A stretch of DNA of 64,000 nt, taken from Thermoproteota archaeon. Lineage in GTDB: Archaea > Korarchaeota > Korarchaeia > Korarchaeales > Korarchaeaceae. The position numbers were made by a program, and so were the translations under genes. The notes beneath the pieces were generated by a model. That model searched no databases. It was not told where the DNA came from and was given only the letters and a program-made list of their open reading frames with translations. The stretch lies in the NCBI GenBank assembly GCA_027491435.1, contig JAOZFG010000003.1, positions 1 to 64,000 on the forward strand, in the 5' to 3' direction. Below, piece after piece: positions 1 through 64,000 of the stretch; the first letter of the stretch is position 1, and every line of letters begins with the position of its first letter.

Positions 1-138
1 ATAACTTGTCAAGGGTTGGTGGGCGAAGAAGTTTACTTAGCTATACTGTCAGCAACTGTGGCTGGGGCTGGATGGGTCGTTAAGAGGGCTTGGTCTATCG
101 TAATAGGAGGAAGAGGAGAGAATGACCTAGCGGGATAA
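1..138 (+). CDS. Possible 3' end of an unknown protein (partial)
   Basis: Frame 1 is open from the window edge to a TAA at 136-138, giving 45 residues that end in LAG. The stretch contains a hydrophobic segment (LAILSATVAGAGWVV). I recognise no family. An open frame of 45 codons can arise by chance, so this is only a candidate for the end of a gene that starts outside the window. Confidence 0.25.
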   Translation: MTCQGLVGEEVYLAILSATVAGAGWVVKRAWSIVIGGRGENDLAG

Positions 139-557
139 AGAAATCATTAAGCTAATCTGGTGGCTTAATTCACGGTTTCAGACCCACTACAGGAAGTTTA
201 TTAAGCCGAGAGGCTGTTGATGTTTGCAAACATAGCTGAGCTCGAGATAATGGACCTATAAGGCGAGTTGGGCTATCTTACTGGGGAAGGCTATTAGAAT
301 TTGCTAAAGAGGAGTAAAGTAGCTAGCTGTGTACTAGCTACATATCAGTCGACCCAATTACTAAGACATCCACGTGAGCAGAAGGTCAGAAGTGTGAACT
401 GAAAAATCAGATAAGCTCCACTATACTGAATCCATCTGCAGGGGTATTAGGAGCCCACGCTCAGCGTGAGCTGGGCACTCCATCCCCCAAGGGTTCGTTG
501 ATGCTCGCACTCCTCATCGCGTGGGCCATCAATACCAACAGGGCAGTCACAAAAACT
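139..557. other. Gap without a convincing gene, with one strong hairpin
   Basis: No plausible coding frame is seen. At 450-481 lies a stable imperfect hairpin (GGAG and GCCCA pair with TGGGC and CTCC around a CTCAGCGTGAG tip). Its left arm GCCCACGC (453-460) can instead pair perfectly with GCGTGGGC at 519-526, so two folds compete. The gap lies downstream of the left-edge frame and downstream of the minus-strand gene that ends at 558. It may be a terminator region or a small RNA. I could not match it to a tRNA or a known structured RNA. Confidence 0.4.
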
Positions 558-1328
558 TTACATCTTGGTTAAGTTCTTAGCGTCCTTCAAGCAGTGCGCC
601 TTAACGTTCCCAAACTCCCACGTCCTGCCTTCCAGTTCAAATAGCTCCACTGCCCTCTTCACCTGGCCCTCCTTCAACGCTTCCATAGCTTTGATGTAGA
701 GGTCGTTGAACCTTCTGTACCTGAACTCAAGCCCCTGGCCCTGCCAGGGCTTCGGGGTCAGATCCTCGGGCCTGTCCACGTCAGCGAACCTCCACCCATG
801 CCTTAGAGACATCAGGTTCATGAGCAGTAGGGATTCGGCAGACCTGTGAAAGTCCGTGACCCTAGCCCCCTTGAGCCTGCAGGCCTCCAACGCCGCCCTG
901 AACGGGGCCTCCTTAACTACCAAGGTTATTAGAGATTCGACTGCCTCCTTGTAGTAGACTCCGTAAACTTCAGCGCTTCCAGCCCCCTCGAATGAGGAGA
1001 TGAGCTCCTCAACGGCCTCTTTGGTGATCCAGGGTAGGTCGGCTGGCAACACTAAGGTTGGACCGATGAAGCCGGCGGTTAAGACCCCCCTGACCGGTCC
1101 TGAGCAGGGCATGTCCCTGTCCACGAGTACTGGAACCCCTAGCATCTCCTTTAGGGTTTTAGCCCTCCTCTCCCCGTTGGTGACCACAATAACCCTCTCA
1201 ACCACTTCCCTCACGGACTCGACCACTCTGACCAGTATCGGCTTCCCCTCAACTGGGTAGAGGAGCTTATCTCTCCCGAATCTCCTGGACAAGCCCCCCG
1301 CCAGTACCACAGAGGCCTTCACTTCCAT
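558..1328 (-). CDS. mobA: MobA-like molybdenum cofactor nucleotidyltransferase
   Basis: The N-terminus carries the MobA signature LAGGLSRRFGRDKL at residues 9-22, the glycine-rich GTP site plus the Asp-Lys pair. A pocket with PADLPW follows near residue 96. MobA joins GMP to molybdopterin to make the dinucleotide cofactor used by formate dehydrogenase-type enzymes, which fits the molybdopterin formate dehydrogenase at the far right of the window. The protein has 256 residues, against about 190-200 for MobA. Its last ~65 residues (after KPWQGQG) form an extra, probably helical, domain that I cannot assign. The ATG at 1328 faces the divergent phosphoesterase gene across 65 bp. A related nucleotidyltransferase, such as a cobinamide-phosphate guanylyltransferase, is possible. 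Confidence 0.8.
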   Translation of the reverse strand: MEVKASVVLAGGLSRRFGRDKLLYPVEGKPILVRVVESVREVVERVIVVTNGERRAKTLKEMLGVPVLVDRDMPCSGPVRGVLTAGFIGPTLVLPADLPWITKEAVEELISSFEGAGSAEVYGVYYKEAVESLITLVVKEAPFRAALEACRLKGARVTDFHRSAESLLLMNLMSLRHGWRFADVDRPEDLTPKPWQGQGLEFRYRRFNDLYIKAMEALKEGQVKRAVELFELEGRTWEFGNVKAHCLKDAKNLTKM

Positions 1329-1393
1329 AGTATCGCTCCTGAAAACTCCCCATACCGCTTAAATACTCTAGGAACGGATAAAGAGGGGTTTGA

Positions 1394-3178
1394 ATGAGGA
1401 AGGCCATCCTCCTTTCCATGTTAATCCTTCTCCTCGTGTCTCTGCCAACCTTCTTAGAGGTTAGAGCACAGGAGGACCTGCCTCCCTACCACGTCAAGCC
1501 GGTCAACGGCATCTTCTACCCCAGGATTGGCTATCCAGCCCTGGTAGTCAACGGCTCCACTGTAAAAGTAGTCTTAGAGAGGACGGCCGTGGAATCCGTC
1601 TGGTTAGAGTCCATATACCTGGGGAAGTACGAGCAAGTCATATCTGGGCAAAGGCAGTCCAAACTCGGGGGCTTTGAGGTGACGGTGCTTGAAGTGAAGG
1701 TTAGCGCTCCCCCTGGGCTGTACAACCTGACGGTTAAGGCAAAGGGTAAGGTTTACACGGAGCCAAACTCCGTGGCCGTCTTCCAAGATTACCCCAAGGA
1801 GCTTAAGGTAGTCCACTGGACTGATACCCATTACGGGGTTAGGGACATACCCAAGCACATGACCAATCAGCTCCTGTTCAGATCAGCCATAGCCACCTTC
1901 AATGCCTTGAAGCCAGACCTGGTGCTGCACACGGGCGACGTTATAGATGCTATAGTGGATAAGGGAGAGGAGGAGCCCTTCAGGAGGGCTTACGAGGACT
2001 TGATCTCATTGAGGGTTCCAATAATAATGGTGCAGGGCAACAACGACAACACGGCCTTGGAGAAGGGAGCCTACTACTGGGAGAAGTACTTCGGCCCCCT
2101 ATACGGAGAGGTGAAGTTCGGGCCCTACGGCTTCTACCTAGTCGATTCCGACACGGGCAGGATAGTCATGAGTCAGTTCAAGTACATGTCAGGAAAGGTG
2201 GACATGGGGGTTGGGCTCACCCACTACCCGTTCGACGACAAGGACATAAGGATGTGGGAAGTCGATGAGCAGGGCAACTTCGTCAAGAGCCTTGAGTACG
2301 AGGAGACCGTGAACAAGTTCTTGGAGTTCTCTAAGGATTGGGGTGTTAAGCTCTGGCTCACCGGACACTGGCACAATGACGGGGAGTGGGAGTACGGGGA
2401 CGTGAAGGTTCTGCTCACTGACGCCGGGCAGTACGATCACGGGACCAGCTATGGGGGAGAGGCTGACGACTACGGCCACTACAGGCTGGTAACCCTTTAC
2501 GAGAACGGGAGGTTCTCCTACGATGAGACCAATTCCCTGAGGTCCTTCAACGTTACCTTCCTGAGGAGGCTTTCCTGGACTTCATCTAGCGCGGCTTTCT
2601 ACGTCGCCAGCCTTGAGGAGAGGACCGTGAACGTGACGGTGGTGTTGAGCAAGTATGTGGAGAACCCTAACGTTGAAGGAGCTAAGCTGTTGAGCGCTAA
2701 AGAGGTGGAAGGGAGGGGGATTTACACCCTTCAGGTGAGGGTCAAGGGGAAGAAGCTAGTCGTGATACAAGCTGAGCCCGACAAGGAGAAGCCGGAGGTT
2801 TCAGTAAAAGAGGTCAAGAGCGGTGACAAGATAATGCTGTTCTACAGGGCCGAGGACAGGGGAACCGGGGTTAAGGAGGTCAAGTTCTACTTCTCCAAGG
2901 ACAACAAGACTTGGGAGTTAGTGAAGCCTGAGCTAGACACGGGATGGCCCACCTGGAAAGTGGACCCTGAGGAGAAGGTCTACTACAAGGTGGAGGTGTC
3001 CGACGCCGCCGGCAACAAAGTTGTTAAGTACTTCGTCCACAAGCCCACTAAGCCCACCACGATAATGGTCACTAAGACCGCTGCCACTTCCACTTCTGGG
3101 GCCCTTAACTTGACCTTAGTGGGGTTAGTCGTCGTTGTGGCGGTGGCCCTGATCCTGCTCTTCATAAAAAGGAGGTGA
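1394..3178 (+). CDS. Exported calcineurin-like metallophosphoesterase, C-terminally membrane-anchored
   Basis: A Sec-type signal peptide (residues 1-25, ending near VRAQ) precedes an Ig-like segment and then a calcineurin-type phosphoesterase core. Metal-binding blocks in order are DTH near 144, GDVID near 182, GNND near 215, THYP near 275 and GHWHND near 323. After the core come a beta-rich region resembling a fibronectin/Ig module (about 460-550), a Thr/Ser-rich stretch, and a final transmembrane helix at about 571-590 ending in KRR. The enzyme should therefore act outside the cell while tethered to the membrane. Its substrate (nucleotide, phosphodiester or other) cannot be read from sequence. 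The ATG follows GAGGGG, with a TATA-like CTTAAATA about 30 bases upstream. Confidence 0.85.
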   Translation: MRKAILLSMLILLLVSLPTFLEVRAQEDLPPYHVKPVNGIFYPRIGYPALVVNGSTVKVVLERTAVESVWLESIYLGKYEQVISGQRQSKLGGFEVTVLEVKVSAPPGLYNLTVKAKGKVYTEPNSVAVFQDYPKELKVVHWTDTHYGVRDIPKHMTNQLLFRSAIATFNALKPDLVLHTGDVIDAIVDKGEEEPFRRAYEDLISLRVPIIMVQGNNDNTALEKGAYYWEKYFGPLYGEVKFGPYGFYLVDSDTGRIVMSQFKYMSGKVDMGVGLTHYPFDDKDIRMWEVDEQGNFVKSLEYEETVNKFLEFSKDWGVKLWLTGHWHNDGEWEYGDVKVLLTDAGQYDHGTSYGGEADDYGHYRLVTLYENGRFSYDETNSLRSFNVTFLRRLSWTSSSAAFYVASLEERTVNVTVVLSKYVENPNVEGAKLLSAKEVEGRGIYTLQVRVKGKKLVVIQAEPDKEKPEVSVKEVKSGDKIMLFYRAEDRGTGVKEVKFYFSKDNKTWELVKPELDTGWPTWKVDPEEKVYYKVEVSDAAGNKVVKYFVHKPTKPTTIMVTKTAATSTSGALNLTLVGLVVVVAVALILLFIKRR

Positions 3179-3179
3179 G

Positions 3180-4436
3180 CTACACCCCTATTTTTCTTAA
3201 GAACTCAGCATGCATCTTCATTCCCTCCATTTCAGCCAGCCTTTCAGCCACCTTGGCCAGCTTCCTTCTAAGGTTCTCTTCAAGTCTGGCCACCGAGACT
3301 GCCTTCATGAAATCGTAAATGGTGAGGCCGCCCCTCCTCCTCGAGTATCCAGAGGTGGGAAGCCTCTGGGGTATCCCTATCGCGTAATCTGCTAGAGGAG
3401 AGGGCGTGTTGTAGAGCACCTGCCCAACATTGACCAAGTTAGCGTTGTTGAGCCCATCACCGTAAATGACCACTCTAGAGGGGGAAAGCACGTTTATTGC
3501 CTCTTCCATCTCCTCAACAGGTAGCACTAAGGCTACTGCTCCCCTTAAAGCCTCTTTGACTATCTCAGAGGAGTTGAGGTCCGCTAGCCTCCTATTGACC
3601 TCATCTACGAGATCCTCGCTGTGAGCGATCAATAAGAGCAAGGTGTCTACCCCGTGCTCGGCCTGTGCAATTAGCTCCCAGGCCACGATCTCGGGATCGG
3701 CTCCATGGAGGGCAACCACTACATGCTCGGGCGGGTTAGACGGAAAGTCCACTGGCACGTCAGGGGCTACTATCTGCTTGGCTGCCATGAAGAACACGTC
3801 TCCCGAGCCGAATATCTTCTGAACAGCAGGTATTGTTGCCGTCCCATAGGCCATGACTGCCACCGCTATGGGGCCGCCTATCTTGAACACCCTGTCCACC
3901 TCCGCTACCTTTGCGGCTGCCAGCAGGTATGGGTTAACCCTACCTCCCACCGGTGGGGTGAACAGGAACACCTCGTTAACCCCGGCCACTTTGGCGGGAA
4001 TTGCCGTGTAGAACAGGTTGCTTATGTAAGCGTACTCCCCGGACTCAGGCACGTGTACCCCAACCCTCTCAAGGGGGACCCACCTTATGCCGTAAGAGCT
4101 CCCATCCTCCCACCTCTCTATGACGTTTTCAGGGATCTGCTTCTCGTAGAAGGACCTTATCCTCTCGGCCGTTTCCTCAAGCAGGTTTATGTCTTTCCCA
4201 ACCTTGGACAGGGCGTCATCCATCTCGGCTTTGGATACCTCTAAGTCGCTTAACTTAACGTCCAAGCCGTAGTACTTTCTGACCTGATCGATGACGCCTT
4301 CGTCTCCTCGAAGCTTGACCTCCTCTATTATAGGTTGAACGGATTCCCTGTAAATGGCCAGCATTATCTCCCTGGATTCGGTTTCTGTCAAAAACTTCCA
4401 GGCTTCGGAACCCTTCAGCACCTTCAAAAAGGACAC
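3180..4436 (-). CDS. hisD: Histidinol dehydrogenase
   Basis: This is a 418-residue, full-length HisD-family protein, which oxidises L-histidinol to histidine in two NAD-dependent steps. Conserved blocks are visible: AQAEHGVDT (Gln and His of the zinc/catalytic site), SPLADYAIG (zinc Asp), RLPTSG, GGLTIYDFMK, and a late His in MKMHAEF matching the last zinc ligand. The usual GPNHVLPT block reads GIPQRLPT here, so it is a diverged member. HisD relatives acting on other amino alcohols exist, and no other his gene is nearby. The GTG at 4436 has a TATA box 26 bases upstream, implying a leaderless mRNA. It converges on the phosphoesterase gene with a 1 bp gap. Confidence 0.88.
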   Translation of the reverse strand: MSFLKVLKGSEAWKFLTETESREIMLAIYRESVQPIIEEVKLRGDEGVIDQVRKYYGLDVKLSDLEVSKAEMDDALSKVGKDINLLEETAERIRSFYEKQIPENVIERWEDGSSYGIRWVPLERVGVHVPESGEYAYISNLFYTAIPAKVAGVNEVFLFTPPVGGRVNPYLLAAAKVAEVDRVFKIGGPIAVAVMAYGTATIPAVQKIFGSGDVFFMAAKQIVAPDVPVDFPSNPPEHVVVALHGADPEIVAWELIAQAEHGVDTLLLLIAHSEDLVDEVNRRLADLNSSEIVKEALRGAVALVLPVEEMEEAINVLSPSRVVIYGDGLNNANLVNVGQVLYNTPSPLADYAIGIPQRLPTSGYSRRRGGLTIYDFMKAVSVARLEENLRRKLAKVAERLAEMEGMKMHAEFLRKIGV

Positions 4437-4456
4437 CCCTATTACAGTGTGGTCGG

Positions 4457-4466
4457 AATACTTAAA
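4457..4466 (-). promoter_or_regulatory. TATA box for leaderless hisD
   Basis: On the minus strand TTTAAGTATT is centred about 26 bases before the GTG start at 4436. Transcription would begin at or next to the start codon. Confidence 0.55.
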
Positions 4467-4527
4467 TTCATGAGAGGGGATCCGCTTATCAATTTCAGCA
4501 TTACGTTTAAATAAAGGGAAGTGTTTT

Positions 4528-4573
4528 GGGGCTGGATCCTTTGCGCGGGTAGCCCTTGGGAGGGATCCAGCCC
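4528..4573. other. Perfect 11-bp stem hairpin with nearby TATA-like box
   Basis: GGGCTGGATCC (4529-4539) pairs perfectly with GGATCCAGCCC (4563-4573) around a 23-base loop. On the plus strand TTTAAATA (4506-4513) stands just upstream. The expected start point, about 26 bases on, would however fall inside the 5' arm. The element lies between the end of the minus-strand gene at 4712-5026 and the start of hisD. A small RNA, a terminator for the minus-strand transcript or a protein-binding palindrome are all possible. Confidence 0.4.
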
Positions 4574-4711
4574 TTCACAAGCTCCAGGCTGCCAATATAA
4601 CGGTGACTTCCAGTTCCTAAAATGTCAGAGGTCGAAATTGAAATTTTGAGCCTCCTTGTCCCTCTCAATTAGTTGAGGCCGATCTATAGGAGTTAAGGGT
4701 TGTGAAGGTCG

Positions 4712-5026
4712 CTAATCACCTTTAATCGCTTTACTAACCGTCCTAACCGTCTTTAAGAAGAGCGGATTCGTCTCGTGAATGTATCTTCTTACCTTTATAA
4801 CTTCATTGAAGACCTCCTCCTGATAGTCCACAACGGCGTAAACCCCTCTGGGAACCACCCAATCTCCTCTCCTCAGGGATAGCGGGGCGTTTAACTCCAC
4901 GTGATACCCTTCGTCGGAGTACAGGTCATCAGGCCACTTCTGATCGCCCTTCACGTGAACTAACTTTGATCCAGGACTCCAGGGAACCTCAGATAGCCTA
5001 GCGACCTCCACCACGTTCAAATGCAT
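4712..5026 (-). CDS. Small hypothetical protein
   Basis: A 104-residue soluble protein with no signal peptide or membrane segment. The middle (LRRGDWVVPRGVYAVVDYQEEVF) reads like a small beta-barrel and is followed by a basic helical tail. I do not recognise the family. Codon use (AGG/AGA arginine, GAG glutamate) matches neighbouring genes, and the ATG at 5026 gives a clean start, so it is probably real. It lies alone on the minus strand, divergent from the ASCH-domain gene. Confidence 0.55.
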   Translation of the reverse strand: MHLNVVEVARLSEVPWSPGSKLVHVKGDQKWPDDLYSDEGYHVELNAPLSLRRGDWVVPRGVYAVVDYQEEVFNEVIKVRRYIHETNPLFLKTVRTVSKAIKGD

Positions 5027-5100
5027 AGTATTAGGGTGGGGCTCTAGCCTATTACAGTTCCGGTCAGCACCTTTTTATCCACCTAAGGGAGTAAGGGACG

Positions 5101-5448
5101 ATGGCCAAGAGGCTTAAGTTCAGGAAGAAGTACAAGGACGCCATAGTCTCGGAGAGGAAGGTGACCACCATAAGGCTGAACACTAAGTTAAAGCCTGGGG
5201 ACGTGGTGGACGTCATAGTGGGTGATGAGAGGATAGGCAAGGCTACAGTTGAGGACGTGAGTGAGAGCTCTATAGGCGACCTAACTGACGAGCACGCCAG
5301 GAGGGATGGCTTTTCCTCGAGGGACGAGTTGATCAAAGAGCTTTTTAGTATCTATGGTAAACTTAATCTGGATACTAAGGTGAAGATAATAAAATTTAAA
5401 TTAGTTAATGTCGGTAAATTTACTGAGAATAGCCAAAATAGTAGATAA
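5101..5448 (+). CDS. ASCH/PUA-like domain protein
   Basis: A 115-residue basic protein. The pattern KYKDAIVSERKVTTIRLNTK, then KPGDVVDV with GDERIGKATVEDV, is typical of the ASCH domain, a PUA-related beta-barrel that binds RNA or modified nucleosides. The acidic stretch DLTDEHARRDGFSSRDEL and a final beta-strand complete the fold. ASCH proteins are proposed to act in RNA metabolism, but the exact ligand is unknown. A CACCTTTTTAT element at about 5067-5077 serves as BRE/TATA, and the ATG at 5101 follows at the usual distance. The last ~15 residues are low-complexity. Confidence 0.75.
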   Translation: MAKRLKFRKKYKDAIVSERKVTTIRLNTKLKPGDVVDVIVGDERIGKATVEDVSESSIGDLTDEHARRDGFSSRDELIKELFSIYGKLNLDTKVKIIKFKLVNVGKFTENSQNSR

Positions 5449-5560
5449 CTGTCAAGGTTAGTAGGGGGCCTGGATTGACGGTCAGCCGAGCCGCTTTAGA
5501 CGAATCTCGATAGAAAAGGTTATATTTTTAAAATGGTGTAGGAGCTGGGGTGATGATCCG

Positions 5561-6040
5561 ATGACCGACCCAGTGATACCTCTCAAGCCCATGGGTAGGG
5601 AGGAGATCCACAAGCTTGAGTACAGCCTGCTCATATCATCCTTGGTTGAGATCCTCACAGATCCCAAGTTCCTAGAGCAGCTTAAAGATCCAAGGGATAG
5701 GCTCACCTGGATAGATAGTATAGCCACCGCCGCTGCAGCGCTGGCTAGGGAGAAGGCCGGTATGACCACCAGCGAGATAGCCGACGACATAGGGAGGACT
5801 GAGGCCACGATAAAGAAGCACCTGAAAGGGGAGACTGAAGCCGGGAAGATAGTGTTGGAGGCCTACAAGAAGTTGGAAAGGGGAGAGGTAGACTCCACTC
5901 TAGCCTCTATACTCGGCCTGAAAAAGGCCGAACCCATAAAGGAGAAGATTGCCGAGCTGAGGAGCTCGTTGGTGGGGCTTAAGGAGTCCATCGATCAGCT
6001 CCTAGGTAAGCTTGAGGAGATAGAGAAGAGCTTGGAGTAG
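5561..6040 (+). CDS. HTH transcriptional regulator with coiled-coil tail
   Basis: A 159-residue protein. Residues ~65-100 (MTTSEIADDIGRTEATIKKHLKG) form a clear helix-turn-helix. The N-terminal part is helical. The C-terminal ~45 residues (LRSSLVGLKESIDQLLGKLEEIEKSLE) form a heptad-patterned coiled coil suited to dimerisation. The layout resembles the archaeal predicted regulators grouped as COG1318. It lies 75 bp before the pilus ATPase gene on the same strand and could control it, but this is inference from position. The ATG at 5561 follows GGGGTGATG as ribosome site, with a TATTTTTAAAA TATA box about 30 bases upstream. Confidence 0.7.
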   Translation: MTDPVIPLKPMGREEIHKLEYSLLISSLVEILTDPKFLEQLKDPRDRLTWIDSIATAAAALAREKAGMTTSEIADDIGRTEATIKKHLKGETEAGKIVLEAYKKLERGEVDSTLASILGLKKAEPIKEKIAELRSSLVGLKESIDQLLGKLEEIEKSLE

Positions 6041-6084
6041 GCCCCTTTATTCACTATTTCACGTCCTCCCCTTATATAAGGACA

Positions 6085-6096
6085 CCTTTTTATTGG
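6085..6096 (+). promoter_or_regulatory. BRE/TATA promoter of the pilus ATPase operon
   Basis: CCTTTTTATTGG is centred about 26 bases before the ATG at 6116, implying a leaderless transcript. The identical 12-mer is found in the promoter of the minus-strand 572-residue surface protein gene (14773-14784). Confidence 0.55.
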
Positions 6097-6115
6097 ACTG
6101 TAGCCCCTATACTCG

Positions 6116-7645
6116 ATGAGAGTGTTGGGCCTAGGGAAAAAGAAGAAGGAGAAGGGAATTAAGATAGATTTCGATCAGTCTAGAGGAGTAATAGAGCCCC
6201 ACAAAGGAGAGGAGCTCATAGGCCCCAAGAGAATGGTTGAGTCGATGGGTCTGGAGCACGTGATAGAGCTCGTGCCAGGCCTCGTCTACCGAGGAGTGAA
6301 AGGCTCTTCATATTACGTGGTTGAGCCCCCTCTGCCTGAGCTTCACAAGGAGTTCCTCATATCCAAGGGCAAGGAGTACGTTCTGGCCAGGATAAAGCCT
6401 GACAAGATAGACGAGATGGAGAAAATCTACGAGAAAGCTGCTGAGTACGCCATCAAAGAGGCCAAGATAGAGCCCAATGAGCAGCTCAAGGAGTACTTGA
6501 AGTATTACCTGAAGAGAGAGATAGAGGGCTTTGGCGCCATAGACCCGCTGATGAGGGATCCCTACATAGAGGACCTCACTCTCCCAGGGAGGGGGAGTAG
6601 GCTCGTCTACGTCTATCTAGGGGATCTGGGAGACTGGTTCAGGTCCAACATAAGGATAGAGGAGGAAGAGGCCAGGAGGATAGTCTTGAAGCTCTCGGAG
6701 CTTATAGGAAAGCAAGTCTCCCTAGCAGAACCAAGGCTGGAGGGAAGGCTCCCCGACGGAAGCAGAGTTCATGCTTTATACGGAGAGGCAGCCAGTTCGG
6801 GGGGCACCATATTCACAATAAGGAGGTTCGTGGTTAGGCCCACCATAGAGCAGTTAATTTTATGGGATGCCATCACAATAGAGGCGGCTGCCTACATATG
6901 GGTCCTCATAGAGCACGGCAGCTCTGGATTCATAGTTGGAGAGACGGGTACCGGTAAGACCACCCTGCTCAACAGCTTGCTATCGCTGTTGCCCAAGAGG
7001 AAGCACATAGTTACCGTGGAGGACACGCCCGAGATATACTTGCCTGAGCACGAGAACTGGTCCTCCCTGCTTGGATCCCCCCCTGGGATGGGGCCCAAGG
7101 GCTTGACCATAGTGGACCTGTTGAGGGACGTCTTGAGGATGAGGCCGGACTACGTAGTGGTGGGAGAGAGCAGAGGTGAGGAAACCAGGCTTCTGTTGCA
7201 ATTCATAAACGTGGGACACACCTCGCTGACCACCTTCCACTCGGACACCCTGGAGGGAGTGATAAGGAGGCTTATGAGCGACCCCATAAACATGACCCCT
7301 GAGGAGGTTGCGAGCTTCAAGGTAGCCGCCCTGCTGAGGAGGAGGGGTAAGAAGAGGGGCGTGGTCAAGATAGCCGAGATACTAAAGCCCCCCGGTGAGG
7401 ACAAGGTCGTCCTCAACACGGTGTTTTACAGGAAAGGTGGGATAGAAGGTCCCTTAGTGGGCGATCCAATAAAGACTAGCAAGCTTTTCCCCGAGATAGC
7501 TGAAAAAGAAGGCATACCCATACAGATAATCATAGAAGAGTATCTGGATAAGATACAGGAGCTAGCTGAAAGGGTTGACAGGTATCAGAGGGAGAAGGCA
7601 AGAAAGGATAGGAAGGCGGTTAAGGAAGTTACGATCAAGAGGTGA
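6116..7645 (+). CDS. Type IV pilus/secretion ATPase (TadA/GspE-like)
   Basis: A 509-residue hexameric secretion ATPase of the GspE/VirB11 superfamily, which powers assembly of pilin-like subunits from the cytoplasmic face. The N-terminal domain (~1-180) ends in the family block EGFGAIDPLMRDPYIEDL. Walker A GETGTGKTT sits near residue 275. VEDTPEIYLPEH follows (Asp box), then RMRPDYVVVGESRGEE (Walker B region) and GHTSLTTFHSD (His box) near 370. The C-terminal 60 residues are charged and helical. The next gene, encoding the membrane platform, starts 4 bp after the stop, so the two are translated together. Similarity is closer to archaeal Tad-like pilus ATPases than to the archaellum ATPase FlaI, but the call rests on motifs only. 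Confidence 0.9.
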   Translation: MRVLGLGKKKKEKGIKIDFDQSRGVIEPHKGEELIGPKRMVESMGLEHVIELVPGLVYRGVKGSSYYVVEPPLPELHKEFLISKGKEYVLARIKPDKIDEMEKIYEKAAEYAIKEAKIEPNEQLKEYLKYYLKREIEGFGAIDPLMRDPYIEDLTLPGRGSRLVYVYLGDLGDWFRSNIRIEEEEARRIVLKLSELIGKQVSLAEPRLEGRLPDGSRVHALYGEAASSGGTIFTIRRFVVRPTIEQLILWDAITIEAAAYIWVLIEHGSSGFIVGETGTGKTTLLNSLLSLLPKRKHIVTVEDTPEIYLPEHENWSSLLGSPPGMGPKGLTIVDLLRDVLRMRPDYVVVGESRGEETRLLLQFINVGHTSLTTFHSDTLEGVIRRLMSDPINMTPEEVASFKVAALLRRRGKKRGVVKIAEILKPPGEDKVVLNTVFYRKGGIEGPLVGDPIKTSKLFPEIAEKEGIPIQIIIEEYLDKIQELAERVDRYQREKARKDRKAVKEVTIKR

Positions 7646-7649
7646 TTAG

Positions 7650-9275
7650 GTGCTGAGCGAAGACTTCTTCATCGCCGCTGGAATGGAGGATATGACCCCC
7701 AAGAAGTACTTCTTAAGGATAATTTTGGTAGGAGGGACTCTGTCTGCCCTCTTCATCTACATGTACACGCAGGGCTGGATGGACTTGGCTGGTGCCCTCA
7801 TCCTTTCAATAACTCCTATAATGCTGATAGCCCTCAACCCCGTCCTCAACAAGATGAACCTAGCTGCCAAGTTGGAGAAAGACCTCTGGGCATATCTGGC
7901 CACCTTATGGCTACTTCAGAGGTCACATCGCCCGCTTGGGGAGTCTTTAGAGGCTGCAGGCAACATAACCGACGATAAAGACGTTAAAAACTACTTCAAG
8001 AAAGCTGCCGCTAGGATAAAGGCAGCTGGGACCTTGGAGGGCCTCCAGGCCAACATAAGGTACAGCCCTAGCAACGCCTGGAAGAGGCTTTACACTAGGC
8101 TCATGGACTACTTCTTCACCAGAGGTGAGGCGGTCGATGAGATGCTGGAGACTGAGCTCCATGAGGCCGTAACTAAGACCACGCAAGACATGAGAAGGAA
8201 TATAGAGATGTTAATGCTCATACTGATAATATACGTGCTCACAGCCACGGTCTTCCCATTCGTGATAACCCTGCTATTCACTTTCCAAGCCCTGGTATCC
8301 GGTTTTGGTGGAGGGGGCATGGGGGGCCTTGCCCTCTTAGTGGGAGTGTTGCCATCCCCCATGTTCATAATCTTCTTCAAGATATTGACCCCCAGATATT
8401 ACAAGTTCGACAGTGAGAGCCTGGCCATAGGGTGGGGGGCCTTCTTCACCGGCTTTATGATCGGCCTGATGATAACCTTTTACCTTCCCAACATACTCCC
8501 CCCGGTGGCGGGCGAGGGCTTCCTAGCGGAGATAATAAGCTCGTTCAGGGACGCTAACCTCTGGCTCAGGATGACCTTCGGCCTAATGTTCGGTGGCCTC
8601 TTCGGCTGGCTTGCCATAAGGAAAAGAGAAGCTAGGCTCAGGGGGGAGGCCCTAGATTACCCCCTATTCCTTCAAGACCTCTTCGTAGAACTTAAGGGAG
8701 GAAGGGCCTTCTGTAGGGCTATAGAGGATATGAAGGTGAGCTACAAGAGCCTAAAGGAGTTCATGTCCTTGGTCAAGTACTGGGCCAAGCTCAGGATTCC
8801 TTACACGGACATACTCACGATGATAGCTGAGAGGCAGAGGTACAGCGTCTCCAAGATGTCGACCCTCTTAATAATGAACGCTCTCAAGTCGGGAGTTGAG
8901 CTGAAGGAGGCCTTTGGCACTATATCTAACTTCATGATGAAGGTTAGGGAAATGTGGTTAGAGGCTGAAAGTGAGAAGAGAGGGAACTATATAACCGCGG
9001 TCCTGTCTTTCATGTTCTCAGTGTTTTCACTTGCCTTCTTGGTGAGAATGCTCAACATACCCATATCGGCCAGGGCCGCTGAGGTTGTGAAGGACGGTTT
9101 AATGCTGCAGGGCTTCATACAGGCCTTGGTGATGGGCCTGTCACTAGGGGCCGTGAGGAGTGGCCACCTGACATCCTCGTTCAGGGAAATGTTCCTGTTA
9201 GCAATACCGACGCTTGTATCTCTGGCATTAATCCAATCATGGAACCCGCCTCCCCTCATTTTGGGAGGACACTAA
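7650..9275 (+). CDS. Pilus assembly membrane platform protein (TadC/GspF/FlaJ-like)
   Basis: A 541-residue polytopic protein starting at GTG/TTG 4 bp after the ATPase. Two hydrophobic segments at ~27-65, a cytoplasmic helical T2SSF-like domain with LWLLQRSHRPLGESLEAAG, membrane helices at ~190-245 and 265-330, a second soluble domain (LFVELKGGRAFCRAIEDM), and C-terminal helices at ~445-530 reproduce the duplicated GspF/TadC plan. This inner-membrane component couples the ATPase to the growing filament. Gene order ATPase then platform is the family's standard pairing. Confidence 0.85.
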   Translation: MLSEDFFIAAGMEDMTPKKYFLRIILVGGTLSALFIYMYTQGWMDLAGALILSITPIMLIALNPVLNKMNLAAKLEKDLWAYLATLWLLQRSHRPLGESLEAAGNITDDKDVKNYFKKAAARIKAAGTLEGLQANIRYSPSNAWKRLYTRLMDYFFTRGEAVDEMLETELHEAVTKTTQDMRRNIEMLMLILIIYVLTATVFPFVITLLFTFQALVSGFGGGGMGGLALLVGVLPSPMFIIFFKILTPRYYKFDSESLAIGWGAFFTGFMIGLMITFYLPNILPPVAGEGFLAEIISSFRDANLWLRMTFGLMFGGLFGWLAIRKREARLRGEALDYPLFLQDLFVELKGGRAFCRAIEDMKVSYKSLKEFMSLVKYWAKLRIPYTDILTMIAERQRYSVSKMSTLLIMNALKSGVELKEAFGTISNFMMKVREMWLEAESEKRGNYITAVLSFMFSVFSLAFLVRMLNIPISARAAEVVKDGLMLQGFIQALVMGLSLGAVRSGHLTSSFREMFLLAIPTLVSLALIQSWNPPPLILGGH

Positions 9276-9333
9276 TCCAGTTTTCCTCTTTTAACCCATA
9301 AATTAATAATCTCTAGGTTCTAGCTCTAATAAT

Positions 9334-9768
9334 ATGCGGGGGATCTCCAGAGTCTTCATGTCGGCGTTCTTGGTTATGCTAGGCTTCATGTTAATCGCCA
9401 TACTATATTACTCAGCAGCTAACGTGTCTCTGGTAACCATGGAGGGGTACGTGAGAGTATCTGAGATGGCTGGGATAGAGATCCTAGGAATGTCCCCTGA
9501 TGGAGGAAATGGTAATGTAGCTGTTATAGTAGTGAGGTCGGTATTCAAAGACTCCATTCCCTATGAGGGACCAAGCTGCTGGCAAGTCTTCATTGATCGA
9601 AGGCGGGTCCAAATACTAGAGCTCAATCCGCCCAGCGGGGCGTTGAGGAAGGGGGATAAGCTCATGATAAAGGTGGATTTTACGGGATTGTCCTGGGATG
9701 CCGACCATGAAATAGAGGTTTATGGCCCTAAGGGAGCCAAGGCCAAGTTCATATGGTTGCCCTCCTAG
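9334..9768 (+). CDS. Pilin-like secreted protein with class III signal peptide
   Basis: A 144-residue protein starting MRGISRV, followed by a long hydrophobic helix. This is the pattern cut by archaeal prepilin peptidase, whose gene is at 16337-17017. The mature part is beta-rich and ends in VYGPKGAKAKFIWLP. It is a clear paralogue of the minus-strand pilin at 12516-12965: both share the RGISRV start, a central LEI...P block, W.VFI, and a VYGP.G....W.P end. It follows the ATPase and platform genes on the same strand but has its own AT-rich promoter (about 9297-9310). It may be a filament subunit or a FlaF/FlaG-like cell-wall anchor. Confidence 0.7.
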   Translation: MRGISRVFMSAFLVMLGFMLIAILYYSAANVSLVTMEGYVRVSEMAGIEILGMSPDGGNGNVAVIVVRSVFKDSIPYEGPSCWQVFIDRRRVQILELNPPSGALRKGDKLMIKVDFTGLSWDADHEIEVYGPKGAKAKFIWLPS

Positions 9769-9778
9769 CCTAAAACTA

Positions 9779-10300
9779 CTACCCTCCTGAAGTATTATCC
9801 CCTGTGCTCCCTCCACCTCCACTTGTTCCTGGAGGTTCTGTCTGCATCACGTTAGCTATCCTGATCATAAAGTTACCTGAGCTGTCCTGGTAGAGATATA
9901 TCCTTATAACCCCAGCGTAGATTTCCTCAGGAGATATTATCTCTATAGGCGATAAGAACGTCGCTCTCCCAGTCCCGTAAAGCCCTGGACCTGCTGTTAT
10001 TCCCACGTTGACCACATATTCCTTATAACCATTGGGTAGATCACGGATCTTCTTTATTGATATTATCACCTCCTTGCCTGATTGTGGAGCTATATATATC
10101 CTCGTCGTCTTGTTTACGTATAGAACACCCATCTGATAACTCTTAGCGACTGTTGAGAGCTCGGCTGCGACGGAGTAAGCTATTGCCTCAGCTTGAGCTT
10201 TTAAACTGGATTTAACGAAAGAGGGGTGTATTGTGAGCAAATAGCCTAAGGAAAAGGCTGTAATCACTAAGATCATAGACCAGATGACTGCTCCTCTCAT
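9779..10300 (-). CDS. Minor pilin-like protein
   Basis: A 173-residue protein with N-terminus MRGAVIWSMILVITAFSLGYLL (positively charged RG followed by one hydrophobic helix), then helical and beta segments and a low-complexity GGGGSTGDNTSGG tail. This fits a TadE/pseudopilin-type subunit processed by prepilin peptidase. It is the last gene of the minus-strand pilin block and overlaps the preceding gene by 4 bp (ATGA type). Its stop lies 11 bp from the convergent plus-strand pilin gene. Confidence 0.6.
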   Translation of the reverse strand: MRGAVIWSMILVITAFSLGYLLTIHPSFVKSSLKAQAEAIAYSVAAELSTVAKSYQMGVLYVNKTTRIYIAPQSGKEVIISIKKIRDLPNGYKEYVVNVGITAGPGLYGTGRATFLSPIEIISPEEIYAGVIRIYLYQDSSGNFMIRIANVMQTEPPGTSGGGGSTGDNTSGG

Positions 10301-11460
10301 CCCCCGACACCCGCTTGTACCTCAACGTCGACAGCAAAGGGGTACACTATAAAAGGCCTATATATATTGTTATCGGGCGCATACTGAAACTCTATGACGT
10401 AGAGGCCATGTACAGTTCTTAGAAAATCTCTTATATCGCTACCCGCTGGAGGAGGAAGAGAAACTGTTATAGTCCCATCAGTAGTGTGGCCTGTGACATA
10501 GGTTAGACCCTTATAGACTGATCTCACCTCATAATCTCCCGACACCCCACCTCCTGGCGAAACCACTTGTACTGTAAAATCGTAAGGTATGAAGAAGGCG
10601 TTCTTTGTAGCCTTAGGAGATGGATCGAACCTGGCCGTGGGATCGTTTGAAAGCACAGCGCTGCTAAAAGTGCTCTGAGCCAATAGTTTTCCTTTGTATC
10701 CCACTGTAACATTTACTGTTATAGGAGTTGAGGGTTGTCCGTTAAGGAGATAGCAAAGATTATCCGTTGTCTGGAATTTACATACGAAAATGCCATTCAC
10801 AAAGTAGTCTCCACTAGGTGTTATTGGTTCACAGGTGGCGGTGTAGGGGCTTCCCCCTCCTTGATCCTCTATGCTTATGCTGGCATCTATGGTGAACTCA
10901 GCATCGGGCCCTGTAGTATTGCCACCCACCGTTGACCCGTCGGGTAAGTAAGGAACTATATATACTAGTATTGGGTAGTCATCTAGGTCATCACAGTCGT
11001 ACTTGTCGCTGGAAGTTCTTATCCACAGGGTAGTAGTGTCTGGGGTAGCCTTTAAACTTCCATTGACAGGAACAAAAGAATATATATTAGTTGAAATTGA
11101 TTTAGGCTCTCCGGATGATGTGTACACTATTTTTTCCCATATTAGGGGGCTCCTTGATACATTCTTTACATGTATAGTGAAGTTAACCCATGTACCATGG
11201 GAGTCTACTGCTGCCAGAAAGTTTTTTATTTTATTCAATATGTAATCAGGAGTAGAATCTGATGAAGTGTTCCAGTAATAATCGTACATTAAGGTAAAAG
11301 CTATAGTGTGAGACAAGCTCTCTGCCTTATCTCGTGCAGACATTATCAAATCTATCCCTGTGGCTTGATGAACCATGAATAGCCCCCAAGTGATAGCGAC
11401 TATAAGGGCGACACCTACTATGGCCTCCAAAGGCTCTACGTCCATTCCTAACCACCCCAC
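10297..11460 (-). CDS. Large pilin-like/exported protein of the pilus block
   Basis: A 387-residue protein. One N-terminal hydrophobic helix (LEAIVGVALIVAITWGLFMV, about 10-30) is followed by an extracellular region rich in Ser, Thr, Asn and beta-strands, with several NxS/T sites and scattered cysteines (YDCDD, ATCEP, VCKFQTTDNLC) that could form disulfides. No enzymatic motif is visible. It overlaps the upstream gene by 13 bp and the downstream one by 4 bp, so it belongs to one operon. Probable minor filament subunit or tip protein; the precise role is unknown. Confidence 0.55.
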   Translation of the reverse strand: MGWLGMDVEPLEAIVGVALIVAITWGLFMVHQATGIDLIMSARDKAESLSHTIAFTLMYDYYWNTSSDSTPDYILNKIKNFLAAVDSHGTWVNFTIHVKNVSRSPLIWEKIVYTSSGEPKSISTNIYSFVPVNGSLKATPDTTTLWIRTSSDKYDCDDLDDYPILVYIVPYLPDGSTVGGNTTGPDAEFTIDASISIEDQGGGSPYTATCEPITPSGDYFVNGIFVCKFQTTDNLCYLLNGQPSTPITVNVTVGYKGKLLAQSTFSSAVLSNDPTARFDPSPKATKNAFFIPYDFTVQVVSPGGGVSGDYEVRSVYKGLTYVTGHTTDGTITVSLPPPAGSDIRDFLRTVHGLYVIEFQYAPDNNIYRPFIVYPFAVDVEVQAGVGG

Positions 11461-11999
11461 GAGGTTATAATAACCCTATAGAAGCCAGTGTCGCACCAGC
11501 CAAAATCACCAGGATTTTTACACACTACATAAGTAAAGAAGCTTTCACTAACTGTTATTCCTCCTATAGGGGGTCTATTAGAAGGTATTTTTATAGGATC
11601 GCTTTGAAAGGTCCCGCTTGCTTGGTCAAATTTGTACATGTCTATAGCAATGTTATAGTCAGGCGAACCAACCACCATCTTAAATTCATCATAGTTGTTA
11701 TCGGCCCATCTCCTTATACACTCTAACTTCGTGCCATTGAGAGCGTAAGGATAGACTACTTCCCCCTTACCCAGAGCAACTCCTGGGGCAGGAGGTATAT
11801 AAGAAATGCCACAATCAGATACCGAAGTAAAGCCAGTCCAGTCGCCGGCGTTTTTAAGCAAGGTATCAGCTACCTTTCTGACCAAGTACTGCTGAACTCC
11901 TGAGCTAGGGTTGACGTTCTGGCTCATTAAACCCACCATTATAGCTGCGAATCCAATAACTATGAACATAGATACTATGAAAGATAGTATCTTCCTCAT
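11448..11999 (-). CDS. Pilin-like protein
   Basis: A 183-residue protein, MRKILSFIVSMFIVIGFAAIMVGL, with a short basic N-terminus and a single hydrophobic helix. A small extracellular domain with four cysteines follows (VSDCGISY, LECIRRW, VVCKNPGDFGWCD). It lies directly after the upstream gene with no intergenic base and overlaps the next by 13 bp. The Cys pairs suggest disulfide stabilisation outside the cell. The family is not recognised beyond the pilin-like layout. Confidence 0.55.
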   Translation of the reverse strand: MRKILSFIVSMFIVIGFAAIMVGLMSQNVNPSSGVQQYLVRKVADTLLKNAGDWTGFTSVSDCGISYIPPAPGVALGKGEVVYPYALNGTKLECIRRWADNNYDEFKMVVGSPDYNIAIDMYKFDQASGTFQSDPIKIPSNRPPIGGITVSESFFTYVVCKNPGDFGWCDTGFYRVIITSWGG

Positions 12000-12509
12000 T
12001 TATCCCCCTCCTTGAATATCTACCTGAATCGTCTTAGGTTTACCTATCGGGTACTTGACTACTATATCTATCGGAGCTCCAGTTGTAGCTAGTCCTCTAG
12101 CTATGACAGACCACCCCTTGTCAGTATTCATCACTATTGAGATAACGACATTTCCCTGCGGGGTCCCACTTATTGTTAAATTTGAGACGGCGCCTACGTG
12201 AACTACAATTGGCCCACTTTCCACATTTTTAGGTGGATTATATACAGAAATGTTTAGCCAAGCTCCATTGGGGTCACCTACTAAAGAAGTGTCCTCTGGC
12301 AACGTCACCCTCAAAGTAACTGAGTTACCCTCCCCGGCTAGGGCGACGTTCTCTATGGACTGATGTAAATCTCTAGCGATGCTCAGGGCCTGGTTAAACA
12401 GGGCCTCCCTTCTAGACTCCTCTATTTGAGGTTGAATTAAAGATATGGCTAGCCCTATGACTAATATACCCAGAAATAGGAGGACAGTAGTCTCCACAAC
12501 GTGTTCCAA
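12000..12509 (-). CDS. Pilin-like protein
   Basis: A 169-residue protein starting at TTG. The N-terminus MEHVVETTVLLFLGILVIGLAISL is a hydrophobic helix with little positive charge before it. An amphipathic helix (EESRREALFNQALSIARDLHQSIENVA) and a beta-sandwich-like remainder follow. The lollipop layout of N-terminal helix plus beta domain matches pseudopilins. It sits 6 bp after the preceding pilin gene and abuts the next. No catalytic motif. Confidence 0.55.
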   Translation of the reverse strand: MEHVVETTVLLFLGILVIGLAISLIQPQIEESRREALFNQALSIARDLHQSIENVALAGEGNSVTLRVTLPEDTSLVGDPNGAWLNISVYNPPKNVESGPIVVHVGAVSNLTISGTPQGNVVISIVMNTDKGWSVIARGLATTGAPIDIVVKYPIGKPKTIQVDIQGGG

Positions 12510-12515
12510 TTTAAA

Positions 12516-12965
12516 TCACCCCGGAGGGGTCCAGCCAGCATAAGCCTTACTTCCACCGGGACCGTAAACCCTTATCGACTGGGAACTGGTCGAGCTTATT
12601 GTACCAACGTTAACCCTGATCGTCAGCTGTTCGTTGACGTTAAAGGTTCCGTCGCCGCCGGCGTCAAATACGTCAATTACGGTCACCATGCTCCCATTTA
12701 TAAAGACGGTCCAAGAGCTCGTATCGCCTACTGGAATGTCGTTAGGACCCCTGTTCCTTAGGACTATCTCCGCCTGACCAGCGCTTGGGCTGTTAGGGTT
12801 AAATGCGATTATTTCCAAGTTTGTTTTTGGAGCCGTAGCTTCTGATCCTTTGGCTACCTGAAATACAGCCCCCCTAGCTGCCGAGTAGACAACAACAGCT
12901 AGAGAAACAGACATCACTATGAGCACTACGGCAATAACCACCCTAGAGATGCCCCTTCTCTCTAT
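12516..12965 (-). CDS. Pilin-like protein, probably with a non-canonical AUA start
   Basis: The first standard start in frame is the GTG at 12941, which would begin inside the signal helix. Upstream codons in the same frame read (ATA)ERRGISRVV, matching the class III signal MRGISRV of the paralogue at 9334-9768. The only in-frame codons between there and the TAG stop near 12996 that could start are ATA or ATT. ATA at 12963-12965 follows GGGGGAAGGAAG, and a TATA box at 12998-13007 puts the transcript start about 12 bases before it. The mature part is a beta domain ending YAGWTPPG. This is the first gene of the six-member minus-strand pilin run downstream of the glycine-linker gene. Confidence 0.65.
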   Translation of the reverse strand: MERRGISRVVIAVVLIVMSVSLAVVVYSAARGAVFQVAKGSEATAPKTNLEIIAFNPNSPSAGQAEIVLRNRGPNDIPVGDTSSWTVFINGSMVTVIDVFDAGGDGTFNVNEQLTIRVNVGTISSTSSQSIRVYGPGGSKAYAGWTPPG

Positions 12966-12997
12966 CTTCCTTCCCCCTCTAATTGCTTTTATGGAAC

Positions 12998-13007
12998 CCT
13001 ATAAAAA
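12998..13007 (-). promoter_or_regulatory. TATA box of the pilin operon
   Basis: TTTTTATAGG on the minus strand, lying between the stop of the 572-residue protein gene (13026) and the pilin gene. It predicts a start near 12977, just upstream of the inferred ATA codon. Confidence 0.5.
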
Positions 13008-13025
13008 GAAAGAGATAAAAAAGAT

Positions 13026-14744
13026 TTAGTAAGGGGAGGGATTTACTGCCAGCGTAGCTACTTCCATGCCTGTTATGGGAACGAAGTAAACCACTCCCTC
13101 CTCAACTGTCACAGAAGCAGCACGTCCGCTGGCCATTAATGCGCCTCCTCTCAGCGGGTTGCCAGCCATGGCTATGAAGCCCTTGTTCATCCCATCTATA
13201 AGTATATGCATGTTGACTCTACCAGCTCTCATGTAGTACTGTCCGTCGAGCTCCATCATTAAGGCTCCTCTGTACAGGAAGTAATCTAAGCTTATGTTGG
13301 CCTCCAACGTTCCCTCTGCAGGCACAGCTAAGAAGAACACGTGTCTAGCATCGGGTAGTTCGTATCCATCAACCTTTATTTTAGTGGCATTTATCGGCCT
13401 ACCAGCCTTACCTATCATGACATAGCTCTCCTTGACAGTTATTACAGATGCTCCCCTATTGTTTCCTAGCGTAATCTCAACTGTCTGCCCTGGATTGACT
13501 GTGAACACGTTGAAGTGACTGTGCCCATGGTGTCCGTGGAAGTATATCTTGAAGCTCTCCTGAGCGACGAACTTGATAGTGCCCGACACGAGGAAAGTCG
13601 ACCTGCCAGCTCCCATTATGAGGAACTCGTGGTAAACTGCCCCTCCTGGACTGCATCCATCCAGCGGGTAGGTTTGCTCGCCCAGGGTGACCTGCTGAGC
13701 ACACCCGTAAGTCTTGAGAACTCCTCCGCTTGAAGGAACTCCCCAGAACTTTATCACACCCCTGGACATTCCCTTTATCTCAATGTCGTAATTGTTGACA
13801 GACATGCCCGCCTCGTGTTTGCCCTTACCGTCATCAACTGAGTACTCAACGTAACCGCTGTTTACCCTGTAACTCATGTCTATGCTGGCCTGCACGTTCT
13901 CCGCTGGGGCGTGATGCATCATCACTACGGTAGGTCCAAGGTCGGCAATCACGTTCTCTCCGTCCACGTAAATGGCTGAAACGCTAGGTATACCCGTGAA
14001 GCTGAGTATGGTGACGTAATCGTCCCAGACAGCTATCTCTGAGGCTCCAGGGGAGTTCTGAAATACTATTCTGACCTGCTGACCTTTATTGACCTTTATC
14101 TTCCTGGGCCAGAAGGACCCATAGACCCATATCTTGAACTTGTGAGCGGCAGTGAAGCTTATCTCTCCGTTTATCGAGACCTCTCCGTTTGCATAAACGT
14201 CTATATCAAAGGCTACCGGGCAAGTGGAGTTGAGTATGCAGACTTCTCCGCCGCCACCTCCAGTTCCTCCGCCTCCGCTTCCGCCACCGCCACCAGTTCC
14301 TCCGCCACCGCCACCTCCAGTTCCTCCGCCACCTCCAGTTCCTCCGCCTCCGCTTCCGCCACCGCCACCAGGTAGCTCAGACCCGGGTACTACCTTCGTA
14401 AGGTTTATCGACCCATACGTCGTGTCATCCCCTCTGACAGCCGAGAAGTAAACCATGTTATCCTCAGCTGAGTAGTAAGGCGATATAGCTACTCCTTTCT
14501 CCTCCATCTCAATGGAGTACTGCTGTAAAGCGTCATTTATGAAAAGTTCCCTCTGGCTCTTGGGAAGTGCTTTAGCGGCAGACACGACGCTGGCTACGTA
14601 ATTCTTGAGGTCGGTCATTATAGTGTCAAACTGCTCGTCAGCCTGCACTCTAGCTGGCTCTATTGACTGGGCTGATGCGAGCAGGAGTATCGATATAGCA
14701 AAAGCCACTAGGAGTATTCCTCCTGCTCCTCTCCTTCCTACCAT
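13026..14744 (-). CDS. Exported surface protein with glycine-rich linker and duplicated domain
   Basis: A 572-residue protein. The N-terminus VGRRGAGGILLVAFAISILLL has class III/pilin-type signal features (RRGAGG then a hydrophobic helix). A helical stretch (~30-120) precedes a linker of almost pure Gly with Ser/Thr spacing at about 125-167. Two homologous beta-rich domains follow (about 170-365 and 375-560). Each has ING/VSGxIxF, FKI, a K.GQ/NPGQ...V.I block, RGA/PGAS.I.V, IYVDG/IKVDG, a hydrophobic V.A.I.(M/L).Y strand, and GMxxGxI. A His-rich patch (FHGHHGHSHF) occurs in the second. It precedes the pilin operon and looks like a filament, adhesin or surface protein. No known family is assigned. 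Confidence 0.65.
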   Translation of the reverse strand: MVGRRGAGGILLVAFAISILLLASAQSIEPARVQADEQFDTIMTDLKNYVASVVSAAKALPKSQRELFINDALQQYSIEMEEKGVAISPYYSAEDNMVYFSAVRGDDTTYGSINLTKVVPGSELPGGGGGSGGGGTGGGGGTGGGGGGGTGGGGGSGGGGTGGGGGEVCILNSTCPVAFDIDVYANGEVSINGEISFTAAHKFKIWVYGSFWPRKIKVNKGQQVRIVFQNSPGASEIAVWDDYVTILSFTGIPSVSAIYVDGENVIADLGPTVVMMHHAPAENVQASIDMSYRVNSGYVEYSVDDGKGKHEAGMSVNNYDIEIKGMSRGVIKFWGVPSSGGVLKTYGCAQQVTLGEQTYPLDGCSPGGAVYHEFLIMGAGRSTFLVSGTIKFVAQESFKIYFHGHHGHSHFNVFTVNPGQTVEITLGNNRGASVITVKESYVMIGKAGRPINATKIKVDGYELPDARHVFFLAVPAEGTLEANISLDYFLYRGALMMELDGQYYMRAGRVNMHILIDGMNKGFIAMAGNPLRGGALMASGRAASVTVEEGVVYFVPITGMEVATLAVNPSPY

Positions 14745-14772
14745 TTTACCCCCTGCTAAAATGTATTTCTCA

Positions 14773-14784
14773 CCAATAAAAAGG
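14773..14784 (-). promoter_or_regulatory. BRE/TATA promoter of the 572-residue surface protein gene
   Basis: CCTTTTTATTGG on the minus strand, identical to the element before the secretion ATPase gene. It gives a short leader containing AGGGGGT ahead of the ATG at 14744. Confidence 0.55.
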
Positions 14785-14981
14785 TTTGGTCAATGACCAT
14801 TATTATAAACATGCGCTAAGACCGGATTTCTCGTATTAAGCTCTAAATTATCTCTTTATAGGGCGAAAATATGGAAAATTATGTTGTGTATGTTCAGATT
14901 CTACAAGCTTTACCTGATGACTATCAGAGATTATTTTGAATAAATAAGCTTAAGAAGATGTTTAAATATAAAATGGAGAGC

Positions 14982-15776
14982 TCACTTCGACTCCTCCTCA
15001 AAGATCTCTTCTATCCAGCTCGGCTCCTCTGATTCAACCTCTTTTCTCTCGAAGTAACCTAGCTGACCTAACAACATGACTATATAGAACCCTACGTATA
15101 TTATGGCACCGGCCCAGTTCCTCCTGAAGAAGTCTATTAGGATGTCAGCCCACTCAACTCCATACATTGAAAGCAAGTCTGGCAAAACATTTATAGCTCC
15201 TAAGGCTGACGAAGAGAGTGCAAACGTCAAAGCCTTACCGCTCCCCGTCTGAAGGTAAACGAGCGTCGTTACAATAACTCCGATGCTTCCTATAACCAGG
15301 AATATAGGCATGTAAACTGTCAAGGTAGCTGTAAGGATGGCTGGTGCTAGAGAGGAGAACCAGAACCAACCGAATGGGTCGTAAAGTAGCAGGGTGTGCA
15401 GGAAGAAGGAAGACCATAGAGTCAGGGGCAGGGAATAAATTGACCTCAGTCCTAGCAGCACTATACCGAAGGTCGCAACCATGGCTGAGGTGAACAGGAT
15501 CACGTTAGCCGACACGAACCACTGGAACTCAGTAGTAATTGATATTAAGCTTTTCATGGGGTTTAGGTTGTGGACTTCACCGCTAGAGAACCAGTACCAG
15601 AAAAGAGTAGCCTCTAACGACGTTATAGAGAGGAAGGTGGTTATAGTTAGGAGCATTATCTTTTCCCTTAACCTGATGAAGTTTATCACCAGCCTGACAA
15701 CCATCGCTACAGCAATAATCAGGCTAGTTAAGTGAGCGAACGAATAAGGAAACGTTAATAAACTGGTCAGATCCAT
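14982..15776 (-). CDS. Polytopic membrane protein of unknown function
   Basis: A 264-residue protein with about seven predicted membrane helices (for example FAHLTSLIIAVAMVVRLVI, VILFTSAMVATFGIVLL, LTATLTVYMPIFLVIGSIGV, WAGAIIYVGFYIVMLLGQL). A short acidic cytoplasmic tail (EEPSWIEEIFEEESK) ends the protein. No transporter or enzyme signature is visible. It starts 8 bp after the preceding gene (15785-16261) and so is co-transcribed with it, next to the pilus and prepilin peptidase genes. A role in the surface system is possible but unproved. Confidence 0.65.
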   Translation of the reverse strand: MDLTSLLTFPYSFAHLTSLIIAVAMVVRLVINFIRLREKIMLLTITTFLSITSLEATLFWYWFSSGEVHNLNPMKSLISITTEFQWFVSANVILFTSAMVATFGIVLLGLRSIYSLPLTLWSSFFLHTLLLYDPFGWFWFSSLAPAILTATLTVYMPIFLVIGSIGVIVTTLVYLQTGSGKALTFALSSSALGAINVLPDLLSMYGVEWADILIDFFRRNWAGAIIYVGFYIVMLLGQLGYFERKEVESEEPSWIEEIFEEESK

Positions 15777-15784
15777 AATATCAC

Positions 15785-16261
15785 CTACCAGGCTTTCTTA
15801 GCCTTTTCACCTGCCCTTTCCAGCAAGCTCTTTCTTTTAGATGAAGACAATCTCTTCTGAGTTAGTTTCTCAACCTCCCTCTCGAAGCTCTCATATATCT
15901 TTGGCAGAGCTTTTTTCAATTCATCGATGGTAACGACACCTCTCTTGAGGAATACCGGGGCTAAGTTGTCCCTGATGACCTTCTCCGCCAGTTCTATCTC
16001 CTCCTCGGTATCCGCTATGAGACCAACGGCCACTAGTTTAGGTCTATCTCCAGTTACCTCCAACCTGTTGGTAACCGCAAGCGCCCAGAAGTTCTCTCCC
16101 CTTATCGTAACTGCTTCCCCTCCAAGAGCCCCGAGCGTGAAGGACCTAAGGGCTATCTTATCCTTAGACTTCTCGCTAATTTTGATTGACGGGTATATTG
16201 CTAACATTTTCGGCCCTTCCTGCTCTAAAGATGCTAGGTACGCTGCCCTCAAAGGTGACAC
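15785..16261 (-). CDS. Small soluble protein, possibly longin/roadblock-like
   Basis: A 158-residue protein starting at GTG behind a TATATAATAG promoter (about 16291-16301). Predicted order is beta-strands in the first ~90 residues (KMLAIYPSIKISE, ALRSFTLGALGGEAVTIRGENFWALAVTN, KLVAVGLIADTEEE) followed by helices and a strongly basic tail (SSSKRKSLLERAGEKAKKAW). A five-strand sheet with helices of this size is reminiscent of longin/roadblock folds that bind small GTPases, and a Ras-like GTPase gene is 830 bp away. This is a fold-level guess only. It forms an operon with the downstream membrane protein gene. Confidence 0.45.
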   Translation of the reverse strand: MSPLRAAYLASLEQEGPKMLAIYPSIKISEKSKDKIALRSFTLGALGGEAVTIRGENFWALAVTNRLEVTGDRPKLVAVGLIADTEEEIELAEKVIRDNLAPVFLKRGVVTIDELKKALPKIYESFEREVEKLTQKRLSSSKRKSLLERAGEKAKKAW

Positions 16262-16336
16262 CCAGGGCTCCGGTCATTACTAACCTGGTAGGTCTATTAT
16301 ATAAAGTGTGGTAGAACCAATACCACTCTTTAGGGT

Positions 16337-17017
16337 TTATGACTTTAAAAGCCCCAGGGCTATGATAGGATCGCCTAATATCATCGAGAGAACATGGCCG
16401 ACCAATATCAAGGGTATCAGTGGGTAGGCAGGAGCTACCCAGCCGGTAGCGTTTACGTCTTTGTCAGGGAGAGGGGAAGTTATTGCTGATAACAAGAACT
16501 TCCTCCTACCTCTCTCATCCAACCTCTCAGCAGGTACGTCACCAAGCCCTCTTTTCTTAGGAGACAAGAAGAGAAGAGCTAGAGCTTTCCTCCAAAATGG
16601 TTCATCAAACCCTTCCATGAGGGAAGGGTCTTTGCTTATTTCGTATAAGTTCAGAGTTAGTTGCAGGAGGGGAACGAACAGCAGAAGTAGCTTTGAGTAT
16701 ATGAACGTGGCGAAGGCAGGGATTATGGGAGACTCTACGCAGTTAGGGTAACAGGGAGTCATTACAGCTAAGGTTAGGTAGGCTAGGATGTCTGCCTCGC
16801 CCATCAGCTTCCACCTCCAAGACAGGAGGAGGATTAGACCTAGGGGGGTGAACTTAAACAGGTACCTGATTGGGTCTCCTCTGAAGAGCAGGACGTCCAG
16901 TAAGAGCCCTAAAATGGAGCCGACGATCCAGGGAGTATCGGGTATCAGGCGTTGCTTTAGGTCGTAATAAGTGGCTATCCCTAGCACTATAAAGGAGGCG
17001 ATCCACTGTATCATCAT
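16337..17017 (-). CDS. Type IV prepilin peptidase (aspartic, A24 family)
   Basis: A 226-residue membrane protein of the PibD/FlaK/TadV type that cleaves class III signal peptides of pilins at the cytoplasmic face. The two catalytic aspartates are visible: one in YYDLKQRLIPD (about residue 19), after the first helix, and one in the GxxD motif GEADILAYL (about residue 75). Further hydrophobic helices cover ~95-130 and the C-terminus (YPLIPLILVGHVLSMILG). It is the processing enzyme expected for the pilin-like proteins encoded at 9.3-14.7 kb. Two adjacent ATGs exist at 17017 and 17014, with AGGGGGTT upstream. Confidence 0.85.
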   Translation of the reverse strand: MMIQWIASFIVLGIATYYDLKQRLIPDTPWIVGSILGLLLDVLLFRGDPIRYLFKFTPLGLILLLSWRWKLMGEADILAYLTLAVMTPCYPNCVESPIIPAFATFIYSKLLLLFVPLLQLTLNLYEISKDPSLMEGFDEPFWRKALALLFLSPKKRGLGDVPAERLDERGRRKFLLSAITSPLPDKDVNATGWVAPAYPLIPLILVGHVLSMILGDPIIALGLLKS

Positions 17018-17090
17018 AACCCCCTAACGGTATATTACAGGCATCGCCGGCCCTTTTATAATTCTGCGTTTAGAAAGTGAGGGGGGCTCT

Positions 17091-17555
17091 TTGAGGAGTA
17101 AGAAAGTAGTCATACTGGGCGACCCCGGAGTTGGAAAGACTACTTTAGCGAAGAGGTTGTCGGAGAAGGCGTTTAAAGAGGTTAACATGACTGTCGGGAT
17201 AGAATTCCATAAAGTGAAAGAAGAAAACTTGCTTTTATGGGATCTAGCAGGCCAAGAGAAGTTCGTGGAGGTTCTCAAGGAGCTTGCCTCCGACAGAGCT
17301 GACTTATTCATTATAGTGGCCGACTCAACGAGCCCCAGGACTTTCGAGAGCGTGTTAGAAAGGTGGATTAAAATAGTAGACAAAAAGAGGACTATACTCG
17401 TCGTGAACAAAGTGGACCTGGCAGAACCCAATGATGAAGACTTAAACATGCTTAGAAAGCTCTCAGTCCCCTTGGTCAAATGCTCTTCAAAGACTGGTGA
17501 AGGTTTGAAAGATCTGATGATGATCATAAAAGGTTACCTATCAGATAACAAGTAA
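17091..17555 (+). CDS. Ras/Rab-like small GTPase
   Basis: A 154-residue single-domain GTPase with the full Ras-superfamily set: G1 GDPGVGKT (9-16), a G2-like Thr in MTVGIEF, G3 WDLAGQE (about 46-52), G4 NKVD (about 104-107) and G5 SSKTGEG (about 127). WDLAGQE closely matches the eukaryotic Rab/Ras switch II (WDTAGQE) rather than bacterial Era/Obg types. There is no C-terminal prenylation Cys and no membrane segment. The TTG start at 17091 follows GAGGGGGGCTC, with CCCTTTTATAA as promoter. It is divergent from the prepilin peptidase gene by 73 bp, suggesting a link to the surface machinery. A role like bacterial MglA in pilus control is conceivable. Confidence 0.85.
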   Translation: MRSKKVVILGDPGVGKTTLAKRLSEKAFKEVNMTVGIEFHKVKEENLLLWDLAGQEKFVEVLKELASDRADLFIIVADSTSPRTFESVLERWIKIVDKKRTILVVNKVDLAEPNDEDLNMLRKLSVPLVKCSSKTGEGLKDLMMIIKGYLSDNK

Positions 17556-17981
17556 TTTTCAGTGATGGAGTTTAAATTGACATCTCTCATATCTTTACAC
17601 TTTGAGGAGACTCCAATACTGCCTTTTGAACTGGCTCTTAAGCCTTAAGACAGCATTCCCTCGGCCCTATGTCATCTATCGTTCTATTTCGTCATGGTTC
17701 CGTCCAATAACCCTCCACCACTAACTAAATTACACGACCTATCTGAAGCTTCCTCGTCTTTGGGTAACCTTGAGCACGTTACTATCTCCTATAACTTCCT
17801 AGTTCCCCTGAACTCAACACTCTTTGCCTAGCCTAGGAACGCTTTACCCTTAAATCATCTTGCTTCTCCCTAAGGCCCCTCAACCATCCCGCGGCGAGGT
17901 TATAATGAGGGCCAATTTATTCATTTAATGAAAAGAAATTTAACATAAATAGATATATGGTAGGTTTTCCTATATCAGTAG
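17556..17981. other. Pyrimidine-rich gap with promoter at its right end
   Basis: No coding frame or RNA gene is recognised. Most of it is C/T-rich on the plus strand. The last ~60 bases turn AT-rich and contain AGATATAT (about 17951-17958), placed about 26 bases before the ATG at 17982, consistent with a leaderless promoter. Confidence 0.4.
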
Positions 17982-18557
17982 ATGTGCCTGGATGAAGTAA
18001 GAGAATGGCCCGATAGAAAGGGGGTGCTTTACGCCGAGGTGAACGTGCCTGAGTTCGGAAAAGTGGTGTTGAAGGACGTGGTGATAATGTCTACCAGGTG
18101 GTGGTCGGACTTCATGTCAGGGATCTCCGTCATCTTCGGGGACAAGGCTTTGAGGCCCATTCTCTACTATTCAGCCTATCGGCTAATGAAGCAGCACAAC
18201 CAGAGGGGGCTCATCAGGAAGATTAGAGAGTACGCTGACATTGACTCCCCTGAGGCCAGGAGGAGGATGTTCCACGTCGCCTCTGAGGTTTTCGCTTGTC
18301 TGGGCTTCGGTAGGATAGAAGGGGTGGAGATTGATGAGAACCACATAAGGGCTGTGGTGAAGGAATCTTTTGAGGCTAGAGGGAGAAAGTCCTCATCTCC
18401 CGTGTGTCACTTCGTGGCTGGAGTCATAGCAGCCCTAATAGAAGACATTTACGGCCTTAGAATAGGCCCTGTAAGGGAGGAGAGGTGTTCAGCCATGGGA
18501 TCTGAATCCTGCCTCTTCGTCGCAGAGCTCATGGAGGAGAGACCCCATGAGGGTTGA
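17982..18557 (+). CDS. V4R-domain protein
   Basis: A 191-residue soluble protein. The C-terminal half carries the V4R (4-vinyl reductase-like) pattern: VCHFVAGVIAALIEDIYG, then VREERCSAMGSESCLFVAEL with its spaced cysteines. V4R domains bind small hydrophobic molecules or cofactors and often serve as sensors; the N-terminal ~80 residues match the family's helical dimer part. Its final codons overlap the start of the radical SAM-HTH gene by 11 bp, so the two are translated together. They sit immediately upstream of the CO dehydrogenase operon, which suggests a signal-sensing role in its control. The ligand is unknown. Confidence 0.75.
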   Translation: MCLDEVREWPDRKGVLYAEVNVPEFGKVVLKDVVIMSTRWWSDFMSGISVIFGDKALRPILYYSAYRLMKQHNQRGLIRKIREYADIDSPEARRRMFHVASEVFACLGFGRIEGVEIDENHIRAVVKESFEARGRKSSSPVCHFVAGVIAALIEDIYGLRIGPVREERCSAMGSESCLFVAELMEERPHEG

Positions 18558-19662
18558 GTCAGCCACTTTAGTCGTGAGGTCTGTAGGGAGGTGCTACCTT
18601 TCCTGTCCCTTTTGTCCCTGGAAGCTAAACAACTCGAGCTTTTTGGATAGATCCTCCCTGGAGGTAACGGTAGATGCGCTGATAGGCTCCATGTTTAAGC
18701 CCGACACCTACTTCATTTGTCCCGACCCCCTAGCCCATCCCGGCCTTGGAGAGTTAATCCAGACTGTTAGGGAGAGGAGGCTCCACGTGACCGTGTTCGT
18801 CCCCGCTTCCACAAGGGTTAGGGAAGTTAACTGGTCAAACCTTCTGAAGGCCGACCAGATCTTCCTATTTTCCTATAATGGCGATGAGCTTTTCGAAGCA
18901 GGTCCCCTGATAAGGTACCTGCTCATGAAGGGGGTCAGCGTTAAGTTAATGGCATTCGTTGTTCCCGGCATGAAACTCGACGAATTCGAGTCAATCATGG
19001 CTTATGCCCAGAGGAGAGGGCTGGAGCTCTGGGCCTCCCTGCCCATACTCTGCCCGATCTCAGAGTGCCCCATAAATCTAGTTAAATTGATGAAATCCTG
19101 GGGGTTCCACGTCACCGAGCCTATAGGGGAGTTCATGAGCGTTTACATGGTCAGAATGGCCTTCAAGGGGGATTACCCAGTTAGGGTCGTAGAGGGTCCC
19201 ATGTGTAGGAAGGACTGTAGGCTCCTCTTCTTAGATTCCAACGGGCTAGTCGGCAAGTGCCCAGCCAGCACTTTTCTAGGCATCTCTTCACCGCTTGAAT
19301 TCGCTGCTGTAGTCAGGAAGGGATGCACCAGGGTAGGGGAGAAGGTCAAGTACTCTTTCGTGACTTCGGTGAAGCTTGTCACCAGTGAAGGGGCCGAAAT
19401 CGATGAAAGGGATCTAGACCTACTCGCCTTATTGGAAGAAGTGGGTAGTTTAAGTAGCGCAGCGAAGATGCTGGGGGTTTCAACCCCTTCCGTGCTCAGG
19501 AGGGTAAGGAAGGTGGAGGAACTCCTAGGAATGAGGTTGTTGGTAAGTAGGAGGGGTGGAGTTGATAGAGGAGGTGTATTCCTAACACCTGAGGCTAGGG
19601 AACTCATAACCAAGTACAAGTCGGTGAAGTCCACCAGCAGCGTCCTCTCCAAGTTCACCTAA
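18547..19662 (+). CDS. Radical SAM protein fused to a ModE-like HTH domain
   Basis: A 371-residue protein. Residues 18-25 hold the radical SAM cluster motif CYLSCPFC (CX3CX2C). A partial TIM-barrel-like region follows, then extra cysteines (ILCPISEC, MCRKDC, KCPAS at about 160-240) like an auxiliary-cluster/SPASM region. Residues ~280-360 are a winged helix: LALLEEVGSLSSAAKMLGVS, then LGMRLLVSRRGGVDRGGVFLTPEARELI. Its wing and GG.GG..LTP end closely resemble the ModE/LysR DNA-binding domain. Fusion of radical SAM and ModE-type HTH is unusual. A perfect inverted repeat starts at the base after its stop, in front of cooF, so it may regulate the CO dehydrogenase operon. Confidence 0.8.
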   Translation: MRVESATLVVRSVGRCYLSCPFCPWKLNNSSFLDRSSLEVTVDALIGSMFKPDTYFICPDPLAHPGLGELIQTVRERRLHVTVFVPASTRVREVNWSNLLKADQIFLFSYNGDELFEAGPLIRYLLMKGVSVKLMAFVVPGMKLDEFESIMAYAQRRGLELWASLPILCPISECPINLVKLMKSWGFHVTEPIGEFMSVYMVRMAFKGDYPVRVVEGPMCRKDCRLLFLDSNGLVGKCPASTFLGISSPLEFAAVVRKGCTRVGEKVKYSFVTSVKLVTSEGAEIDERDLDLLALLEEVGSLSSAAKMLGVSTPSVLRRVRKVEELLGMRLLVSRRGGVDRGGVFLTPEARELITKYKSVKSTSSVLSKFT

Positions 19663-19685
19663 CGTTTTAACCTAGTGTTAAAACG
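19663..19685. promoter_or_regulatory. Perfect 9-bp inverted repeat, candidate operator
   Basis: CGTTTTAAC and GTTAAAACG flank a 5-base spacer, directly after the stop codon of the radical SAM-HTH gene and about 55 bases upstream of the likely cooF TATA box. The size and the CGTT...AACG ends resemble ModE-type dyads, consistent with the ModE-like HTH encoded next to it. The position would suit an activator. It could also be a terminator-like hairpin. Confidence 0.5.
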
Positions 19686-19718
19686 GGTCGTGATGCGTCT
19701 TTTATTGTTATAATATCG

Positions 19719-19738
19719 GAACAATTATTAAAATGTTC
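19719..19738. promoter_or_regulatory. cooF promoter: TATA box inside a GAACA-N10-TGTTC dyad
   Basis: TTATTAAAA (about 19726-19734) lies about 32 bases before the TTG start of cooF and is flanked by GAACA (19719-19723) and TGTTC (19734-19738). A protein bound to this dyad would cover the TATA box, as expected for a repressor site. The leader then carries the ribosome site AGGGGGT at 19752-19758. Confidence 0.45.
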
Positions 19739-19761
19739 GACTAAGGTGTTCAGGGGGTAAG

Positions 19762-20343
19762 TTGGAAGCGGTGACGATTCCGGAGTACTTGATTTACGTC
19801 GACCCATCCCGATGCGTCGGATGTAGGAGTTGCGAATTAGCCTGTGCTGTAGAGCACTCGTCATCCAAGACCCTTTACGGTGCAATAGCTGAGCTCCCCC
19901 CTCCCAGGCCTAGGACCAAGGTGATTCCAGCTGACGGAATATACGTGCCCATGAGGTGCATGCACTGCGATCCCGCTCCCTGCGTCGAGGCTTGTCCTAC
20001 AGGTTCCATGCACAAAACTGAGGAGGGGTTCGTGATATCCAACCCGAGGAAGTGTATAGGTTGTAGAACCTGTTTGCTAGCCTGTCCCTTCGGACATCCC
20101 AGCTACAGCAGTGAGAACAAGGTGATCAAGTGCGACCACTGTGTTGACAGGATTAGGGCGGGCCTTCCTCCTGCCTGCGTTGAAGCTTGTCCAACCGGGG
20201 CTTTAAGGTATGGTAGGGCCGAAGAACTGTTGGACGAGGAGAAGAGGAGGCGCGCTTTGGAGCTCATTCTGGGACTAGGCGAGGGAGGGGTCGTGTACAG
20301 AAAGGCCAGGGAAGGTGCTCTGCACGCCCTTCTAGGGAGGTGA
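19762..20343 (+). CDS. cooF: CooF-like ferredoxin for CO dehydrogenase
   Basis: A 193-residue polyferredoxin with four [4Fe-4S] binding runs: CVGCRSCELAC (about 14-24), CMHCDPAPCVEAC, CIGCRTCLLAC, and CDHC plus CVEACPTG. This is the CooF/HycB/DmsB arrangement. CooF takes electrons from the CO dehydrogenase CooS, whose gene begins 4 bp after this stop. The TTG at 19762 is chosen because AGGGGGT lies 4-10 bases before it and the family N-terminus (IYVDPSRCVGC) follows. First gene of the CO operon. Confidence 0.9.
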   Translation: MEAVTIPEYLIYVDPSRCVGCRSCELACAVEHSSSKTLYGAIAELPPPRPRTKVIPADGIYVPMRCMHCDPAPCVEACPTGSMHKTEEGFVISNPRKCIGCRTCLLACPFGHPSYSSENKVIKCDHCVDRIRAGLPPACVEACPTGALRYGRAEELLDEEKRRRALELILGLGEGGVVYRKAREGALHALLGR

Positions 20344-20347
20344 TGGT

Positions 20348-22273
20348 TTGGAGGAGAGAATTTATGAGAGGTTAATGAAGGCCTCCAGGAGGGAGTTCTA
20401 CGAGGGAGTTTCCTCCGACCCCACCGTCCCTCAGCTACTTGAGAAGGCCGAAAGGGATAAGATAGAGACTGTTTGGCACAGGTACCTAGCACAACAACCC
20501 CAGTGCGGTTTCGGCCTTCTGGGGGTGTGCTGCAGGAACTGCAACATGGGCCCCTGCAGGATAGACCCCTTCGGCTACGGCCCACAGAAGGGGGTTTGTG
20601 GGGCCACCGCCGATACTATAGTGGCGAGGAACCTGATGAGGATGCTGGCTGCTGGGGCTGCCGCCCATAGCGATCACGCTAGGGACATAGCTGAGGTGTT
20701 CATGGGCATACCGGAGGGTTGGGCCAAGGATTACGGGATAAATGACAGGGAGAAGTTGGTGGCCGTGGCCGAAAGGCTGGGCATCGAGACCGACGGCAAG
20801 GATGAAAAGGAGATAGCTAGAGAGATAGCTGAAATAGCTTTAATGGAGTTTGGTAAGCCTGGAGAAGATCCCCTTAAGTTCCTAGAAGCCTATGCTCCTG
20901 AGAAAAGGAAGGAGGTTTGGAAGAAGCTCGGGATAACTCCCAGGGCCATAGATAGGGAAGTGACGGAAATGATGCACAGGACTCACATGGGGGTGGACGC
21001 TGACCCACTTAGCTTGATAGCTCATGGGCTTAGAACGGCCCTAGCTGACGGGTGGAGCGGCTCCCTAATGGCAACCGAGTTGAGCGACATAATGTTCGGT
21101 ACCCCGAAGCCGATCAAGGTCTGGGCCAACCTGGGAGTGCTTAGAGAGGATGCGGTCAACATAATGGTTCATGGGCACAACCCCGTATTGTCCATGAAGA
21201 TAGTAGAGGCTGCCAAGGATCCGGAGCTCAACGAGTTAGCCAAAAAGCTGGGGGCCACTGGAGGAATAAACGTTGTCGGAATGTGTTGCACGGGAAATGA
21301 GGTCTTAGTGAGACTAGGTATTCCGGTAGCGGGCAACCTTTTGCAGCAAGAGTTGGCCATAATAACAGGGGCCCTTGAGGCTGTAGTGGTGGACTACCAG
21401 TGCATAATGCCTGCCCTGGTTGACGTTGCCTCCTGCTACCACACCAAGGTCATAACCACAGAGCCAAAGACCCATATCCCCGGGGCCTTACACATAGAGT
21501 TCGACAAGGCCAACGCCCTGGAGACCGCCAAGGAGATAGTGAGAGTCGCCGTGGAAAACTTCCCCAACAGGAGAAAGGACAGGGTTTTCATCCCTAAGGA
21601 GAAGATGGAAGCAGTAGTGGGCTTCAGCGTTGAGGCCATACTTAAAGCCTTAGGAGGCACCTTAAAGCCGCTGGCTGAGGCTTTGAAGGTCGGAAAGATT
21701 AAGGGGATAGCTGGGGTGGTCGGTTGCACCAACCCGAAGACAAGACACGATTACAGCCACGTCACAATAACTAAGGAGCTCATAAAGAACGACGTGCTGG
21801 TGGTGGGCACCGGTTGCTGGGCTATCACCATGAGTAAGGCCGGGTTGTTCAAGCCGGAAGCCGCTGAGTTGGCCGGTCCTGGGCTAAAGGAGGTGTGTAA
21901 GTCTCTGGGTATACCTCCAGCGCTTCACATGGGGAGCTGCGTCGACTGTTCGAGGATGTTAGTGGCTATAGCTGCCCTAGCTGACTACTTCGGGGTGGAC
22001 ATGTCCGATCTGCCCGTGGTGGGATCGGCTCCAGAGTGGATGAGCGAGAAGGCCGTCTCTATAGGGGCTTATTTCGTAGCCTCAGGGGTTCCCGTTCACC
22101 TAGGGACGGTGCCTCCAGTCTTGGGAAGCAAGAGGGTTGTGGAGATACTTACCGAGGAAGCTGAGAAGCTTGTAGGAGGTAAGTTCTTTGTTGAAACTGA
22201 CCCGAAGAAGGCAGCTGAGGCTATGCTGAACATAATAATTGAGAAGAGGAAGAGGTTGGGCTGGCCTGTCTAA
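20348..22273 (+). CDS. cooS: Ni-dependent CO dehydrogenase catalytic subunit
   Basis: A 641-residue CooS-type anaerobic CO dehydrogenase (CO + H2O to CO2 + 2e- + 2H+). Near residue 50 the B/D-cluster motif GVCCRNCNMGPCRI is complete. C-cluster regions are present as MCCTGNEVL, VVDYQCIMPALVDVAS, GVVGCTNPKT, VGTGCWAITMSKAG and MGSCVDCSRM. Length and motifs match the monofunctional CooS/Cdh class, not the archaeal acetyl-CoA synthase CdhA, and no ACS gene is nearby. The start is a TTG after GGAGGTGAT, 4 bp beyond cooF. Electrons should leave through CooF to the Hdr module encoded downstream. Confidence 0.95.
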   Translation: MEERIYERLMKASRREFYEGVSSDPTVPQLLEKAERDKIETVWHRYLAQQPQCGFGLLGVCCRNCNMGPCRIDPFGYGPQKGVCGATADTIVARNLMRMLAAGAAAHSDHARDIAEVFMGIPEGWAKDYGINDREKLVAVAERLGIETDGKDEKEIAREIAEIALMEFGKPGEDPLKFLEAYAPEKRKEVWKKLGITPRAIDREVTEMMHRTHMGVDADPLSLIAHGLRTALADGWSGSLMATELSDIMFGTPKPIKVWANLGVLREDAVNIMVHGHNPVLSMKIVEAAKDPELNELAKKLGATGGINVVGMCCTGNEVLVRLGIPVAGNLLQQELAIITGALEAVVVDYQCIMPALVDVASCYHTKVITTEPKTHIPGALHIEFDKANALETAKEIVRVAVENFPNRRKDRVFIPKEKMEAVVGFSVEAILKALGGTLKPLAEALKVGKIKGIAGVVGCTNPKTRHDYSHVTITKELIKNDVLVVGTGCWAITMSKAGLFKPEAAELAGPGLKEVCKSLGIPPALHMGSCVDCSRMLVAIAALADYFGVDMSDLPVVGSAPEWMSEKAVSIGAYFVASGVPVHLGTVPPVLGSKRVVEILTEEAEKLVGGKFFVETDPKKAAEAMLNIIIEKRKRLGWPV

Positions 22274-22274
22274 A

Positions 22275-23057
22275 ATGCCCCTGAGAGTCCTTGTAGCTGG
22301 AAAGGGCGGGGTTGGTAAAACCACGATCTCAGCCCTCCTCTCATTTTTTCTCTCATCTCGAGGAAAGAGAGTCCTGGCGGTGGACACTGATTCAGTGCCT
22401 AACTTGGCTCTCGCCCTAGGACTACCCCAGGAGGTCGCCTCATCAATAACCCCCCTAGTCAGGGATGAAGGGCTCGTCGAGGAAAGGACCGGTGCTAGGC
22501 CCGGGCAGAGCTGGGGGGTCTTCTTCAGGCTTAACCCTAAGGTTGACGACCTGATCTCCAAGTACGGGATAAGGGTTAGGGATGGCCTAAACCTCCTGGT
22601 GGTGGGAAGCATCGACTCGGCGAAGCAAGGTTGCTTATGTCCCTCTATAGCGCTTGTTAAGGCGCTGTTAAGGCACATAATGCTTGAAGAGGGGGATGTC
22701 GTGGTCGTGGACGCCGAGGCAGGGGCTGAGGTCTTCGGAAGGGGACTAGCTGAGAACTTCGACCAGATGTTATGCGTCTCAGAGCCCACAGTCAAGTCCT
22801 TGGAGGTATCCAGGAAGCTCATCGAGATGGGTAAGCAGTTGGGCATAAGGGGGATCTCTCTAGTGGTCAACAAGTTCCGTGGGGGGGCTGAACTGGAGGA
22901 AAGGATAAAGAACACGTTTGACGTCGACGTCTACTTCATCCCCTATGATGAGAGCTTCCTTCAGGCTGAGATGGAAGGTAGAGGGGCAGACACCTATCCT
23001 AAAGACTCTCCAGGAGTTAAATCGGCTCATAAGATATTTCTAGAGCTCTTCGGGTGA
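22275..23057 (+). CDS. cooC: CooC-like nickel-insertion ATPase
   Basis: A 260-residue MinD-type P-loop ATPase that helps load nickel into the CO dehydrogenase C-cluster. The deviant Walker A AGKGGVGKTT is at residues 8-17. Also visible are VDTDSVPNLA, the CooC-type Cys pair region KQGCLCPS (CxC, expected metal site at the dimer interface) and VVVDAEAGAE (Walker B). The ATG at 22275 is one base after the cooS stop and begins with the family's MPLRVLVAGKGG. The reading frame extends 12 codons upstream within cooS, but that is not needed. Confidence 0.9.
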   Translation: MPLRVLVAGKGGVGKTTISALLSFFLSSRGKRVLAVDTDSVPNLALALGLPQEVASSITPLVRDEGLVEERTGARPGQSWGVFFRLNPKVDDLISKYGIRVRDGLNLLVVGSIDSAKQGCLCPSIALVKALLRHIMLEEGDVVVVDAEAGAEVFGRGLAENFDQMLCVSEPTVKSLEVSRKLIEMGKQLGIRGISLVVNKFRGGAELEERIKNTFDVDVYFIPYDESFLQAEMEGRGADTYPKDSPGVKSAHKIFLELFG

Positions 23058-23061
23058 TCTC

Positions 23062-25011
23062 ATGGACGTTAAAGTCGGAATTTACGTCTGTCACTGCGGT
23101 AAGAATATAGCTGGAAAGGTAGACGTGGTTAAAGTGGCCAATGAGCTCAGGAAGGATCCTAGAGTTTCAGTGAGCAGGCATTACTTCTTCATGTGCAGCA
23201 GCTCCGGTCAAGAGATCATAAAGCGGGACATTGAAGCTGGAAGGGTGAATAGGATCGTGGTGGCGGCGTGTAGCCCTAAGTTACACGAGCCCCTGTTCAG
23301 GAGAGTTGTCAGCGAAGCTGGACTCAACCCAGGGTATTATGAACAGGCCAACATAAGGGAGCTCGTATCCTGGTCAACTGAGGACCCTGAGAAGGCAACT
23401 GAGAAGGCCATAAGGTACACGAGAGCTGCCTTAGAGAAGGTCGTGTCAGCTCAGCCCATAGAGGTTAAGGAAGTTCCCGTCAACAGGGAGGCGCTAGTGA
23501 TAGGGGGAGGAGTTGCAGGCCTGACTGCAGCCCTAGACTTGGCTGAGAAGGGGATAAGGGTCCACCTGGTTGAGAAGAAGCCCACAATAGGGGGAATGAT
23601 GGCCCTCTTCGACAGGGTGTTTCCCACGGGCGATTGCTCCCTCTGCATACTGACGCCTATGATGGCCGAGGCCGAGGCTCATCCGAACATAACAATTTAC
23701 ACGAACTCCGAGGTCCTCGATGTGTCTGGTTCCGTGGGGAACTTCAGGGTGAGGGTGAGGAAGGACGCTAGATACGTGGACCTCGAGAAGTGTGTGACCT
23801 GTGACACCTGCTCCAAGGAGTGCCCAGTTGAGGTTCCCAACGAGTGGGACGCTTACCTGGGGACCAGAAAAGCCATCTACATACCCTATCCCCAGGCCGT
23901 GCCTCGAGCTTACGTGGTAGACCCCGACAGCTGTCTCTACTTCAGAGACGGTAGCTGCAGGAGATGCGAAGAGGTTTGCCCTACTAAGGCGATAAACTTG
24001 GATCAGGAGCCCGAGATCCTAGAGCTGGAAGTGGGCGCCATAATAGTGGCCACTGGGATGAAGGAGTATAACGCTTCAAACTTAAAGAACTACGGCTACG
24101 GCAAGTATCAGGACGTGATAACTCAATTCGGGTTTGAGAGGCTAGTTAACGTTACAGGGCCAACTCAGGGCGAGATAAGGAGGCCCAGCGACGGGAGGGT
24201 TCCTAAAAGGTTCGTCTTCATACAGTGCGCCGGAAGCAGGGACGTGAACCACAACCCCTACTGCTCCAACGTCTGTTGCATGGTGACGCTCAAGCAGGCC
24301 GAGATAATCAGAAGCGAGATACCTGACAGCCAGGTTTACGTGTGCTACATAGACATGAGGACCCCTAAGAGGGGGTTTGAGGAGATGTACGCGAGGGTCA
24401 GGCAGGAGGGCGTCACCTTCATCAGGGGTAAGCCTGGGGAGGTCAGGAGGGAGGGAGATCATCTAATCGTCGAAGTCTTCGACGAGACCCTAGGGAAGAA
24501 GCTGATGCTTGAGGCAGACATGGTGATACTAGCGGCCGGCTTATCGCCCTCTGATGGCACCATAGGAATTAAAGAGGTGCTTAACGTTGGCGCTGACTCT
24601 TATGGATTCCTTCAGGAGCTTCACCCCAAGCTAAAGCCAGTTCAGACTTCTAGACCAAGTATTTTCATATGTGGTGGAGCACAGGGGCCTAAAGACATTC
24701 CTGACTCCGTGACTCAAGCTAAAGCGGCTGCTAGCGAGGCCTCTGCCCTCCTGATAAGGGGTAAGGTGGAGATTCCAGGGGAGAGGGCTTACGTAAAGCC
24801 GGAGCTCTGCACTGGCTGTGGGGCCTGCGTGGAGGAGTGCCCGTTCCAGGCCATAGAGCTAGTTGAGGGTAAGGCCAGGGTCATTGAGGCCGCCTGCGCT
24901 GGATGTGGGATATGTCAGGGGGTATGTCCCAAGGGAGCCATCGAGAGGAGGCTCTACACTGGAGAGGAAGTTTTGAACCAAGTTGACGGCCTGTTGGAGG
25001 TGATAGGTTGA
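23062..25011 (+). CDS. hdrA: Heterodisulfide reductase subunit A-like flavoprotein
   Basis: A 649-residue HdrA. The N-terminal segment has VCHCGKNIAG and CSSSGQE. The FAD Rossmann motif GGGVAGLTAALDLAEKG lies at about 150-166 and the HdrA-type cluster stretch FPTGDCSLCILTP near 191. An inserted ferredoxin run CVTCDTCSKEC plus CRRCEEVCP follows, then CAGSRDVNHNPYCSNVCC near 390 and two C-terminal [4Fe-4S] sites (CTGCGACVEEC, CAGCGICQGVC). HdrA bears the FAD that splits or merges electron pairs. Here it is encoded between cooC and an MvhD-like gene rather than in a methanogenesis locus, suggesting CO-derived electrons feed the flavin. Confidence 0.92.
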   Translation: MDVKVGIYVCHCGKNIAGKVDVVKVANELRKDPRVSVSRHYFFMCSSSGQEIIKRDIEAGRVNRIVVAACSPKLHEPLFRRVVSEAGLNPGYYEQANIRELVSWSTEDPEKATEKAIRYTRAALEKVVSAQPIEVKEVPVNREALVIGGGVAGLTAALDLAEKGIRVHLVEKKPTIGGMMALFDRVFPTGDCSLCILTPMMAEAEAHPNITIYTNSEVLDVSGSVGNFRVRVRKDARYVDLEKCVTCDTCSKECPVEVPNEWDAYLGTRKAIYIPYPQAVPRAYVVDPDSCLYFRDGSCRRCEEVCPTKAINLDQEPEILELEVGAIIVATGMKEYNASNLKNYGYGKYQDVITQFGFERLVNVTGPTQGEIRRPSDGRVPKRFVFIQCAGSRDVNHNPYCSNVCCMVTLKQAEIIRSEIPDSQVYVCYIDMRTPKRGFEEMYARVRQEGVTFIRGKPGEVRREGDHLIVEVFDETLGKKLMLEADMVILAAGLSPSDGTIGIKEVLNVGADSYGFLQELHPKLKPVQTSRPSIFICGGAQGPKDIPDSVTQAKAAASEASALLIRGKVEIPGERAYVKPELCTGCGACVEECPFQAIELVEGKARVIEAACAGCGICQGVCPKGAIERRLYTGEEVLNQVDGLLEVIG

Positions 25012-25877
25012 GAGTAGTGGGTTTCTGTTGCAATGAGTGCGCCTACGCCGCAGCTGACCTGGCCGGTAGCACCCACAGGGTCCACCCGCCTGAGGTGTTA
25101 GTGGTTAGGATACCTTGCTCAGGGATCGTTGACCCATCTTGGCTCGTGTACGCCTTAGCTAAGGGGGCTGACGCCGTGTTCGTAGCGGGTTGCAGGAAAG
25201 GAGAGTGTCACTACGTTGATGGAAACTTCAAGGCCGAGTCGAGGGTCGCCTTCGTCAAGGAGCTCCTCAAGTCAGTTGGAGTAGAGCCGGAGAGAGTGGA
25301 GATGTTCTTCATGGCCGCCTCAGAACCTCACAAGTTCGTGGAGGCCGCCAAGGAGATGGTAAGGAGGGTCGAGGAGCTTGGTCCCTTGGAGAGGAAGGGG
25401 GCCCCGAAGAGGGAAGGTAAGAAGGGCGTGATAGCCAGCTCCCTCCTGGCAATAGCTAAAACCGTCATTGACGCTCCGTTGCCGGAGATACCTGGGTTTA
25501 GAGTTCCTAACTTCTCAAGTGAGTGCATAGGGTGTGGTGCCTGCGTTGAGACCTGTCCTGAGAGGGCGTTGAAGGTGAGGGACTACAACGGGAAGAGGGT
25601 TATAGAGCTTAACGCCAGGAGGTGCACCTCGTGCGGCAAGTGCGTCGAGGTCTGCGACGAGGTAGAGAAGGCGCTAACCTTGGGAGGGATGACACTAAAA
25701 CAGCTTTTGGAGGAGTGGTCAGTCGTCTCTGCTCACGATCTAGTTGAGTGCGAGGTCTGCGGGAGGCCCTTCGCTACACAGAGGGAGCTCGACAGGTCAG
25801 GTTCCCCGAAGGTCTGCCCCTCATGTAAGGAGAGGTTATCGGCTAGGGCCATGGTCGTAGGGAGGGTAGGGCCGTGA
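25008..25877 (+). CDS. MvhD-like electron-transfer subunit fused to ferredoxin and zinc-ribbon domains
   Basis: A 289-residue protein. Residues 1-125 are an MvhD/FrhD-type [2Fe-2S] domain (GFCCNECAY, VRIPCSGIVDP, AGCRKGECHY), the subunit that normally docks hydrogenase or formate dehydrogenase onto HdrA. Residues ~165-220 form a two-cluster ferredoxin (CIGCGACVETCPE, CTSCGKCVEVC). The last ~45 residues hold a CEVCG...CPSC zinc-ribbon-like pair. The TTG start overlaps the hdrA stop by 4 bp. In this operon the likely partner is CooS/CooF, which is inference from gene order. Confidence 0.85.
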   Translation: MRVVGFCCNECAYAAADLAGSTHRVHPPEVLVVRIPCSGIVDPSWLVYALAKGADAVFVAGCRKGECHYVDGNFKAESRVAFVKELLKSVGVEPERVEMFFMAASEPHKFVEAAKEMVRRVEELGPLERKGAPKREGKKGVIASSLLAIAKTVIDAPLPEIPGFRVPNFSSECIGCGACVETCPERALKVRDYNGKRVIELNARRCTSCGKCVEVCDEVEKALTLGGMTLKQLLEEWSVVSAHDLVECEVCGRPFATQRELDRSGSPKVCPSCKERLSARAMVVGRVGP

Positions 25878-26347
25878 TCGAGGAGATCAAGTCCATCTCC
25901 GGTCAGGACGTCAACTTGTGCTACCAGTGCGGCGAGTGCTCATCTTCCTGCCAGGTAGCAGGGGTTGATGGCTTTTACCCAAGCGTCCTAATTCACAGGA
26001 TAAAACTTGAGGACCCCGGAGTGCTGGATGAGAGAAAGTTTGAGGTCTGCCTGCACTGCTTCCTCTGTACCGTGAGGTGTCCACAAGGCATAAGCTTCCC
26101 AGACGTAGCGACAGCCCTTTCGAACATTTGGGTCAAGAGATACGGTCCTGACAGGGTTGAGAGGGCTTTCCTAAAGGAGTTGAGGGAGAGGGGTTTCATA
26201 AACCCGGTAAGGGTTGCCCTCTCGGCTTTAGGGCTTCACTCCTTCAAATCTCTGAGTTCCAAGGCTTTGAAGCTAATGAGGGCTTCTTCAAGGTCGGGGA
26301 AGGTTAGGGAGGACCTCCTTAAGGAGGTGAGGGAGATTGTCCCCTGA
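25874..26347 (+). CDS. hdrC: Heterodisulfide reductase subunit C-like
   Basis: A 157-residue iron-sulfur protein with two [4Fe-4S] motifs, CYQCGECSSSC (residues 16-26) and CLHCFLCTVRC (about 58-68), separated by the FYPSVLIHRIKL helix as in HdrC. It links HdrA to HdrB. GTG start overlaps the preceding gene by 4 bp and its own end overlaps hdrB by 11 bp, so the three Hdr subunits are translationally coupled. Confidence 0.88.
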   Translation: MIEEIKSISGQDVNLCYQCGECSSSCQVAGVDGFYPSVLIHRIKLEDPGVLDERKFEVCLHCFLCTVRCPQGISFPDVATALSNIWVKRYGPDRVERAFLKELRERGFINPVRVALSALGLHSFKSLSSKALKLMRASSRSGKVREDLLKEVREIVP

Positions 26348-27068
26348 GGTGTCCTACTACCCGGGGTGCACTGGGACGACCACCGAGAGGGCCTATGTCA
26401 AGACGGCCCTCATGGTCTTGAAAGACCTTGGCTTTGAGGTGAGGCTGTTAGAAGACCTCCCCTGCTGTGGAACTCTGGAAGCCGAGCTGGTCGATGTCTC
26501 AATAACTAAGAGGTTAGCCTCTCTGATAAACAGGGAGGCTGGGAACGTCATAACCGGATGTAGCGGGTGTTACAGCAATATAAAGAGGGGAGGGGGCGAG
26601 GCTACCCACCTCCTGCACTTCTTGGTGAAGGAGGTAGGCCTTAGCGAGGTCAAGAATAGGGTAAAACGTCCATTGAGGTTGAAGGTGGCTCCATATTATG
26701 GGTGTCAGGCCCTAAGGCCTAGATTCCTAGCCATAGACGATCCTGAGGATCCTAAGATCTTTGAGGAGCTTTTGATGGCTATAGGAGCTGAGCCTGTGGA
26801 GTTTGATATGAGGATCAAGTGTTGCGGTGGACCCATTTCGCTGAGGAGACCTTTAGAGGCTAGGAAGATGGCCGAAGAGGTTGTTAAGTCGGCTAATATG
26901 GCAGGAGCTGAAGTTGTAGCTACGATGTGCAACCTGTGTCACTTCATGCTTGACTACTACACTAACGAAATGCCGGTGCTCCACTTCACCCAGCTGGTGG
27001 CCCTGGCCTTCGGGCATCCATTCGAAGAGATGGATTTTGAGGAGCACTACAATAGGGTTTTGAGGTGA
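26337..27068 (+). CDS. hdrB: Heterodisulfide reductase subunit B-like
   Basis: A 243-residue protein with CCG-domain features: YYPGCTG at the start, DLPCCGTLEAE (about 38-47) with TGCSGCYSN, and a second set YYGCQALRP, RIKCCGGPISL and MCNLCHFMLD. These are the cysteines that hold the non-cubane [4Fe-4S] clusters where HdrB reduces a disulfide. In methanogens the substrate is CoM-S-S-CoB. No methanogenesis gene lies in this window, so the acceptor here is unknown. TTG start inside the end of hdrC. Confidence 0.88.
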   Translation: MSPEVSYYPGCTGTTTERAYVKTALMVLKDLGFEVRLLEDLPCCGTLEAELVDVSITKRLASLINREAGNVITGCSGCYSNIKRGGGEATHLLHFLVKEVGLSEVKNRVKRPLRLKVAPYYGCQALRPRFLAIDDPEDPKIFEELLMAIGAEPVEFDMRIKCCGGPISLRRPLEARKMAEEVVKSANMAGAEVVATMCNLCHFMLDYYTNEMPVLHFTQLVALAFGHPFEEMDFEEHYNRVLR

Positions 27069-27072
27069 TATC

Positions 27073-27261
27073 ATGTGTGAGGGTGTAGTTTTCCTGGTGA
27101 GGGATGGTGAGAGGGTCAAGGTCATGGAAAACGTTGTCTCCCTCCACCTGAAGGGTGGAAGGGCCATACTGGTTGACGACTTCGGGAGGGACAAAGTGAT
27201 AGAGGGGGTTAAAGAGGTAAGGGTAAACATGGTGGCCCACGAGATCACCCTCTACCCCTAA
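27073..27261 (+). CDS. cooT: CooT-like nickel-binding accessory protein
   Basis: A 62-residue protein starting MCEGVVFLV. The Met-Cys start is the hallmark of CooT, a small dimeric nickel-binding protein encoded near CO dehydrogenases; Cys2 is the nickel ligand. The rest is a compact beta protein ending in VRVNMVAHEITL. It starts 4 bp after hdrB and closes the CO operon: its stop lies inside a terminator-like hairpin. Same-size HypC-like/translation-related folds are an alternative, but MCE plus context favour CooT. Confidence 0.85.
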   Translation: MCEGVVFLVRDGERVKVMENVVSLHLKGGRAILVDDFGRDKVIEGVKEVRVNMVAHEITLYP

Positions 27262-27275
27262 ACCTTTTTTAGGGG
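27255..27275 (+). terminator. Hairpin with T-run at the end of the CO dehydrogenase operon
   Basis: CCCCTAAA (27255-27262) pairs perfectly with TTTAGGGG (27268-27275) around CCTTT, overlapping the cooT stop codon and containing a run of six T. It marks a likely 3' end before the membrane protein gene at 27302. Confidence 0.55.
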
Positions 27276-27301
27276 CCTAACTGTTCCGGGCCGGTGGTAG
27301 G

Positions 27302-27871
27302 GTGGCCTCAATACCTCCTACTGTCTCCTACGTCATGGCGGTCTTAGACATGCTAGCTACCTCCATAGCTGCATACATAGCCTGGCTCTCCTACAAGGGT
27401 TACAAGTACGGGTTCCCCAGGATGAGGACGACTTTGGTCTCCTTCTCAGCGCTCAGCCTATCCTTTACAGCTTCAGCTTACGTGTCCCTGCTCCTATCCT
27501 CGCCGCCAAGGGGACCGCCAACTTCGTGGATGCCTCACCTTCTGAGGAATCCCCTGTTCATCGCCGTGCAGTTCGGTTACGCCGTGAGCTACCTAACGTT
27601 ACTGCTGGGATTTAGGAGGGGTGAGGTGGACTATCTTTTCCTCGTGCCCACGTTACCATTCATAGTTGCAATAGCAGTCTACCTGGCGAGCAGGGAGAGG
27701 GCCTCTCCAAAGGCTCAGGTAACTTACTTAGGTTTGGCCCTGTCTCACCTGATCACAACTCTGGCCTTCCTGACGTATAAGCCATGGCTCCTGATAGTAG
27801 GAGAGCTGGTGAGGTCTCTTTCCCTAATCCCCATTGCAATCTTGCTAGGGGAGGCCTGGCATGAGGCGTAA
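27302..27871 (+). CDS. Membrane protein of unknown function
   Basis: A 189-residue protein with about six hydrophobic helices (VSYVMAVLDMLATSIAAYIAWL, TTLVSFSALSLSFTASAYVSLLL, FIAVQFGYAVSYLTLLLGF, YLFLVPTLPFIVAIAVYLA, LGLALSHLITTLAFLTY, LVRSLSLIPIAILLG) and short loops. No family signature. GTG start behind GGTAGG. Its end overlaps the small HTH gene by 11 bp, making a membrane-protein/regulator pair directly after the CO operon. Such pairs often form signal-sensing units, but nothing more can be said from sequence. Confidence 0.65.
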   Translation: MASIPPTVSYVMAVLDMLATSIAAYIAWLSYKGYKYGFPRMRTTLVSFSALSLSFTASAYVSLLLSSPPRGPPTSWMPHLLRNPLFIAVQFGYAVSYLTLLLGFRRGEVDYLFLVPTLPFIVAIAVYLASRERASPKAQVTYLGLALSHLITTLAFLTYKPWLLIVGELVRSLSLIPIAILLGEAWHEA

Positions 27872-28124
27872 GTACAGGTCTCAGGCCGCCATAGTATGCG
27901 ACATACTGGAGGCCATATCATCCAAGCCGGGCATAGCTCCCTCTAGGTTAAGCCAGGAGGTAAACGTGCCCTACACGAGGCTAGTTGAGTATTTGGAGCT
28001 CCTCAAGGAGAAAGGGTTAATATTTGATGATAAAGGACTCAATCTAACGGAGGAGGGCTTTAAAATTTTGGTTGAGATGAGGAGGATTAGGAGGATATTC
28101 TCCTCTCTTGGGCTTAAGCTTTAA
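27861..28124 (+). CDS. Small winged-helix DNA-binding protein
   Basis: An 87-residue protein with a winged helix: ILEAISSKPGIAPSRLSQEVNVPYTRLVEYLELLKEKGLIFDD, then LTEEGFKILVEM. This matches the archaeal HTH_45-type MarR/ArsR-like domain. The N-terminus is strongly basic (MRRKYRSQ). Translationally coupled to the preceding membrane protein gene. Its stop abuts the convergent hypE stop without a gap. Target unknown; the neighbouring CO or hydrogenase operons are candidates. Confidence 0.75.
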   Translation: MRRKYRSQAAIVCDILEAISSKPGIAPSRLSQEVNVPYTRLVEYLELLKEKGLIFDDKGLNLTEEGFKILVEMRRIRRIFSSLGLKL

Positions 28125-29141
28125 TCAGCATATTCTCGGAACCACTGCCCCTAGGGGCCTCTCCATCACTCTAAGCCCGCCCACCTTAGTTTCCAAGATC
28201 ACCATTCCTCGATACTTGGAGCTCTCCTTGACCTCGCCTATTATCGAGGCCCTATCGCACCCTCTCTCCTTAAGGAAGTTTAACACGTCCTCAGAGACCT
28301 CCGGGCTAACTCCCAGGACGGCCTTGCCCTCTGAGGCCAGTTGCAATGGGTCCACTCCCAGAAGCTCTGAGAGGGCCTTAACTTCTTCGGCTATTGGTAT
28401 CGATTCCTCCCTAACGGTTATTAGGAGGCCAGTCTTGGAGGCCCACTCGTTCAGGACCTGCGCTAAACCTCCTCTAGTTGGATCTTGGGCAGCCCTTATC
28501 TGGTCCCCGAACTCCTCTAGGAGGGGGAGCATAACCTGGGTCAGAGGCTTGACGTCGCTCTCAACGCCTTCAATCCCCTGTTGAGCTGCTAGTATAGCGG
28601 CTCCGTGATCCCCAACCGTTCCTGTAACCAGCAACTTATCTCCAGGTTTTAAGGAGGAGTCCAGTATCGGCTTCTCAGCCCAACCCACGCCTACGGTTGT
28701 TATCACCACGCCCCTCAAATCTCCGAAGGGCATGACCTTGAAGTCCCCGCCTACAAGCTTAACGCCGTTCTCCCTAAAGACCTGAATCATGCTGGAGGTT
28801 ATCTTCTTGAGCTCCTCTAACTCAAAGCCCTCCTGAACTATGATTGAGTCCATAGCTGCTACAGGCTTGGCTCCCATCATTAGAACGTCGTTAATCGTGC
28901 CGGACGCTGCTAATACCCCGAGGTTGCCTCCGGGAAAGAAGGGCGGATTTACCGTGTAGGAGTCGACGCTCATCACCAGGTGATTCTCGCCTGCAGGCAG
29001 TGTGGCTCCATCATCTAGTTCATCAGTCCCGACCCCTCCCTCAACCCTCTTCATGTCCTCATCCAGTAGGGAGAGGATGAGCTTTTGTACCATGTCTTGG
29101 GTGGCCTTTCCTCCAGCCCCGTGAGATAAGTTCACTCTCAT
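28125..29141 (-). CDS. hypE: Hydrogenase maturation protein HypE
   Basis: A 338-residue PurM-like protein that dehydrates a thiocarbamoyl group on its C-terminal Cys to make the cyanide ligands of the NiFe site. The N-terminal HGAGGKATQDMV, the ATP-binding SVDSYTVNPPFFPGG, and LLVTGTVGDHGAAIL are family blocks. The protein ends in PRIC, the required C-terminal cysteine. It is the last gene of the hydrogenase operon, right behind hypC. Confidence 0.95.
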   Translation of the reverse strand: MRVNLSHGAGGKATQDMVQKLILSLLDEDMKRVEGGVGTDELDDGATLPAGENHLVMSVDSYTVNPPFFPGGNLGVLAASGTINDVLMMGAKPVAAMDSIIVQEGFELEELKKITSSMIQVFRENGVKLVGGDFKVMPFGDLRGVVITTVGVGWAEKPILDSSLKPGDKLLVTGTVGDHGAAILAAQQGIEGVESDVKPLTQVMLPLLEEFGDQIRAAQDPTRGGLAQVLNEWASKTGLLITVREESIPIAEEVKALSELLGVDPLQLASEGKAVLGVSPEVSEDVLNFLKERGCDRASIIGEVKESSKYRGMVILETKVGGLRVMERPLGAVVPRIC

Positions 29142-29363
29142 CTAATCACCTAAAGATTCCAGCAGCTCTTGCCAGGTCTTTATCATATCCTTAGCCTCCT
29201 CCTCGTTAACTTTTGAGATTATCATGCCCACGTGAACGATAACGTAGTCGCCTGGGCTAACCTCCTCCAGCGTGGCGTCTACCTCCCTCCTTATCCCGTT
29301 GAAGTCGACAAGGGCCCTCCTGCCCTTAACCTCGATAACCCTACCGGGAATCCCCAGGCACAT
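29142..29363 (-). CDS. hypC: Hydrogenase maturation chaperone HypC
   Basis: A 73-residue protein starting MCLGIPGRVIEV, the HypC/HybG signature; Cys2 carries the Fe(CN)2CO unit. The central RRALVDFNGIRREVD and GDYVIVHVGMIISKV are typical. It overlaps the end of the ATPase-type hypB by 23 bp and abuts hypE. Confidence 0.95.
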   Translation of the reverse strand: MCLGIPGRVIEVKGRRALVDFNGIRREVDATLEEVSPGDYVIVHVGMIISKVNEEEAKDMIKTWQELLESLGD

Positions 29364-30111
29364 TGATTATCACCTCCACCAGGTCGTTAAAGGCTCTCTC
29401 AAGCTCTGGAGAAGACTTATGCGGTGGATCGCCGGACCTGATAGCCTCCTCTACCGAGGGCTCCATGGGTATTCTGGCTATCACCCTAACGCCCAAGTTC
29501 GAGTAGTCGACCTCGCCGAAGGGCTTCACCTTCTCGCCCCCACAGCTCAGATAGCTCATGTTCTCAACTACTCCCAGCAGGGAAAATCTCTCGTCCCTTA
29601 TCATGTTAATGGCCCTCCTCACGACCTCGATGGAGGCCTTAGATGGAGTGGTGACCACCAACACCTTAGACTTCCTCCTGTTAAACGACCTGAGGGCCCA
29701 GAGGAACTCATCACCTGTGCCAGGGGGCATGTCAACCACCAGGTTATTGGCCGACCACTTGGTCATGGCCATCATCGTGTAAATCAGGGGCCACTTGTCC
29801 TCACCCTTGAACGGGAGGGGAGTCCCTTCCGTGAGTAAGGCTAGGGACATGTACTCCACCTCACCTCTCCTCGCCGGTATTAACCCCTCCTTGCTGGCCC
29901 TTACCCTGCCAACACCTAGAAAAGATGTTGTTGATGGTCCGTGAAGGTCTAGGTCAAGAAGGCCCACCGACAGGCCCCTGTCTGCCATGGTCAGAGCTAA
30001 ACAGGAGGAGACGAAGCTCTTGCCCACGCCTCCCTTTCCCGAAGCTACTATCACCACCCTTTCAAATTCAGAAGCCTTCTTAAGGGCCCATCTTCCCAAG
30101 AAGTCGTTCAT
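29341..30111 (-). CDS. hypB: ATPase-type HypB (Mrp/MinD family) nickel chaperone partner
   Basis: A 256-residue MinD/Mrp-like ATPase: deviant Walker A ASGKGGVGKS (about 23-32), switch DLDLHGPS, NNLVVDMPPGTGDE, and a CGGEK segment near 190. It is not the GTPase-type HypB. In Thermococcales an Mrp/MinD-type ATPase replaces HypB and works with HypA in nickel delivery. The position between hypA and hypC supports the same role here. It overlaps hypA by 4 bp. A general Fe-S carrier (Mrp/ApbC) function cannot be excluded. Confidence 0.8.
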   Translation of the reverse strand: MNDFLGRWALKKASEFERVVIVASGKGGVGKSFVSSCLALTMADRGLSVGLLDLDLHGPSTTSFLGVGRVRASKEGLIPARRGEVEYMSLALLTEGTPLPFKGEDKWPLIYTMMAMTKWSANNLVVDMPPGTGDEFLWALRSFNRRKSKVLVVTTPSKASIEVVRRAINMIRDERFSLLGVVENMSYLSCGGEKVKPFGEVDYSNLGVRVIARIPMEPSVEEAIRSGDPPHKSSPELERAFNDLVEVIINVPGDSR

Positions 30112-30533
30112 CTGGATCCCTCCAGCCTAGAAACCCTGATTCCCTTGCCTTTAATCGCCTGGAAGTCCCTGCTCTGACATTTAGGGCACTTAATCAGGGC
30201 TGGGGCCAGCTCGGGTATGAAGTGAACAGAGCTTTCCTCAACGCCCTCCTCTAACACCTTCCTGTCACCCTCTATCAGCTCGTGAGAGAACTCCCACTCG
30301 TTGCCGCACCTGGAACACCTGAACACCGTAGGCTCCTCAACGACCGAGAATTCTACGCTCTCAAAGGACCCTCCCTTGGATAGCTCTGTTAGGGCCTCCT
30401 TCAGCAGGGATCCGTCCAGCTCCATCACGCTACCATAACTGACTTCTACGAAGTGAACGTTGGACAGGCCCTCTGACTTGGCCAAGTCTTCCAGGGCATC
30501 TAGGATCATAAACGCAATTGACCACTCGTGCAT
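30108..30533 (-). CDS. hypA: Hydrogenase nickel insertion protein HypA
   Basis: A 141-residue protein whose canonical start MHEWSIA (nickel-binding His2-Glu3) is the ATG at 30533. Five further codons are open upstream but would hide that N-terminus. The zinc site is formed by CSRCGNEW and CPKCQS, separated by an extended ~45-residue loop as in archaeal HypA. The start overlaps the protease gene stop by one base (TGATG). Confidence 0.93.
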   Translation of the reverse strand: MHEWSIAFMILDALEDLAKSEGLSNVHFVEVSYGSVMELDGSLLKEALTELSKGGSFESVEFSVVEEPTVFRCSRCGNEWEFSHELIEGDRKVLEEGVEESSVHFIPELAPALIKCPKCQSRDFQAIKGKGIRVSRLEGSR

Positions 30534-31087
30534 CAGGCGCCCCCACACCTGAACATGCCTTCAAGAAAGGCCTTCTCGTTCACCTTCATGGGGAACCCCC
30601 TCTTCCCTAACTCCCTAGTTAGCAGGCGAAGGGCCTTTAAACTGGCTGTCACAACTTCATCTGAAAGATTTTCCCCGAGATCTACCTCTTTAACGGCGAT
30701 CCCCACCACGTAAGCCTCTGGCAGGTATCCCAAGGAGGCTGCAGCCGCCAGCAGAATGTCTGGTGTTATCCCGTGGCTACCGTACTCGGCGACCATCCTT
30801 ATGGCCTCCCTAGACACTTGGGGGTTCACCTTGTACAGGATCACTTGCCCTGGCTCTCCCTGGACGGCATCCACTATGTAGGCCAGCTCAACCCCCTCAA
30901 AATAGTCAAGGAGGTTCAGGCCTCCAAGCCCGCCATCAACCACCAGAAGCCACTCATGATTAATCAGGGAGCCCAGGACCTCGGCGAAGCAGGAGCCCAC
31001 CCCGTCGTCCCCGAGGAGCCTGTTGCCCACACCCATTATCAGGACCTTAGGGCCTCCCTTAACAGGTTCTCCATGACTTGGACACAT
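30533..31087 (-). CDS. NiFe hydrogenase maturation protease
   Basis: A 184-residue HycI/HyaD-type endopeptidase that removes the C-terminal peptide of the large subunit after nickel insertion. The family N-terminus KVLIMGVGNRLLGDDGVG and later VDGGLGG, VDAVQGEPG and GSHGITP blocks are visible, including the Asp/His nickel-sensing positions. The ATG at 31087 overlaps the upstream gene by 49 bp. An internal ATG at 31036 would cut the first beta-strand, so the longer start is preferred. Its substrate should be the large subunit encoded in the same operon. Confidence 0.88.
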   Translation of the reverse strand: MCPSHGEPVKGGPKVLIMGVGNRLLGDDGVGSCFAEVLGSLINHEWLLVVDGGLGGLNLLDYFEGVELAYIVDAVQGEPGQVILYKVNPQVSREAIRMVAEYGSHGITPDILLAAAASLGYLPEAYVVGIAVKEVDLGENLSDEVVTASLKALRLLTRELGKRGFPMKVNEKAFLEGMFRCGGA

Positions 31088-31668
31088 TTTCCATCATCTT
31101 CCCAACTTCCTTCAATTATCGAGAACCTTTTAACCCCGGCTAGAACGGCTAGAGCGGTGGCCAAGTCCTCAGGGTCCCTGGACCCGGTCATAGATTTGGA
31201 TATTAGCTCGTTCGCCTCCACCTTATCCCCTGGGACCTCAGCCTGAAACTCCCTTTTGGAGAGCTCACAGGGCCCCTCCTCTATCCTCACTATGACCACT
31301 TGGTCCGGTCCCATTTGCCTGATCTCCTCGACGTCTGCCAGCGGATAGTGGGTGACGTCCATCAGCCTCACGCCAGGGAACTTGGGCAACCTATCTACGG
31401 GAACGTCAGCTGACATGTATAGCACGAGTTTAGTACCCATCCTTATCACCTTTCCGCCCGCCCTCAGGCCAGATAGTTCAGACACTCCGAGGGACCTGAG
31501 CACCTCCTCCTTCATCTTGTCCACGTCCTCATCTCTGGCGTTGGGCATCTGGTAAAGGAATCCCTCCACTCCAAGGAGTTTGAGGGCTTCTCCTTTTACC
31601 TTGGCCTTCTGATCCTCTACCTCTCTAGCTATTGACAGGAAGACCTTCACGACCTCTTTAAGGTTCAT
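31039..31668 (-). CDS. Unknown protein of the hydrogenase operon
   Basis: A 209-residue soluble protein with no recognisable domain, transmembrane helix or metal-binding Cys cluster (only two isolated cysteines, one in GPCELSK). Helical N-terminus, a beta-rich middle (GTKLVLYMSADVPVDRLPKFPGVRLMDVTHYPLA), and a helical end. The ATG at 31668 with GGGTG before it is preferred to a TTG at 31680. Its place between the HdrD-like subunit and the protease suggests a hydrogenase-specific assembly or electron-transfer role, but this is context only. Confidence 0.6.
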   Translation of the reverse strand: MNLKEVVKVFLSIAREVEDQKAKVKGEALKLLGVEGFLYQMPNARDEDVDKMKEEVLRSLGVSELSGLRAGGKVIRMGTKLVLYMSADVPVDRLPKFPGVRLMDVTHYPLADVEEIRQMGPDQVVIVRIEEGPCELSKREFQAEVPGDKVEANELISKSMTGSRDPEDLATALAVLAGVKRFSIIEGSWEDDGKCVQVMENLLREALRS

Positions 31669-31684
31669 CGGGACACCCAAAAAA

Positions 31685-33004
31685 TTATGGGAGGTAGTCC
31701 TGGAGGTAGGAGACTATGTGAACCGCCTTAAACTCCTTGCCGAACTTCTTGGCCCCTTTGTTTATCGTGTGGATGCAGGTGGAGCACCCGGTGACTACGA
31801 GCTCCGCCCCTGACTCTTCTATCTCGTCCACTTTGTTCTTGACGGCGACTAGGTGATCTTTCTCAAGCTCCTCACAGAACTTGGCACTGGAGATTAATTC
31901 GCCCAGCAGCTCCCTCAGCATTCTCCTCCCCTCCTCGGCCATTAAAGATATTCCAGTCCCCCCTCCGCAGCAGTGGGAGTACATCCCTATACCCTTTGGT
32001 AGGTCCCTGTACTGCTTTGAGGTGGCTTTAATCAGGTGCCTGGGCTCCTCTATGAGGCCGCCTCCCCTAGCCATCTTGCAGGGGTCGTGCCAAGTCACCT
32101 TAACCCCGTCTTGTTTCAGATTGAGCTTGCCCTCGGAGTACATTTCGTGGAGGAGTTCTACCACATGAATCACCTTGAAGGGAGCCCTTTCACCGAGCAC
32201 GAAGGGGAGCTCGAACCTTAAGTCCATGTAGGGAGTGCCTCCATGGGATAGCAGCGCCGCCTTCCCTTTGTGGGACTTCACGTAATCCACTATCCTCTTG
32301 AAGACCACCTTTCTGGCCTTCTTGTCGCCCATTATGGTTCCTAACGCCGGTTCTATGGCCAGGGGTTTGGAGGGCATGCTCCAGTTCAGGTTAAGCTTGT
32401 CGAGAAGTTTGACCGTGTCAACTATGACCTCTGGAGTGAGTATGGCCTCTATAAGCCAGGGAAGGTATATTAGGTCGGCTGGCCTGTCAAGGGGAAGCTC
32501 CCCGCCAATTGCCTCCTGAGCCCTCTTAAGCGCCTCGTTCCAAGCGCTAATAAGCCCGTTGGGGAAGTTCCCTGAAACTTCCACGTCCTTTAGTACGGTG
32601 AGGCAGGAGGGGGTCATCCCAACCCTATCTATTATCTGCCTGAGCATCATGATGAGCTCTCCGCTATAAATGCCTAGGGGACACGTCTGGTAGCAGTACC
32701 TGCAGTTGGTACACCTGTAAGCCATCTCCCTTATCCTTTCCAAGTCCTCTTTGTCCCTGGGGAGCTTAGCCCCCACCAGCTCACCCAGAATTTTGCCCGC
32801 GAAGGTCATCTCCTTCCTGTAGATGAACCTCATCTCCTCAGCCTTGTTGACGGGCTCGTACTTGACGTCTGCGTAGTAGAATGGGCAGTGAGGTCCGCAA
32901 AGGCCGCAGGAAACGCAGCCCTCCAGGTAATGTAACCTAACAGGGTCTACCTCCCTGAGAACTGATCTTATGGCCTCTTGAACGCTCATAACCCCCTCCT
33001 CCAT
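31685..33004 (-). CDS. HdrD/DsrK-like iron-sulfur subunit of the membrane hydrogenase
   Basis: A 439-residue protein with two [4Fe-4S] ferredoxin motifs (CVSCGLCGPHC about 26-36 and CTNCRYCYQTC about 97-107) followed by CCG-type cysteine regions (WHDPCKM, SHCCGGG, TGCSTCIH). This is the HdrD/DsrK/HmeD/Isp2 plan. Together with the cytochrome b subunit, whose gene overlaps it by 19 bp, it would pass electrons between the hydrogenase and a membrane carrier or a thiol/disulfide couple. Confidence 0.85.
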   Translation of the reverse strand: MEEGVMSVQEAIRSVLREVDPVRLHYLEGCVSCGLCGPHCPFYYADVKYEPVNKAEEMRFIYRKEMTFAGKILGELVGAKLPRDKEDLERIREMAYRCTNCRYCYQTCPLGIYSGELIMMLRQIIDRVGMTPSCLTVLKDVEVSGNFPNGLISAWNEALKRAQEAIGGELPLDRPADLIYLPWLIEAILTPEVIVDTVKLLDKLNLNWSMPSKPLAIEPALGTIMGDKKARKVVFKRIVDYVKSHKGKAALLSHGGTPYMDLRFELPFVLGERAPFKVIHVVELLHEMYSEGKLNLKQDGVKVTWHDPCKMARGGGLIEEPRHLIKATSKQYRDLPKGIGMYSHCCGGGTGISLMAEEGRRMLRELLGELISSAKFCEELEKDHLVAVKNKVDEIEESGAELVVTGCSTCIHTINKGAKKFGKEFKAVHIVSYLQDYLP

Positions 33005-33771
33005 ATGTCATAAACCTCGTGAAGCTTCCCGAACCAGAAGTTGAAGACGAAGTGGAAGAACTTCGTGAAAGGAAGCAAGATGACTAGGAGCTCCGCGCTA
33101 AGTATGTGAAGTCCCAGGACGTTCTTGTAGGTGACCACGTCGCCAAAGGGCAGGTGATGTGTAGCCATGTAGCCTGTAACTAGGATGAAAAGTAAGAGGA
33201 TCAGCGCTGAAAAGTCGCCCCAGTTCACCCTCTGCAGCCTGTGCTTAACCTTAGCCACCACCCTATCGGCCAGCTTGAAGGCAGTAGCCACTATGGCCAG
33301 CACCGCTAATACGTCCCCGTTAAGCACGACGGTAAGCGGACCCCATATTGTGTTTACGAACTTGAAGGACATTCCACTCACTGGCTGTAGAGGAGCTGTG
33401 ACCGTTAGGGATGAGCTAGTCGCACTGGTAGGTATTGCTAGGAAAGAGAGAGCTTGATATGGCGGGAAATAGTAGGACCACCAGGCCACGTGATGACTCA
33501 GGAGGAAGAGCAGAGGTATAACCCCTAACGTGTGGAGCACTAGGAGGCCCACTAGGAAGTCCACCCTAGACTTCTTCGCCGCCGCTATTATAGCGTGGAT
33601 AAAAGAGTCGATGAGGAGGAACGCCCTCCTAGCCAGGGGCCTTTTCCTCCACTCTGGTCTAGCGGTCTTCCTGTACGTGAACGCGTACCTGGAGAGGCGG
33701 TATATCAACCCAAAAGTGAAAAGCGCAATTGAGGGTAAGAACATGTCGTAAACGGCGAACTCGTATATCAT
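32986..33771 (-). CDS. Hydrogenase cytochrome b-type membrane subunit (Isp1/DsrM-like)
   Basis: A 261-residue membrane protein with about five helices: VYDMFLPSIALFTFGLIY, FLVGLLVLHTLGVIPLLFLL, VVLNGDVLAVLAIVATAF, FSALILLLFILVTGYMATHH and LGLHILSAELLVILLPFTKFFHFVF. Histidines at helix ends (LLVLHTLG, ATHHLPF, LGLHILSAE, FFHFV) are plausible haem b ligands as in NarI/DsrM/HmeC. It anchors the hydrogenase and connects it to the quinone pool. It lies 9 bp after the large subunit gene. Confidence 0.85.
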   Translation of the reverse strand: MIYEFAVYDMFLPSIALFTFGLIYRLSRYAFTYRKTARPEWRKRPLARRAFLLIDSFIHAIIAAAKKSRVDFLVGLLVLHTLGVIPLLFLLSHHVAWWSYYFPPYQALSFLAIPTSATSSSLTVTAPLQPVSGMSFKFVNTIWGPLTVVLNGDVLAVLAIVATAFKLADRVVAKVKHRLQRVNWGDFSALILLLFILVTGYMATHHLPFGDVVTYKNVLGLHILSAELLVILLPFTKFFHFVFNFWFGKLHEVYDIWRRGL

Positions 33772-33780
33772 ACTCCCCCC

Positions 33781-35556
33781 TCAGACGGTGCACATGGGGG
33801 TGACCAGCTTCTCAATGCGCCTGTTTCCGACGAATATGTGCACTGAGCAAGCTATGCAGGGGTCGAAGCTCCTTATCGCCCTGACCAGGTCTAGCCCTGT
33901 CCACTCATCCGGCCCTACCTCCTCAGTTATGGCAGTTCCTATCACCGACTGCTCGTATGGACCTGTGGCTCCAAACCTACCCTTGGGCGAGAGGTTTGCC
34001 GTGGTCGGGGCGTGTACCTGGTAATTCTTTATCCTGTAGTTCTCCACAACCATCCAGTGCCTGACGCTTCCCCTGGGAGCTTCATCGAACCCGAAGCCCA
34101 CAGCATGTGAGGGTCTCTTCCACGGCCTTGAGGTCTCTAAACTTCCCTTCTTGGCCAAGTCAAGGCCCACCAGGAGGAAATGCCAGGCTGCAGCCACGTC
34201 CAGAGCTACGTTGTAGGCTCTAGCCCTCATCCTCTCTATAGTGGTGGAGGCGCCGACCTTAGGTATATTCCACTCGAAGGTCACGGGCTCCCAAGTGCCC
34301 TGAGGAAGCTCAGAGACCCCGTTGGTCCTGGGAAGATCTATCCTCACCTTACCCCCGCTGTGAAGCGCCTGAACCCACATCCTGGCTATGGGACCAACCT
34401 CTATGGGCCTTATCCTACCATCCTTCCAGACGTACCTGACTGTGCCGGTCCAGGTGTACTTCTCCTTCCAGTTCTGGGCCACCGGGTTGGGTATGGTAGT
34501 CTTGTTCCACGGGTGATACTTGGCCAGCTCTTCCCTTCCCCAGACGACCTGATTACCTAAAGGATCCTCCTGAACGAAGAGCGTGTCCCAGTCCTGATAG
34601 AAGCCCCTATCAACGAGCTCTACTGTGCCCACGTTCATGTCGGTCAGCTTGTCCGTGACGAGCTCTCCGTCGAGTATGAGGCCTGGCTTCAGAAACCTCT
34701 TCCTCCCGGCGTCGTCAACGTTCCCGTAGATTTCCTCGTAGCTCTCTCCCAAGGAGGAATAGGTTTCCGGATCATCGAATATACCTACAGATAGCAGATT
34801 TGGCTTCTCATAAGTCATTCCCTGTTTCTCGTACCCGATTGAGTTGAAGAAGTTCGCTATATCCTCCCAGACAGCTACCACCATCTTAACCCAGGCGGTG
34901 AGCTTGGTCAGCCTGTAAGAATACTGGATCAGTGAATCTACAGTGACCGTAGCTCCTATGCCCCCGGGTATCAGGGTTCTGGGGTGCGGGTGGGTCCCGT
35001 AGAAGAGCACTCCCGCCTGTCTGGCCAGCCTCTGCATTTTGAGGGCCAACATGTAGATCTTGCCCTCCAACGGGTTTAACCCATCTAACAGGTCTCCCAC
35101 AGTTGAGAATCCATGTATATCGGAGTTTTCAGCTTTAGTCGCCTTTGCCTCCTCGTAGACTGATGGGGTCAGCTTGGAGATCACGGCACCGCTGTAGTCA
35201 GGGCCCGCCAGTATGTTCAGGTGAGTCGGGTGATCGTAAATGTGATCGGTGACCGCCCAAGCTAAGTTCCTTATTACGACTCCAAAGGGTTTAGGAACGG
35301 CGCCCAGGGCCATGTCGTTAGCCTTTACCGAGGCGTTGGCATGAGATGCTGCACAGACTCCGCATATCCTGCTAGTCAGGTGTATGGCGTCGGGAGGCTC
35401 CCTCCCCCTTAAGAAGATCTCAAACCCCCTGAACATGGTGGAGAAAGCCCAAGCCTCCTTGACCACCTTGTTGCCCGTGTCCACGACGGCGTTGAGCCCG
35501 AGGTGGCCCTCTATCCTGGTGATGGGGTCTATGAAAATTACCCTCTCTCCCATCAC
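33781..35556 (-). CDS. NiFe hydrogenase large subunit (group 1)
   Basis: A 591-residue catalytic subunit. The N-terminal DPITRIEGHLG and motif L1 RICGVCAASHA (about 62-72), and the C-terminal motif L2 DPCIACSVH, supply the four nickel-binding cysteines. An 18-residue tail after the L2 His is the peptide removed by the maturation protease. Sequence length and partner subunits fit a membrane-bound, outward-facing group 1 uptake enzyme, most like the crenarchaeal type. The ATG overlaps the small-subunit stop by 4 bp. Confidence 0.95.
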   Translation of the reverse strand: MMGERVIFIDPITRIEGHLGLNAVVDTGNKVVKEAWAFSTMFRGFEIFLRGREPPDAIHLTSRICGVCAASHANASVKANDMALGAVPKPFGVVIRNLAWAVTDHIYDHPTHLNILAGPDYSGAVISKLTPSVYEEAKATKAENSDIHGFSTVGDLLDGLNPLEGKIYMLALKMQRLARQAGVLFYGTHPHPRTLIPGGIGATVTVDSLIQYSYRLTKLTAWVKMVVAVWEDIANFFNSIGYEKQGMTYEKPNLLSVGIFDDPETYSSLGESYEEIYGNVDDAGRKRFLKPGLILDGELVTDKLTDMNVGTVELVDRGFYQDWDTLFVQEDPLGNQVVWGREELAKYHPWNKTTIPNPVAQNWKEKYTWTGTVRYVWKDGRIRPIEVGPIARMWVQALHSGGKVRIDLPRTNGVSELPQGTWEPVTFEWNIPKVGASTTIERMRARAYNVALDVAAAWHFLLVGLDLAKKGSLETSRPWKRPSHAVGFGFDEAPRGSVRHWMVVENYRIKNYQVHAPTTANLSPKGRFGATGPYEQSVIGTAITEEVGPDEWTGLDLVRAIRSFDPCIACSVHIFVGNRRIEKLVTPMCTV

Positions 35557-36782
35557 TCCTCCACCTCCTTCTTAGTGGGCTTGGTGATGAAGTGACCAGC
35601 TGCCGCTCCCAAGATGGCTGCTGTTGCGGTTAATCCAGCCATCGTTCCTGTATCTGGCATTGACGGGGCCTGTAACGGCTTATAGAACGGTTCGAACCTG
35701 TCCGGGAACCCTGGCATCGTGCAACCGATGCACACCCCTCCAGTCCTAGTAGGGCCGCCTATCCCGTCGATCCACCCCACCCTGTTCCAGGGGCAGTTGC
35801 TTACAGGTCCCTTGCACCCCACCTCGAATAGACACCTGAAGTCATTGTCCCCGGGCTCGTTTCTGAAGTCCCCTGCTGCGTAGAACCCCGCCCTAGGACA
35901 CTGCTCGTGGGTGGTCCTGCCGAATATATACTTGGGCCTCCAGTACTCATCCAGCTCCGGGAGGGAGAGTAAACCGTCCACAGCCAGTATGAGGTGGCCC
36001 AGAACCCTAAGTATGGCGTTGCCGTTGGCAGGACAACCAGGTATCGCCACAGCCGGCCTACAGTCGCTAGTTGGAGAGACTTTAGGGGAGCACTTCCCCT
36101 CTATGAAGTTAAGGAAGGGCTTGGCCTCCGGCCACCTCCTTATAGCTCCCTTTATACCCCTTAATGGGTCATCGAAGAATCCAAAGGCCCCGGTCGGGCT
36201 CTTTCCATCAGCGGCATACCCCTCCTTAACTCTGGTCGCCACTATTCCCCCATAGCAGGCACAGTTGCCCACCGCAACCACGGCAACTGCCCTCTTAAGC
36301 AGCCTTCTGAACCACTCATTCCCAGTTATGGGTCGCCCGTCCTCCTCACCTAAGACGAACCACCAGCCCCCGGTCTTAGCTGCGTGCTCCTCGTACGGGA
36401 AGGATCCCTCTAACACTAGCACGTAGGGGTCGAGCTCACCGGCCTCCGCCTTGTGCAGGTACTCTAAGGCTGCCTCTCCCCATTCAGGCATTATAGTCTC
36501 GTGGAAGACGACTCTCACTTTACCAGGGCCTATAGCGGGATTCTCGCCGACAAGCACTTGTATCAGGTCGGGGGCGTTTCCCTCGATCATGGATATCGTG
36601 TTGCCAGCGCAATCCTGTGCTTCAAACCAGATCAGGTTTACTGATCCCTGTTTCAGCGTTTGAGCCGCCAATCTCTGCAAACTCATTAAGTCAGGCAGCA
36701 TCAATGAGGTAATGGCCGCTAACTTCAAGAAGTCCCTCCTGGAGATCACGATACCTCCGGAGGAGGAATTCCCTTCACCCAT
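35553..36782 (-). CDS. NiFe hydrogenase small subunit with Tat signal
   Basis: A 409-residue subunit. A twin-arginine signal SRRDFLKLAAITSLML (about 15-30) means folded export with the large subunit. A C-terminal hydrophobic helix (MAGLTATAAILGAAAGHFI) anchors it. Cluster cysteines include QDCAGN, GNCACYGG, IPGCPANG (proximal), THEQCPR, FRCLFEVGCKGPVSNCPW and GVCIGCTMPGFP (distal/medial). The usual proximal CxxC reads CAGN: the second Cys is Asn, confirmed on the DNA (TGC GCT GGC AAC). First gene of the long minus-strand operon. Confidence 0.93.
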   Translation of the reverse strand: MGEGNSSSGGIVISRRDFLKLAAITSLMLPDLMSLQRLAAQTLKQGSVNLIWFEAQDCAGNTISMIEGNAPDLIQVLVGENPAIGPGKVRVVFHETIMPEWGEAALEYLHKAEAGELDPYVLVLEGSFPYEEHAAKTGGWWFVLGEEDGRPITGNEWFRRLLKRAVAVVAVGNCACYGGIVATRVKEGYAADGKSPTGAFGFFDDPLRGIKGAIRRWPEAKPFLNFIEGKCSPKVSPTSDCRPAVAIPGCPANGNAILRVLGHLILAVDGLLSLPELDEYWRPKYIFGRTTHEQCPRAGFYAAGDFRNEPGDNDFRCLFEVGCKGPVSNCPWNRVGWIDGIGGPTRTGGVCIGCTMPGFPDRFEPFYKPLQAPSMPDTGTMAGLTATAAILGAAAGHFITKPTKKEVEE

Positions 36783-36826
36783 TGGAACACCTCACATTAT
36801 ATCATCGTTACAGATACACATACTTA

Positions 36827-36904
36827 CATATTATAACTCTTGCTAATCAATTTAAGGAGACTTATCATATTATAACTCTTGCTAATCAATTTAAGGAGAC
36901 TTAT
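36827..36904. repeat. Perfect 39-bp tandem duplication in the hydrogenase promoter
   Basis: The unit CATATTATAACTCTTGC...GAGACTTAT occurs at 36827-36865 and again at 36866-36904 without a mismatch. Each copy contains, on the minus strand, a CTTAAATT element and a TTATAATATG TATA-like box. The proximal box would start transcription about 25 bases before the small-subunit ATG, behind a GAGGTG ribosome site. The duplication doubles whatever regulator and promoter sites the unit holds. Confidence 0.85.
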
Positions 36905-37210
36905 CCCGCGTCATCCACCTTAATGATAGCTAATATAACTATAGAACGGTGTTATCTCTAATGGAATTTTACACAATTGTTATTATCATCCTTGATTATT
37001 AACGATTTAAGTGTAAAAATATTAAACAAATCTGCAGATTTACTTCATCGTTAATTGAAAAATATGATTTATTATACAAGTTCAGTAATTATTATTTAAT
37101 TATTATCGGGTGTTAATATTTAAATTAATTAAATAAACGAATTAGCGGAATGATTTTGTGTGAAGTGCCGGGTATGCTAGCTTATATCGATTAAACGTTG
37201 GATATAATGT
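36905..37210. promoter_or_regulatory. AT-rich divergent control region between hydrogenase operon and hypF
   Basis: About 306 bases without a coding frame and much richer in A/T than the flanking genes, with many TTAAT/ATTAAT runs. Near its right end CTTATATCGAT lies about 27 bases before the hypF ATG at 37211 and is the probable TATA box. No perfect long inverted repeat was found. Confidence 0.5.
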
Positions 37211-39481
37211 ATGAATTCCGTAAGGGTGGCCGCTAGAATAAGGGTAGTGGGGATCGTACAAGGGGTTGGGTTCAGGCCGTTCGTTCACAGGTTAGCTGTT
37301 AAGCTAGGGTTGAAAGGTTACGTCAGAAATATGGGAGGTAGTGAGGTGGAAATATGGGTTGAGGGAAGCCCGAGGCTAGTGTCAGAGTTTACCCTTAAAA
37401 TAGTAGATGAGAAGCCCCCTCCCGCCAAGGTAGAGGAGTTAAGTGTCGCTTTCCTGAAGGCTAACGGCTACGAAGACTTCAGGATACTGAGGAGCGGAAC
37501 CGAGGCCAAGAGGCTCTCCATGGTGCCACCTGACATAGCTGTCTGCGATGAGTGTCTCAGGGAGGTTTACGACCCTTCGGATAGGCATTACCGCTACCCC
37601 TTCAACAGCTGTGCCTGGTGTGGTCCCCGCTTCTCCATGATGTATCAGGTGCCCTACGACAGGGAGAAGACGTCAATGAGGGACTTTCCATTATGCGACT
37701 CGTGTCTTGAAGAGTATGAGGACCCTGGTAATTTGAGGAGATTTCACGCCCAGGGAATCTCGTGTCCCGAGTGCGGTCCCTCCATTTGGATAGAGGACAA
37801 AAAAGGCAGAAGGCTACCCTCTGAGGACCCGCTGAAGGATGTAGCTAACCTAATAGAGTCAGGCCACATAGTGGCTGTGAAGGGGGTCGGTGGGTATCAC
37901 ATAGCCTGCCTAGCCACCGATGAAGGAGTGATTGAAGAGCTTAGGATGAGGAAGAGGAGGCCTCAGAAGCCATTTGCGCTCATGGCCCTAGACTTGAACG
38001 TGGTGGACAGGTACGCAAGGCTGGATGAACTTTCAGCGGAGCTTTTAAGTGGTCCGGAAAGGCCCATCGTACTTTTGCCCAGCAAGGGAAACCTGCCAGA
38101 GGCCATAGCTCCCGGGTTAGACGTCCTAGGCTTCATGCTCCCCTACACCCCTTTACACCACATGCTCCTCAACGAGGTCAGGGATCGAGTCCTCATAATG
38201 ACCAGCGGAAACGTCAGCGGCAAGCCAATGTGCACTTCAGAGGAGTGCGCCAGGAGGAAGCTGGCCGGAGTGGTGGACTACTTCCTCCACCACAACAGGG
38301 AGATAGTTAACAGGGTCGACGACAGTGTGATCAGGTTAACCGACGGAAGGCCCACCTTCCTCAGGAGGAGCAGAGGTTACGCGCCTTCTTGGGTAAGAAT
38401 ACCCTTCGAGCTTGAAAGGGGCGTGGTGGCCTTTGGGGCTGAGCTTCAGAACGCTGGAGCCATAGGGATTGGTGATAGGGTCGTGCCCACACAGTATGTG
38501 GGGGATATGGACGAATTGGAAAACCTGGAATTCCTGGACGAGGCGCTTAAATTCCTTTACAGGATGTACGGGCTGTCCGACCCCCTGCTAGTCGTGGACA
38601 TGCACCCGGGCTACTCCACCAGGAGGTTGGCTGAGACCTGGGAAGGTGACCTGGTAGAGGTACAGCACCATCACGCCCACATAGCTTCGGTCATGGCGGA
38701 ACACTGGGTTAACGTTGATGAGGGGGTAGTGGGAATAGCCGTGGACGGGCTCGGCTACGGGAAGGACGGGAACCTCTGGGGAGGGGAGGTTATGCTCACC
38801 ACTTACTCAGAGTTTGACAGGGTAGGACGCCTGGAGTACTTCCCAATGCCTGGAGGGGATCTGGCCACGAAATACCCGGTGAGAATGCTCATAGGAGTCC
38901 TCTCCAAGTTCATGAGCCATGATGAGATTTTGGAGTTCCTGGAGACCAAGGGATTGGTTAAAGGCCTGAGGAGAGGTGTCGTGGAGGCGGAGATCGCCTT
39001 AAAGCAGCTGGGATCCTCTCCCAGGATCTCCAGCGTCGGACGATTTCTTGATTCCGTGGCCGCCCTGCTAAAAGTTTGTTTTGTCAGGACTTACGAGGGA
39101 GAACCAGCAATAAAGCTGGAGTCTCTGGCCAATAAGGGGGAGAGGCTGAAGTTAGAGGTGGACGTGAAGGGCGGCGTGGTGCAGGCCCATCAAATAGTTG
39201 AGTTCATATTGAATCAGGAGGGCGCCCGGATAGAGGACCTAGCATATACGGCAATTTACGCCCTGGGCGAAGTCCTCGGAAGGGTAGCTTCTGAGTTCTC
39301 AGATTATTCGAGCGTTGTGGCCGTATCTGGAGGAGCTTCCGTTAACTCCATCTTGATTAGGGGAATCAAGGAGGCGGTGGGGCGCCTCTCCCTCTTGACG
39401 AACTCAAGGGTGCCTCCGGGGGACGGGGGCATCTCCCTGGGCCAGATAGTTTGTGCGGGTGTTAAGCATGTTCAGGGATAA
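37211..39481 (+). CDS. hypF: Carbamoyltransferase HypF
   Basis: A 756-residue HypF, which uses carbamoyl phosphate and ATP to carbamoylate HypE. Domains in order: acylphosphatase-like (RIRVVGIVQGVGFRPFV, residues 8-24), two zinc-finger pairs (CDECL, CAWCGPRFS, CDSCLEEY, CPECGPS, ~110-195), a YrdC-like domain (KGVGGYHIAC, RRPQKPFALM, SGNVSGKPM), and a Kae1-like domain (VQHHHAHIASVMAEH, GIAVDGLGYG, SGGASVNSIL). The full length is normal. Divergent from the hydrogenase operon and coupled to hypD. Confidence 0.96.
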   Translation: MNSVRVAARIRVVGIVQGVGFRPFVHRLAVKLGLKGYVRNMGGSEVEIWVEGSPRLVSEFTLKIVDEKPPPAKVEELSVAFLKANGYEDFRILRSGTEAKRLSMVPPDIAVCDECLREVYDPSDRHYRYPFNSCAWCGPRFSMMYQVPYDREKTSMRDFPLCDSCLEEYEDPGNLRRFHAQGISCPECGPSIWIEDKKGRRLPSEDPLKDVANLIESGHIVAVKGVGGYHIACLATDEGVIEELRMRKRRPQKPFALMALDLNVVDRYARLDELSAELLSGPERPIVLLPSKGNLPEAIAPGLDVLGFMLPYTPLHHMLLNEVRDRVLIMTSGNVSGKPMCTSEECARRKLAGVVDYFLHHNREIVNRVDDSVIRLTDGRPTFLRRSRGYAPSWVRIPFELERGVVAFGAELQNAGAIGIGDRVVPTQYVGDMDELENLEFLDEALKFLYRMYGLSDPLLVVDMHPGYSTRRLAETWEGDLVEVQHHHAHIASVMAEHWVNVDEGVVGIAVDGLGYGKDGNLWGGEVMLTTYSEFDRVGRLEYFPMPGGDLATKYPVRMLIGVLSKFMSHDEILEFLETKGLVKGLRRGVVEAEIALKQLGSSPRISSVGRFLDSVAALLKVCFVRTYEGEPAIKLESLANKGERLKLEVDVKGGVVQAHQIVEFILNQEGARIEDLAYTAIYALGEVLGRVASEFSDYSSVVAVSGGASVNSILIRGIKEAVGRLSLLTNSRVPPGDGGISLGQIVCAGVKHVQG

Positions 39482-40568
39482 GGAGTTCGCCCTTAGGGTA
39501 GCTAGGTCAATACGCAAGCTGTCCGGACATCTTGATGAGGTCAAGATAATGGACTTCTGCGGTACGCATGAGTGGACCATCACCCACTACGGTATAAGGT
39601 CGATGATGCCCGAAAACGTTGAGCTGGTCGCGGGCCCGGGTTGTCCGGTGTGCATCACCCCTGGCTACTACGTGAAGGCCGCAGTTAAGCTAGCAATGGA
39701 GGGGATCAGGGTCTTCACCTACGGAGATGCTTACAAACTGCCTACTGGGAGAAGGGAAGAGCCATCAAGCTTAGAGGAGGCTAGGTCCATGGGAGGAAAA
39801 GTGGAGATAGTATACAGCGTTATGGACGCTGTCAAGAAGTCCAGAGATGGGAGGGAATCGGTATTCTTAGCGGTCGGGTTCGAAACTACGGCGCCAGCCA
39901 CCTTCATACCCTTGAAACATGGAGAAGCTCCCAACAACCTCTCCTTCCTAGTGGCCCACAGGCTCACGCCCCCCATAACCAGGTACGTTCTGGACAACTT
40001 CCCCGACAACCCCATCTCCGGCATAATAGCTCCGGGACATGTGTCCACTATAATAGGTGCCAAGGCATGGAGCTTCCTACCCAAAGAGTATGGAGTTCCT
40101 ACCGTGGTATCTGGATTTGAACCTGTGGACGTTCTGCTCTCAATATTGGAGATCCTCAGGCAGATAAGGGATGGAAGGCCTAGATTGGTTAATGAGTACA
40201 GCAGGGCCGTCTCATGGGACGGCAACTTACAGGCTCAAAAACTCTTCCGAGATGTTGCGCAAGTATCTGATGCCGTATGGCGTGGGATAGGCGTCGTCCC
40301 CGAGAGCGGGCTCATTCTAAGCGAAGTCTATAAAGAACAGGATGCTGAAACTAGGTACGGGATTGATGATGAGGGATGGGATGACCTCCCCCCTGGCTGT
40401 AGATGTGCTCAAGTCACTTTAGGCATGATTAAACCTACAGATTGTCCGATGTTCATGAAGTCATGTACACCCGAGAGCCCCTACGGCCCTTGTATGGTGT
40501 CTTCCGAAGGTACTTGTAACATATGGGCTAAACATAGCGGGGCTAGCGTCATTAATCTACCAAATTAA
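39468..40568 (+). CDS. hypD: Hydrogenase maturation protein HypD
   Basis: A 366-residue iron-sulfur scaffold where HypC, HypD and HypE assemble Fe(CN)2CO. Family blocks: DFCGTHEWTITHYGIR, AGPGCPVCITP, TYGDAYKLPTG, GFETTAP, PGHVS, and the C-terminal cysteines PPGCRCAQV, DCPMF, SCTPESPYGPCMVSSEGTC that bind the [4Fe-4S] cluster. ATG 39468 within the end of hypF is chosen; a GTG at 39453 would add five residues. A 17-T tract follows the stop by 4 bp. Confidence 0.95.
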   Translation: MFRDKEFALRVARSIRKLSGHLDEVKIMDFCGTHEWTITHYGIRSMMPENVELVAGPGCPVCITPGYYVKAAVKLAMEGIRVFTYGDAYKLPTGRREEPSSLEEARSMGGKVEIVYSVMDAVKKSRDGRESVFLAVGFETTAPATFIPLKHGEAPNNLSFLVAHRLTPPITRYVLDNFPDNPISGIIAPGHVSTIIGAKAWSFLPKEYGVPTVVSGFEPVDVLLSILEILRQIRDGRPRLVNEYSRAVSWDGNLQAQKLFRDVAQVSDAVWRGIGVVPESGLILSEVYKEQDAETRYGIDDEGWDDLPPGCRCAQVTLGMIKPTDCPMFMKSCTPESPYGPCMVSSEGTCNIWAKHSGASVINLPN

Positions 40569-40572
40569 TTTG

Positions 40573-40589
40573 TTTTTTTTTTTTTTTTT
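40573..40589 (+). terminator. 17-T tract terminating the hypFD transcript
   Basis: An uninterrupted run of 17 T begins four bases after the hypD stop codon. Archaeal transcription ends at such T-runs without needing a hairpin. Confidence 0.75.
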
Positions 40590-40667
40590 GAAAGAAGAAA
40601 GATAAAAGAAATATCATCTGTTAATCCGAAAGCTTTTTTAGAGAGTTAGCCTCCCTATGAACATAGA

Positions 40668-41267
40668 GTGAGCATGAGCGGGGATGATATAATCAGGAAC
40701 TTAAAAGATGTTGTCAGGGACTCTTACGCTCTTATGGGATCGATAATAAATCTAACAGACGAGGAAAGAAAGTATATTGGCGAGGTGGACTTACTAGCGA
40801 AAGAAAAATTAGAAAAAACCGCTGAAATTGTGGTCAGCAGAATTCTAGAGAACGCTAGCTTATTGAACGAGCTGAAGGCCTCGGGGGTTAAGGGTGAGGA
40901 GGTCCGAAAGATAGTTAAGGAAGTACTGGAGTTCACCTCAACCTTAGATAATGAGAAGGGAATAGAGGAGAGTAGCCTTAAAATAGCTCAGGTCAGCTCC
41001 TTCGCCTTAGCTAGAGATATATCATTAGGAACTTACGTAGCTATGATAGGATCGATACACAGCGAGCTGTTGAACATGTTAAACAGCGAGGTGGATGAAA
41101 AAGTACTAGCTATTTCTAAAGCTTTCCTCTGGTTCTCCAGCGTAGCGGCAGAGTCTTATCATCAGGCGGTGTTAACCAGTATAAAGAGATCTGCTGGACT
41201 CCCAGATAATATAATAGATAGGGCCATTAGGATATCGTCCGCTAAGGTTCATGAGAGGCTTGAGTAG
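40668..41267 (+). CDS. All-helical protein, possibly a protoglobin-type haem sensor
   Basis: A 199-residue, predicted all-helical soluble protein. The order LTDEERKYIGEVDLLAKEKLEKTAEIVVSRIL, then VRKIVKEVLEFTS, a YVAMIGSIHSELL helix and a last long helix, matches the layout of single-domain globin-coupled sensors/protoglobins. There the His in the IG.(V/I)H motif is the proximal haem ligand (here about residue 130). The match is by eye and the haem pocket is not proved. Start is GTG 40668 (or ATG 40674) with AGCTTTTTTAG as TATA box. It follows hypFD and faces the V4R-like gene tail to tail. Confidence 0.5.
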   Translation: MSMSGDDIIRNLKDVVRDSYALMGSIINLTDEERKYIGEVDLLAKEKLEKTAEIVVSRILENASLLNELKASGVKGEEVRKIVKEVLEFTSTLDNEKGIEESSLKIAQVSSFALARDISLGTYVAMIGSIHSELLNMLNSEVDEKVLAISKAFLWFSSVAAESYHQAVLTSIKRSAGLPDNIIDRAIRISSAKVHERLE

Positions 41268-41269
41268 AG

Positions 41270-41725
41270 TCATTTTAGCTCTTCAAAGCTTAAATAACAT
41301 TTATCCCCCTCTACCCTAATGTCTCCCAGCGATGTGGACTTGGAACCCCTACTCCTAACTACATAAGCTATTAAATTAAGGAAAGGGCATAGGAAAGGCT
41401 TGATATTGTTTCCTATGAGCTGCCTCTCGACGTCTAGCATTACGCAATTGTTAATTACTGCTGTGAACTTAGATCCATCTCTGCTAATGTCCACCGATTT
41501 GGCTACCCCCATATCCTCAGTTAAAACCCTAGAGATCTCCCTAAGAGCTTCTTCCTCACTAACACCCTCTAAATCCACATTTGATAAGGATTTAAGCCTT
41601 TCATACAATTCCTCACCGACTATGGAGACTGTTGCTTTAGCCCCAGCCCCAAGGAGTTCCCAGAAGGCCTTCTCAAGGGAATAGATTATCTCAAGTAGGG
41701 CCGATTCTCGGCTTAGTTCCGACAT
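41270..41725 (-). CDS. Small protein, possibly V4R-like
   Basis: A 151-residue protein with helical N-terminus (LEIIYSLEKAFWELLGAGAKATVSIVGEELYERL), a beta segment (AVINNCVMLDVERQL), and FLCPFLNLIAYVV followed by VEGDKCYLSFEEL. The G.GA......G..L and C-helix-C pattern resembles the V4R domain of the protein at 17982-18557, in shortened form. A ligand-binding sensor is possible; the family is not certain. Convergent with the globin-like gene, ending 2 bp from it. Confidence 0.45.
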   Translation of the reverse strand: MSELSRESALLEIIYSLEKAFWELLGAGAKATVSIVGEELYERLKSLSNVDLEGVSEEEALREISRVLTEDMGVAKSVDISRDGSKFTAVINNCVMLDVERQLIGNNIKPFLCPFLNLIAYVVRSRGSKSTSLGDIRVEGDKCYLSFEELK

Positions 41726-42242
41726 AATGACACCTAATTATCTCGAACATGAAACTATTTATTTTTTGTGTTATAAGTTGCGATTATCCTAATAATTAAT
41801 AATTTATCGATATTTGAATTAATAAATTTGTAGTATCTCATAGATAATTTTAGTATATCTCAAAAAACTATCGATTTTTATTATAAGTTTTTCGCTTACC
41901 AGTTATTGAAGTTGATCTAAATTTCTACTCTTGTAAATACAACATAATTACAAATATCTTTAAATAGATTAAGAATTAACTGATTAAAATTTAAATAATA
42001 TAAAGTTAAAGTATCCACCCTGTAATTCCATCAACTTTTTCAAAAAGCATTCTTTTACTTATAATCCTGATGATTACATCACATAGCTTTAAATTTAATC
42101 AAGGAATAATCTATCTAACGAATAATCATTATCATATGTCAGGCGGTTTATTTATGATAGCGCTCTTGCGTCTATTAAGTTAAGATTCATTTTTATAAAC
42201 TGTATATAACTCTAATTAATTAAACTGAAAACTCCAAAAACT
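41726..42242. other. AT-rich gap, no gene seen
   Basis: About 517 bases of strikingly AT-rich sequence between the start of the V4R-like gene and the end of rnhB. No reading frame, tRNA or perfect long repeat could be supported. It should hold the promoter of the minus-strand V4R-like gene near its left end. Confidence 0.4.
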
Positions 42243-42893
42243 TTATAAATATTTCTCTAAGTCATCCGATCTTAAAATAAGTCTCTTTACAGTTCCCCAG
42301 CTCCATCTAACGAAGTTAGGTTTAACTCCCTCACTTACAAGCCATTCAATGAACTTCCTAGTCTTAGGATCGCTTGGATAACCTGATCCAAAGTCTACCC
42401 CTATTTCTTTCTTGATTTCATCTATCAGTCTATCCCTCTCAACCTTAGCTATTATGGAGGCGGCTGCCACGTGCAGGTACTTCCTGTCGGCCTTGTTCCT
42501 AGCTATGAGCCTATACCTCATCCCTTTAGTCATTGACTTTATCATTGACGAGAACTTCTTGGTGTTCACCATGGGGGAATCCACTATTGCCAGGGACGGC
42601 CTAAGCTCCCTTATTATCTCAGCCATTGCCTCGGCTTCCAGGTGATTCAACATGTTTCTGGAGACGGCCTCGTCTATCCTTCTTGGATGTATCACCTTAA
42701 CTGAGCAGGAATCGGCTACCTCCTCAATAAGGAGCTTTAATTCTTCTCTCCTCTCCTCGCTTAACAACTTGGAGTCTTTAACGCCCGCTTCCCTGAGTAA
42801 CTTTAATTTAGAGCTTTTTATCAAGACCCCCGCAACTACCATGGGGCCTATCACTGGGCCCCTTCCCGCCTCATCTAAACCCGCTGTCGTCAC
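42243..42893 (-). CDS. rnhB: Ribonuclease HII
   Basis: A 216-residue archaeal RNase HII that cuts RNA strands in RNA/DNA hybrids and single ribonucleotides in DNA. Catalytic acids are visible in AGLDEAGRGPVIG (Asp6, Glu7), AIVDSPMV (near 103), and the KADRKYLHVAAASIIAKVERD block with Asp. GSGYPSDPKT follows. GTG start at 42893, with TTTATCTTTAT on the minus strand about 25 bases upstream as TATA box. Its first ten codons and promoter recur at 44302-44361. Confidence 0.95.
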   Translation of the reverse strand: MTTAGLDEAGRGPVIGPMVVAGVLIKSSKLKLLREAGVKDSKLLSEERREELKLLIEEVADSCSVKVIHPRRIDEAVSRNMLNHLEAEAMAEIIRELRPSLAIVDSPMVNTKKFSSMIKSMTKGMRYRLIARNKADRKYLHVAAASIIAKVERDRLIDEIKKEIGVDFGSGYPSDPKTRKFIEWLVSEGVKPNFVRWSWGTVKRLILRSDDLEKYL

Positions 42894-42929
42894 GAGGTAA
42901 CCTTAAAAGCCATAAAGATAAATCCTTAC
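42869..42929. repeat. Direct repeat copy A: 5' end of rnhB plus its promoter
   Basis: CCTCATCTAAACCCGCTGTCGTCAC followed by GGTAACCTTAAAA and AAAGATAA.TCCTTA is shared with 44302-44361 in the same orientation. Only about seven mismatches and one single-base length difference occur over ~61 bases. This copy is the functional rnhB start region. Confidence 0.85.
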
Positions 42930-43271
42930 TCGCTAAGGAGCTTCTCCATCCTAGAGGGCACATCAAACCAAGGTCGAGCGGTTCCTCATAATGGGATATT
43001 CCTCTTAAACAGAAGTAACTCCAACAACTGGTTCTCATGCTTATCCGCTGGACTCGCAAGTAAATTTATGGAGCTATTAAGGGGATTAAAGCTATATGAA
43101 TAGATAACAGGTCCAGTGGGGTGCTGTCAACTTAAGGCTCTTAGGGCCGCTGACATCTACGAGGGGGCCGTCGCTAACTGACCTGAACTTTCAGACCGCT
43201 TCACGTAGAAAAGGTATTGAGCTTACTCAGCTGAACTCACCACTCTCATTCTACAAAAGGACTTTTTAGGG
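42930..43271. other. Gap without a recognised gene
   Basis: About 342 bases between the rnhB upstream copy and the end of vapC. Short minus-strand frames exist, but none has a supported start or known motif. No RNA gene recognised. Confidence 0.35.
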
Positions 43272-43715
43272 TTAGGGGACTACTTTAAGCCAGGGTACAT
43301 GCTTAAAATCCTCATCAAATGTGAGAATGGAGTTTATGTCGTGATGCTTACACGTCAACGCTATTATAGCGTCACTCGGTAACAACCTAAGCTCCTTTAG
43401 AACTCTGTAAAGCTCCTCCTCTGTATACATATCCGGTATAAGTCTTATGTTCAATCTCCTGAGCAACTCCCTAATTACTTCAATCACCTTCCCGGGATAT
43501 CCGTGCTTCTTTATCCATCTTCTAGCTGAGTAAGTCCCGGTCATCCCGTATTTATGCTTCAGATAGTGCATTGTGGATGTATAGATAATCTCATTATGAA
43601 CTACCGTATTTATGACGTAATCTCCTGGATTTTCCTCGAGCAGAGTCAACGCCTCATCCGTTCTAGGTGTTTTATGAATAATGTGGTACAGTATGTTAGT
43701 GTCTAAGAAAATCAC
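43272..43715 (-). CDS. vapC: VapC-type PIN-domain toxin
   Basis: A 147-residue PIN-domain ribonuclease. Metal-binding acids: FLDTNILYH (Asp5), NEIIYTS (Glu ~42), SDAIIALTCK (Asp ~114) and TFDEDF (Asp ~133). Such toxins cleave RNA, often tRNA, when freed from their antitoxin. The ATG overlaps the upstream antitoxin gene by 4 bp, the usual VapBC coupling. Confidence 0.88.
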   Translation of the reverse strand: MIFLDTNILYHIIHKTPRTDEALTLLEENPGDYVINTVVHNEIIYTSTMHYLKHKYGMTGTYSARRWIKKHGYPGKVIEVIRELLRRLNIRLIPDMYTEEELYRVLKELRLLPSDAIIALTCKHHDINSILTFDEDFKHVPWLKVVP

Positions 43716-43909
43716 GATTGCCAGACCTCCTCGAGATACTCTTCCAACTCTCCCTCGCTGGACTCACCCAGAATGCCGATAAGGTCTTTTAACATCTCTC
43801 TTAAACTCTTTTCAATTCTTACTTTAATTTCCTCACCTTCTTTAAGCTCTATGGGGTCTAATGGTTTAAGTACTCCCCCTTCATACTTGACCCTCACAGC
43901 CCTAGACAA
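43712..43909 (-). CDS. vapB: DUF104/AF2212-type VapB antitoxin
   Basis: A 65-residue protein, SRAVRVKYEGGVLKPLDPIELKEGEEIKVRIEKS followed by a helical acidic tail (GESSEGELEEYLEEVW). This is the small beta antitoxin of the DUF104 family that partners archaeal PIN toxins. The TTG at 43909 after GGGGGGTACTA is preferred. The frame is open to a position at 43942 but the added residues do not fit the family. Confidence 0.8.
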   Translation of the reverse strand: MSRAVRVKYEGGVLKPLDPIELKEGEEIKVRIEKSLREMLKDLIGILGESSEGELEEYLEEVWQS

Positions 43910-44301
43910 TAGTACCCCCCGATTAAATTGGCCTCGTGCCAATTAGCCTTTTCCCTAGACGATCGGTTACCACGCCAAAACTCGCTGCAGCCTTTTCGCT
44001 TAAACTTATTTTAAGTTTTCTGAGAAATTGTAGTAAATTCATATTAAAAAGACGGATTAATTTTATATTTAGGGGAGTTCAATGGTCTCAGCGGACTGTT
44101 AGCTTATGAGCTTAAGTAAGCTTCAGACCATTAAAGCATTTAGTTACAGATTTCTTAAGGTAATGACCTTAAGTGATGCTAGATTGTATGGAAAATATAT
44201 ACGTTACACAGGAATCTTCAATTTATAGGGGACTTAACCGGCTGCAACTATAGCTTTAAGGTCCGCTGAGCGCTAGCATCTCAATGTACCCGCCCCTCCT
44301 A
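43910..44301. other. Gap with a large imperfect hairpin and a distant inverted repeat
   Basis: No coding frame is supported. AATGGTCT (44081-44088) pairs with AGACCATT (44125-44132), with an inner AGCTTA/TAAGCT stem. CTCAGCGGAC (44087-44096), inside the left arm, also has a perfect reverse complement GTCCGCTGAG at 44261-44270, about 165 bases on. The left end holds the vapBC promoter region. Confidence 0.45.
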
Positions 44302-44361
44302 CCTCATCTAAACCCGCTGTCGTCACAGGGTAACCTTAAAAACCGGTAAAGATAATCCTTA
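44302..44361. repeat. Direct repeat copy B: rnhB 5' fragment used as promoter of the next gene
   Basis: This copy of the rnhB start region (compare 42869-42929) keeps about ten rnhB codons on the minus strand and then stops matching. On the plus strand its CCTTAAAAACC (44334-44344) is positioned 25 bases before the ATG at 44364 and probably serves that gene as TATA box. Confidence 0.85.
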
Positions 44362-44363
44362 TT

Positions 44364-45977
44364 ATGCATAAAAGGCTTGTCATTCTGTTGCTTTTAGCGT
44401 TGCTGATCCCCATAAGCCCGACAAAGGCTTTTGGTAAGGACGTAGTCATTCTCTCCAACGACATAGACGAGCAGGCGGCTATGATCGTTAAGAAGGCTTT
44501 TGAGGATACAGGCGCTGAAGTGGAGCTCCTTAAACCTGGAACGAAAATACCGCCTACCAAGTTGCTGGTAGTCATGGGCGGTCCCATGGCCCCTGAAGTT
44601 GGAAGTTTCGCTTCCCATCATCTGCCTGAATATGAAAGGAAATCCCTGATCTTCCAAAAGGGCTATTGGACCTGGTTTATAAAGCCGTTAAAGGATAAGA
44701 GCCTCGTCATAATAGCTGGTAACACAAGAAGGGAGACCAGGACCGCTGCTGAGGAGTTCGTCGCCCAAGGATTCCCGGAGTTCCTCACGAGCAAGGGAGT
44801 AAGCAACCTGTTCACTGAGGAGGAGCTCAGGAAGGGAAAGGAATTTGGTTACGAGTGGGCCTGGAACGGGAAGAAGTACAGGATCTCTGTGAAGATACCT
44901 CAAAATCTGTACGATTTCTACAGGGTTAAGCCTAGGATGAGCCTGGTGGCTGAGTACAACGAGACGGTTGGGGGTAGGAAGAGGAGCGACTTCATGATCA
45001 CCTGGTACCTTATGGCTAAAACCCCCCATCAGGAGCCAGTCATCAAAGAGATAGCCTCTCAACTCGAAGAGATAGCTGATAAGGAGGGTCTCTCAGAATA
45101 TGATAAGGCCTGGTTGGTCTCCTCCTTCGTGCAGAGCCTCACTTACCAGAGGGACCTAGGTAGCTTAGGAGGGGAATACCCCAAGTACGTGGTCGAGACT
45201 TTATGGGACGGAGGGGGCGACTGCGAGGACACGACCATACTCCTGATATCCCTGCTGAGGGAAATGGGCTACGACACAACTTTCCTTCTCATGCCTGGCC
45301 ACGCCGCCGTCGCTGTGGCTTTGAACCCTGGGGACGTCAAGGGGCCCAGGGTCAGGAACTCTGTAGAGGAGTATGGATACCTCTCCTTGGTTCTCGTAGA
45401 CTCGGATGACCTGTACAAGAAGTACGTCTCCTACGTCAGAGGCGGAGATATACCTGTACTTGAGTTCAAGCTCAATGGGAAGAGTTACTTTTACGTGGAG
45501 ACTACAGGAGAAGGCTGGAAGCCCGGCTGGGTGCCTTATCTTCTAGTCCTTGGGTACTTTAAGAAGTTTCCGATATACGTGATAAGCGTCGACAGGGCGC
45601 CCTTGCCCCTTATAGCTGACTACGTGACCGTCGTCAGGAAGGCAAATAACGGAATTGGCCTATCCATACTAGTGAAGGTGATGAACGCTGGCGAGGAAGA
45701 GGCCCCAAGTACTAGGCTTATAGTGGGCATAACTCCGGGATCTGAGGTCAAGGTGGGCGGCGTGAAGCCCAACGTCAGGGGAGAGGTCACAGTTAAGGCT
45801 TCCGTCAAGGAGTTTCCTACGAAGTACGAGGTGGAGATACCTGAGCTTGAGCCTGGGGAGAGCAGGTTCCTGCTGATCACCCTGTACTATGGGGGAGGGA
45901 CCGCTGTGGAGACCATCACCCTGAAGCTGGGCAAGGTCAACGTGGATAACGTGAGGACAAGGCCCCTCAACCCCTAG
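44364..45977 (+). CDS. Exported protein with transglutaminase-like domain
   Basis: A 537-residue protein with a Sec signal peptide (residues 1-24, LVILLLLALLIPISPTKA). The N-terminal ~120 residues look like an S-layer/cell-wall-associated module (KDVVILSNDIDEQAA, LLVVMGGPMAPEVG). A transglutaminase-like domain follows: DKAWLVSSFVQSLTYQRD, then GGGDCEDTTILL with the nucleophile Cys near 291, and GHAAVAVAL with the His near 317. The C-terminal ~120 residues form a CARDB/Ig-like beta module. Archaeal members may be proteases or cross-linkers of the cell envelope. No transmembrane anchor is seen. Leaderless start inside the rnhB-derived repeat. Confidence 0.78.
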   Translation: MHKRLVILLLLALLIPISPTKAFGKDVVILSNDIDEQAAMIVKKAFEDTGAEVELLKPGTKIPPTKLLVVMGGPMAPEVGSFASHHLPEYERKSLIFQKGYWTWFIKPLKDKSLVIIAGNTRRETRTAAEEFVAQGFPEFLTSKGVSNLFTEEELRKGKEFGYEWAWNGKKYRISVKIPQNLYDFYRVKPRMSLVAEYNETVGGRKRSDFMITWYLMAKTPHQEPVIKEIASQLEEIADKEGLSEYDKAWLVSSFVQSLTYQRDLGSLGGEYPKYVVETLWDGGGDCEDTTILLISLLREMGYDTTFLLMPGHAAVAVALNPGDVKGPRVRNSVEEYGYLSLVLVDSDDLYKKYVSYVRGGDIPVLEFKLNGKSYFYVETTGEGWKPGWVPYLLVLGYFKKFPIYVISVDRAPLPLIADYVTVVRKANNGIGLSILVKVMNAGEEEAPSTRLIVGITPGSEVKVGGVKPNVRGEVTVKASVKEFPTKYEVEIPELEPGESRFLLITLYYGGGTAVETITLKLGKVNVDNVRTRPLNP

Positions 45978-45985
45978 GTGATCCC

Positions 45986-47131
45986 ATGGCTGGGGACGTC
46001 TTCGGGAGGGCCCTCCGGCTCATTTCTTTCGGGGAAAGCCATGGAAAGGTTGTTGGAGCCGTCCTTGAGGGCGTTCCCGCCGGCCTTCCCTTATCTGAGG
46101 GGGACATACAGTGGCTCCTTGACCTGAGGAGGCCCGGGCAGTCTTCAGTCACCACCACCAGGAGAGAGGAGGACAGGGTCAAGATACTCAGCGGGGTCTT
46201 CAAGGGGAAGACCACCGGAGCCCCCATAGCAATGGTCGTTGAGAATGAAGACGTGATATCCTCCTATTACGAGGAGTACTTCCACAGGCCTAGGCCGGGA
46301 CACGCCGACTACGTGGCCAGGCTGAAGTATGGGGGCTTCAACGACTACAGGGGAGGGGGCAGGTTCTCAGGAAGGATAACCGTGTCCATGGTGATGGGCG
46401 GGGCCGTGGCCATGAAGCTCCTCAAACTAATTGGAGTGGAGGTCATGGCCTACACGCTGGAGATAGGAGGAGTTAAGGCTGAAAATTTCACCTTAGAGGA
46501 CGTGAGAGCCAGGTACAGGAATGAAGTTAGAACCCCCGACGGGGAGGCGGCCCTTAAGATGAGGGAGGTAATAGAGAGGGCTAGGAGGAAGGGGGACAGC
46601 GTAGGTGGCATAGTGGAGGTTCTGGCCCTCAACCTGCCTCCGGGGCTAGGGGAGCCCATCTTTGACACGATAGAGGGGGACCTAGCCAAGGCCATGTTCG
46701 CTATCCCAGCGGTGAAGGGAGTAGAATTCGGCTCTGGTTTTAAAGCGGCTAGAATGATGGGATCTGAACACAACGACCCCTACATCATCAGGAACGGCAA
46801 GGTTTCCTTTGCCTCCAACAACCACGGGGGCGCGCTGGGGGGAATGACCACAGGAGCCCCCCTGGTCATGAGGGTCGCCTTTAAGCCCACAGCCTCGATA
46901 GCTAAGCCCCAACGAACCGTGGACCTCAGGACCATGGAGGAGGTCACTATAAGAGTGAAGGGCAGACACGACCCCTGTATAGTGCCCAGAGCTGTCCCGG
47001 TGGTGGAGGCGATGACCTCTTTAGTCCTGGCTGACCATGCAATTTTATCAGGGTACATACCCAAGGTTCTCGAAGGTGCCCCTGATGGAGGTAAGGGAGA
47101 GGATAAGGGAGGTCACCCTGAAGATCTTTGA
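45986..47131 (+). CDS. aroC: Chorismate synthase
   Basis: A 381-residue AroC, which converts EPSP to chorismate with reduced FMN. Signatures: ISFGESHGKVVGAVLEGVPAG (about 13-33), RRPGQS, RGGGRFSGRITVSMV, EFGSGFKAARMMGSEHND, SNNHGGALGGMTTGAPLVMRVAFKPT and RHDPCIVPRAVPVVEAM. The C-terminal ~20 residues are charged. The coding end overlaps the next gene by 47 bp. First gene of an aromatic amino acid operon. Confidence 0.96.
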   Translation: MAGDVFGRALRLISFGESHGKVVGAVLEGVPAGLPLSEGDIQWLLDLRRPGQSSVTTTRREEDRVKILSGVFKGKTTGAPIAMVVENEDVISSYYEEYFHRPRPGHADYVARLKYGGFNDYRGGGRFSGRITVSMVMGGAVAMKLLKLIGVEVMAYTLEIGGVKAENFTLEDVRARYRNEVRTPDGEAALKMREVIERARRKGDSVGGIVEVLALNLPPGLGEPIFDTIEGDLAKAMFAIPAVKGVEFGSGFKAARMMGSEHNDPYIIRNGKVSFASNNHGGALGGMTTGAPLVMRVAFKPTASIAKPQRTVDLRTMEEVTIRVKGRHDPCIVPRAVPVVEAMTSLVLADHAILSGYIPKVLEGAPDGGKGEDKGGHPEDL

Positions 47132-48404
47132 GCTCTACGGGGAAAGGATGAGGCTCGTTAACAGCATTGCCAGGGTAAAGAGGGAGAAGGGACTTCCAGT
47201 AAGGGATAGGGAGGTGGAGGCCTCCCTGTGGGAGGCCGTCAAGAGGAAGTGCCAGGAGGAAGGGTTAAACGAGAGGAACTGTGAGAGGATGTTCGCCCTC
47301 CTTATAAGCTCGTCCATTGAGGCTCAGGTGCCCAAGTCCGGGGCTGGCGCCCACATAGAGATATTTAGAAGGGCTAAGGCCATGGAAAGGGAGGGCAGGA
47401 AGGTCTACCACCTGGAGGTAGGAGAACCCGCGTGGGGCCCGCCTGAGGAAGCCTTGGAGGCCCTCTTCGACTCTGTCAGGAAGGGGGAGATAAGGTACGG
47501 ACCCTCCACAGGGTTGCCCAGGTTTAAGGAGGCGGCCTCAAGGTGGGTCAGCAGGAGGGACGGCGTAGATGTGGGGCCTGATTCCTTAGTCCCCACCCCC
47601 GGATCCAAGTTCGCCCTTTTCGCGTTGATGTCAATGCTGACCGACAAGGGGGATAGGGTGGGGTTGATAAGGCCTACCTGGCCGGGATACCTGGGGATAG
47701 CCTCATCTCTGGGACTAGAGGTCGTTTCCGCCGAGGAGGACTTCGAAGCCCTCAGGGGCTCTCGAGTGATAGTGGTGTGCTCTCCAAACAACCCAGATGG
47801 TAGGGTTCTCTCCAGGAGCCAGCTTGAGGAGCTAGTTGAAGTTGCTTCTGAATCCAACTCTTACATAGTGAGCGATGACGCCTACGCTGAGCTTTCCTTC
47901 GTTGAGAGGACCCCGGTCACTAAGATCTACGAGAGGGCCATAAGCGTAAACTCCATGTCTAAGGCGTTCGGAATGACCGGCTTCAGGATAGGCTACGTCT
48001 ACGGGCCTAAAGAGGTGGTTGACTCTCTGGCCAAATTTCTAGCCGTTACGGTGACCAACGTCCCTGAGTTCATACAGGAAGCCGCTGGGGCTGCCTTGGA
48101 GGTTGGTGAAAAGCATCTAGCCCAAGTTAGGGAGAGGCTCTCTAGCATGTTGAGGTTTGCTGAGGAGAACCTTAAGAACACGAAGCTGGAGTTCAAGAGG
48201 CCTGATGGTGGCCTATACCTCTTTCCTAGGGTTGAGCTCGATGGATTTGACTCTCTGCAGTTCTCTAGGGAGCTTCTAGAGAAAAAGGGAGTTGCTGTAG
48301 CCCCTGGAATAGCTTTTGGCCCCTACCCGGACAGGATAAGGGTCACCTTCGCCAGCATGCACGGGTACGAGGGGATCCCCCTGTTAAAGGAGGCATTAGC
48401 TTGA
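47085..48404 (+). CDS. Chorismate mutase-aminotransferase fusion
   Basis: A 439-residue bifunctional protein. Residues 1-~80 are an AroQ-type chorismate mutase (VRERIREVTLKIFELYGERMRLVNSIARVKREKGLPVRDREVE, with helix Arg/Lys active-site pattern). Residues ~90-439 are a class I aminotransferase (VGEPAWGPPEEA, YGPSTGLPRFKEA, PTPGSKFAL, SPNNPDGRV, SDDAYAEL, NSMSKAFGMTGFRIGY with the PLP Lys). It would make prephenate and then aminate prephenate or the aryl-pyruvate. The ATG at 47085 inside aroC starts the mutase domain cleanly; 16 codons open upstream are not needed. Confidence 0.9.
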   Translation: MEVRERIREVTLKIFELYGERMRLVNSIARVKREKGLPVRDREVEASLWEAVKRKCQEEGLNERNCERMFALLISSSIEAQVPKSGAGAHIEIFRRAKAMEREGRKVYHLEVGEPAWGPPEEALEALFDSVRKGEIRYGPSTGLPRFKEAASRWVSRRDGVDVGPDSLVPTPGSKFALFALMSMLTDKGDRVGLIRPTWPGYLGIASSLGLEVVSAEEDFEALRGSRVIVVCSPNNPDGRVLSRSQLEELVEVASESNSYIVSDDAYAELSFVERTPVTKIYERAISVNSMSKAFGMTGFRIGYVYGPKEVVDSLAKFLAVTVTNVPEFIQEAAGAALEVGEKHLAQVRERLSSMLRFAEENLKNTKLEFKRPDGGLYLFPRVELDGFDSLQFSRELLEKKGVAVAPGIAFGPYPDRIRVTFASMHGYEGIPLLKEALA

Positions 48405-49198
48405 GGGCCCTGGTAGTGGGAGCCGGCTCAATGGGAAGCTGGTTTGCCAGGCTTCTCTCGGAGAGAGGATGGGAAGTGGACCTCCTAGACGTCTCCTACG
48501 AGAGGGCCTTAAGGGCCTCAAAAGAGATTGGGGGGAGGGCGGTCAAGGAGCCCTCCTCCAGTTACGGGCTGGCTCTAATAGCGGTTCCCATAAGGGAGAC
48601 CCCTAAAGCAATAATGGAGCACCACGAAAGGGCAGAGGTGGTGGTGGAGATATCCTCCGTTAAGAGCGGGGTTGTGGGCCTGATAAGGAAAGCAGAGCTT
48701 GAAAACGTGCTCTCTATACACCCCCTCTTCGGGCCCGGGCTCGAGGACCCTGGAGAGGGCAAGGCAGTCCTGGTGCCAGTTAGGGACCCTGAGAGGGAGC
48801 TAAGGGTGGCTAAATCCCTCTTCCCCTTTAAGTTCTTGGTCAAGGACGTCGCCTCTCATGATAGGGCCATGGCCTGGTTGGCAGTATCTCACGCCGTGCT
48901 GAACGCCTTCTTGGCCTCTACTGAGGACGTGTCAGACTCCCTTGACGAGATGTCGACCACTACTGTAAGGGCCCTTCTCACGCTGGCTGGAGCTTCCCTA
49001 ACTCAGAGCCCCTCCCTAACAGAGGAACTCATTAAGGAGAATCCCTTCTTTCAGCAGGAATTCTCTCGATTTTTGGGGGAGCTCTCCCGCTTCTCCGAGG
49101 ATCCAACCTCGGTGATAAATAGGGTGAGGAGGTGGAGATCCCTCTTAAACGCTGACAGGTGCTACAAAGCCCTGTATAAGATGCTCAGGGAACTGTAA
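48401..49198 (+). CDS. tyrA: Prephenate/arogenate dehydrogenase
   Basis: A 265-residue TyrA: Rossmann motif VVGAGSMGSWFARLL (residues 5-19), IAVPIRETP, EISSVKSG, SIHPLFGPG and the His in SHDRAMAWLAVSHAVLNAF. No ACT domain. TTG start overlaps the fusion gene by 4 bp. Provides the oxidative step of tyrosine synthesis in the aroC operon. The 3' end overlaps the convergent speE gene by 14 bp. Confidence 0.9.
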   Translation: MRALVVGAGSMGSWFARLLSERGWEVDLLDVSYERALRASKEIGGRAVKEPSSSYGLALIAVPIRETPKAIMEHHERAEVVVEISSVKSGVVGLIRKAELENVLSIHPLFGPGLEDPGEGKAVLVPVRDPERELRVAKSLFPFKFLVKDVASHDRAMAWLAVSHAVLNAFLASTEDVSDSLDEMSTTTVRALLTLAGASLTQSPSLTEELIKENPFFQQEFSRFLGELSRFSEDPTSVINRVRRWRSLLNADRCYKALYKMLREL

Positions 49199-50123
49199 CT
49201 GGGTTCTGATCGGTGCTGGGCTCCACTTCCTTCTTAAGCTCTTCCTCCAGGAAGACAGGTCTCAGGAAGAGCGAGTAGTGCATCCTAGGTGAGTAAAACT
49301 TGGTCTTACCCTCAAGCCCCCTCTCCCTAAATCTCCTCTCCAGGTCCTCTAGGCTAAGCTGATCTGGCAGCGTGGAGAGGCCACCGAAGGTGAAGGTCCA
49401 CTCGTCGCTGAAGGATGGTACGTATGCCTTCGCCATGGTCACCTTTGGGAAGGCCTCCCCCATGGCCCTGAATATCCTCAAGAAGGCCACCCTGTTGTTG
49501 GTTAGCCCTTCGCTGTGGGTCACGGCGAGCCCGCCCTCCCTCAGTATTCCTCTAACGGCCTCGTAGAACTCCTTAGTGTAGAGCCTGGCAGCCTGCCCTT
49601 TGGGGTCTGTCACGTCCAGCACTACCACGTCGTACTTCTCCTCAGTAGTCTCCACGTAGGCCCTGCCGTCGTTGAACACTAACTTTACCCTTGGGTCCTC
49701 GAAAGCCCCTTGGGGCATCTCAGGTAGGTGCTCCTTGACGAGCTCTATGACCGATTTGTCCAGCTCGACTAGGGTAACCTCCTTGACAGGGTGCTTTAAT
49801 ATCTCCCTGAGCGCCCCTCCATCACCACCCCCTATGACCAAGACCTTCTCAGGGTTATCCAGCGTCAGCAAGGCTGGATGGATCAGGGTTTCGTGGTAGA
49901 TGAACTCGTCCCCCAGGGAGAACATGGTGACGTGGTCTATGTAGAGGGACCTTCCCAAGAAGGGGGAATCCACTATCTCTATCAGCTGGCCGGCCTCGCT
50001 CTTGAAGGAGGTCACCACCCTATCAACAGCAGTTAGCGTGGCCATCCACTCGTTGACCATCTCAAGGTAGAGCAGGGTTCCATCGACTTCCATTATTCCG
50101 GGCTTGGGGAACTTGTACTTCAT
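49185..50123 (-). CDS. speE: Spermidine synthase-like aminopropyltransferase
   Basis: A 312-residue SpeE family protein: FLGRSLYIDHVTMFSLGDEFIYHETLIHPAL, the decarboxy-SAM-binding VIGGGDGGALREILKH, VTLVELDKSVIE, FNDGRAYV and VVLDVTDPKGQAARLYTKEFYE. It moves aminopropyl groups to a polyamine acceptor. Thermophiles may use agmatine or longer polyamines, so the acceptor is uncertain. The ATG at 50123 has a TATA box 24 bases upstream and is preferred to the open frame that reaches 50162. Confidence 0.92.
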   Translation of the reverse strand: MKYKFPKPGIMEVDGTLLYLEMVNEWMATLTAVDRVVTSFKSEAGQLIEIVDSPFLGRSLYIDHVTMFSLGDEFIYHETLIHPALLTLDNPEKVLVIGGGDGGALREILKHPVKEVTLVELDKSVIELVKEHLPEMPQGAFEDPRVKLVFNDGRAYVETTEEKYDVVVLDVTDPKGQAARLYTKEFYEAVRGILREGGLAVTHSEGLTNNRVAFLRIFRAMGEAFPKVTMAKAYVPSFSDEWTFTFGGLSTLPDQLSLEDLERRFRERGLEGKTKFYSPRMHYSLFLRPVFLEEELKKEVEPSTDQNPVTVP

Positions 50124-50140
50124 ACGACTTCCGGCGGTGG

Positions 50141-50153
50141 ACAAATAAAAGTG
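50141..50153 (-). promoter_or_regulatory. TATA box for leaderless speE
   Basis: CACTTTTATTTGT on the minus strand, about 24 bases before the ATG at 50123. Confidence 0.5.
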
Positions 50154-50201
50154 AATGGTCATAACTTATCTTGATCAGGTGTCGTTAGGGAGGGTGCGAG
50201 T

Positions 50202-51575
50202 TTGAGCTGGTCCGTCTTAAAGGCGTTAAGAGAAAATCCAGATGTTCTCAGGGAGAACCTGAGGAAGAGGTTCATGCCAGCTGAGCTGGTGGATAAGGCC
50301 CTGGAGCTAGATAAGAAGTGGAGGGAGGTGGTGACCGAGCTAAATCAGGTGAGGGAGAAGAGAAATAAGATAAATAGGATGATCCCCCGAGTTTCAAAGG
50401 AAGAGAGGGAAAAGCTGATTAAGGAATCTAAGGAGCTGGCCAGATTAGAGGAAGAACTTAACAGGAAGGCTAGAGAGCTTAGTGAGGAGAGGGATAGAGT
50501 TCTTAGCTCTCTTCCAGCCCTACTCCACGAATCAGTTCCCATAGGGCCTGATGAAACCTATAACAAGCCTATCAGATTCTGGGGGAAGCCAAGGGTTCCC
50601 AAAAGCAAGCTTGAGAGTTTCCTTAAGGAAACGGATGGGTTTAAGGTAGAGTACGAGCTCATAGACTGGGAGCCCAGAGGTCATGCGGATCAGCTTGAGC
50701 AGGTTCTTAAGCTAGGCGACACGCTCAGGGCTGCTGAGATATCAGGTAGGCGGTTCTTTTACCTTTACAAGGACATAGTTTGGCTCGAACAGGCCCTCAT
50801 AATGCTGGCCCTAGACCATTTAACCAAGAAGGGGTTCGTGCCCGTTATACCGCCTTACATGATGAGGGAGAAGTATTACCTCGGGGTCGTCGATCTAGAA
50901 ACGTTCAAGGACAGCATATACAAGGTGGAGGACGAGGACCTCTACCTAATAGCCACCTCAGAGCACCCGCTAATAGCTATGCACGCTGGCGACACATTCG
51001 TGGAGGAGGAGCTCCCCAGGCTCTACGTCGGGGTCAGCCCCTGCTTCAGGAAGGAGGCTGGAACCCACGGGAAGGACACTAAGGGGATCTTCAGGGTCCA
51101 TCAGTTCACCAAGGTGGAGCAGATAGTCTTCTCATTACCGGAGGAGAGCTGGAAGTGGCATGAGGAGCTCATAAAGAACGCTGAGGAAATCTACCAGATG
51201 CTGGAGATACCTTACAGGGTAGTTAACATAGCCTCCGGTGACTTGGGAGCTGTTGCCGCCAAGAAGTACGATTTAGAGGCCTGGTTTCCAGCACAGGGTA
51301 GGTACAGGGAGCTGGTTAGCTGTAGCAACTGTCTGGACTGGCAGAGCTATAGGCTCAGGATAAAGGTGGACAGGAAGGGCAGGAGGGAGTTCGTACACAC
51401 CTTAAACAGCACGGCTTTGGCTACTACCAGGACCATAACTGCAATACTGGAGAACTTCCAGAGGGAGGATGGGTCTGTAGAGATACCTAAAGCCCTAAGG
51501 AAGTACCTAGAACCCTTTGAGGCCGCTCCAAAGGACGTGATAGTCCCTATAAAGGAGAAGTACGTGAAGACCTAA
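50202..51575 (+). CDS. serS: Seryl-tRNA synthetase
   Basis: A 457-residue class II SerRS of the common (not methanogen-specific) type. The long N-terminal coiled coil (~25-105, for example EREKLIKESKELARLEEELNRKARELSEE) grips the tRNA long arm. Motif 2 lies in YVGVSPCFRKEAGTHGKDTKGIFRVHQF and motif 3 in TLNSTALATTRTITAILENFQ. It also has the TSEHPLIA serine-binding block. Start TTG 50202 following GGGAGGGTGCGAG. Divergent from speE. Confidence 0.96.
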   Translation: MSWSVLKALRENPDVLRENLRKRFMPAELVDKALELDKKWREVVTELNQVREKRNKINRMIPRVSKEEREKLIKESKELARLEEELNRKARELSEERDRVLSSLPALLHESVPIGPDETYNKPIRFWGKPRVPKSKLESFLKETDGFKVEYELIDWEPRGHADQLEQVLKLGDTLRAAEISGRRFFYLYKDIVWLEQALIMLALDHLTKKGFVPVIPPYMMREKYYLGVVDLETFKDSIYKVEDEDLYLIATSEHPLIAMHAGDTFVEEELPRLYVGVSPCFRKEAGTHGKDTKGIFRVHQFTKVEQIVFSLPEESWKWHEELIKNAEEIYQMLEIPYRVVNIASGDLGAVAAKKYDLEAWFPAQGRYRELVSCSNCLDWQSYRLRIKVDRKGRREFVHTLNSTALATTRTITAILENFQREDGSVEIPKALRKYLEPFEAAPKDVIVPIKEKYVKT

Positions 51576-51648
51576 CAATACCTGCGTATTAAATTCGCCG
51601 GCAAGTAATTAATAAACGGGGATGTTCAGGAGACCTGAAGGGATGTAA

Positions 51649-54561
51649 ATGAAGGTGAAGGTCGCCCTCCTTGTGCTGCTTGGCTTGATTCTTTTGACGC
51701 TAATTCCAGTTAGAGCAGAGGGCTTCGGCGAGGTGTGGAGTGAACAGGTTAGAGAGCCCCTTATAACGGGAATTAGGGCCGTGGATCCGACAATATACAA
51801 AGACTACTTGCTAGTGGTTGGCGGAAAGGGCAACAAGCTCCTAGCGTTCAAACTGGAGGATGGAAGCTTTTTGTGGGAACAGAGTTTAAGCGCTACGATA
51901 ATAGCCCCTCCTGTGGTGGTTAACCTCTCTAAAGAGGTTCTAGTTGTGGTTCTAACCAGCACCAATGACCTCTTCGCCATGGACCTTCTGAACAATGGAA
52001 CCATAAGGATAAAGGGGCTCAAACTGGGGGTCAACTTAATCGACTCGAGGCCCGTGGTTAACGGAAACGACCTAATAGTTCCCACGTATAAGGGCGCCTT
52101 ATTGGTTAACCTCAGGATCCGGGAGTTAGTTGACAAGCTTGAGCTTAACTACACGGTCAAGAGCTTAGTCTATAAGGGAGTCCTCTACTTCGTGGGGGAG
52201 AACGCTGTTTCAGCCTACAACTACAGCGAGGGATTTAAATTCCTCTGGAGCAAGAGCTTCGATAAGGAGGTACTAAGGTGGGGCTTCGGCGAAGAGTATG
52301 GGGTGTTCTTGCTTGAAGACATGTCTTTAGTGTCCCTGAACCTGAAAAGCGGGGAGGAAAAGGTCAGAATTGGGAGGGAGTCCCTAGGAATACCTAAGGT
52401 GCCGCCCGCACCCGGTATTATACCAGTTAGAGAGCTGGCGCACATAGCCTTCAACGACGGCACCCTTCTCTACGTGGACCCAGCAACCCTTAAGGTGTTG
52501 GCTAGGGAGAAGACCTTCAAAGTGCCCGTTTACCAACCAGTTATTGTAGGAAATGCCATAGCTTACCTATCTGAGGATGGCAACTTAACCCTCTACGATT
52601 ACAGGAGGACTAGAACCCTTCTGAGGATGGCCTTCGAGGGAGTTCCCTCCAGCAACGTAGTGCTGGCGGAGACGAACAGCTCATACTATGCCACCTTCGT
52701 GGAGAGGAGCGGGCTCTTGAGGGTGTTTAGCATACCCAAGCACATACCCGTCGCTTCTATCAGTGAAAAGGACGGCAAGTACCAAGTGGAGGGCTACCTG
52801 TGCAGAATAGAGACGGAAGGAGAGCCGGCCACGATGGGCTATTACGTCATGGCACCAGATGGATCAATTATAGAGGAGAAGCCCAATCTTGGGGTTGTGA
52901 AGCCCGGCACTTGCGGTGGTTCTAAGTTCAGCCTTGAAATCTCCGGGCCATTCCTGCTGGGAGTTATCTTCAACGGCACCAAAGAATACCCTATTCACAG
53001 GGTAGGGACGGAGGCTTTACCTCCTGTAACTCAGACACAAACTCAGTCAGCACTTACTCAGACACAAACGTTAACTCTGACGACGCAGCCAGCTCAAACC
53101 GTCAAGGTAGAGGTGCCTGCTAAAGTGAGCATAGGCGACTACCTAGTGGTTAAGGTGACCGGTCCCAACGTCTGGGGCGTTGATAAGGTCACGGTGTCAG
53201 TTAGCGGGCCTAACGTTGAAGATGTCTCGAACACCTTCGATGTGGGAGACCAGCTGAACCTTCAGGTGAAGGCTAGAGCCGTAAAGGGAGGTAAGGGCGA
53301 GATAAGAGTTGAGTTAAGGTCTGACGGGAAAGTGTTGAAAGCCATCGAGAAACAAGTTGAGTTCGTAATGAGTGAAATTGTGAGCGTTAACGCTCCTAAG
53401 CAGGTCAGCTTGGGCGAGCAGTTCGGGGTGAGAGTAGCTATAATCAACAAAGTTAAAGATAAGGGCAACTTCACCGTCAAGGTTTTCCTAGATGGGCAGA
53501 GTAGCGTGGCTAACTTGGGCGCTCTCGGGTTTGGGGAGAGGAGGGAAGTAGACCTCAAGCTGAAGGCTGATAAGGAGGGGCTGCTCAACCTCATGGTTCA
53601 GGTTTTAGTGGACGGAGAGGTCGTTTACAGCAGAAGCTTTGGAGTTAGATCTGTTAAGAGGGCTCAGGCACCTCCAGCCGCTTCGCCGAGCCCCACTAAG
53701 CCCAGGCCATTACCGCCATCCCCCAGCGCTGGGAGGCAGGGGGCGATTCCAGAGGACATGACTAGTATATTGGAGATAGCCCTGGCAGTGGTGCTCGTCG
53801 TTGGAGTAATACTGTTGCTCAGGAGGTCTCTAACCAAGCCAGCTAAGAGACCTGCCAAGAGGAAGCCAGTAGAAGCTCCTCCAATTGAAGTTACCGCTGA
53901 AGAGCTAATCCCCAGTGCTGAGGAAGAGGGATTCGAGTTAATCCCGGAGGAGGTCCCAAAGGAAGAGGCCAAGCCAGAGGAGGTGTCGATAGAAAGTGAA
54001 AGCAAGTTCTTTGAGCCTGCGGAGACCTCTGAGGTTACACCTCCAGAGGTTGAGGAGTTTAAAGTGCCGGAGGTGGAGATCGAGGAGTTACAACCCACAG
54101 AGCACCTACCACCTCCAATAGAGGATGAAGTTGTGGAGCTTATGGACAAAGCCAGAAGGAAGCTTTCCAGTGTAAAGATTAAGCTAGCTGAGCTGGAGGA
54201 CATCCTGGGATTTGAGGCCGCTCCCTATAAACTTACGGACGTTGAGAGTAAGATCATGAACGCCGAAATGGCTTATAAAGCTAAAAACATGAAAAAGGCC
54301 AAGAACCTGCTGGAAGAGGCCCTTGAGGACTTAGAGTCCCTTGAGAGGGAGGTCGATGAGGCTAAAAAAGCTCTTGTAGACGGGTGGGGGTCGGTGGAGA
54401 GCAGGATCGAGGTGATGCTCAAGGTCTGGGGCAGGGCCCCAGCCAACATGCTGACTATGGTGCCCCCAGGCTTCAGGATAATAGCTTTGGAGAGGTACAG
54501 GAGGATGCACGAGGACAAAAAGTTGGAGTTAAGGGGGGATGAGCTCTACCTAGTGGAGTGA
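51649..54561 (+). CDS. Large exported beta-propeller protein with single membrane helix and cytoplasmic tail
   Basis: A 970-residue protein with a signal peptide (1-23, ends VRAEG), then PQQ/WD-type beta-propeller repeats (KLLAFKLEDGSFLWEQSL, DLFAMDLLNNG, TLLYVDPATLKVL; about 25-360). A Gln/Thr-rich linker (458-484) and two Ig/CARDB-like domains (485-670) follow, then a proline-rich hinge, one transmembrane helix (703-726), a basic stop-transfer, an acidic disordered stretch and a helical coiled-coil cytoplasmic end (~825-970). This layout resembles a surface receptor or envelope anchor; no enzyme motif is seen. Ends 12 bp inside the convergent reverse gyrase gene. Confidence 0.7.
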   Translation: MKVKVALLVLLGLILLTLIPVRAEGFGEVWSEQVREPLITGIRAVDPTIYKDYLLVVGGKGNKLLAFKLEDGSFLWEQSLSATIIAPPVVVNLSKEVLVVVLTSTNDLFAMDLLNNGTIRIKGLKLGVNLIDSRPVVNGNDLIVPTYKGALLVNLRIRELVDKLELNYTVKSLVYKGVLYFVGENAVSAYNYSEGFKFLWSKSFDKEVLRWGFGEEYGVFLLEDMSLVSLNLKSGEEKVRIGRESLGIPKVPPAPGIIPVRELAHIAFNDGTLLYVDPATLKVLAREKTFKVPVYQPVIVGNAIAYLSEDGNLTLYDYRRTRTLLRMAFEGVPSSNVVLAETNSSYYATFVERSGLLRVFSIPKHIPVASISEKDGKYQVEGYLCRIETEGEPATMGYYVMAPDGSIIEEKPNLGVVKPGTCGGSKFSLEISGPFLLGVIFNGTKEYPIHRVGTEALPPVTQTQTQSALTQTQTLTLTTQPAQTVKVEVPAKVSIGDYLVVKVTGPNVWGVDKVTVSVSGPNVEDVSNTFDVGDQLNLQVKARAVKGGKGEIRVELRSDGKVLKAIEKQVEFVMSEIVSVNAPKQVSLGEQFGVRVAIINKVKDKGNFTVKVFLDGQSSVANLGALGFGERREVDLKLKADKEGLLNLMVQVLVDGEVVYSRSFGVRSVKRAQAPPAASPSPTKPRPLPPSPSAGRQGAIPEDMTSILEIALAVVLVVGVILLLRRSLTKPAKRPAKRKPVEAPPIEVTAEELIPSAEEEGFELIPEEVPKEEAKPEEVSIESESKFFEPAETSEVTPPEVEEFKVPEVEIEELQPTEHLPPPIEDEVVELMDKARRKLSSVKIKLAELEDILGFEAAPYKLTDVESKIMNAEMAYKAKNMKKAKNLLEEALEDLESLEREVDEAKKALVDGWGSVESRIEVMLKVWGRAPANMLTMVPPGFRIIALERYRRMHEDKKLELRGDELYLVE

Positions 54562-57500
54562 TCTCCTCATCACCACTTTCTCCAGTATCTCCTCGTAAAG
54601 CTCATTTATGACCTCCTGGTGATCGGCTTTACCTTCTTCCACTAAGCTCATCTTTCTCTCCAAGAGCCTGGTCCTCTCCTCACTTATCAAGTCCTCGTAC
54701 TTGTTGACCAGGTAATTGTAAACCTCGATCCCCAGCTTTGTAGGCAGGAGCTTGCCCTTCCTCTCCACCACGTACCTCCTGATCAGCAACTTCTCCATTA
54801 TGGTGGCGTAGGTTGAGGGCCGGCCTATTCCCCTCTCCTTCATCAGGGCGACAACGTCCCCTTGAGTGTAGAGCGGAACCAATGGCACCTTTACGTGCTT
54901 CACGTCTATTTCAATTTCCTTCGCTTTTAGCTCGGGCATGACCCTGTAGAAGTAGGGGTAGATGGTGGCCCAGCCGCCCTCAACTGCTACAACTCTCTCG
55001 TCTACGAGTTCAACCCCGTCAAACTTTAGCTTGTACTTCTGCTTCTTAACTACGCTCTCCCTGGTCTGGGAAGCCATGAACCTCTTGAATATCAGATCAT
55101 AGAGCCGGAAGTGGTCCTTCTTCATTGGTTCTGGCGGTATTATCACTCCCTCCTTAACGTACTCTATCAGATCGCCGGTGCTGAGCGGTTTTGTAGGCCT
55201 TATACACTCGTGGGCCCCTCCCTCGCCCCACTTCCTAGGGACGAACTCATCTCCTAGGTACTCGGAGGCTACCCTCCAACCCGCGTCGCTAACCCTCGTG
55301 CTGTCCGTCCTGTGGTAGGTTATCAGACCTGCCTCAAAGAGCGATTGAGCTACGTCCATTACTCTCCTGGCGTCCATTCCCAGGACCCTATTAGCCTCCT
55401 TTATCATCTCGTCTGTCGTAAACGGTGGCGGAGGTACTACCCTCTCCTCTACAGTCTCTACCGGCTCTACAAAGGCCTTTCTCCTGCCTTGCTCCCCGTA
55501 CTTTCCCTCAACCCTGAGGAACAGCTGGTCGCCCCTTATCAGGGTTATGACCTTCTTCTTCTTGTGTTCCTCATACCTCTCTATTATCCATCCTAAGGTG
55601 GGGGTCTGGGCCCTCCCGGCTGAGAGAGACCTGTTTTTGAAAACTTTCTGAAGTTCTTCGGAGAGTTCGAAGCCTATCCACCTGTCCTCAATTCTTCTGA
55701 CTATCTGAGCCTTAACTCTTGGCTCGTTTATCTCAAGGAGCTCCTGCATAGCTTTCATTATCGCCCTCTTGGTCACCTCATGAAACTCAGCTCTGTATAC
55801 CTCCTTGGCGATGCCCCTGATCATCTGGTATATGTCCCAGGCTATCTTCTCTCCCTCAGTGTCCGGATCGGTCCCTATGAGGACCCTGTCAGCCTCGTAG
55901 GCCAGCCACCTTATCGCCTCTATGTTGTCCCTGCTGTCCCTTATGTTGGTGGACCCGCATCTGGGACACCTGTCCCCGTCGGTGAACTGGTAGCCGCAGT
56001 CGTAGCACCTCTTGATGGATGAGTACATGGGTATGAAGGTCCTGGTGTCATCGTACTCCTCTATGAGGACCCCGTGATAGCCGCCCACGGTGGACAGGTC
56101 CACCACGTGTCCCCCGCTGGCCGCCACTGTAACCACGTAGTTGCCGGTGGTGGTCTCATAAGTAACCACGTTCCCTATTATCCTCTTGCTCGGCTTTCCG
56201 AAGAACCTAGCTATGGTTCTGGCCTTATTTGGGCTCTCAACCACGAATAACACGGTTTTTAGGAGGCCTGCCGTCTCTCTGAATTGTCCCTTAAGCTTCA
56301 GGTACTTCTCACGATCTTCATCTATTTCCTGTCTCAAAGAACTTATATCAACTTCGGAAACTTCGTAAAAATCTATGTCGTAAGCGCTGGCTCTCTTGAG
56401 AAAGCCTGTAAGGAGGGGATCCCTGTCGTAGACGAGGCTAGCGCCTTTGGTCATTCCACCAGGGTAAAGACGGGAGGCCCTGCCAGAGGCTTGTATGTAG
56501 CTCCTTATGTCTGGGATGACCACCTTCATAGTCTCCGTGTCTAGGACTATGTCCCCTGACTTGGATACCCTTTCTAGCGTTTCCTTGGACGATAGCACCT
56601 CCTTTAACTTCTCCCTGACCCTCTTAACGTTCTCCTCGGTTGGTCTGACCCTAGCGGCCATGGCGAGCCTCCTCTCGGCTGGGCCCAAGGCCTTGGCTAT
56701 TACCGAGAACATGGCGACTACCACGTTGTCCTGCATTTCCTCTACTTCCTTCACGGTGAGCTCGAACCTTGGGACGCCGTAGAACACAACGTACCTTATC
56801 CTGTGTGGGAGGTCCACCCCCCTGACCAGCACCCCGTAGGGCTTCGCGGCACCGATCAAGGCGTCCAGTTCTCCTTTGACGAATGAGTTCAACAGTTCCT
56901 CGTCATAACCGGACATGACCCCTGCTTTGAGGCCCGCCTCGCTAAGCAGGGACTTTACCCTGTCGGCCATCTCCATCTTAGGAATGAAGGCCAAAAGGCC
57001 TGGGCCCATCTCCTTGATGAAGCTCAGGAACCTTTCCTCGTCCTTGGTGAACATGTCTACGATGTTCCTCAGGTACTCCTGCCTTATCACCCCAACGTCA
57101 AAGCCTAACAGGTTTCTGAAAAGTTGGGCCCTCTTACCAGGCCTTCCAGTCGCCGTTGATACCACTAAAACTCCCTTAGGCCTCCTATCTACTGGCTCCC
57201 CCCTGTAGGCCTTCCTTATATCTTCGTCGGTGAACCCCATTAGCTTCAGCACTTTGTCCACGTTTCTGGAGTTCTTCAAGAAGGAGTCGACGTCGTCTAC
57301 GAATATGAATGAGAAGGGGGCAGCCCTCCTTATCTCCTCAGCCCTCCTTGACAGGAACTGGGAGGTGGTTATTAGGATGTCAAAGTCCCCCTCAGTAAGC
57401 TTCTCCATGAACTCCCTCTTCTCCTTGGCCTTCATGTCCCCGCGGTAGGCTAATATAGAGACTTCCTTGCCAGCCTTCTCCACGTAGCCTTCCAGGATCT

Positions 57501-57834
57501 CCTTGGCCTGGCTGACCAGCAGGGAGGTTGGAAATATTAGGTAGCTTCTACCCTCACCGGCCAGGTAATAGCTAGTGATCAGGCCAAAAACCGTCTTGCC
57601 AACTCCCGTGGGGGCTATGGCAGCGAAACTCCTTCCCGACAGGACCCTCTTGGCCCAAGTCCTCTGAACCTCCCAGGGAGGCGAGCCCACGCACTTCCTG
57701 AAGAATTCCTGGTAATCCTCTAGCCTCTCCATCAGTTCCCTAATTTCCTCGGTTATGCAGGGCTCACCATCAGCGAACACGAGGCCCCTGTCGGGACAGA
57801 GCTCCTTGAAGGCCGCCTGGATCATCCGATTCAC
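54550..57834 (-). CDS. rgy: Reverse gyrase
   Basis: A 1094-residue fusion of SF2 helicase-like and type IA topoisomerase that introduces positive supercoils, the hallmark of hyperthermophiles. Helicase part: Walker A APTGVGKTVF (about 75), VDDVDSF (about 178) and a later SGRASRLYPGG. Topoisomerase part starts with LFVVESPNKARTIARFFG (about 527). A complete zinc finger CYDCGYQF...CPRC lies near 608, GTDPDTEGEKIAWD near 660 and the active Tyr in GLITYHRTDSTR near 838. The usual N-terminal four-Cys zinc finger is reduced to two cysteines (LCPDR, EPCI). Confidence 0.97.
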   Translation of the reverse strand: MNRMIQAAFKELCPDRGLVFADGEPCITEEIRELMERLEDYQEFFRKCVGSPPWEVQRTWAKRVLSGRSFAAIAPTGVGKTVFGLITSYYLAGEGRSYLIFPTSLLVSQAKEILEGYVEKAGKEVSILAYRGDMKAKEKREFMEKLTEGDFDILITTSQFLSRRAEEIRRAAPFSFIFVDDVDSFLKNSRNVDKVLKLMGFTDEDIRKAYRGEPVDRRPKGVLVVSTATGRPGKRAQLFRNLLGFDVGVIRQEYLRNIVDMFTKDEERFLSFIKEMGPGLLAFIPKMEMADRVKSLLSEAGLKAGVMSGYDEELLNSFVKGELDALIGAAKPYGVLVRGVDLPHRIRYVVFYGVPRFELTVKEVEEMQDNVVVAMFSVIAKALGPAERRLAMAARVRPTEENVKRVREKLKEVLSSKETLERVSKSGDIVLDTETMKVVIPDIRSYIQASGRASRLYPGGMTKGASLVYDRDPLLTGFLKRASAYDIDFYEVSEVDISSLRQEIDEDREKYLKLKGQFRETAGLLKTVLFVVESPNKARTIARFFGKPSKRIIGNVVTYETTTGNYVVTVAASGGHVVDLSTVGGYHGVLIEEYDDTRTFIPMYSSIKRCYDCGYQFTDGDRCPRCGSTNIRDSRDNIEAIRWLAYEADRVLIGTDPDTEGEKIAWDIYQMIRGIAKEVYRAEFHEVTKRAIMKAMQELLEINEPRVKAQIVRRIEDRWIGFELSEELQKVFKNRSLSAGRAQTPTLGWIIERYEEHKKKKVITLIRGDQLFLRVEGKYGEQGRRKAFVEPVETVEERVVPPPPFTTDEMIKEANRVLGMDARRVMDVAQSLFEAGLITYHRTDSTRVSDAGWRVASEYLGDEFVPRKWGEGGAHECIRPTKPLSTGDLIEYVKEGVIIPPEPMKKDHFRLYDLIFKRFMASQTRESVVKKQKYKLKFDGVELVDERVVAVEGGWATIYPYFYRVMPELKAKEIEIDVKHVKVPLVPLYTQGDVVALMKERGIGRPSTYATIMEKLLIRRYVVERKGKLLPTKLGIEVYNYLVNKYEDLISEERTRLLERKMSLVEEGKADHQEVINELYEEILEKVVMRRSLH

Positions 57835-57913
57835 TCCCTTAATAACGGATGATTACCGGCGTAAAACGTATCATAAAACCCCTTTTTAACTTCTTAAAAA
57901 GCGTTTTCACCGG

Positions 57914-58252
57914 ATGAGAGCGGTGAGGTTAGCCATAACGATCAGCGGTGATTCCAGTAGGCTGGTTGAGGGCGTTGCAGTTGTGGAGCTGGATAGGTCG
58001 GGCCTGGTGTCCGATATAATGTTCATAGGGGGAATAGAATCCATGGATGTAGAGTCTCTGAGAGAGCTGCTATCTGAGCTGGACGTCGACTACATACTGG
58101 TCAAGGAAAGCCTGGCAGGCTACCTGGGCTTTCGGAATAGAGTTTACCTTTATAGGTCGGATGGAATAAAAGATATACTTAGGGAGTTTCTTACCGGTAA
58201 GGTAAGGCCCCTCGAGGAGGACCAAGGGGAGCTCCCCACTCCCTGGAATTGA
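57914..58252 (+). CDS. Small hypothetical protein
   Basis: A 112-residue soluble alpha/beta protein (RLAITISGDSSRLVEGVAVVELD; ELLSELDVDYILVKESLAGYLG) with no recognised domain. CCCTTTTTAACTTC about 27 bases upstream of the ATG is a convincing promoter, giving a leaderless mRNA divergent from reverse gyrase. The next small gene follows by 9 bp, so the two form an operon. Function unknown. Confidence 0.55.
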   Translation: MRAVRLAITISGDSSRLVEGVAVVELDRSGLVSDIMFIGGIESMDVESLRELLSELDVDYILVKESLAGYLGFRNRVYLYRSDGIKDILREFLTGKVRPLEEDQGELPTPWN

Positions 58253-58261
58253 GGTGAACCT

Positions 58262-58486
58262 ATGAGGAAGGTGGTCAAGCTCAGGTTGAAGAGGTACGAA
58301 AGGGATGGGAGGCCCTACGTCAGCTACCTGCTGACGGCCCCGAAGGCCTTCGTCGAGGCTCTTGGGTGGGGCGAGGGCACCCTGCTGGAGGTCACCCTCT
58401 CCGACGGATTCCTGGTTTACAGGCCTTACAAGGTTCAAAAAAGGAAGGTCAGGTACCACAGGCTTCAGCTAACCTCCAACAGATAG
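58262..58486 (+). CDS. Small basic protein, possibly AbrB-like
   Basis: A 74-residue protein, MRKVVKLRLKRYERDGRPYVSYLLTAPKAFVEALGW...GTLLEVTLSDGFLVYRP. The pattern TAPKAFVEALGWGEGTLLEV resembles the swapped-hairpin AbrB/SpoVT DNA-binding fold (usually IPK..RE.LGI..GD.L.V). The basic C-terminal tail could contact nucleic acid. Second gene of the pair with 57914-58252. Its end overlaps the convergent methyltransferase gene by 22 bp. Confidence 0.55.
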   Translation: MRKVVKLRLKRYERDGRPYVSYLLTAPKAFVEALGWGEGTLLEVTLSDGFLVYRPYKVQKRKVRYHRLQLTSNR

Positions 58487-59622
58487 CCCTTAAGGTAATG
58501 TGTCCAGGGATGTAATGGATCCACGGGGTGGTCCGGGGACTGCCCTCTCTTGCCCAGAACCTTGAACTCCTTGCCAGTCAGCTTGGCGGCCCTCTCTAGG
58601 ACCTTAAGGAAGGTCCTCTCGTCCACGAACTGACTGCAGCTGCTGGTGAATATAAGTCCCGATTCCACCTTCTCCATGGCGGCCGCGTTAACTGCGGTGT
58701 AGGTCCTCAGGCCCGCGTTCAGCATTTCTCTCCTAGGCACTAAGGCTGGTGGGTCCACTACAACCAGGTCGTAGATGTTGTGATCGGACTCCATGAACTC
58801 CTTCACCCTCTGAGCTACGCCCGCCACCTGGACCCGGTTGAGCTTGGCGTTCTCCCTCAAAAGGGCTATAGCCTCCGTCGACTCGTCAACTGACGTCACC
58901 TTCGCCCCTGATATGGCCGCGTGTATGCCGAAACCCCCCGTGTAAGAGTAGAGGTCCAGCACCTTCATGTCAGGGCCAGCCAGCTCTCCCACTTCTAGCC
59001 TGTTAGGCCGCTGGTCTATGAAGAAGCCCGTCTTCTGCCCTTGCACCACGTCTACCTTGAAGAGAGAGGGTCCCTCCCTTATTATCGCCTCCTTCTTCCC
59101 TCCCTTTATAAACCTCCTCTCCGTTGGGAGGTTCACCTCCCTCCTGGGCCTGCTGTCGTTCTTAAGGAATATGGTGTCCGGCCTCAAGAGCTCGTCCAGG
59201 ATTGAGGTTATCTTGTTAATCCTCCTGTCTATCCCAAGGGAGGTGGAGGACATCACCACCAAGTCGTCGTACACGTCCACTATAAGGCCAGGAAGCCCAT
59301 CGGCCTCGCTGTGAACTAGCCTGAAGAAGTTCCCCAGGTTCAGCCTCTCCCTCATCCTCAAAGCGGACTCGAGCCTGCTCCTGAAGAGCTCCTCAGGCGA
59401 GAACTTTAAGTCCGTTGATAGAACCCTCACCGCTATTGCCCCCACTCCTTCGAAGAAGCCGTAACCCAGCGCTTCCTGTTCGTCCTTAACTACTACAAGG
59501 TCCCCCCCGCTTACCGGCCCCCTCACCTCCTTGACCCACTTCACGTATATGTTTCTGACCCCCTTCCTTAGCCTCTCTGCCCCTCCCTTCTTCAAGATCA
59601 CCTCTCCAACGAAGGACCACAT
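58465..59622 (-). CDS. RlmI-like 23S rRNA cytosine-C5 methyltransferase
   Basis: A 385-residue SAM-dependent methyltransferase: N-terminal PUA domain (WVKEVRGPVSGGDLVVVKDEQEALGYGFFEG), the linking EEF/TLRMRERL stretch, VVQGQKTGFFIDQRPNR, SAM motif LDLYSYTGGFGIHAA (about 222-236), and the catalytic VVDPPALVPRR. It then has FTSSCSQFV with the conserved cysteine. This is the RlmI/YccW plan for m5C in large-subunit rRNA; the exact position modified in archaea is unknown. Two bp downstream of pepQ. Confidence 0.88.
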   Translation of the reverse strand: MWSFVGEVILKKGGAERLRKGVRNIYVKWVKEVRGPVSGGDLVVVKDEQEALGYGFFEGVGAIAVRVLSTDLKFSPEELFRSRLESALRMRERLNLGNFFRLVHSEADGLPGLIVDVYDDLVVMSSTSLGIDRRINKITSILDELLRPDTIFLKNDSRPRREVNLPTERRFIKGGKKEAIIREGPSLFKVDVVQGQKTGFFIDQRPNRLEVGELAGPDMKVLDLYSYTGGFGIHAAISGAKVTSVDESTEAIALLRENAKLNRVQVAGVAQRVKEFMESDHNIYDLVVVDPPALVPRREMLNAGLRTYTAVNAAAMEKVESGLIFTSSCSQFVDERTFLKVLERAAKLTGKEFKVLGKRGQSPDHPVDPLHPWTHYLKGYLLEVS

Positions 59623-59623
59623 C

Positions 59624-60754
59624 TTACCTCCTCAACATCAGCGGGTCCTTTGGAAGGGCCTCCGTGAGAACTTCAGCTTCCTTCTTACCTATCACCACGG
59701 TGTCCTCTATCCTTATTCCTCCCCATCCCTTTAAGTAAATGCCTGGTTCGTCCGTGACGGCCATCCCCTCTAAGAGCTTACCAGTGGCCCCTACCACTAC
59801 CCTGGGGGGCTCGTGTATGTCTATGCCTATGCCGTGTCCCAGAGTGTGCACGTAATATTCGAGGAGGCCCCTATCGTGTAGGACCTTCCTTGCCTCTACA
59901 TCCGGCTTCTCCAGCTTCTGCCCGTCCTTCATGTAGTTGAGGGCCCTCTCCTGAGCCTCCTTGACCGCATCGTACTTTAGAAGGAAGTCCTCGTCTGGCT
60001 TGCCCACGAACATGGTCCTGGTCATGTCACTGCAGTAGCCCTCGTAAATGGCGCCGAAGTCCATCAGAAGTATCTCATCCCTTCCCAGCTTCTTCTCGGT
60101 GACCACGTGATGGGCGTTGAACGAGTTCGCTCCGATGGCCACAATTGGAGGAAAGCTAGGCCCTGAGGCGCCCAGCTCCACCATTTCAAATATCAGCCTG
60201 TTGGCTATTTGCCTCTCAGTCATTCCCTCCCTTATCTCCAGGTTTTCAAAGGCCTTTATTGCTATTTCGGCACTCTTCTTCATGACTTGTACTTCGTACT
60301 CGCTCTTAACCGCCCTCATCCTGACCAGCTGCTCCGTGACGTCTACGATGGCCGCGCTCTTCTTCCCCCTCCTGGTCTTCTTTCTGAGAAGCTCGATCTG
60401 CTTACTGTCCTGTAGGAAGTCTACAGCTATCTTCCTTGTCCCCTCCCCGAACTTCTGGGCGAAGTACTCAACGACCTTGGGGTTCCTCACTTCCTCCCTC
60501 TTGAGGCCGAAGTAAGGCCTTATCACGTCCACCTCGTAGGGGCTCTCCTGTTCGGCCAGCTCATCCCCGAAGGCGTACTTGGCGATCAGCACTGGATCCC
60601 CGCTCCTAGGGACCACCAGCATCATAGCGTTCTTCGTGCCCGAAAGGTAGAACATGTTGCTCTCCCTCTGAATCAGAGTGTAGTCAACGCCCCTCCGGGA
60701 CATCCACCTCTTCAGCCTCCTAACCCTCTTATCCAGCTCCTTACGGGGGATCAT
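59624..60754 (-). CDS. pepQ: Xaa-Pro dipeptidase (prolidase, M24B)
   Basis: A 376-residue creatinase-fold metallopeptidase splitting dipeptides with C-terminal proline. Metal ligands: LMDFGAIYEGYCSDMTRT (two Asp, about 212 and 223), HTLGHGIGIDIHE (His near 286), VTDEPGIY (Glu near 319) and GGIRIEDTVVI (Glu near 333). The N-terminal creatinase domain is intact. In a run of minus-strand genes 60758-60754 apart by 3 bp. Confidence 0.93.
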   Translation of the reverse strand: MIPRKELDKRVRRLKRWMSRRGVDYTLIQRESNMFYLSGTKNAMMLVVPRSGDPVLIAKYAFGDELAEQESPYEVDVIRPYFGLKREEVRNPKVVEYFAQKFGEGTRKIAVDFLQDSKQIELLRKKTRRGKKSAAIVDVTEQLVRMRAVKSEYEVQVMKKSAEIAIKAFENLEIREGMTERQIANRLIFEMVELGASGPSFPPIVAIGANSFNAHHVVTEKKLGRDEILLMDFGAIYEGYCSDMTRTMFVGKPDEDFLLKYDAVKEAQERALNYMKDGQKLEKPDVEARKVLHDRGLLEYYVHTLGHGIGIDIHEPPRVVVGATGKLLEGMAVTDEPGIYLKGWGGIRIEDTVVIGKKEAEVLTEALPKDPLMLRR

Positions 60755-60757
60755 GGC

Positions 60758-61042
60758 CTAACCTCCCAGGATGTTTAGGACCTTCACAAGGCTTCTCTCA
60801 GCTTCATCCATCCTGCCTGACCTTGCCGAGCCCACCGAGTTTATCAAGAGCAGTTCAACTTCAGAATTTAGCTTTTCTGGGGTGAGGGCCGGTATTACCC
60901 TATCTATTAGGAGCTTCACCCTCCGACTACAGCTCGGGTACACGGACCTTAACTCGTTGAGGATGGCCTTTACAGACTGCTCTTTCCTCTTCTCATCTGA
61001 CCTAGACCTTATCTCCTTTTCCCACCTCTTGAAAAACGACAT
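60758..61042 (-). CDS. Small hypothetical helical protein
   Basis: A 94-residue, charged, predicted all-helical protein (KRWEKEIRSRSDEKRKEQSVKAILNELRSVYPSC... PEKLNSEVELLLINSVGSARSGRMDEAERSLVKVLNIL). It sits 11 bp after fdhE and 3 bp before pepQ in the same orientation, so it is probably expressed. No family recognised; the C-terminal part resembles a short TPR-like helical pair. Confidence 0.55.
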   Translation of the reverse strand: MSFFKRWEKEIRSRSDEKRKEQSVKAILNELRSVYPSCSRRVKLLIDRVIPALTPEKLNSEVELLLINSVGSARSGRMDEAERSLVKVLNILGG

Positions 61043-61053
61043 GGGATCCCTCC

Positions 61054-61881
61054 CTACTCATAACCCTCCTCCTTAGCCAAGAGGTCCAAGTCCATGGTGA
61101 TTATAGGGTAGAACTCTCTAGGAATGCCAGGAAGTTTCCTCTCGTCCACGACCTTCCAGTACTTCCCGCAAGCGTCACAGAAGTAAAGCCTATAGGCTCC
61201 CCCCTCCAGCTCGTAGAACCCTAGCTTCTCGTTATCTTCGTTACCGCAGAACGGGCACTTTATCCTCTTGAAGGGCCACTCCATCCCGCAGACCTCGCAC
61301 TTGAGGGTCAGCTTACCCCCCTCCCCGTGCAGGAGTCCGACTTTCGTATGGCTCCCGCAGACGGGACAATAGCCGTTGCCCCAGTTAGAACCATCGAAGT
61401 GCTCCCTGAAGCTGTCCCTTATCGAGAAGAGAAATGGTTGCACCACCCAGACTGTGAGGGCCTGCAGTATTTCGGAGTTAACCCTTGTTTTATCAGCTAA
61501 CTCTAGGACGCCCTCCTCCCCTTCCCTGAGGGCCGTCTCAACTAACTCCTCCAGGTTAAGGGCCCCCTCAACTATTGCACTCTCCACCTCGGCTAAGTCC
61601 TCTACCATATCCTCCCTGTGAGCCTTAACAACGCTGATTATCTTTAAAGCAGCCTCTTTGAGCTCTTTCTCCTCAAATTTAAAATCTATGAAGTCTACCG
61701 CCGGTTTTCCTGTGTTAACTACGCTGTTAGCCACCTCCTGAAAATTCACCGATGAGAACTTCTCCCGCAACCCCTCAGATATTATCCTCTGAACTGTTAT
61801 AAGCTCCGAAAAAAACAGCAGGGGTTCCTTGAGGTCAGGCCTCTTCTCAGAGAGCCTCTCTATCGCTTCCCTTGCTTCCAT
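61054..61881 (-). CDS. fdhE: FdhE-like formate dehydrogenase assembly factor
   Basis: A 275-residue protein. The N-terminal half is helical. The C-terminal half carries four CxxC rubredoxin-like knuckles, CPVCGSH, CEVCGMEW, CPFCGNED and CDACGKYWK (about 175-250), the FdhE signature. FdhE binds iron and helps mature exported formate dehydrogenases. It lies just downstream of the formate dehydrogenase subunit genes on the same strand, with a 113-bp gap to the cytochrome b gene. Confidence 0.9.
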   Translation of the reverse strand: MEAREAIERLSEKRPDLKEPLLFFSELITVQRIISEGLREKFSSVNFQEVANSVVNTGKPAVDFIDFKFEEKELKEAALKIISVVKAHREDMVEDLAEVESAIVEGALNLEELVETALREGEEGVLELADKTRVNSEILQALTVWVVQPFLFSIRDSFREHFDGSNWGNGYCPVCGSHTKVGLLHGEGGKLTLKCEVCGMEWPFKRIKCPFCGNEDNEKLGFYELEGGAYRLYFCDACGKYWKVVDERKLPGIPREFYPIITMDLDLLAKEEGYE

Positions 61882-61994
61882 CTCGATCCATCTAGAATAC
61901 CCTCATCCCTTTTAAATTATGCTCGTAGACCTCCTCTCTGCGCTTCACCGGGGTAACGTGCCTTTAAGCATCACAAAAGAAGGGAGAGGGGAAG

Positions 61995-62729
61995 TTATTC
62001 CTTGGCCCTCTCGTACCAGCTCGGGTGATGCTCGGCCACGTACTCCTCGGTGAGCCTACCGGTCCTGAACATGGCCCTGACGAAGGGCCTGTGCTCGGGT
62101 ATGAGGAGGGCGGCGTACACGTGAATTACCAGCCCTATGGCCGCTATGAAGAAACCTATATCGTGTAGCAGGTGAGCGGCTTCCCAGACGCTGGCCGGGA
62201 AGGCGTCCCTGAACCACATTACGATGCCGGTCAAGTACATTATGACCATGCCTATCGAAGCAGTCCAGATCCAGCCCTTCTGCCCTAGGTTGTACTTGGG
62301 GAACTTGACGGGCTTCCTGTGTATGTAGTAGTCGATCATGTCCTGAACGCCTTTCTTGAAGCAGGAGAAGCTCCAGCACTCTGGCATGAATTCGGACTTC
62401 TTTAAGTCGGCGAGCATCTTTATGAAGAACGGGATGAGCACCATCGCAAGGCCCACAGCTGAGAGCCTGTGTATAAATCTAGCCACTTGAACTCCGAGGC
62501 TGTAGGGGTCATAGCCGCTGATTATGGTGGACAGTGGGTAGCCGAAGATGTAGGCAAGCCACCCGAACCAGTCCTTGCTTATTAGGGGCAGCCCAGTTAT
62601 GAAGAAGAATAGAGTGAAGTGTATCAGGTGTTTGTGAGCCCATATTTGGGCCTCGCTAAAGGCCCTCACTGATTCACACTTGCTCCTCCACTCGGCCAAG
62701 GAAATGCACTCCTCAGCCATATCACTCAC
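61995..62729 (-). CDS. Formate dehydrogenase cytochrome b subunit (FdnI-like)
   Basis: A 244-residue membrane protein with four helices (about 38-58, 88-108, 150-170, 190-212). Haem-ligand histidines are placed as in FdnI/FdoI: AHKHLIHFTLFFFITG, ARFIHRLSAVGLAM, LHDIGFFIAAIGLVIHVYAALL. It would take electrons from the iron-sulfur subunit across the membrane to a quinone. It overlaps the iron-sulfur subunit gene by 8 bp. Confidence 0.9.
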   Translation of the reverse strand: MSDMAEECISLAEWRSKCESVRAFSEAQIWAHKHLIHFTLFFFITGLPLISKDWFGWLAYIFGYPLSTIISGYDPYSLGVQVARFIHRLSAVGLAMVLIPFFIKMLADLKKSEFMPECWSFSCFKKGVQDMIDYYIHRKPVKFPKYNLGQKGWIWTASIGMVIMYLTGIVMWFRDAFPASVWEAAHLLHDIGFFIAAIGLVIHVYAALLIPEHRPFVRAMFRTGRLTEEYVAEHHPSWYERAKE

Positions 62730-63519
62730 CTCCTCCCTCCTCCTCTTTCTTCTTCTCTTCCATCCTCTTAGCCCTCCAGAAGACTAGGTGGCCTAAAGCA
62801 CCTATGAGGGTCAGGCCCACTAGGCCCCACCCAATAGGCCTTATGGCGTCGATGGTAGCCCTTGCAGCCTTTCTCGGATCCTTGAGGAGCCTGTCTCCGA
62901 AGTATTTGGGGTCGGTGAGCTTGCCCTTGTACTTCTTGGTCACGTATATGTAGTGGGTCTTGCCCACGTAGTCGTTGACGTTGTCCCCGTAGACCTCATA
63001 GCCCTCTGACTTGAACTTGTTGACCAGCTCATCGTAATCTCCGAAGACCAAGGCGTCAGTTGGACAGGCTGACACGCAAGCAGGCTCCAAACCGTTCTGT
63101 ATCCTGTCGATGCAGAAAGTGCACTTGTACACCTTCTCCGTGTACTCGTCATACCTGGGAACGTCGTAGGGACAGGCTTCTACGCAGTACCTGCAGCCTA
63201 TACACTTGTCCTCCCTGATCACCACGGCCCCGCTCGGGTGCACTTCTATAGCGCCCACAGGACAGGCGTTAGCGCAGGGGGCGTTGCTGCAGTGCATACA
63301 CTGCCTCTTGAAGAACAGCCAGTGGAAGCCATCACCGTCAACCACCTCCTTGGCTTCCATGACCATCCAGACGTTGGGCAGCAAGTCAGGCGGGTTGGTC
63401 ATCGTCGGGCTGAAGCTGGTAACCTCTGGCCTCGTGTTGTTCCAGACGTGACAAGCTACCTGGCAGGCCCTACAGAAGATGCAGTTATCAACATTAAAGG
63501 CTATGGCCTTCTCCCCCAT
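62722..63519 (-). CDS. Formate dehydrogenase iron-sulfur subunit (FdnH-like)
   Basis: A 265-residue protein with four [4Fe-4S] motifs: CIFCRACQVAC (13-23), CMHCSNAPCANAC, CIGCRYCVEAC and CTFCIDR...CVSAC. A C-terminal membrane helix (IGWGLVGLTLIGALGHLVFW) anchors it. It carries electrons from the molybdopterin subunit to the cytochrome b. It starts 5 bp after the catalytic subunit stop. Confidence 0.92.
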   Translation of the reverse strand: MGEKAIAFNVDNCIFCRACQVACHVWNNTRPEVTSFSPTMTNPPDLLPNVWMVMEAKEVVDGDGFHWLFFKRQCMHCSNAPCANACPVGAIEVHPSGAVVIREDKCIGCRYCVEACPYDVPRYDEYTEKVYKCTFCIDRIQNGLEPACVSACPTDALVFGDYDELVNKFKSEGYEVYGDNVNDYVGKTHYIYVTKKYKGKLTDPKYFGDRLLKDPRKAARATIDAIRPIGWGLVGLTLIGALGHLVFWRAKRMEEKKKEEEGGGE

Positions 63520-63524
63520 CTAGA

Positions 63525-64000
63525 TCACCTCACCCTAACACCAGGTAGGTTCTCCTCATTCGCCTTGTAGTCGTACTTGTCCGGCGAGGCCTTCCTTATG
63601 TAGGCCAAGAAGGCCTTGGTCTCCTGCATCGTGGTCACTAGGTCCATGAATATGTCCGCTATCAGGTTGGCGACGGCATATGTGGAGTGAGCTCCCTGCC
63701 ATCCCCAGTGCCAGGGTATGTTGACGACGTAAACCTCCTTTCCGTTAACGCTCAGCTTGGGAACCCTGTTGGTCACCATGGCCCTCAAGTAGATCCTGTT
63801 TCTCTTGTTTCCAACTTCCACGATGTCTCCTGGCTTTATTCCCAGTTTATCGGCTAAAGGCTTGGGTATGTCGACGAATGGTTCGGGAACCAGCTCTGCA
63901 AGCAATGGCACGTTCCTAGTCAGCTGACCTGTGTGGAAGTGCTCCACCATCCTGTTGGTCGTCACCACGACTACAGCGGCGTCACTTGGAGCCCCTAGCT
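63525..64000 (-). CDS. Molybdopterin formate dehydrogenase catalytic subunit, C-terminal part (partial)
   Basis: The C-terminal ~158 residues of an FdnG/FdoG-type oxidoreductase. The frame stays open to the window edge (reading LGAPSDAAVVVVTTNRM), so the gene continues outside. FHTGQLTRNVPLLAEL, KPGDIVEV and VVNIPWHWGWQGA with KAFLAYIRK form the molybdopterin-binding C-terminal domain. The active-site Sec or Cys region and any Tat signal lie beyond the window. With the downstream iron-sulfur, cytochrome b and FdhE genes it forms a respiratory formate dehydrogenase operon. Confidence 0.92.
   Translation of the reverse strand, partial: LGAPSDAAVVVVTTNRMVEHFHTGQLTRNVPLLAELVPEPFVDIPKPLADKLGIKPGDIVEVGNKRNRIYLRAMVTNRVPKLSVNGKEVYVVNIPWHWGWQGAHSTYAVANLIADIFMDLVTTMQETKAFLAYIRKASPDKYDYKANEENLPGVRVR

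Follow-up and report, generated by a model that had tools for sequence, protein, structure and literature searches.

The window, the whole stretch of 64,000 nucleotides that was analysed, carries two overlapping genes, corQ and corR, in front of a CO operon read in the same direction (Table 1). The corR frame runs uninterrupted from ATG to TAA, its start is overlapped for 11 bases by the end of corQ, and a ribosome-binding-like sequence, GGAGGAGAG, lies immediately 5' of its ATG. The genes for CooF-like, CooS and CooC-like proteins follow corR, as in the original prediction, which had placed it before a CO operon. The HdrA-like, FlpD/MvhD, HdrC-like and HdrB-like genes are the likely electron-accepting module of this operon, and since the operon continues into them, the electrons of CO are probably passed to an Hdr-type complex and not to a hydrogenase. 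The partner gene corQ, directly upstream of corR, had been overlooked. No defence system was matched by PADLOC.

Table 1. Genes, protein motifs and candidate control elements of the corQR region and the CO operon in the window
Feature	Position	Strand	Evidence or remark
corQ, V4R-domain protein, 191 aa	17982..18557	+	PF02830 V4R, E 1.2e-11
corR, radical SAM/twitch-derived domain and ModE-type winged helix	18547..19662	+	371 aa
CX3CX2C of CorR (C16, C20, C23; residues 16-23)	18592..18615	+	invariant in 18/18 homologs
C58-P-D-P of CorR, opposite GGEP of MoaA/SpeY	18718..18729	+	HMM alignment; C58 and P59 fully conserved, without the Glu that contacts SAM
Twitch-like C224-X8-G233-X4-C238 of CorR	19216..19260	+	spacing of the MoaA C-terminal cluster segment
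C260 of CorR, last of three invariant Cys at the second cluster site	19324..19326	+	alignment of 18 proteins
ModE-type winged helix of CorR, residues 285-364	19399..19638	+	TIGR00637, E 4e-14
Perfect inverted repeat CGTTTTAAC-CTAGT-GTTAAAACG, candidate operator	19663..19685	.	between corR and cooF; putative function
CGGAAC followed by A/T box, candidate BRE/TATA of cooF	19717..19734	+	read from the sequence
cooF-like, 4Fe-4S electron-transfer protein	19762..20343	+	PF13247, E 6e-23
cooS, Ni-CO dehydrogenase catalytic subunit	20348..22273	+	TIGR01702, E 2.4e-234
cooC-like, maturation ATPase	22263..23057 (putative start codon)	+	PF01656 CbiA, E 1.2e-17; CooC by family context
HdrA-like, FlpD/MvhD, HdrC-like and HdrB-like genes	23062..27068	+	Pfam, including FlpD (E 1.7e-46) and CCG (E 2.3e-21)

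The two-domain protein of the corR type was found in approximately 26 genomes of Korarchaeia and Thermococcaceae. Since the fusion is kept in both archaeal groups, the two halves constitute a single gene, and the possibility of two separate genes or of a frame error, raised together with the original prediction, was ruled out. One copy, that of genome G020 (L009, G020:C11:135891-136975), is interrupted near residue 60 and falls into two frames, through a frameshift or possibly an assembly error.

The full-length homologs of the Korarchaeial family were 41-45 % identical to the window protein, with one at 28 %, the CorR of Candidatus Methanodesulfokora washburnensis (L047, G022:C70). A profile of the Korarchaeial N-terminal halves retrieved CorR from 16 genomes (E 3e-23 to 5e-35) of a second family, whose gene content fits Thermococcaceae. 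Among several hundred archaeal genomes strong matches to the profile came only from these two families, and the weaker ones appear to come from ordinary radical SAM or wHTH proteins. No CorR was detected in viral contigs in one scan, and bacterial genomes were covered by degenerate-pattern contig scans only, which are blind to distant relatives.

The corR gene lay beside a CO dehydrogenase (CODH) cluster at every neighbourhood read. Korarchaeial loci with intact flanks had, with one exception, the order corQ-corR-cooF-cooS-cooC, and the Thermococcaceae loci read started with corQ-corR-cooF, with cooS and cooC next wherever enough sequence was covered. In the window and at the other loci with an intact upstream flank corQ was located directly upstream of corR, except in Ca. 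M. washburnensis, where corR stands at the distal end of a cooF-cooS-cooC-hydrogenase cluster, the two being on opposite strands, no corQ adjoins it and no significant CorQ match was obtained in the genome. The CorR of this organism could represent a CorQ-independent form. All genomes of the Korarchaeial family searched that encode CooS of at least 71 % identity also contained corR, and the family members lacking CooS had no full-length corR. The sole exception to this co-occurrence was a genome of the same genus (G014), with a CooS of 61 % identity and no corR. The CooS of G014 (G014:C12:6171-8012) is of a different kind, with one in-frame TGA.

The pair encoded in the window is CorQR, whichever of the two names belongs to which gene. 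The original prediction stated that no regulator of this architecture had been described; in fact it is orthologous to CorR from the CorQR system of Thermococcus onnurineus, which, according to three papers, responds to CO and activates the CODH gene cluster (PMC4791640, PMC13077300, PMC6557876); all three refer to Kim et al. 2015 (doi 10.1128/AEM.03019-14). Its role as a transcriptional activator comes from genetics in T. onnurineus (PMC4791640). In another of these papers CO sensing is assigned to the V4R protein; there the LysR-type HTH protein is designated CorQ and the V4R protein CorR, the reverse of the usage here (PMC6557876). The window CorR resembles that of T. onnurineus NA1 in its two domains (approximately 25 % full-length identity), and the loci have in common a V4R partner gene with overlapping ends and the position before cooF-cooS. 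The two operons differ in that the one of T. onnurineus NA1 comprises the Mrp-Mbh hydrogenase and the Korarchaeial one the Hdr/FlpD genes instead. By analogy with the genetics of T. onnurineus, CorR would activate the CODH genes on CO in the window organism as well. In the original CorQR study, Kim et al. 2015, the V4R protein was reportedly named CorQ and the LysR-type DNA-binding protein CorR; homologs in Korarchaeum cryptofilum are said to be mentioned there, and the radical SAM fold of CorR reportedly is not. The CorQR regulator is known and the window CorR is a further member; what is new, within the literature searched, is the radical SAM-derived nature of its N-terminal half. No link of CorQR to radical SAM was found in this literature, to which the original CorQR study did not belong.

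The product had been described in the original prediction as a radical SAM enzyme fused to a ModE-type DNA-binding domain, with domain search and structure prediction as the means of checking it. The Pfam profile PF04055 matched the window CorR with E 0.041, which is below the cut-off and not significant, so that the radical SAM half is unproven from this protein alone. Eight of the 18 family members analysed were matched by PF04055 (best E 1.6e-7). Without recourse to a structural model, a profile of the 18 N-terminal halves compared with the PDB identified MoaA (E 8e-5) and SpeY, a radical SAM enzyme of the twitch type (E 0.004); the PDB entries in the HMM alignments were 2fb2, 1tv7 and 7wzv. 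The AlphaFold2 model of CorR, built from only five sequences, of moderate quality (pLDDT 73) and weak in the loops of the cluster sites (residues 14-29, 239-251 and 257-273), contained six beta/alpha units with a winged helix at the C-terminus. MoaA was the best Foldseek match of this model (E 4e-9), and the VIA-align comparison of residues 1-264 with MoaA gave a Z score of 18.7 over 253 residues at 3.4 Å. The PF04055 matches in the family, the profile match to MoaA and the structural match together make the radical SAM fold clear: the N-terminal half of CorR has the MoaA-type radical SAM/twitch fold, a (beta/alpha)6 partial TIM barrel. Apart from the fold, CorR has in common with MoaA (GTP 3',8-cyclase) the CX3CX2C motif and the C-X8-G-X4-C spacing of the segment for the second, open-site cluster. 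It differs from MoaA by CP(D/N) in place of GGE, by the location of the third Cys of the second cluster, by the extra invariant C58 and by its fusion to a DNA-binding domain, and no Moco genes were seen beside corR.

In the C-terminal half, Pfam HTH_1 was found at residues 288-351 (E 9e-11), and the match of NCBIfam ModE_repress (TIGR00637) was under its curated cut-off. Residues 267-371 of the same model were superimposed on ModE 1b9m with a Z score of 12.7 over 98 residues at 2.5-2.8 Å, so that one predicted structure displays both folds of the fusion. The GG/GG/LTP wing of ModE that had been recognized is present, with the actual sequence GG-VDR-GG-VF-LTP being slightly off the pattern given. 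The likeness is to the N-terminal DNA-binding domain of ModE, with its GG...GG..LT wing; unlike in ModE, the winged helix of CorR is C-terminal. No molybdate-binding (MOP) domain was matched in CorR in Pfam or NCBIfam, and the other half is radical SAM-like. Assignment of CorR to the LysR type was rejected: its HTH is C-terminal and closer to ModE, and no LysR_substrate (PBP) match was obtained in Pfam. Two further ModE-type winged-helix regulators are encoded in the same genome, one just beyond the window (L002, G000:C36:67720-67971) and one elsewhere (L003, G000:C20:37139-37456). Their C-terminal part differs from CorR and resembles a periplasmic-binding (TupA/ModE-PBP-like) domain, which indicates that different sensors have been combined with the ModE-type winged helix.

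Seven of the ten Cys residues of the window CorR (C16, C20, C23, C58, C224, C238 and C260) were invariant in 18 diverse proteins, in comparison to 17 of the 361 other residues; the full-length alignment with Thermococcaceae had 24 invariant columns. The CX3CX2C motif and the extra Cys clusters pointed out in the original prediction are thus conserved in all 18 homologs. The twitch cluster of MoaA has an open iron site (PMC6231123). The corresponding segment of CorR, C224-X8-G233-X4-C238, is one residue under the published CX9-15GX4C range (PMC6231123) and only C260 comes after it; the spacing match to MoaA is an unscored local one, at a position consistent with the structural alignment. The GGE motif was absent from all 18 CorR proteins, with Cys-Pro in its place and D or N as the next residue in 17 of them, whereas of 19 control radical SAM proteins that these archaeal searches had also yielded, 18 kept GGE and the remaining one had RGE. 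In the CorR of Ca. M. washburnensis the residues after CP are missing (no D/N-P-x-x-H).

As judged from the alignments, the region of the SAM-contacting Glu has been replaced in CorR, with a Cys close to where the unique iron is expected. Since GGE is replaced by Cys-Pro-(D/N), CorR would not cleave SAM; D/N60 could, though, still serve SAM instead of Glu. C58 may be a cluster ligand as far as the alignment suggests, the loops of the model being too weak to give its distance from CX3CX2C, and both Cys sites presumably hold Fe-S clusters. The designation "radical SAM enzyme" is probably wrong for the corR product, for which "radical SAM-derived regulator" is right. The radical SAM make-up of CorR, with the SAM signature lost and all Fe-S Cys residues kept, suggests that the domain of an enzyme has become a sensor of gas or redox state. 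The idea of a cluster gating DNA binding, put forward in the original prediction, is a good reading for a putative cluster. Its other proposal, in which the HTH would guide a modifying enzyme to the operon it belongs to, is unlikely because of the loss of GGE.

The explanation which is favoured, with somewhat better than even confidence, is that CorR is a non-catalytic iron-sulfur sensor which activates cooFSC together with CorQ. A more specific version is proposed tentatively, at somewhat less than an even chance: the sensor would be the radical SAM/twitch domain devoid of SAM chemistry, the invariant Cys at the GGE site would ligate or cap a cluster, and CO or the redox state at an Fe-S cluster, rather than heme, would control the ModE-type winged helix. 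Fe-S clusters would be located at two sites, C16/C20/C23 plus C58 and C224/C238/C260, with C58 (or D/N60) ligating or capping the iron to which SAM would otherwise be bound. Either CO or the low potential set by CODH-reduced ferredoxin would change one cluster in its ligation or redox state, and this would alter the CorR dimer. Activation of the cooF promoter by the winged helix would follow, perhaps by way of the inverted repeat. CorQ, for which a shape similar to the phenol sensors PoxR and DmpR is predicted, would act as the partner and may contribute a further signal or keep the dimer together. In this mechanism CO or the redox state would be sensed by CorR directly.

CODH clusters are also controlled in response to CO by CooA and RcoM (PMC13077300). 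These sense CO by heme; CorR is in neither family and has a domain of the Fe-S type instead. If the proposed mechanism is true, CorR is a heme-free CO-sensing regulator in which the radical SAM fold, best known for radical chemistry, has been reused as a gas or redox sensor, that is for regulation.

Alternatively, CorQ could be the sensor of CO or of a metabolite, in which case the Fe-S domain of CorR would be structural or have no function beyond CorQ binding, and the signal of CorQ would direct the winged helix. The predicted structure of CorQ (pLDDT 72) matched in Foldseek, over its whole length, the effector-binding phenol-sensor domains of PoxR, MopR and DmpR (E 3e-6), and its residues C142, E166, C169 and C177, invariant in Korarchaeia and Thermococcaceae, form a Cys-Glu-Cys-Cys pattern similar to that of the DmpR zinc site (Cys151, Glu172, Cys177, Cys185; PMC7264223); unlike these proteins, CorQ is free-standing and without an AAA+ domain. 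CorQ could act as a second sensor or as a scaffold for the dimer. Only the V4R domain is named as the likely sensor by authors who cite the CorQR study (PMC6557876), and the loss of GGE would fit a degenerate CorR domain. However, the seven Cys residues of CorR have remained invariant despite the drift of the N-terminal half to 19-25 % identity in the most distant members, which is unlike a mere relic, and the Ca. M. washburnensis CorR is present at a CODH-hydrogenase locus without corQ. Sensing by CorQ with a structural or merely CorQ-binding CorR domain is considered rather unlikely.

The preferred explanation of CorR as an iron-sulfur sensor includes a sub-form in which only the redox state is sensed (reduced ferredoxin or oxygen exposure) and CO acts only through the activity of CODH. 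The two candidate Fe-S sites and the setting beside CooF and CODH are in its favour, as is the redox regulation through Cys by V4R proteins such as MsvR (PMC3729527). The evidence makes no distinction between this sub-form and direct sensing of CO, and with a low basal level of CODH it would be a circuit slow to start up; it is regarded as unlikely. The reading in which CorR is still a radical SAM enzyme, binding SAM by a variant motif with D/N60 and modifying CorQ, itself, RNA or the CODH cofactor under targeting or regulation by the winged helix, is quite improbable: the CX3CX2C motif, the (beta/alpha)6 barrel and the twitch-like second cluster site are retained, but Cys-Pro replaces GGE in all 18 proteins and the Ca. 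M. washburnensis protein lacks the subsequent residues as well, no gene for a separate substrate is present besides corQ, and the published genetics shows the role of a transcriptional activator (PMC4791640). Residues C58, D/N60, C224, C238 and C260 make the sensing question directly testable in the genetically tractable Thermococcus.

Two elements upstream of cooF are leads only. The inverted repeat that follows corR, with 9-bp arms, is unusual, since arms of at least 9 were present in 14 of 3000 Markov-shuffled sequences; it is common only in outline to the closest relative, G003. The TCGGAA motif with the A/T box is similar in several relatives, and judged from the sequence alone CGGAA with this box is more likely a BRE/TATA element than a CorR site.

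On the other side of corQR, 5' of the pair, a small Ras/Roc-like GTPase is encoded at 17091-17555 (+) (PF00071, E 1e-19). Genes resembling archaeal pilin or archaellin components occupy 12000-17017 (-), with a type IV leader peptidase at 16337-17017 (-) (PF01478, E 2.6e-8) and, at 13026-14744 (-), a protein of 572 aa that contains long Gly-rich linkers.

Follow-up and report, generated by a model that had tools for sequence, protein, structure and literature searches.

Electron-bifurcating HdrABC complexes are known to draw on H2, formate, F420H2, or NADH as electron donors, and FdhAB-HdrABC and the MetFV-HdrABC-MvhD complex of Moorella are precedents for the association of HdrABC-MvhD with another dehydrogenase or partner (PMC5861303). 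Hdr-like COGs have been shown to co-occur with some Ni-CODH groups near CODH/ACS clusters (PMC6344411), and a 2023 survey noted korarchaeal HdrABC/MvhD units as puzzling, with neither hydrogenase nor Mcr (PMC10667645). In the literature searched we found no description of an HdrABC-MvhD fed by a CO dehydrogenase (CODH); an earlier korarchaeal mention of the cluster is possible. Here we describe an operon that combines the genes of both in a 64-kb window, the whole stretch of DNA analyzed, from the genome of a hot-spring Thermoproteota archaeon of the korarchaeal group (1.64 Mb, 99.5% complete).

Gene content and organization of the operon

The operon comprises cooF, cooS, cooC, hdrA, mvhD, hdrC, hdrB, and cooT, arranged head to tail on the plus strand at 19762-27261, and contains no hydrogenase or ACS gene, both as reported in a preliminary description of the locus. 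The first three genes encode a polyferredoxin with 16 cysteines for four [4Fe-4S] clusters (cooF, 19762..20343), a monofunctional Ni-CODH with a CX7C D-cluster motif (cooS, 20348..22273; TIGR01702, 779 bits against a cutoff of 478), and the Ni-insertion ATPase with its GKGGVGKT and CLCP motifs (cooC, 22275..23057). They are followed by hdrA (23062..25011), encoding the core subunit with FAD and iron-sulfur clusters and recognized by its match to 5odc_A and by the HdrA2/HdrA models, and by a long form of mvhD (25008..25877), in which the FlpD [2Fe-2S] domain (PF02662, 157.7 bits) is joined to a HycF-like 2[4Fe-4S] ferredoxin and a zinc ribbon. The remaining genes are hdrC (25874..26347), with two [4Fe-4S] motifs, hdrB (26337..27068; PF02754), with two CCG motifs for two non-cubane clusters, and cooT (27073..27261; PF10133, 43.1 bits), which encodes a small Ni accessory protein.

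The genes are tightly packed, with gaps of 4 bp between cooF and cooS, cooC and hdrA, and hdrB and cooT, and overlaps of 4 bp between hdrA and mvhD and between mvhD and hdrC. The 4-bp spacing previously given for the operon therefore holds for most junctions, but cooS and cooC are 1 bp apart when the ATG at 22275 is taken as the cooC start (the longest cooC ORF, from 22239, overlaps cooS), and hdrC and hdrB overlap by 11 bp when the longest ORF is used. An 8-bp hairpin, CCCCTAAA-CCTTT-TTTAGGGG, spans the cooT stop codon at 27255..27275 on the plus strand and is a candidate transcript end. The hairpin said to close the operon is thus present, but it lacks a T-tail and has no entry in the terminator scan. 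At the other end, direct reading of the plus strand between 19663 and 19761 reveals A/T-rich, TATA-like stretches in the intergenic region, the probable operon promoter.

Immediately upstream lie two genes in the same direction as the cooF-cooT block (17982-19662), which had not been mentioned before. The first (17982..18557, plus strand) encodes a V4R-domain protein (Pfam V4R, 44.9 bits), and the second (18547..19662, plus strand) a protein with an N-terminal, radical-SAM-like CxxxCxxC motif and a C-terminal LysR/ModE-type helix-turn-helix (HTH) domain, as indicated by HTH_1 and ModE matches. A V4R orthologue, 50-60% identical, is found at the corresponding position of other korarchaeal clusters, and V4R genes are also found upstream of the CODH cassette in L042, a CODH-hydrogenase cluster, and L051, an Archaeoglobales metagenome-assembled genome. 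The HTH gene upstream of cooF is kept in Korarchaeia, Desulfurococcales, Thermococci, and Archaeoglobales. In Thermococcus onnurineus the CODH genes are activated by CorQR, a pair consisting of a LysR-type HTH protein and a V4R protein (PMC6557876, PMC4791640). The window has the same combination, with the V4R and LysR-type HTH proteins encoded side by side and next to CODH, and the pair is likely to be a CorQR-like, CO-responsive regulator of the operon.

Conservation and history of the gene block

Across 29 genomes of the phylum, the long MvhD occurs in nine, all nine of which carry a cooS of the same type. The block from cooS to hdrB lies on one contig in seven of the nine, this genome included, and these seven represent three korarchaeal genera; contig ends cut the other two. 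The same cluster is carried by a single-contig genome of 1,590,757 bases (G009), one of the genus- and family-mates. Conversely, cooS, FlpD, and HdrA are jointly missing from seven genus-mates that are at least 92% complete (G012, G013, G015-G018, and G021). The nine genomes are related, and the pattern indicates linkage as a block and is not to be counted as nine independent tests. Other genera have the same order of 8-10 genes, with proteins that are about 40-81% identical depending on the gene, which argues that it is not due to chance.

To look beyond Korarchaeia, we surveyed the 80 CooS loci nearest to this one in GTDB genomes. The nearest archaeal loci share the HTH gene, cooF, cooS, and cooC, together with the V4R gene and cooT where examined, and most of those on a long enough contig are followed by genes for a complex-I-like NiFe hydrogenase and for antiporter-like proteins (L042, L048, L053, L046, L047, and L049). 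This succession of a CODH cassette and an energy-converting hydrogenase is found in Desulfurococcales, Thermococci, and Methanodesulfokora, the last of which belongs to the same family as the genome studied here and has cooFSCT followed by a complex-I-like hydrogenase (Methanodesulfokora washburnensis, L040, identical to contig G026:C70). The parts of the korarchaeal operon recur in L051 in a rearranged order, hdrA-hdrC-hdrB-mvhD-V4R-HTH-cooF-cooS-cooC. The preliminary description had suggested looking in other genomes for cooS adjacent to hdrA/mvhD; the two lie close together in korarchaeal genera and in this one Archaeoglobales genome. The CooS tree places well-supported branches between the two Hdr-linked groups, which indicates that the linkage of CooS changed at least twice. 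In the HdrA tree the L051 protein groups with the CODH-linked HdrA of Korarchaeia (support 84/85, long branches), and L051 and Korarchaeia may share their Hdr ancestry despite the two CooS changes.

Cofactor-ligand motifs and the extended MvhD

The encoded proteins look functional from their sequences. CooS, whose closest solved structure is 6t7j (1015 bits), has all B-, C-, and D-cluster motifs and the catalytic His and Lys motifs intact, and CooC keeps its P-loop and CxC motif. HdrA matches 5odc_A over residues 3-645, nearly its full length, with 657.7 bits, and all of its ligand motifs are intact, including the FAD motif, the C-x-GSRD...C...CC cluster with the Lys after it, and the two C-terminal [4Fe-4S] clusters. 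Both cluster motifs of HdrC are likewise intact, as are the ligand motifs of CooF and MvhD. The 10 cysteines of HdrB all fall within the two CCG motifs and are conserved in seven species, and the predicted model of the protein superimposes on solved HdrB with TM scores of 0.83-0.84. The locus thus combines the HdrA motifs, HdrB CCG motifs, HdrC clusters, and FlpD/MvhD subunit expected of the HdrABC-MvhD family. The HdrB encoded here is about 50 residues shorter than methanogen HdrB, and in the second CCG motif of korarchaeal HdrB the first Cys is followed by Gln or Leu instead of the His found at this position in the three methanogen HdrBs displayed and in L051. The short length and the missing His hint that korarchaeal HdrB acts on a different disulfide.

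At 289 residues, MvhD is far longer than the solved MvhD proteins (129-141 residues), and neither its unusual length nor its domains had been mentioned earlier. The extra C-terminal part contains two [4Fe-4S] motifs and a CxxC...CxxC zinc ribbon, and the MvhD cysteines are conserved in seven species. HycF is the ferredoxin and zinc-ribbon subunit of energy-converting hydrogenase, and when the loci are compared, the extra part is matched best, MvhD itself aside, by the HycF-like subunit that the L042 cluster encodes. A HycF-like profile scores 54-83 bits on the MvhD C-termini (75 bits for L051), spanning both ferredoxin and zinc ribbon, compared with 39 bits on an ordinary ferredoxin domain. 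The extra domain is common to Korarchaeia and Archaeoglobales L051, and a search of 14 other genomes that have a related CooS did not return the fused MvhD. A single origin of the fusion is not rejected (AU p 0.19), and two separate fusions are therefore not claimed. A plausible role of the HycF-like domain is that of an adaptor from CooF to HdrA. The structure of MvhD predicted from four sequences had a pLDDT of 54, too low to judge docking, and was left out of our conclusions.

Other candidate partners in the genome

Whole-genome searches returned single copies of HdrA and FlpD/MvhD and identified cooS as the sole CODH/prismane-family gene. The genome contains one NiFe hydrogenase large subunit, which is group-1-like and accompanied by a Tat-exported small subunit and membrane anchor genes; this hydrogenase and its own maturation genes lie at 28125-36782 on the opposite strand, 1-9 kb downstream of the operon. 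No Mvh/Frh-type hydrogenase (MvhA/MvhG) or ECH-type NiFe subunit is present in the genome, and the hdr genes sit where a hydrogenase would adjoin cooS. A separate hydrogenase using this HdrABC-MvhD set, which had been named as an observation that would speak against a CODH partner, was thus sought genome-wide, and another hydrogenase as partner was rejected, the sole enzyme being group-1-like and exported. The window also includes the end of an operon for an FdnGHI-type membrane formate dehydrogenase, and FrhB/FdhB was rejected as a partner because the genome has no match to PF04432.

The same searches bear on the electron acceptor. The preliminary description saw no methanogenesis gene in the window, and the genome-wide search agrees, as it found no McrA; a methanogenic link through Mcr was rejected on this ground. 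DsrC, which was considered as a disulfide carrier, was rejected as its gene is also absent from the genome. With neither Mcr nor DsrC, the genome offers no known disulfide substrate. The genome contains a complex-I-like 49-kDa subunit but no ACS/CdhA-type CODH. Other CCG-domain proteins, of HdrD-like size, are encoded as well.

Proposed mechanism and alternative explanations

The replacement of hydrogenase by CODH as the partner of HdrABC-MvhD is well supported by these comparisons, since no other partner is found genome-wide, the genes are present or absent as a block in conserved order, a second arrangement exists in L051, and MvhD is fused to a HycF-like adaptor; the earlier proposal that CooS/CooF holds the place of MvhAG or Fdh is thereby strengthened. 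On balance we favor the reading that the eight genes together specify a cytoplasmic HdrABC-MvhD complex fed by CO, in which the electrons are most likely split at the flavin, toward ferredoxin and a disulfide. CooS would oxidize CO to CO2, its B and D clusters would hand the electrons on to CooF, and these would continue to the HycF-like two-cluster domain of MvhD, from where, by analogy with solved complexes, they would reach the HdrA flavin by way of the MvhD [2Fe-2S] cluster. The flavin would split the pair, sending one electron to ferredoxin through the C-terminal clusters of HdrA and the second through HdrC and the two non-cubane clusters of HdrB to the disulfide. Reduced ferredoxin could be reoxidized by the complex-I-like enzyme of the genome, and the V4R/HTH pair would turn the operon on with CO as the probable inducer.

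Bifurcation of the CO electrons to ferredoxin and a disulfide is the likeliest mode, and the redox potential of the donor suggests where it would count. At 80 °C and 0.1 atm CO2, calculated from the 25 °C standard value with the Nernst term only, the CO/CO2 couple lies near -555 mV at 1 atm CO and at about -345 to -275 mV at 1e-6 to 1e-8 atm CO. The potential at trace CO is too high for direct reduction of ferredoxin, so bifurcation would matter there, whereas CO at high pressure can reduce ferredoxin directly, which makes it unnecessary. The strength of CO as a reductant at high pressure, together with the presence of every HdrBC ligand, also fits a CO:disulfide reductase without bifurcation, in which HdrB receives both electrons, the complex serves as a redox sink or as a valve for CO detoxification, and ferredoxin is left unreduced or is reduced separately by CooF. 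We regard this as unlikely, because HdrA retains not only the flavin site and the unusual Cys cluster but also both ferredoxin clusters of its C-terminus, which serve ferredoxin in solved bifurcating complexes and would not be needed in a simple sink.

Alternatively, one CO-induced operon could encode two enzymes, with CooS-CooF reducing free ferredoxin and HdrABC-MvhD acting separately, linked to it only through ferredoxin. Operons often group enzymes that are linked functionally and not physically, and Korarchaeia and L051 do not share one Hdr gene order, but this arrangement seems improbable given that known complexes use MvhD as the adaptor on the dehydrogenase side, that its HycF-like domain was gained only beside CODH, and that, this partner aside, the genome provides HdrABC-MvhD with no source of electrons. 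We give very little weight to a complex that runs toward CO formation or takes its electrons from formate or H2 supplied by the neighboring membrane dehydrogenases. The NiFe hydrogenase and the end of the formate dehydrogenase operon do share the window with the operon, but the Tat signal of the hydrogenase small subunit, the FdnGHI-type membrane formate dehydrogenase, and the lack of FdhB/FrhB argue against either donor, and the genome has no ACS/CdhA to use the CO. The "confurcation" of the preliminary description, if meant as CO formation, is unlikely for the same reason. Returning to the CO-oxidizing, bifurcating complex, we put forward as a tentative extension, possible but held with less than even confidence, that it is a new CO-donor enzyme that reduces ferredoxin and a non-methanogenic disulfide, arose by fusion to MvhD of the HycF-type domain through which electrons enter CO-dependent hydrogenases, was assembled separately in Korarchaeia and Archaeoglobales, and serves the use of trace CO.

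Comparison with known systems

CO as a donor to HdrABC would be new and, if confirmed, would explain archaeal use of CO at levels too low for direct ferredoxin reduction. CODH would also supply the partner for the puzzling korarchaeal HdrABC/MvhD units of the 2023 survey, and because the cassettes are swapped behind a common regulator and CODH, the function can be tested through expression of one eight-gene operon. The MvhADG-HdrABC complex of hydrogenotrophic methanogens (5ODC; related Hdr complex 8RVU) has homologous HdrA, FlpD, HdrB, and HdrC with the same cluster ligands. In contrast to it, the present operon has CooS/CooF instead of MvhA/MvhG, an MvhD with an extra HycF-like domain, and a shorter HdrB, in a genome without Mcr or a known heterodisulfide. 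Compared with FdhAB-HdrABC and MetFV-HdrABC-MvhD, the partner here is a Ni-CODH with CooF. The Hdr genes described near Wood-Ljungdahl CODH/ACS belong to ACS clusters of that pathway, whereas this genome has no ACS-type CODH. The nearest CooS sequences outside Korarchaeia are those of the Thermococcus and Desulfurococcales clusters of CODH and energy-converting hydrogenase, which have the same V4R-HTH-cooF-cooS-cooC-cooT cassette and a HycF-like subunit; in the korarchaeal operon, hdrA-mvhD-hdrC-hdrB stand in place of their membrane hydrogenase and Mrp-like antiporter genes.

Redox loci and other features surrounding the CODH-Hdr operon

Downstream of the CODH-Hdr operon, a NiFe hydrogenase locus including accessory genes occupies positions 28125-36782 (minus strand), within which the group-1-like, Tat-exported NiFe hydrogenase itself spans 33781-36782 (minus strand). 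Subunits of the TmcC/HmcE-like and DsrK-like (CCG domain) kinds accompany the hydrogenase, and the locus also holds hypE, hypC, mrp-like, hypA, and protease genes. The locus may constitute a second disulfide-linked redox module of the genome, in which a whole-genome search found neither Mcr nor DsrC. The end part of a membrane formate dehydrogenase operon, FdnGHI-like, lies at 61995-63968 (minus strand), truncated by the window edge. By eye, a putative type IV pilus/archaellum-like locus (6116-15776) contains an ATPase, a TadC-like protein, and several pilin-like proteins, and a putative PIN-domain-like protein (43272-43942, minus strand) with a small partner upstream resembles a VapBC toxin-antitoxin pair.

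Related gene sets in other korarchaea

In the methanogenic korarchaeon Methanodesulfokora washburnensis (L040:8381-19911), an energy-converting hydrogenase operon lies directly 3' of cooF-cooS-cooC-cooT, a cluster predicted to support hydrogenogenic CO oxidation. A korarchaeal CODH of a different type from that of the window is found at L036 (genome G020) and L037 (genome G002), where cooF-cooS is followed by an FAD/NAD(P)-dependent oxidoreductase-like gene and then cooC; the cooS of G020 contains an in-frame TGA. A second Hdr set, in which a short MvhD lies beside a full-length HdrA and an HdrA-like protein of reduced length (about 440 residues), is located at G009:C1:1125786-1129437 and at comparable places in genomes G010, G022, G019, and G026, in each case unlinked to cooS.

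In the second CCG motif of korarchaeal HdrB (window 26337-27068; loci L027-L032), the first Cys is followed by Gln or Leu instead of His; the HdrB of the Archaeoglobales locus L051 retains this His. Compared with methanogen HdrB, these korarchaeal proteins are about 50 residues shorter.
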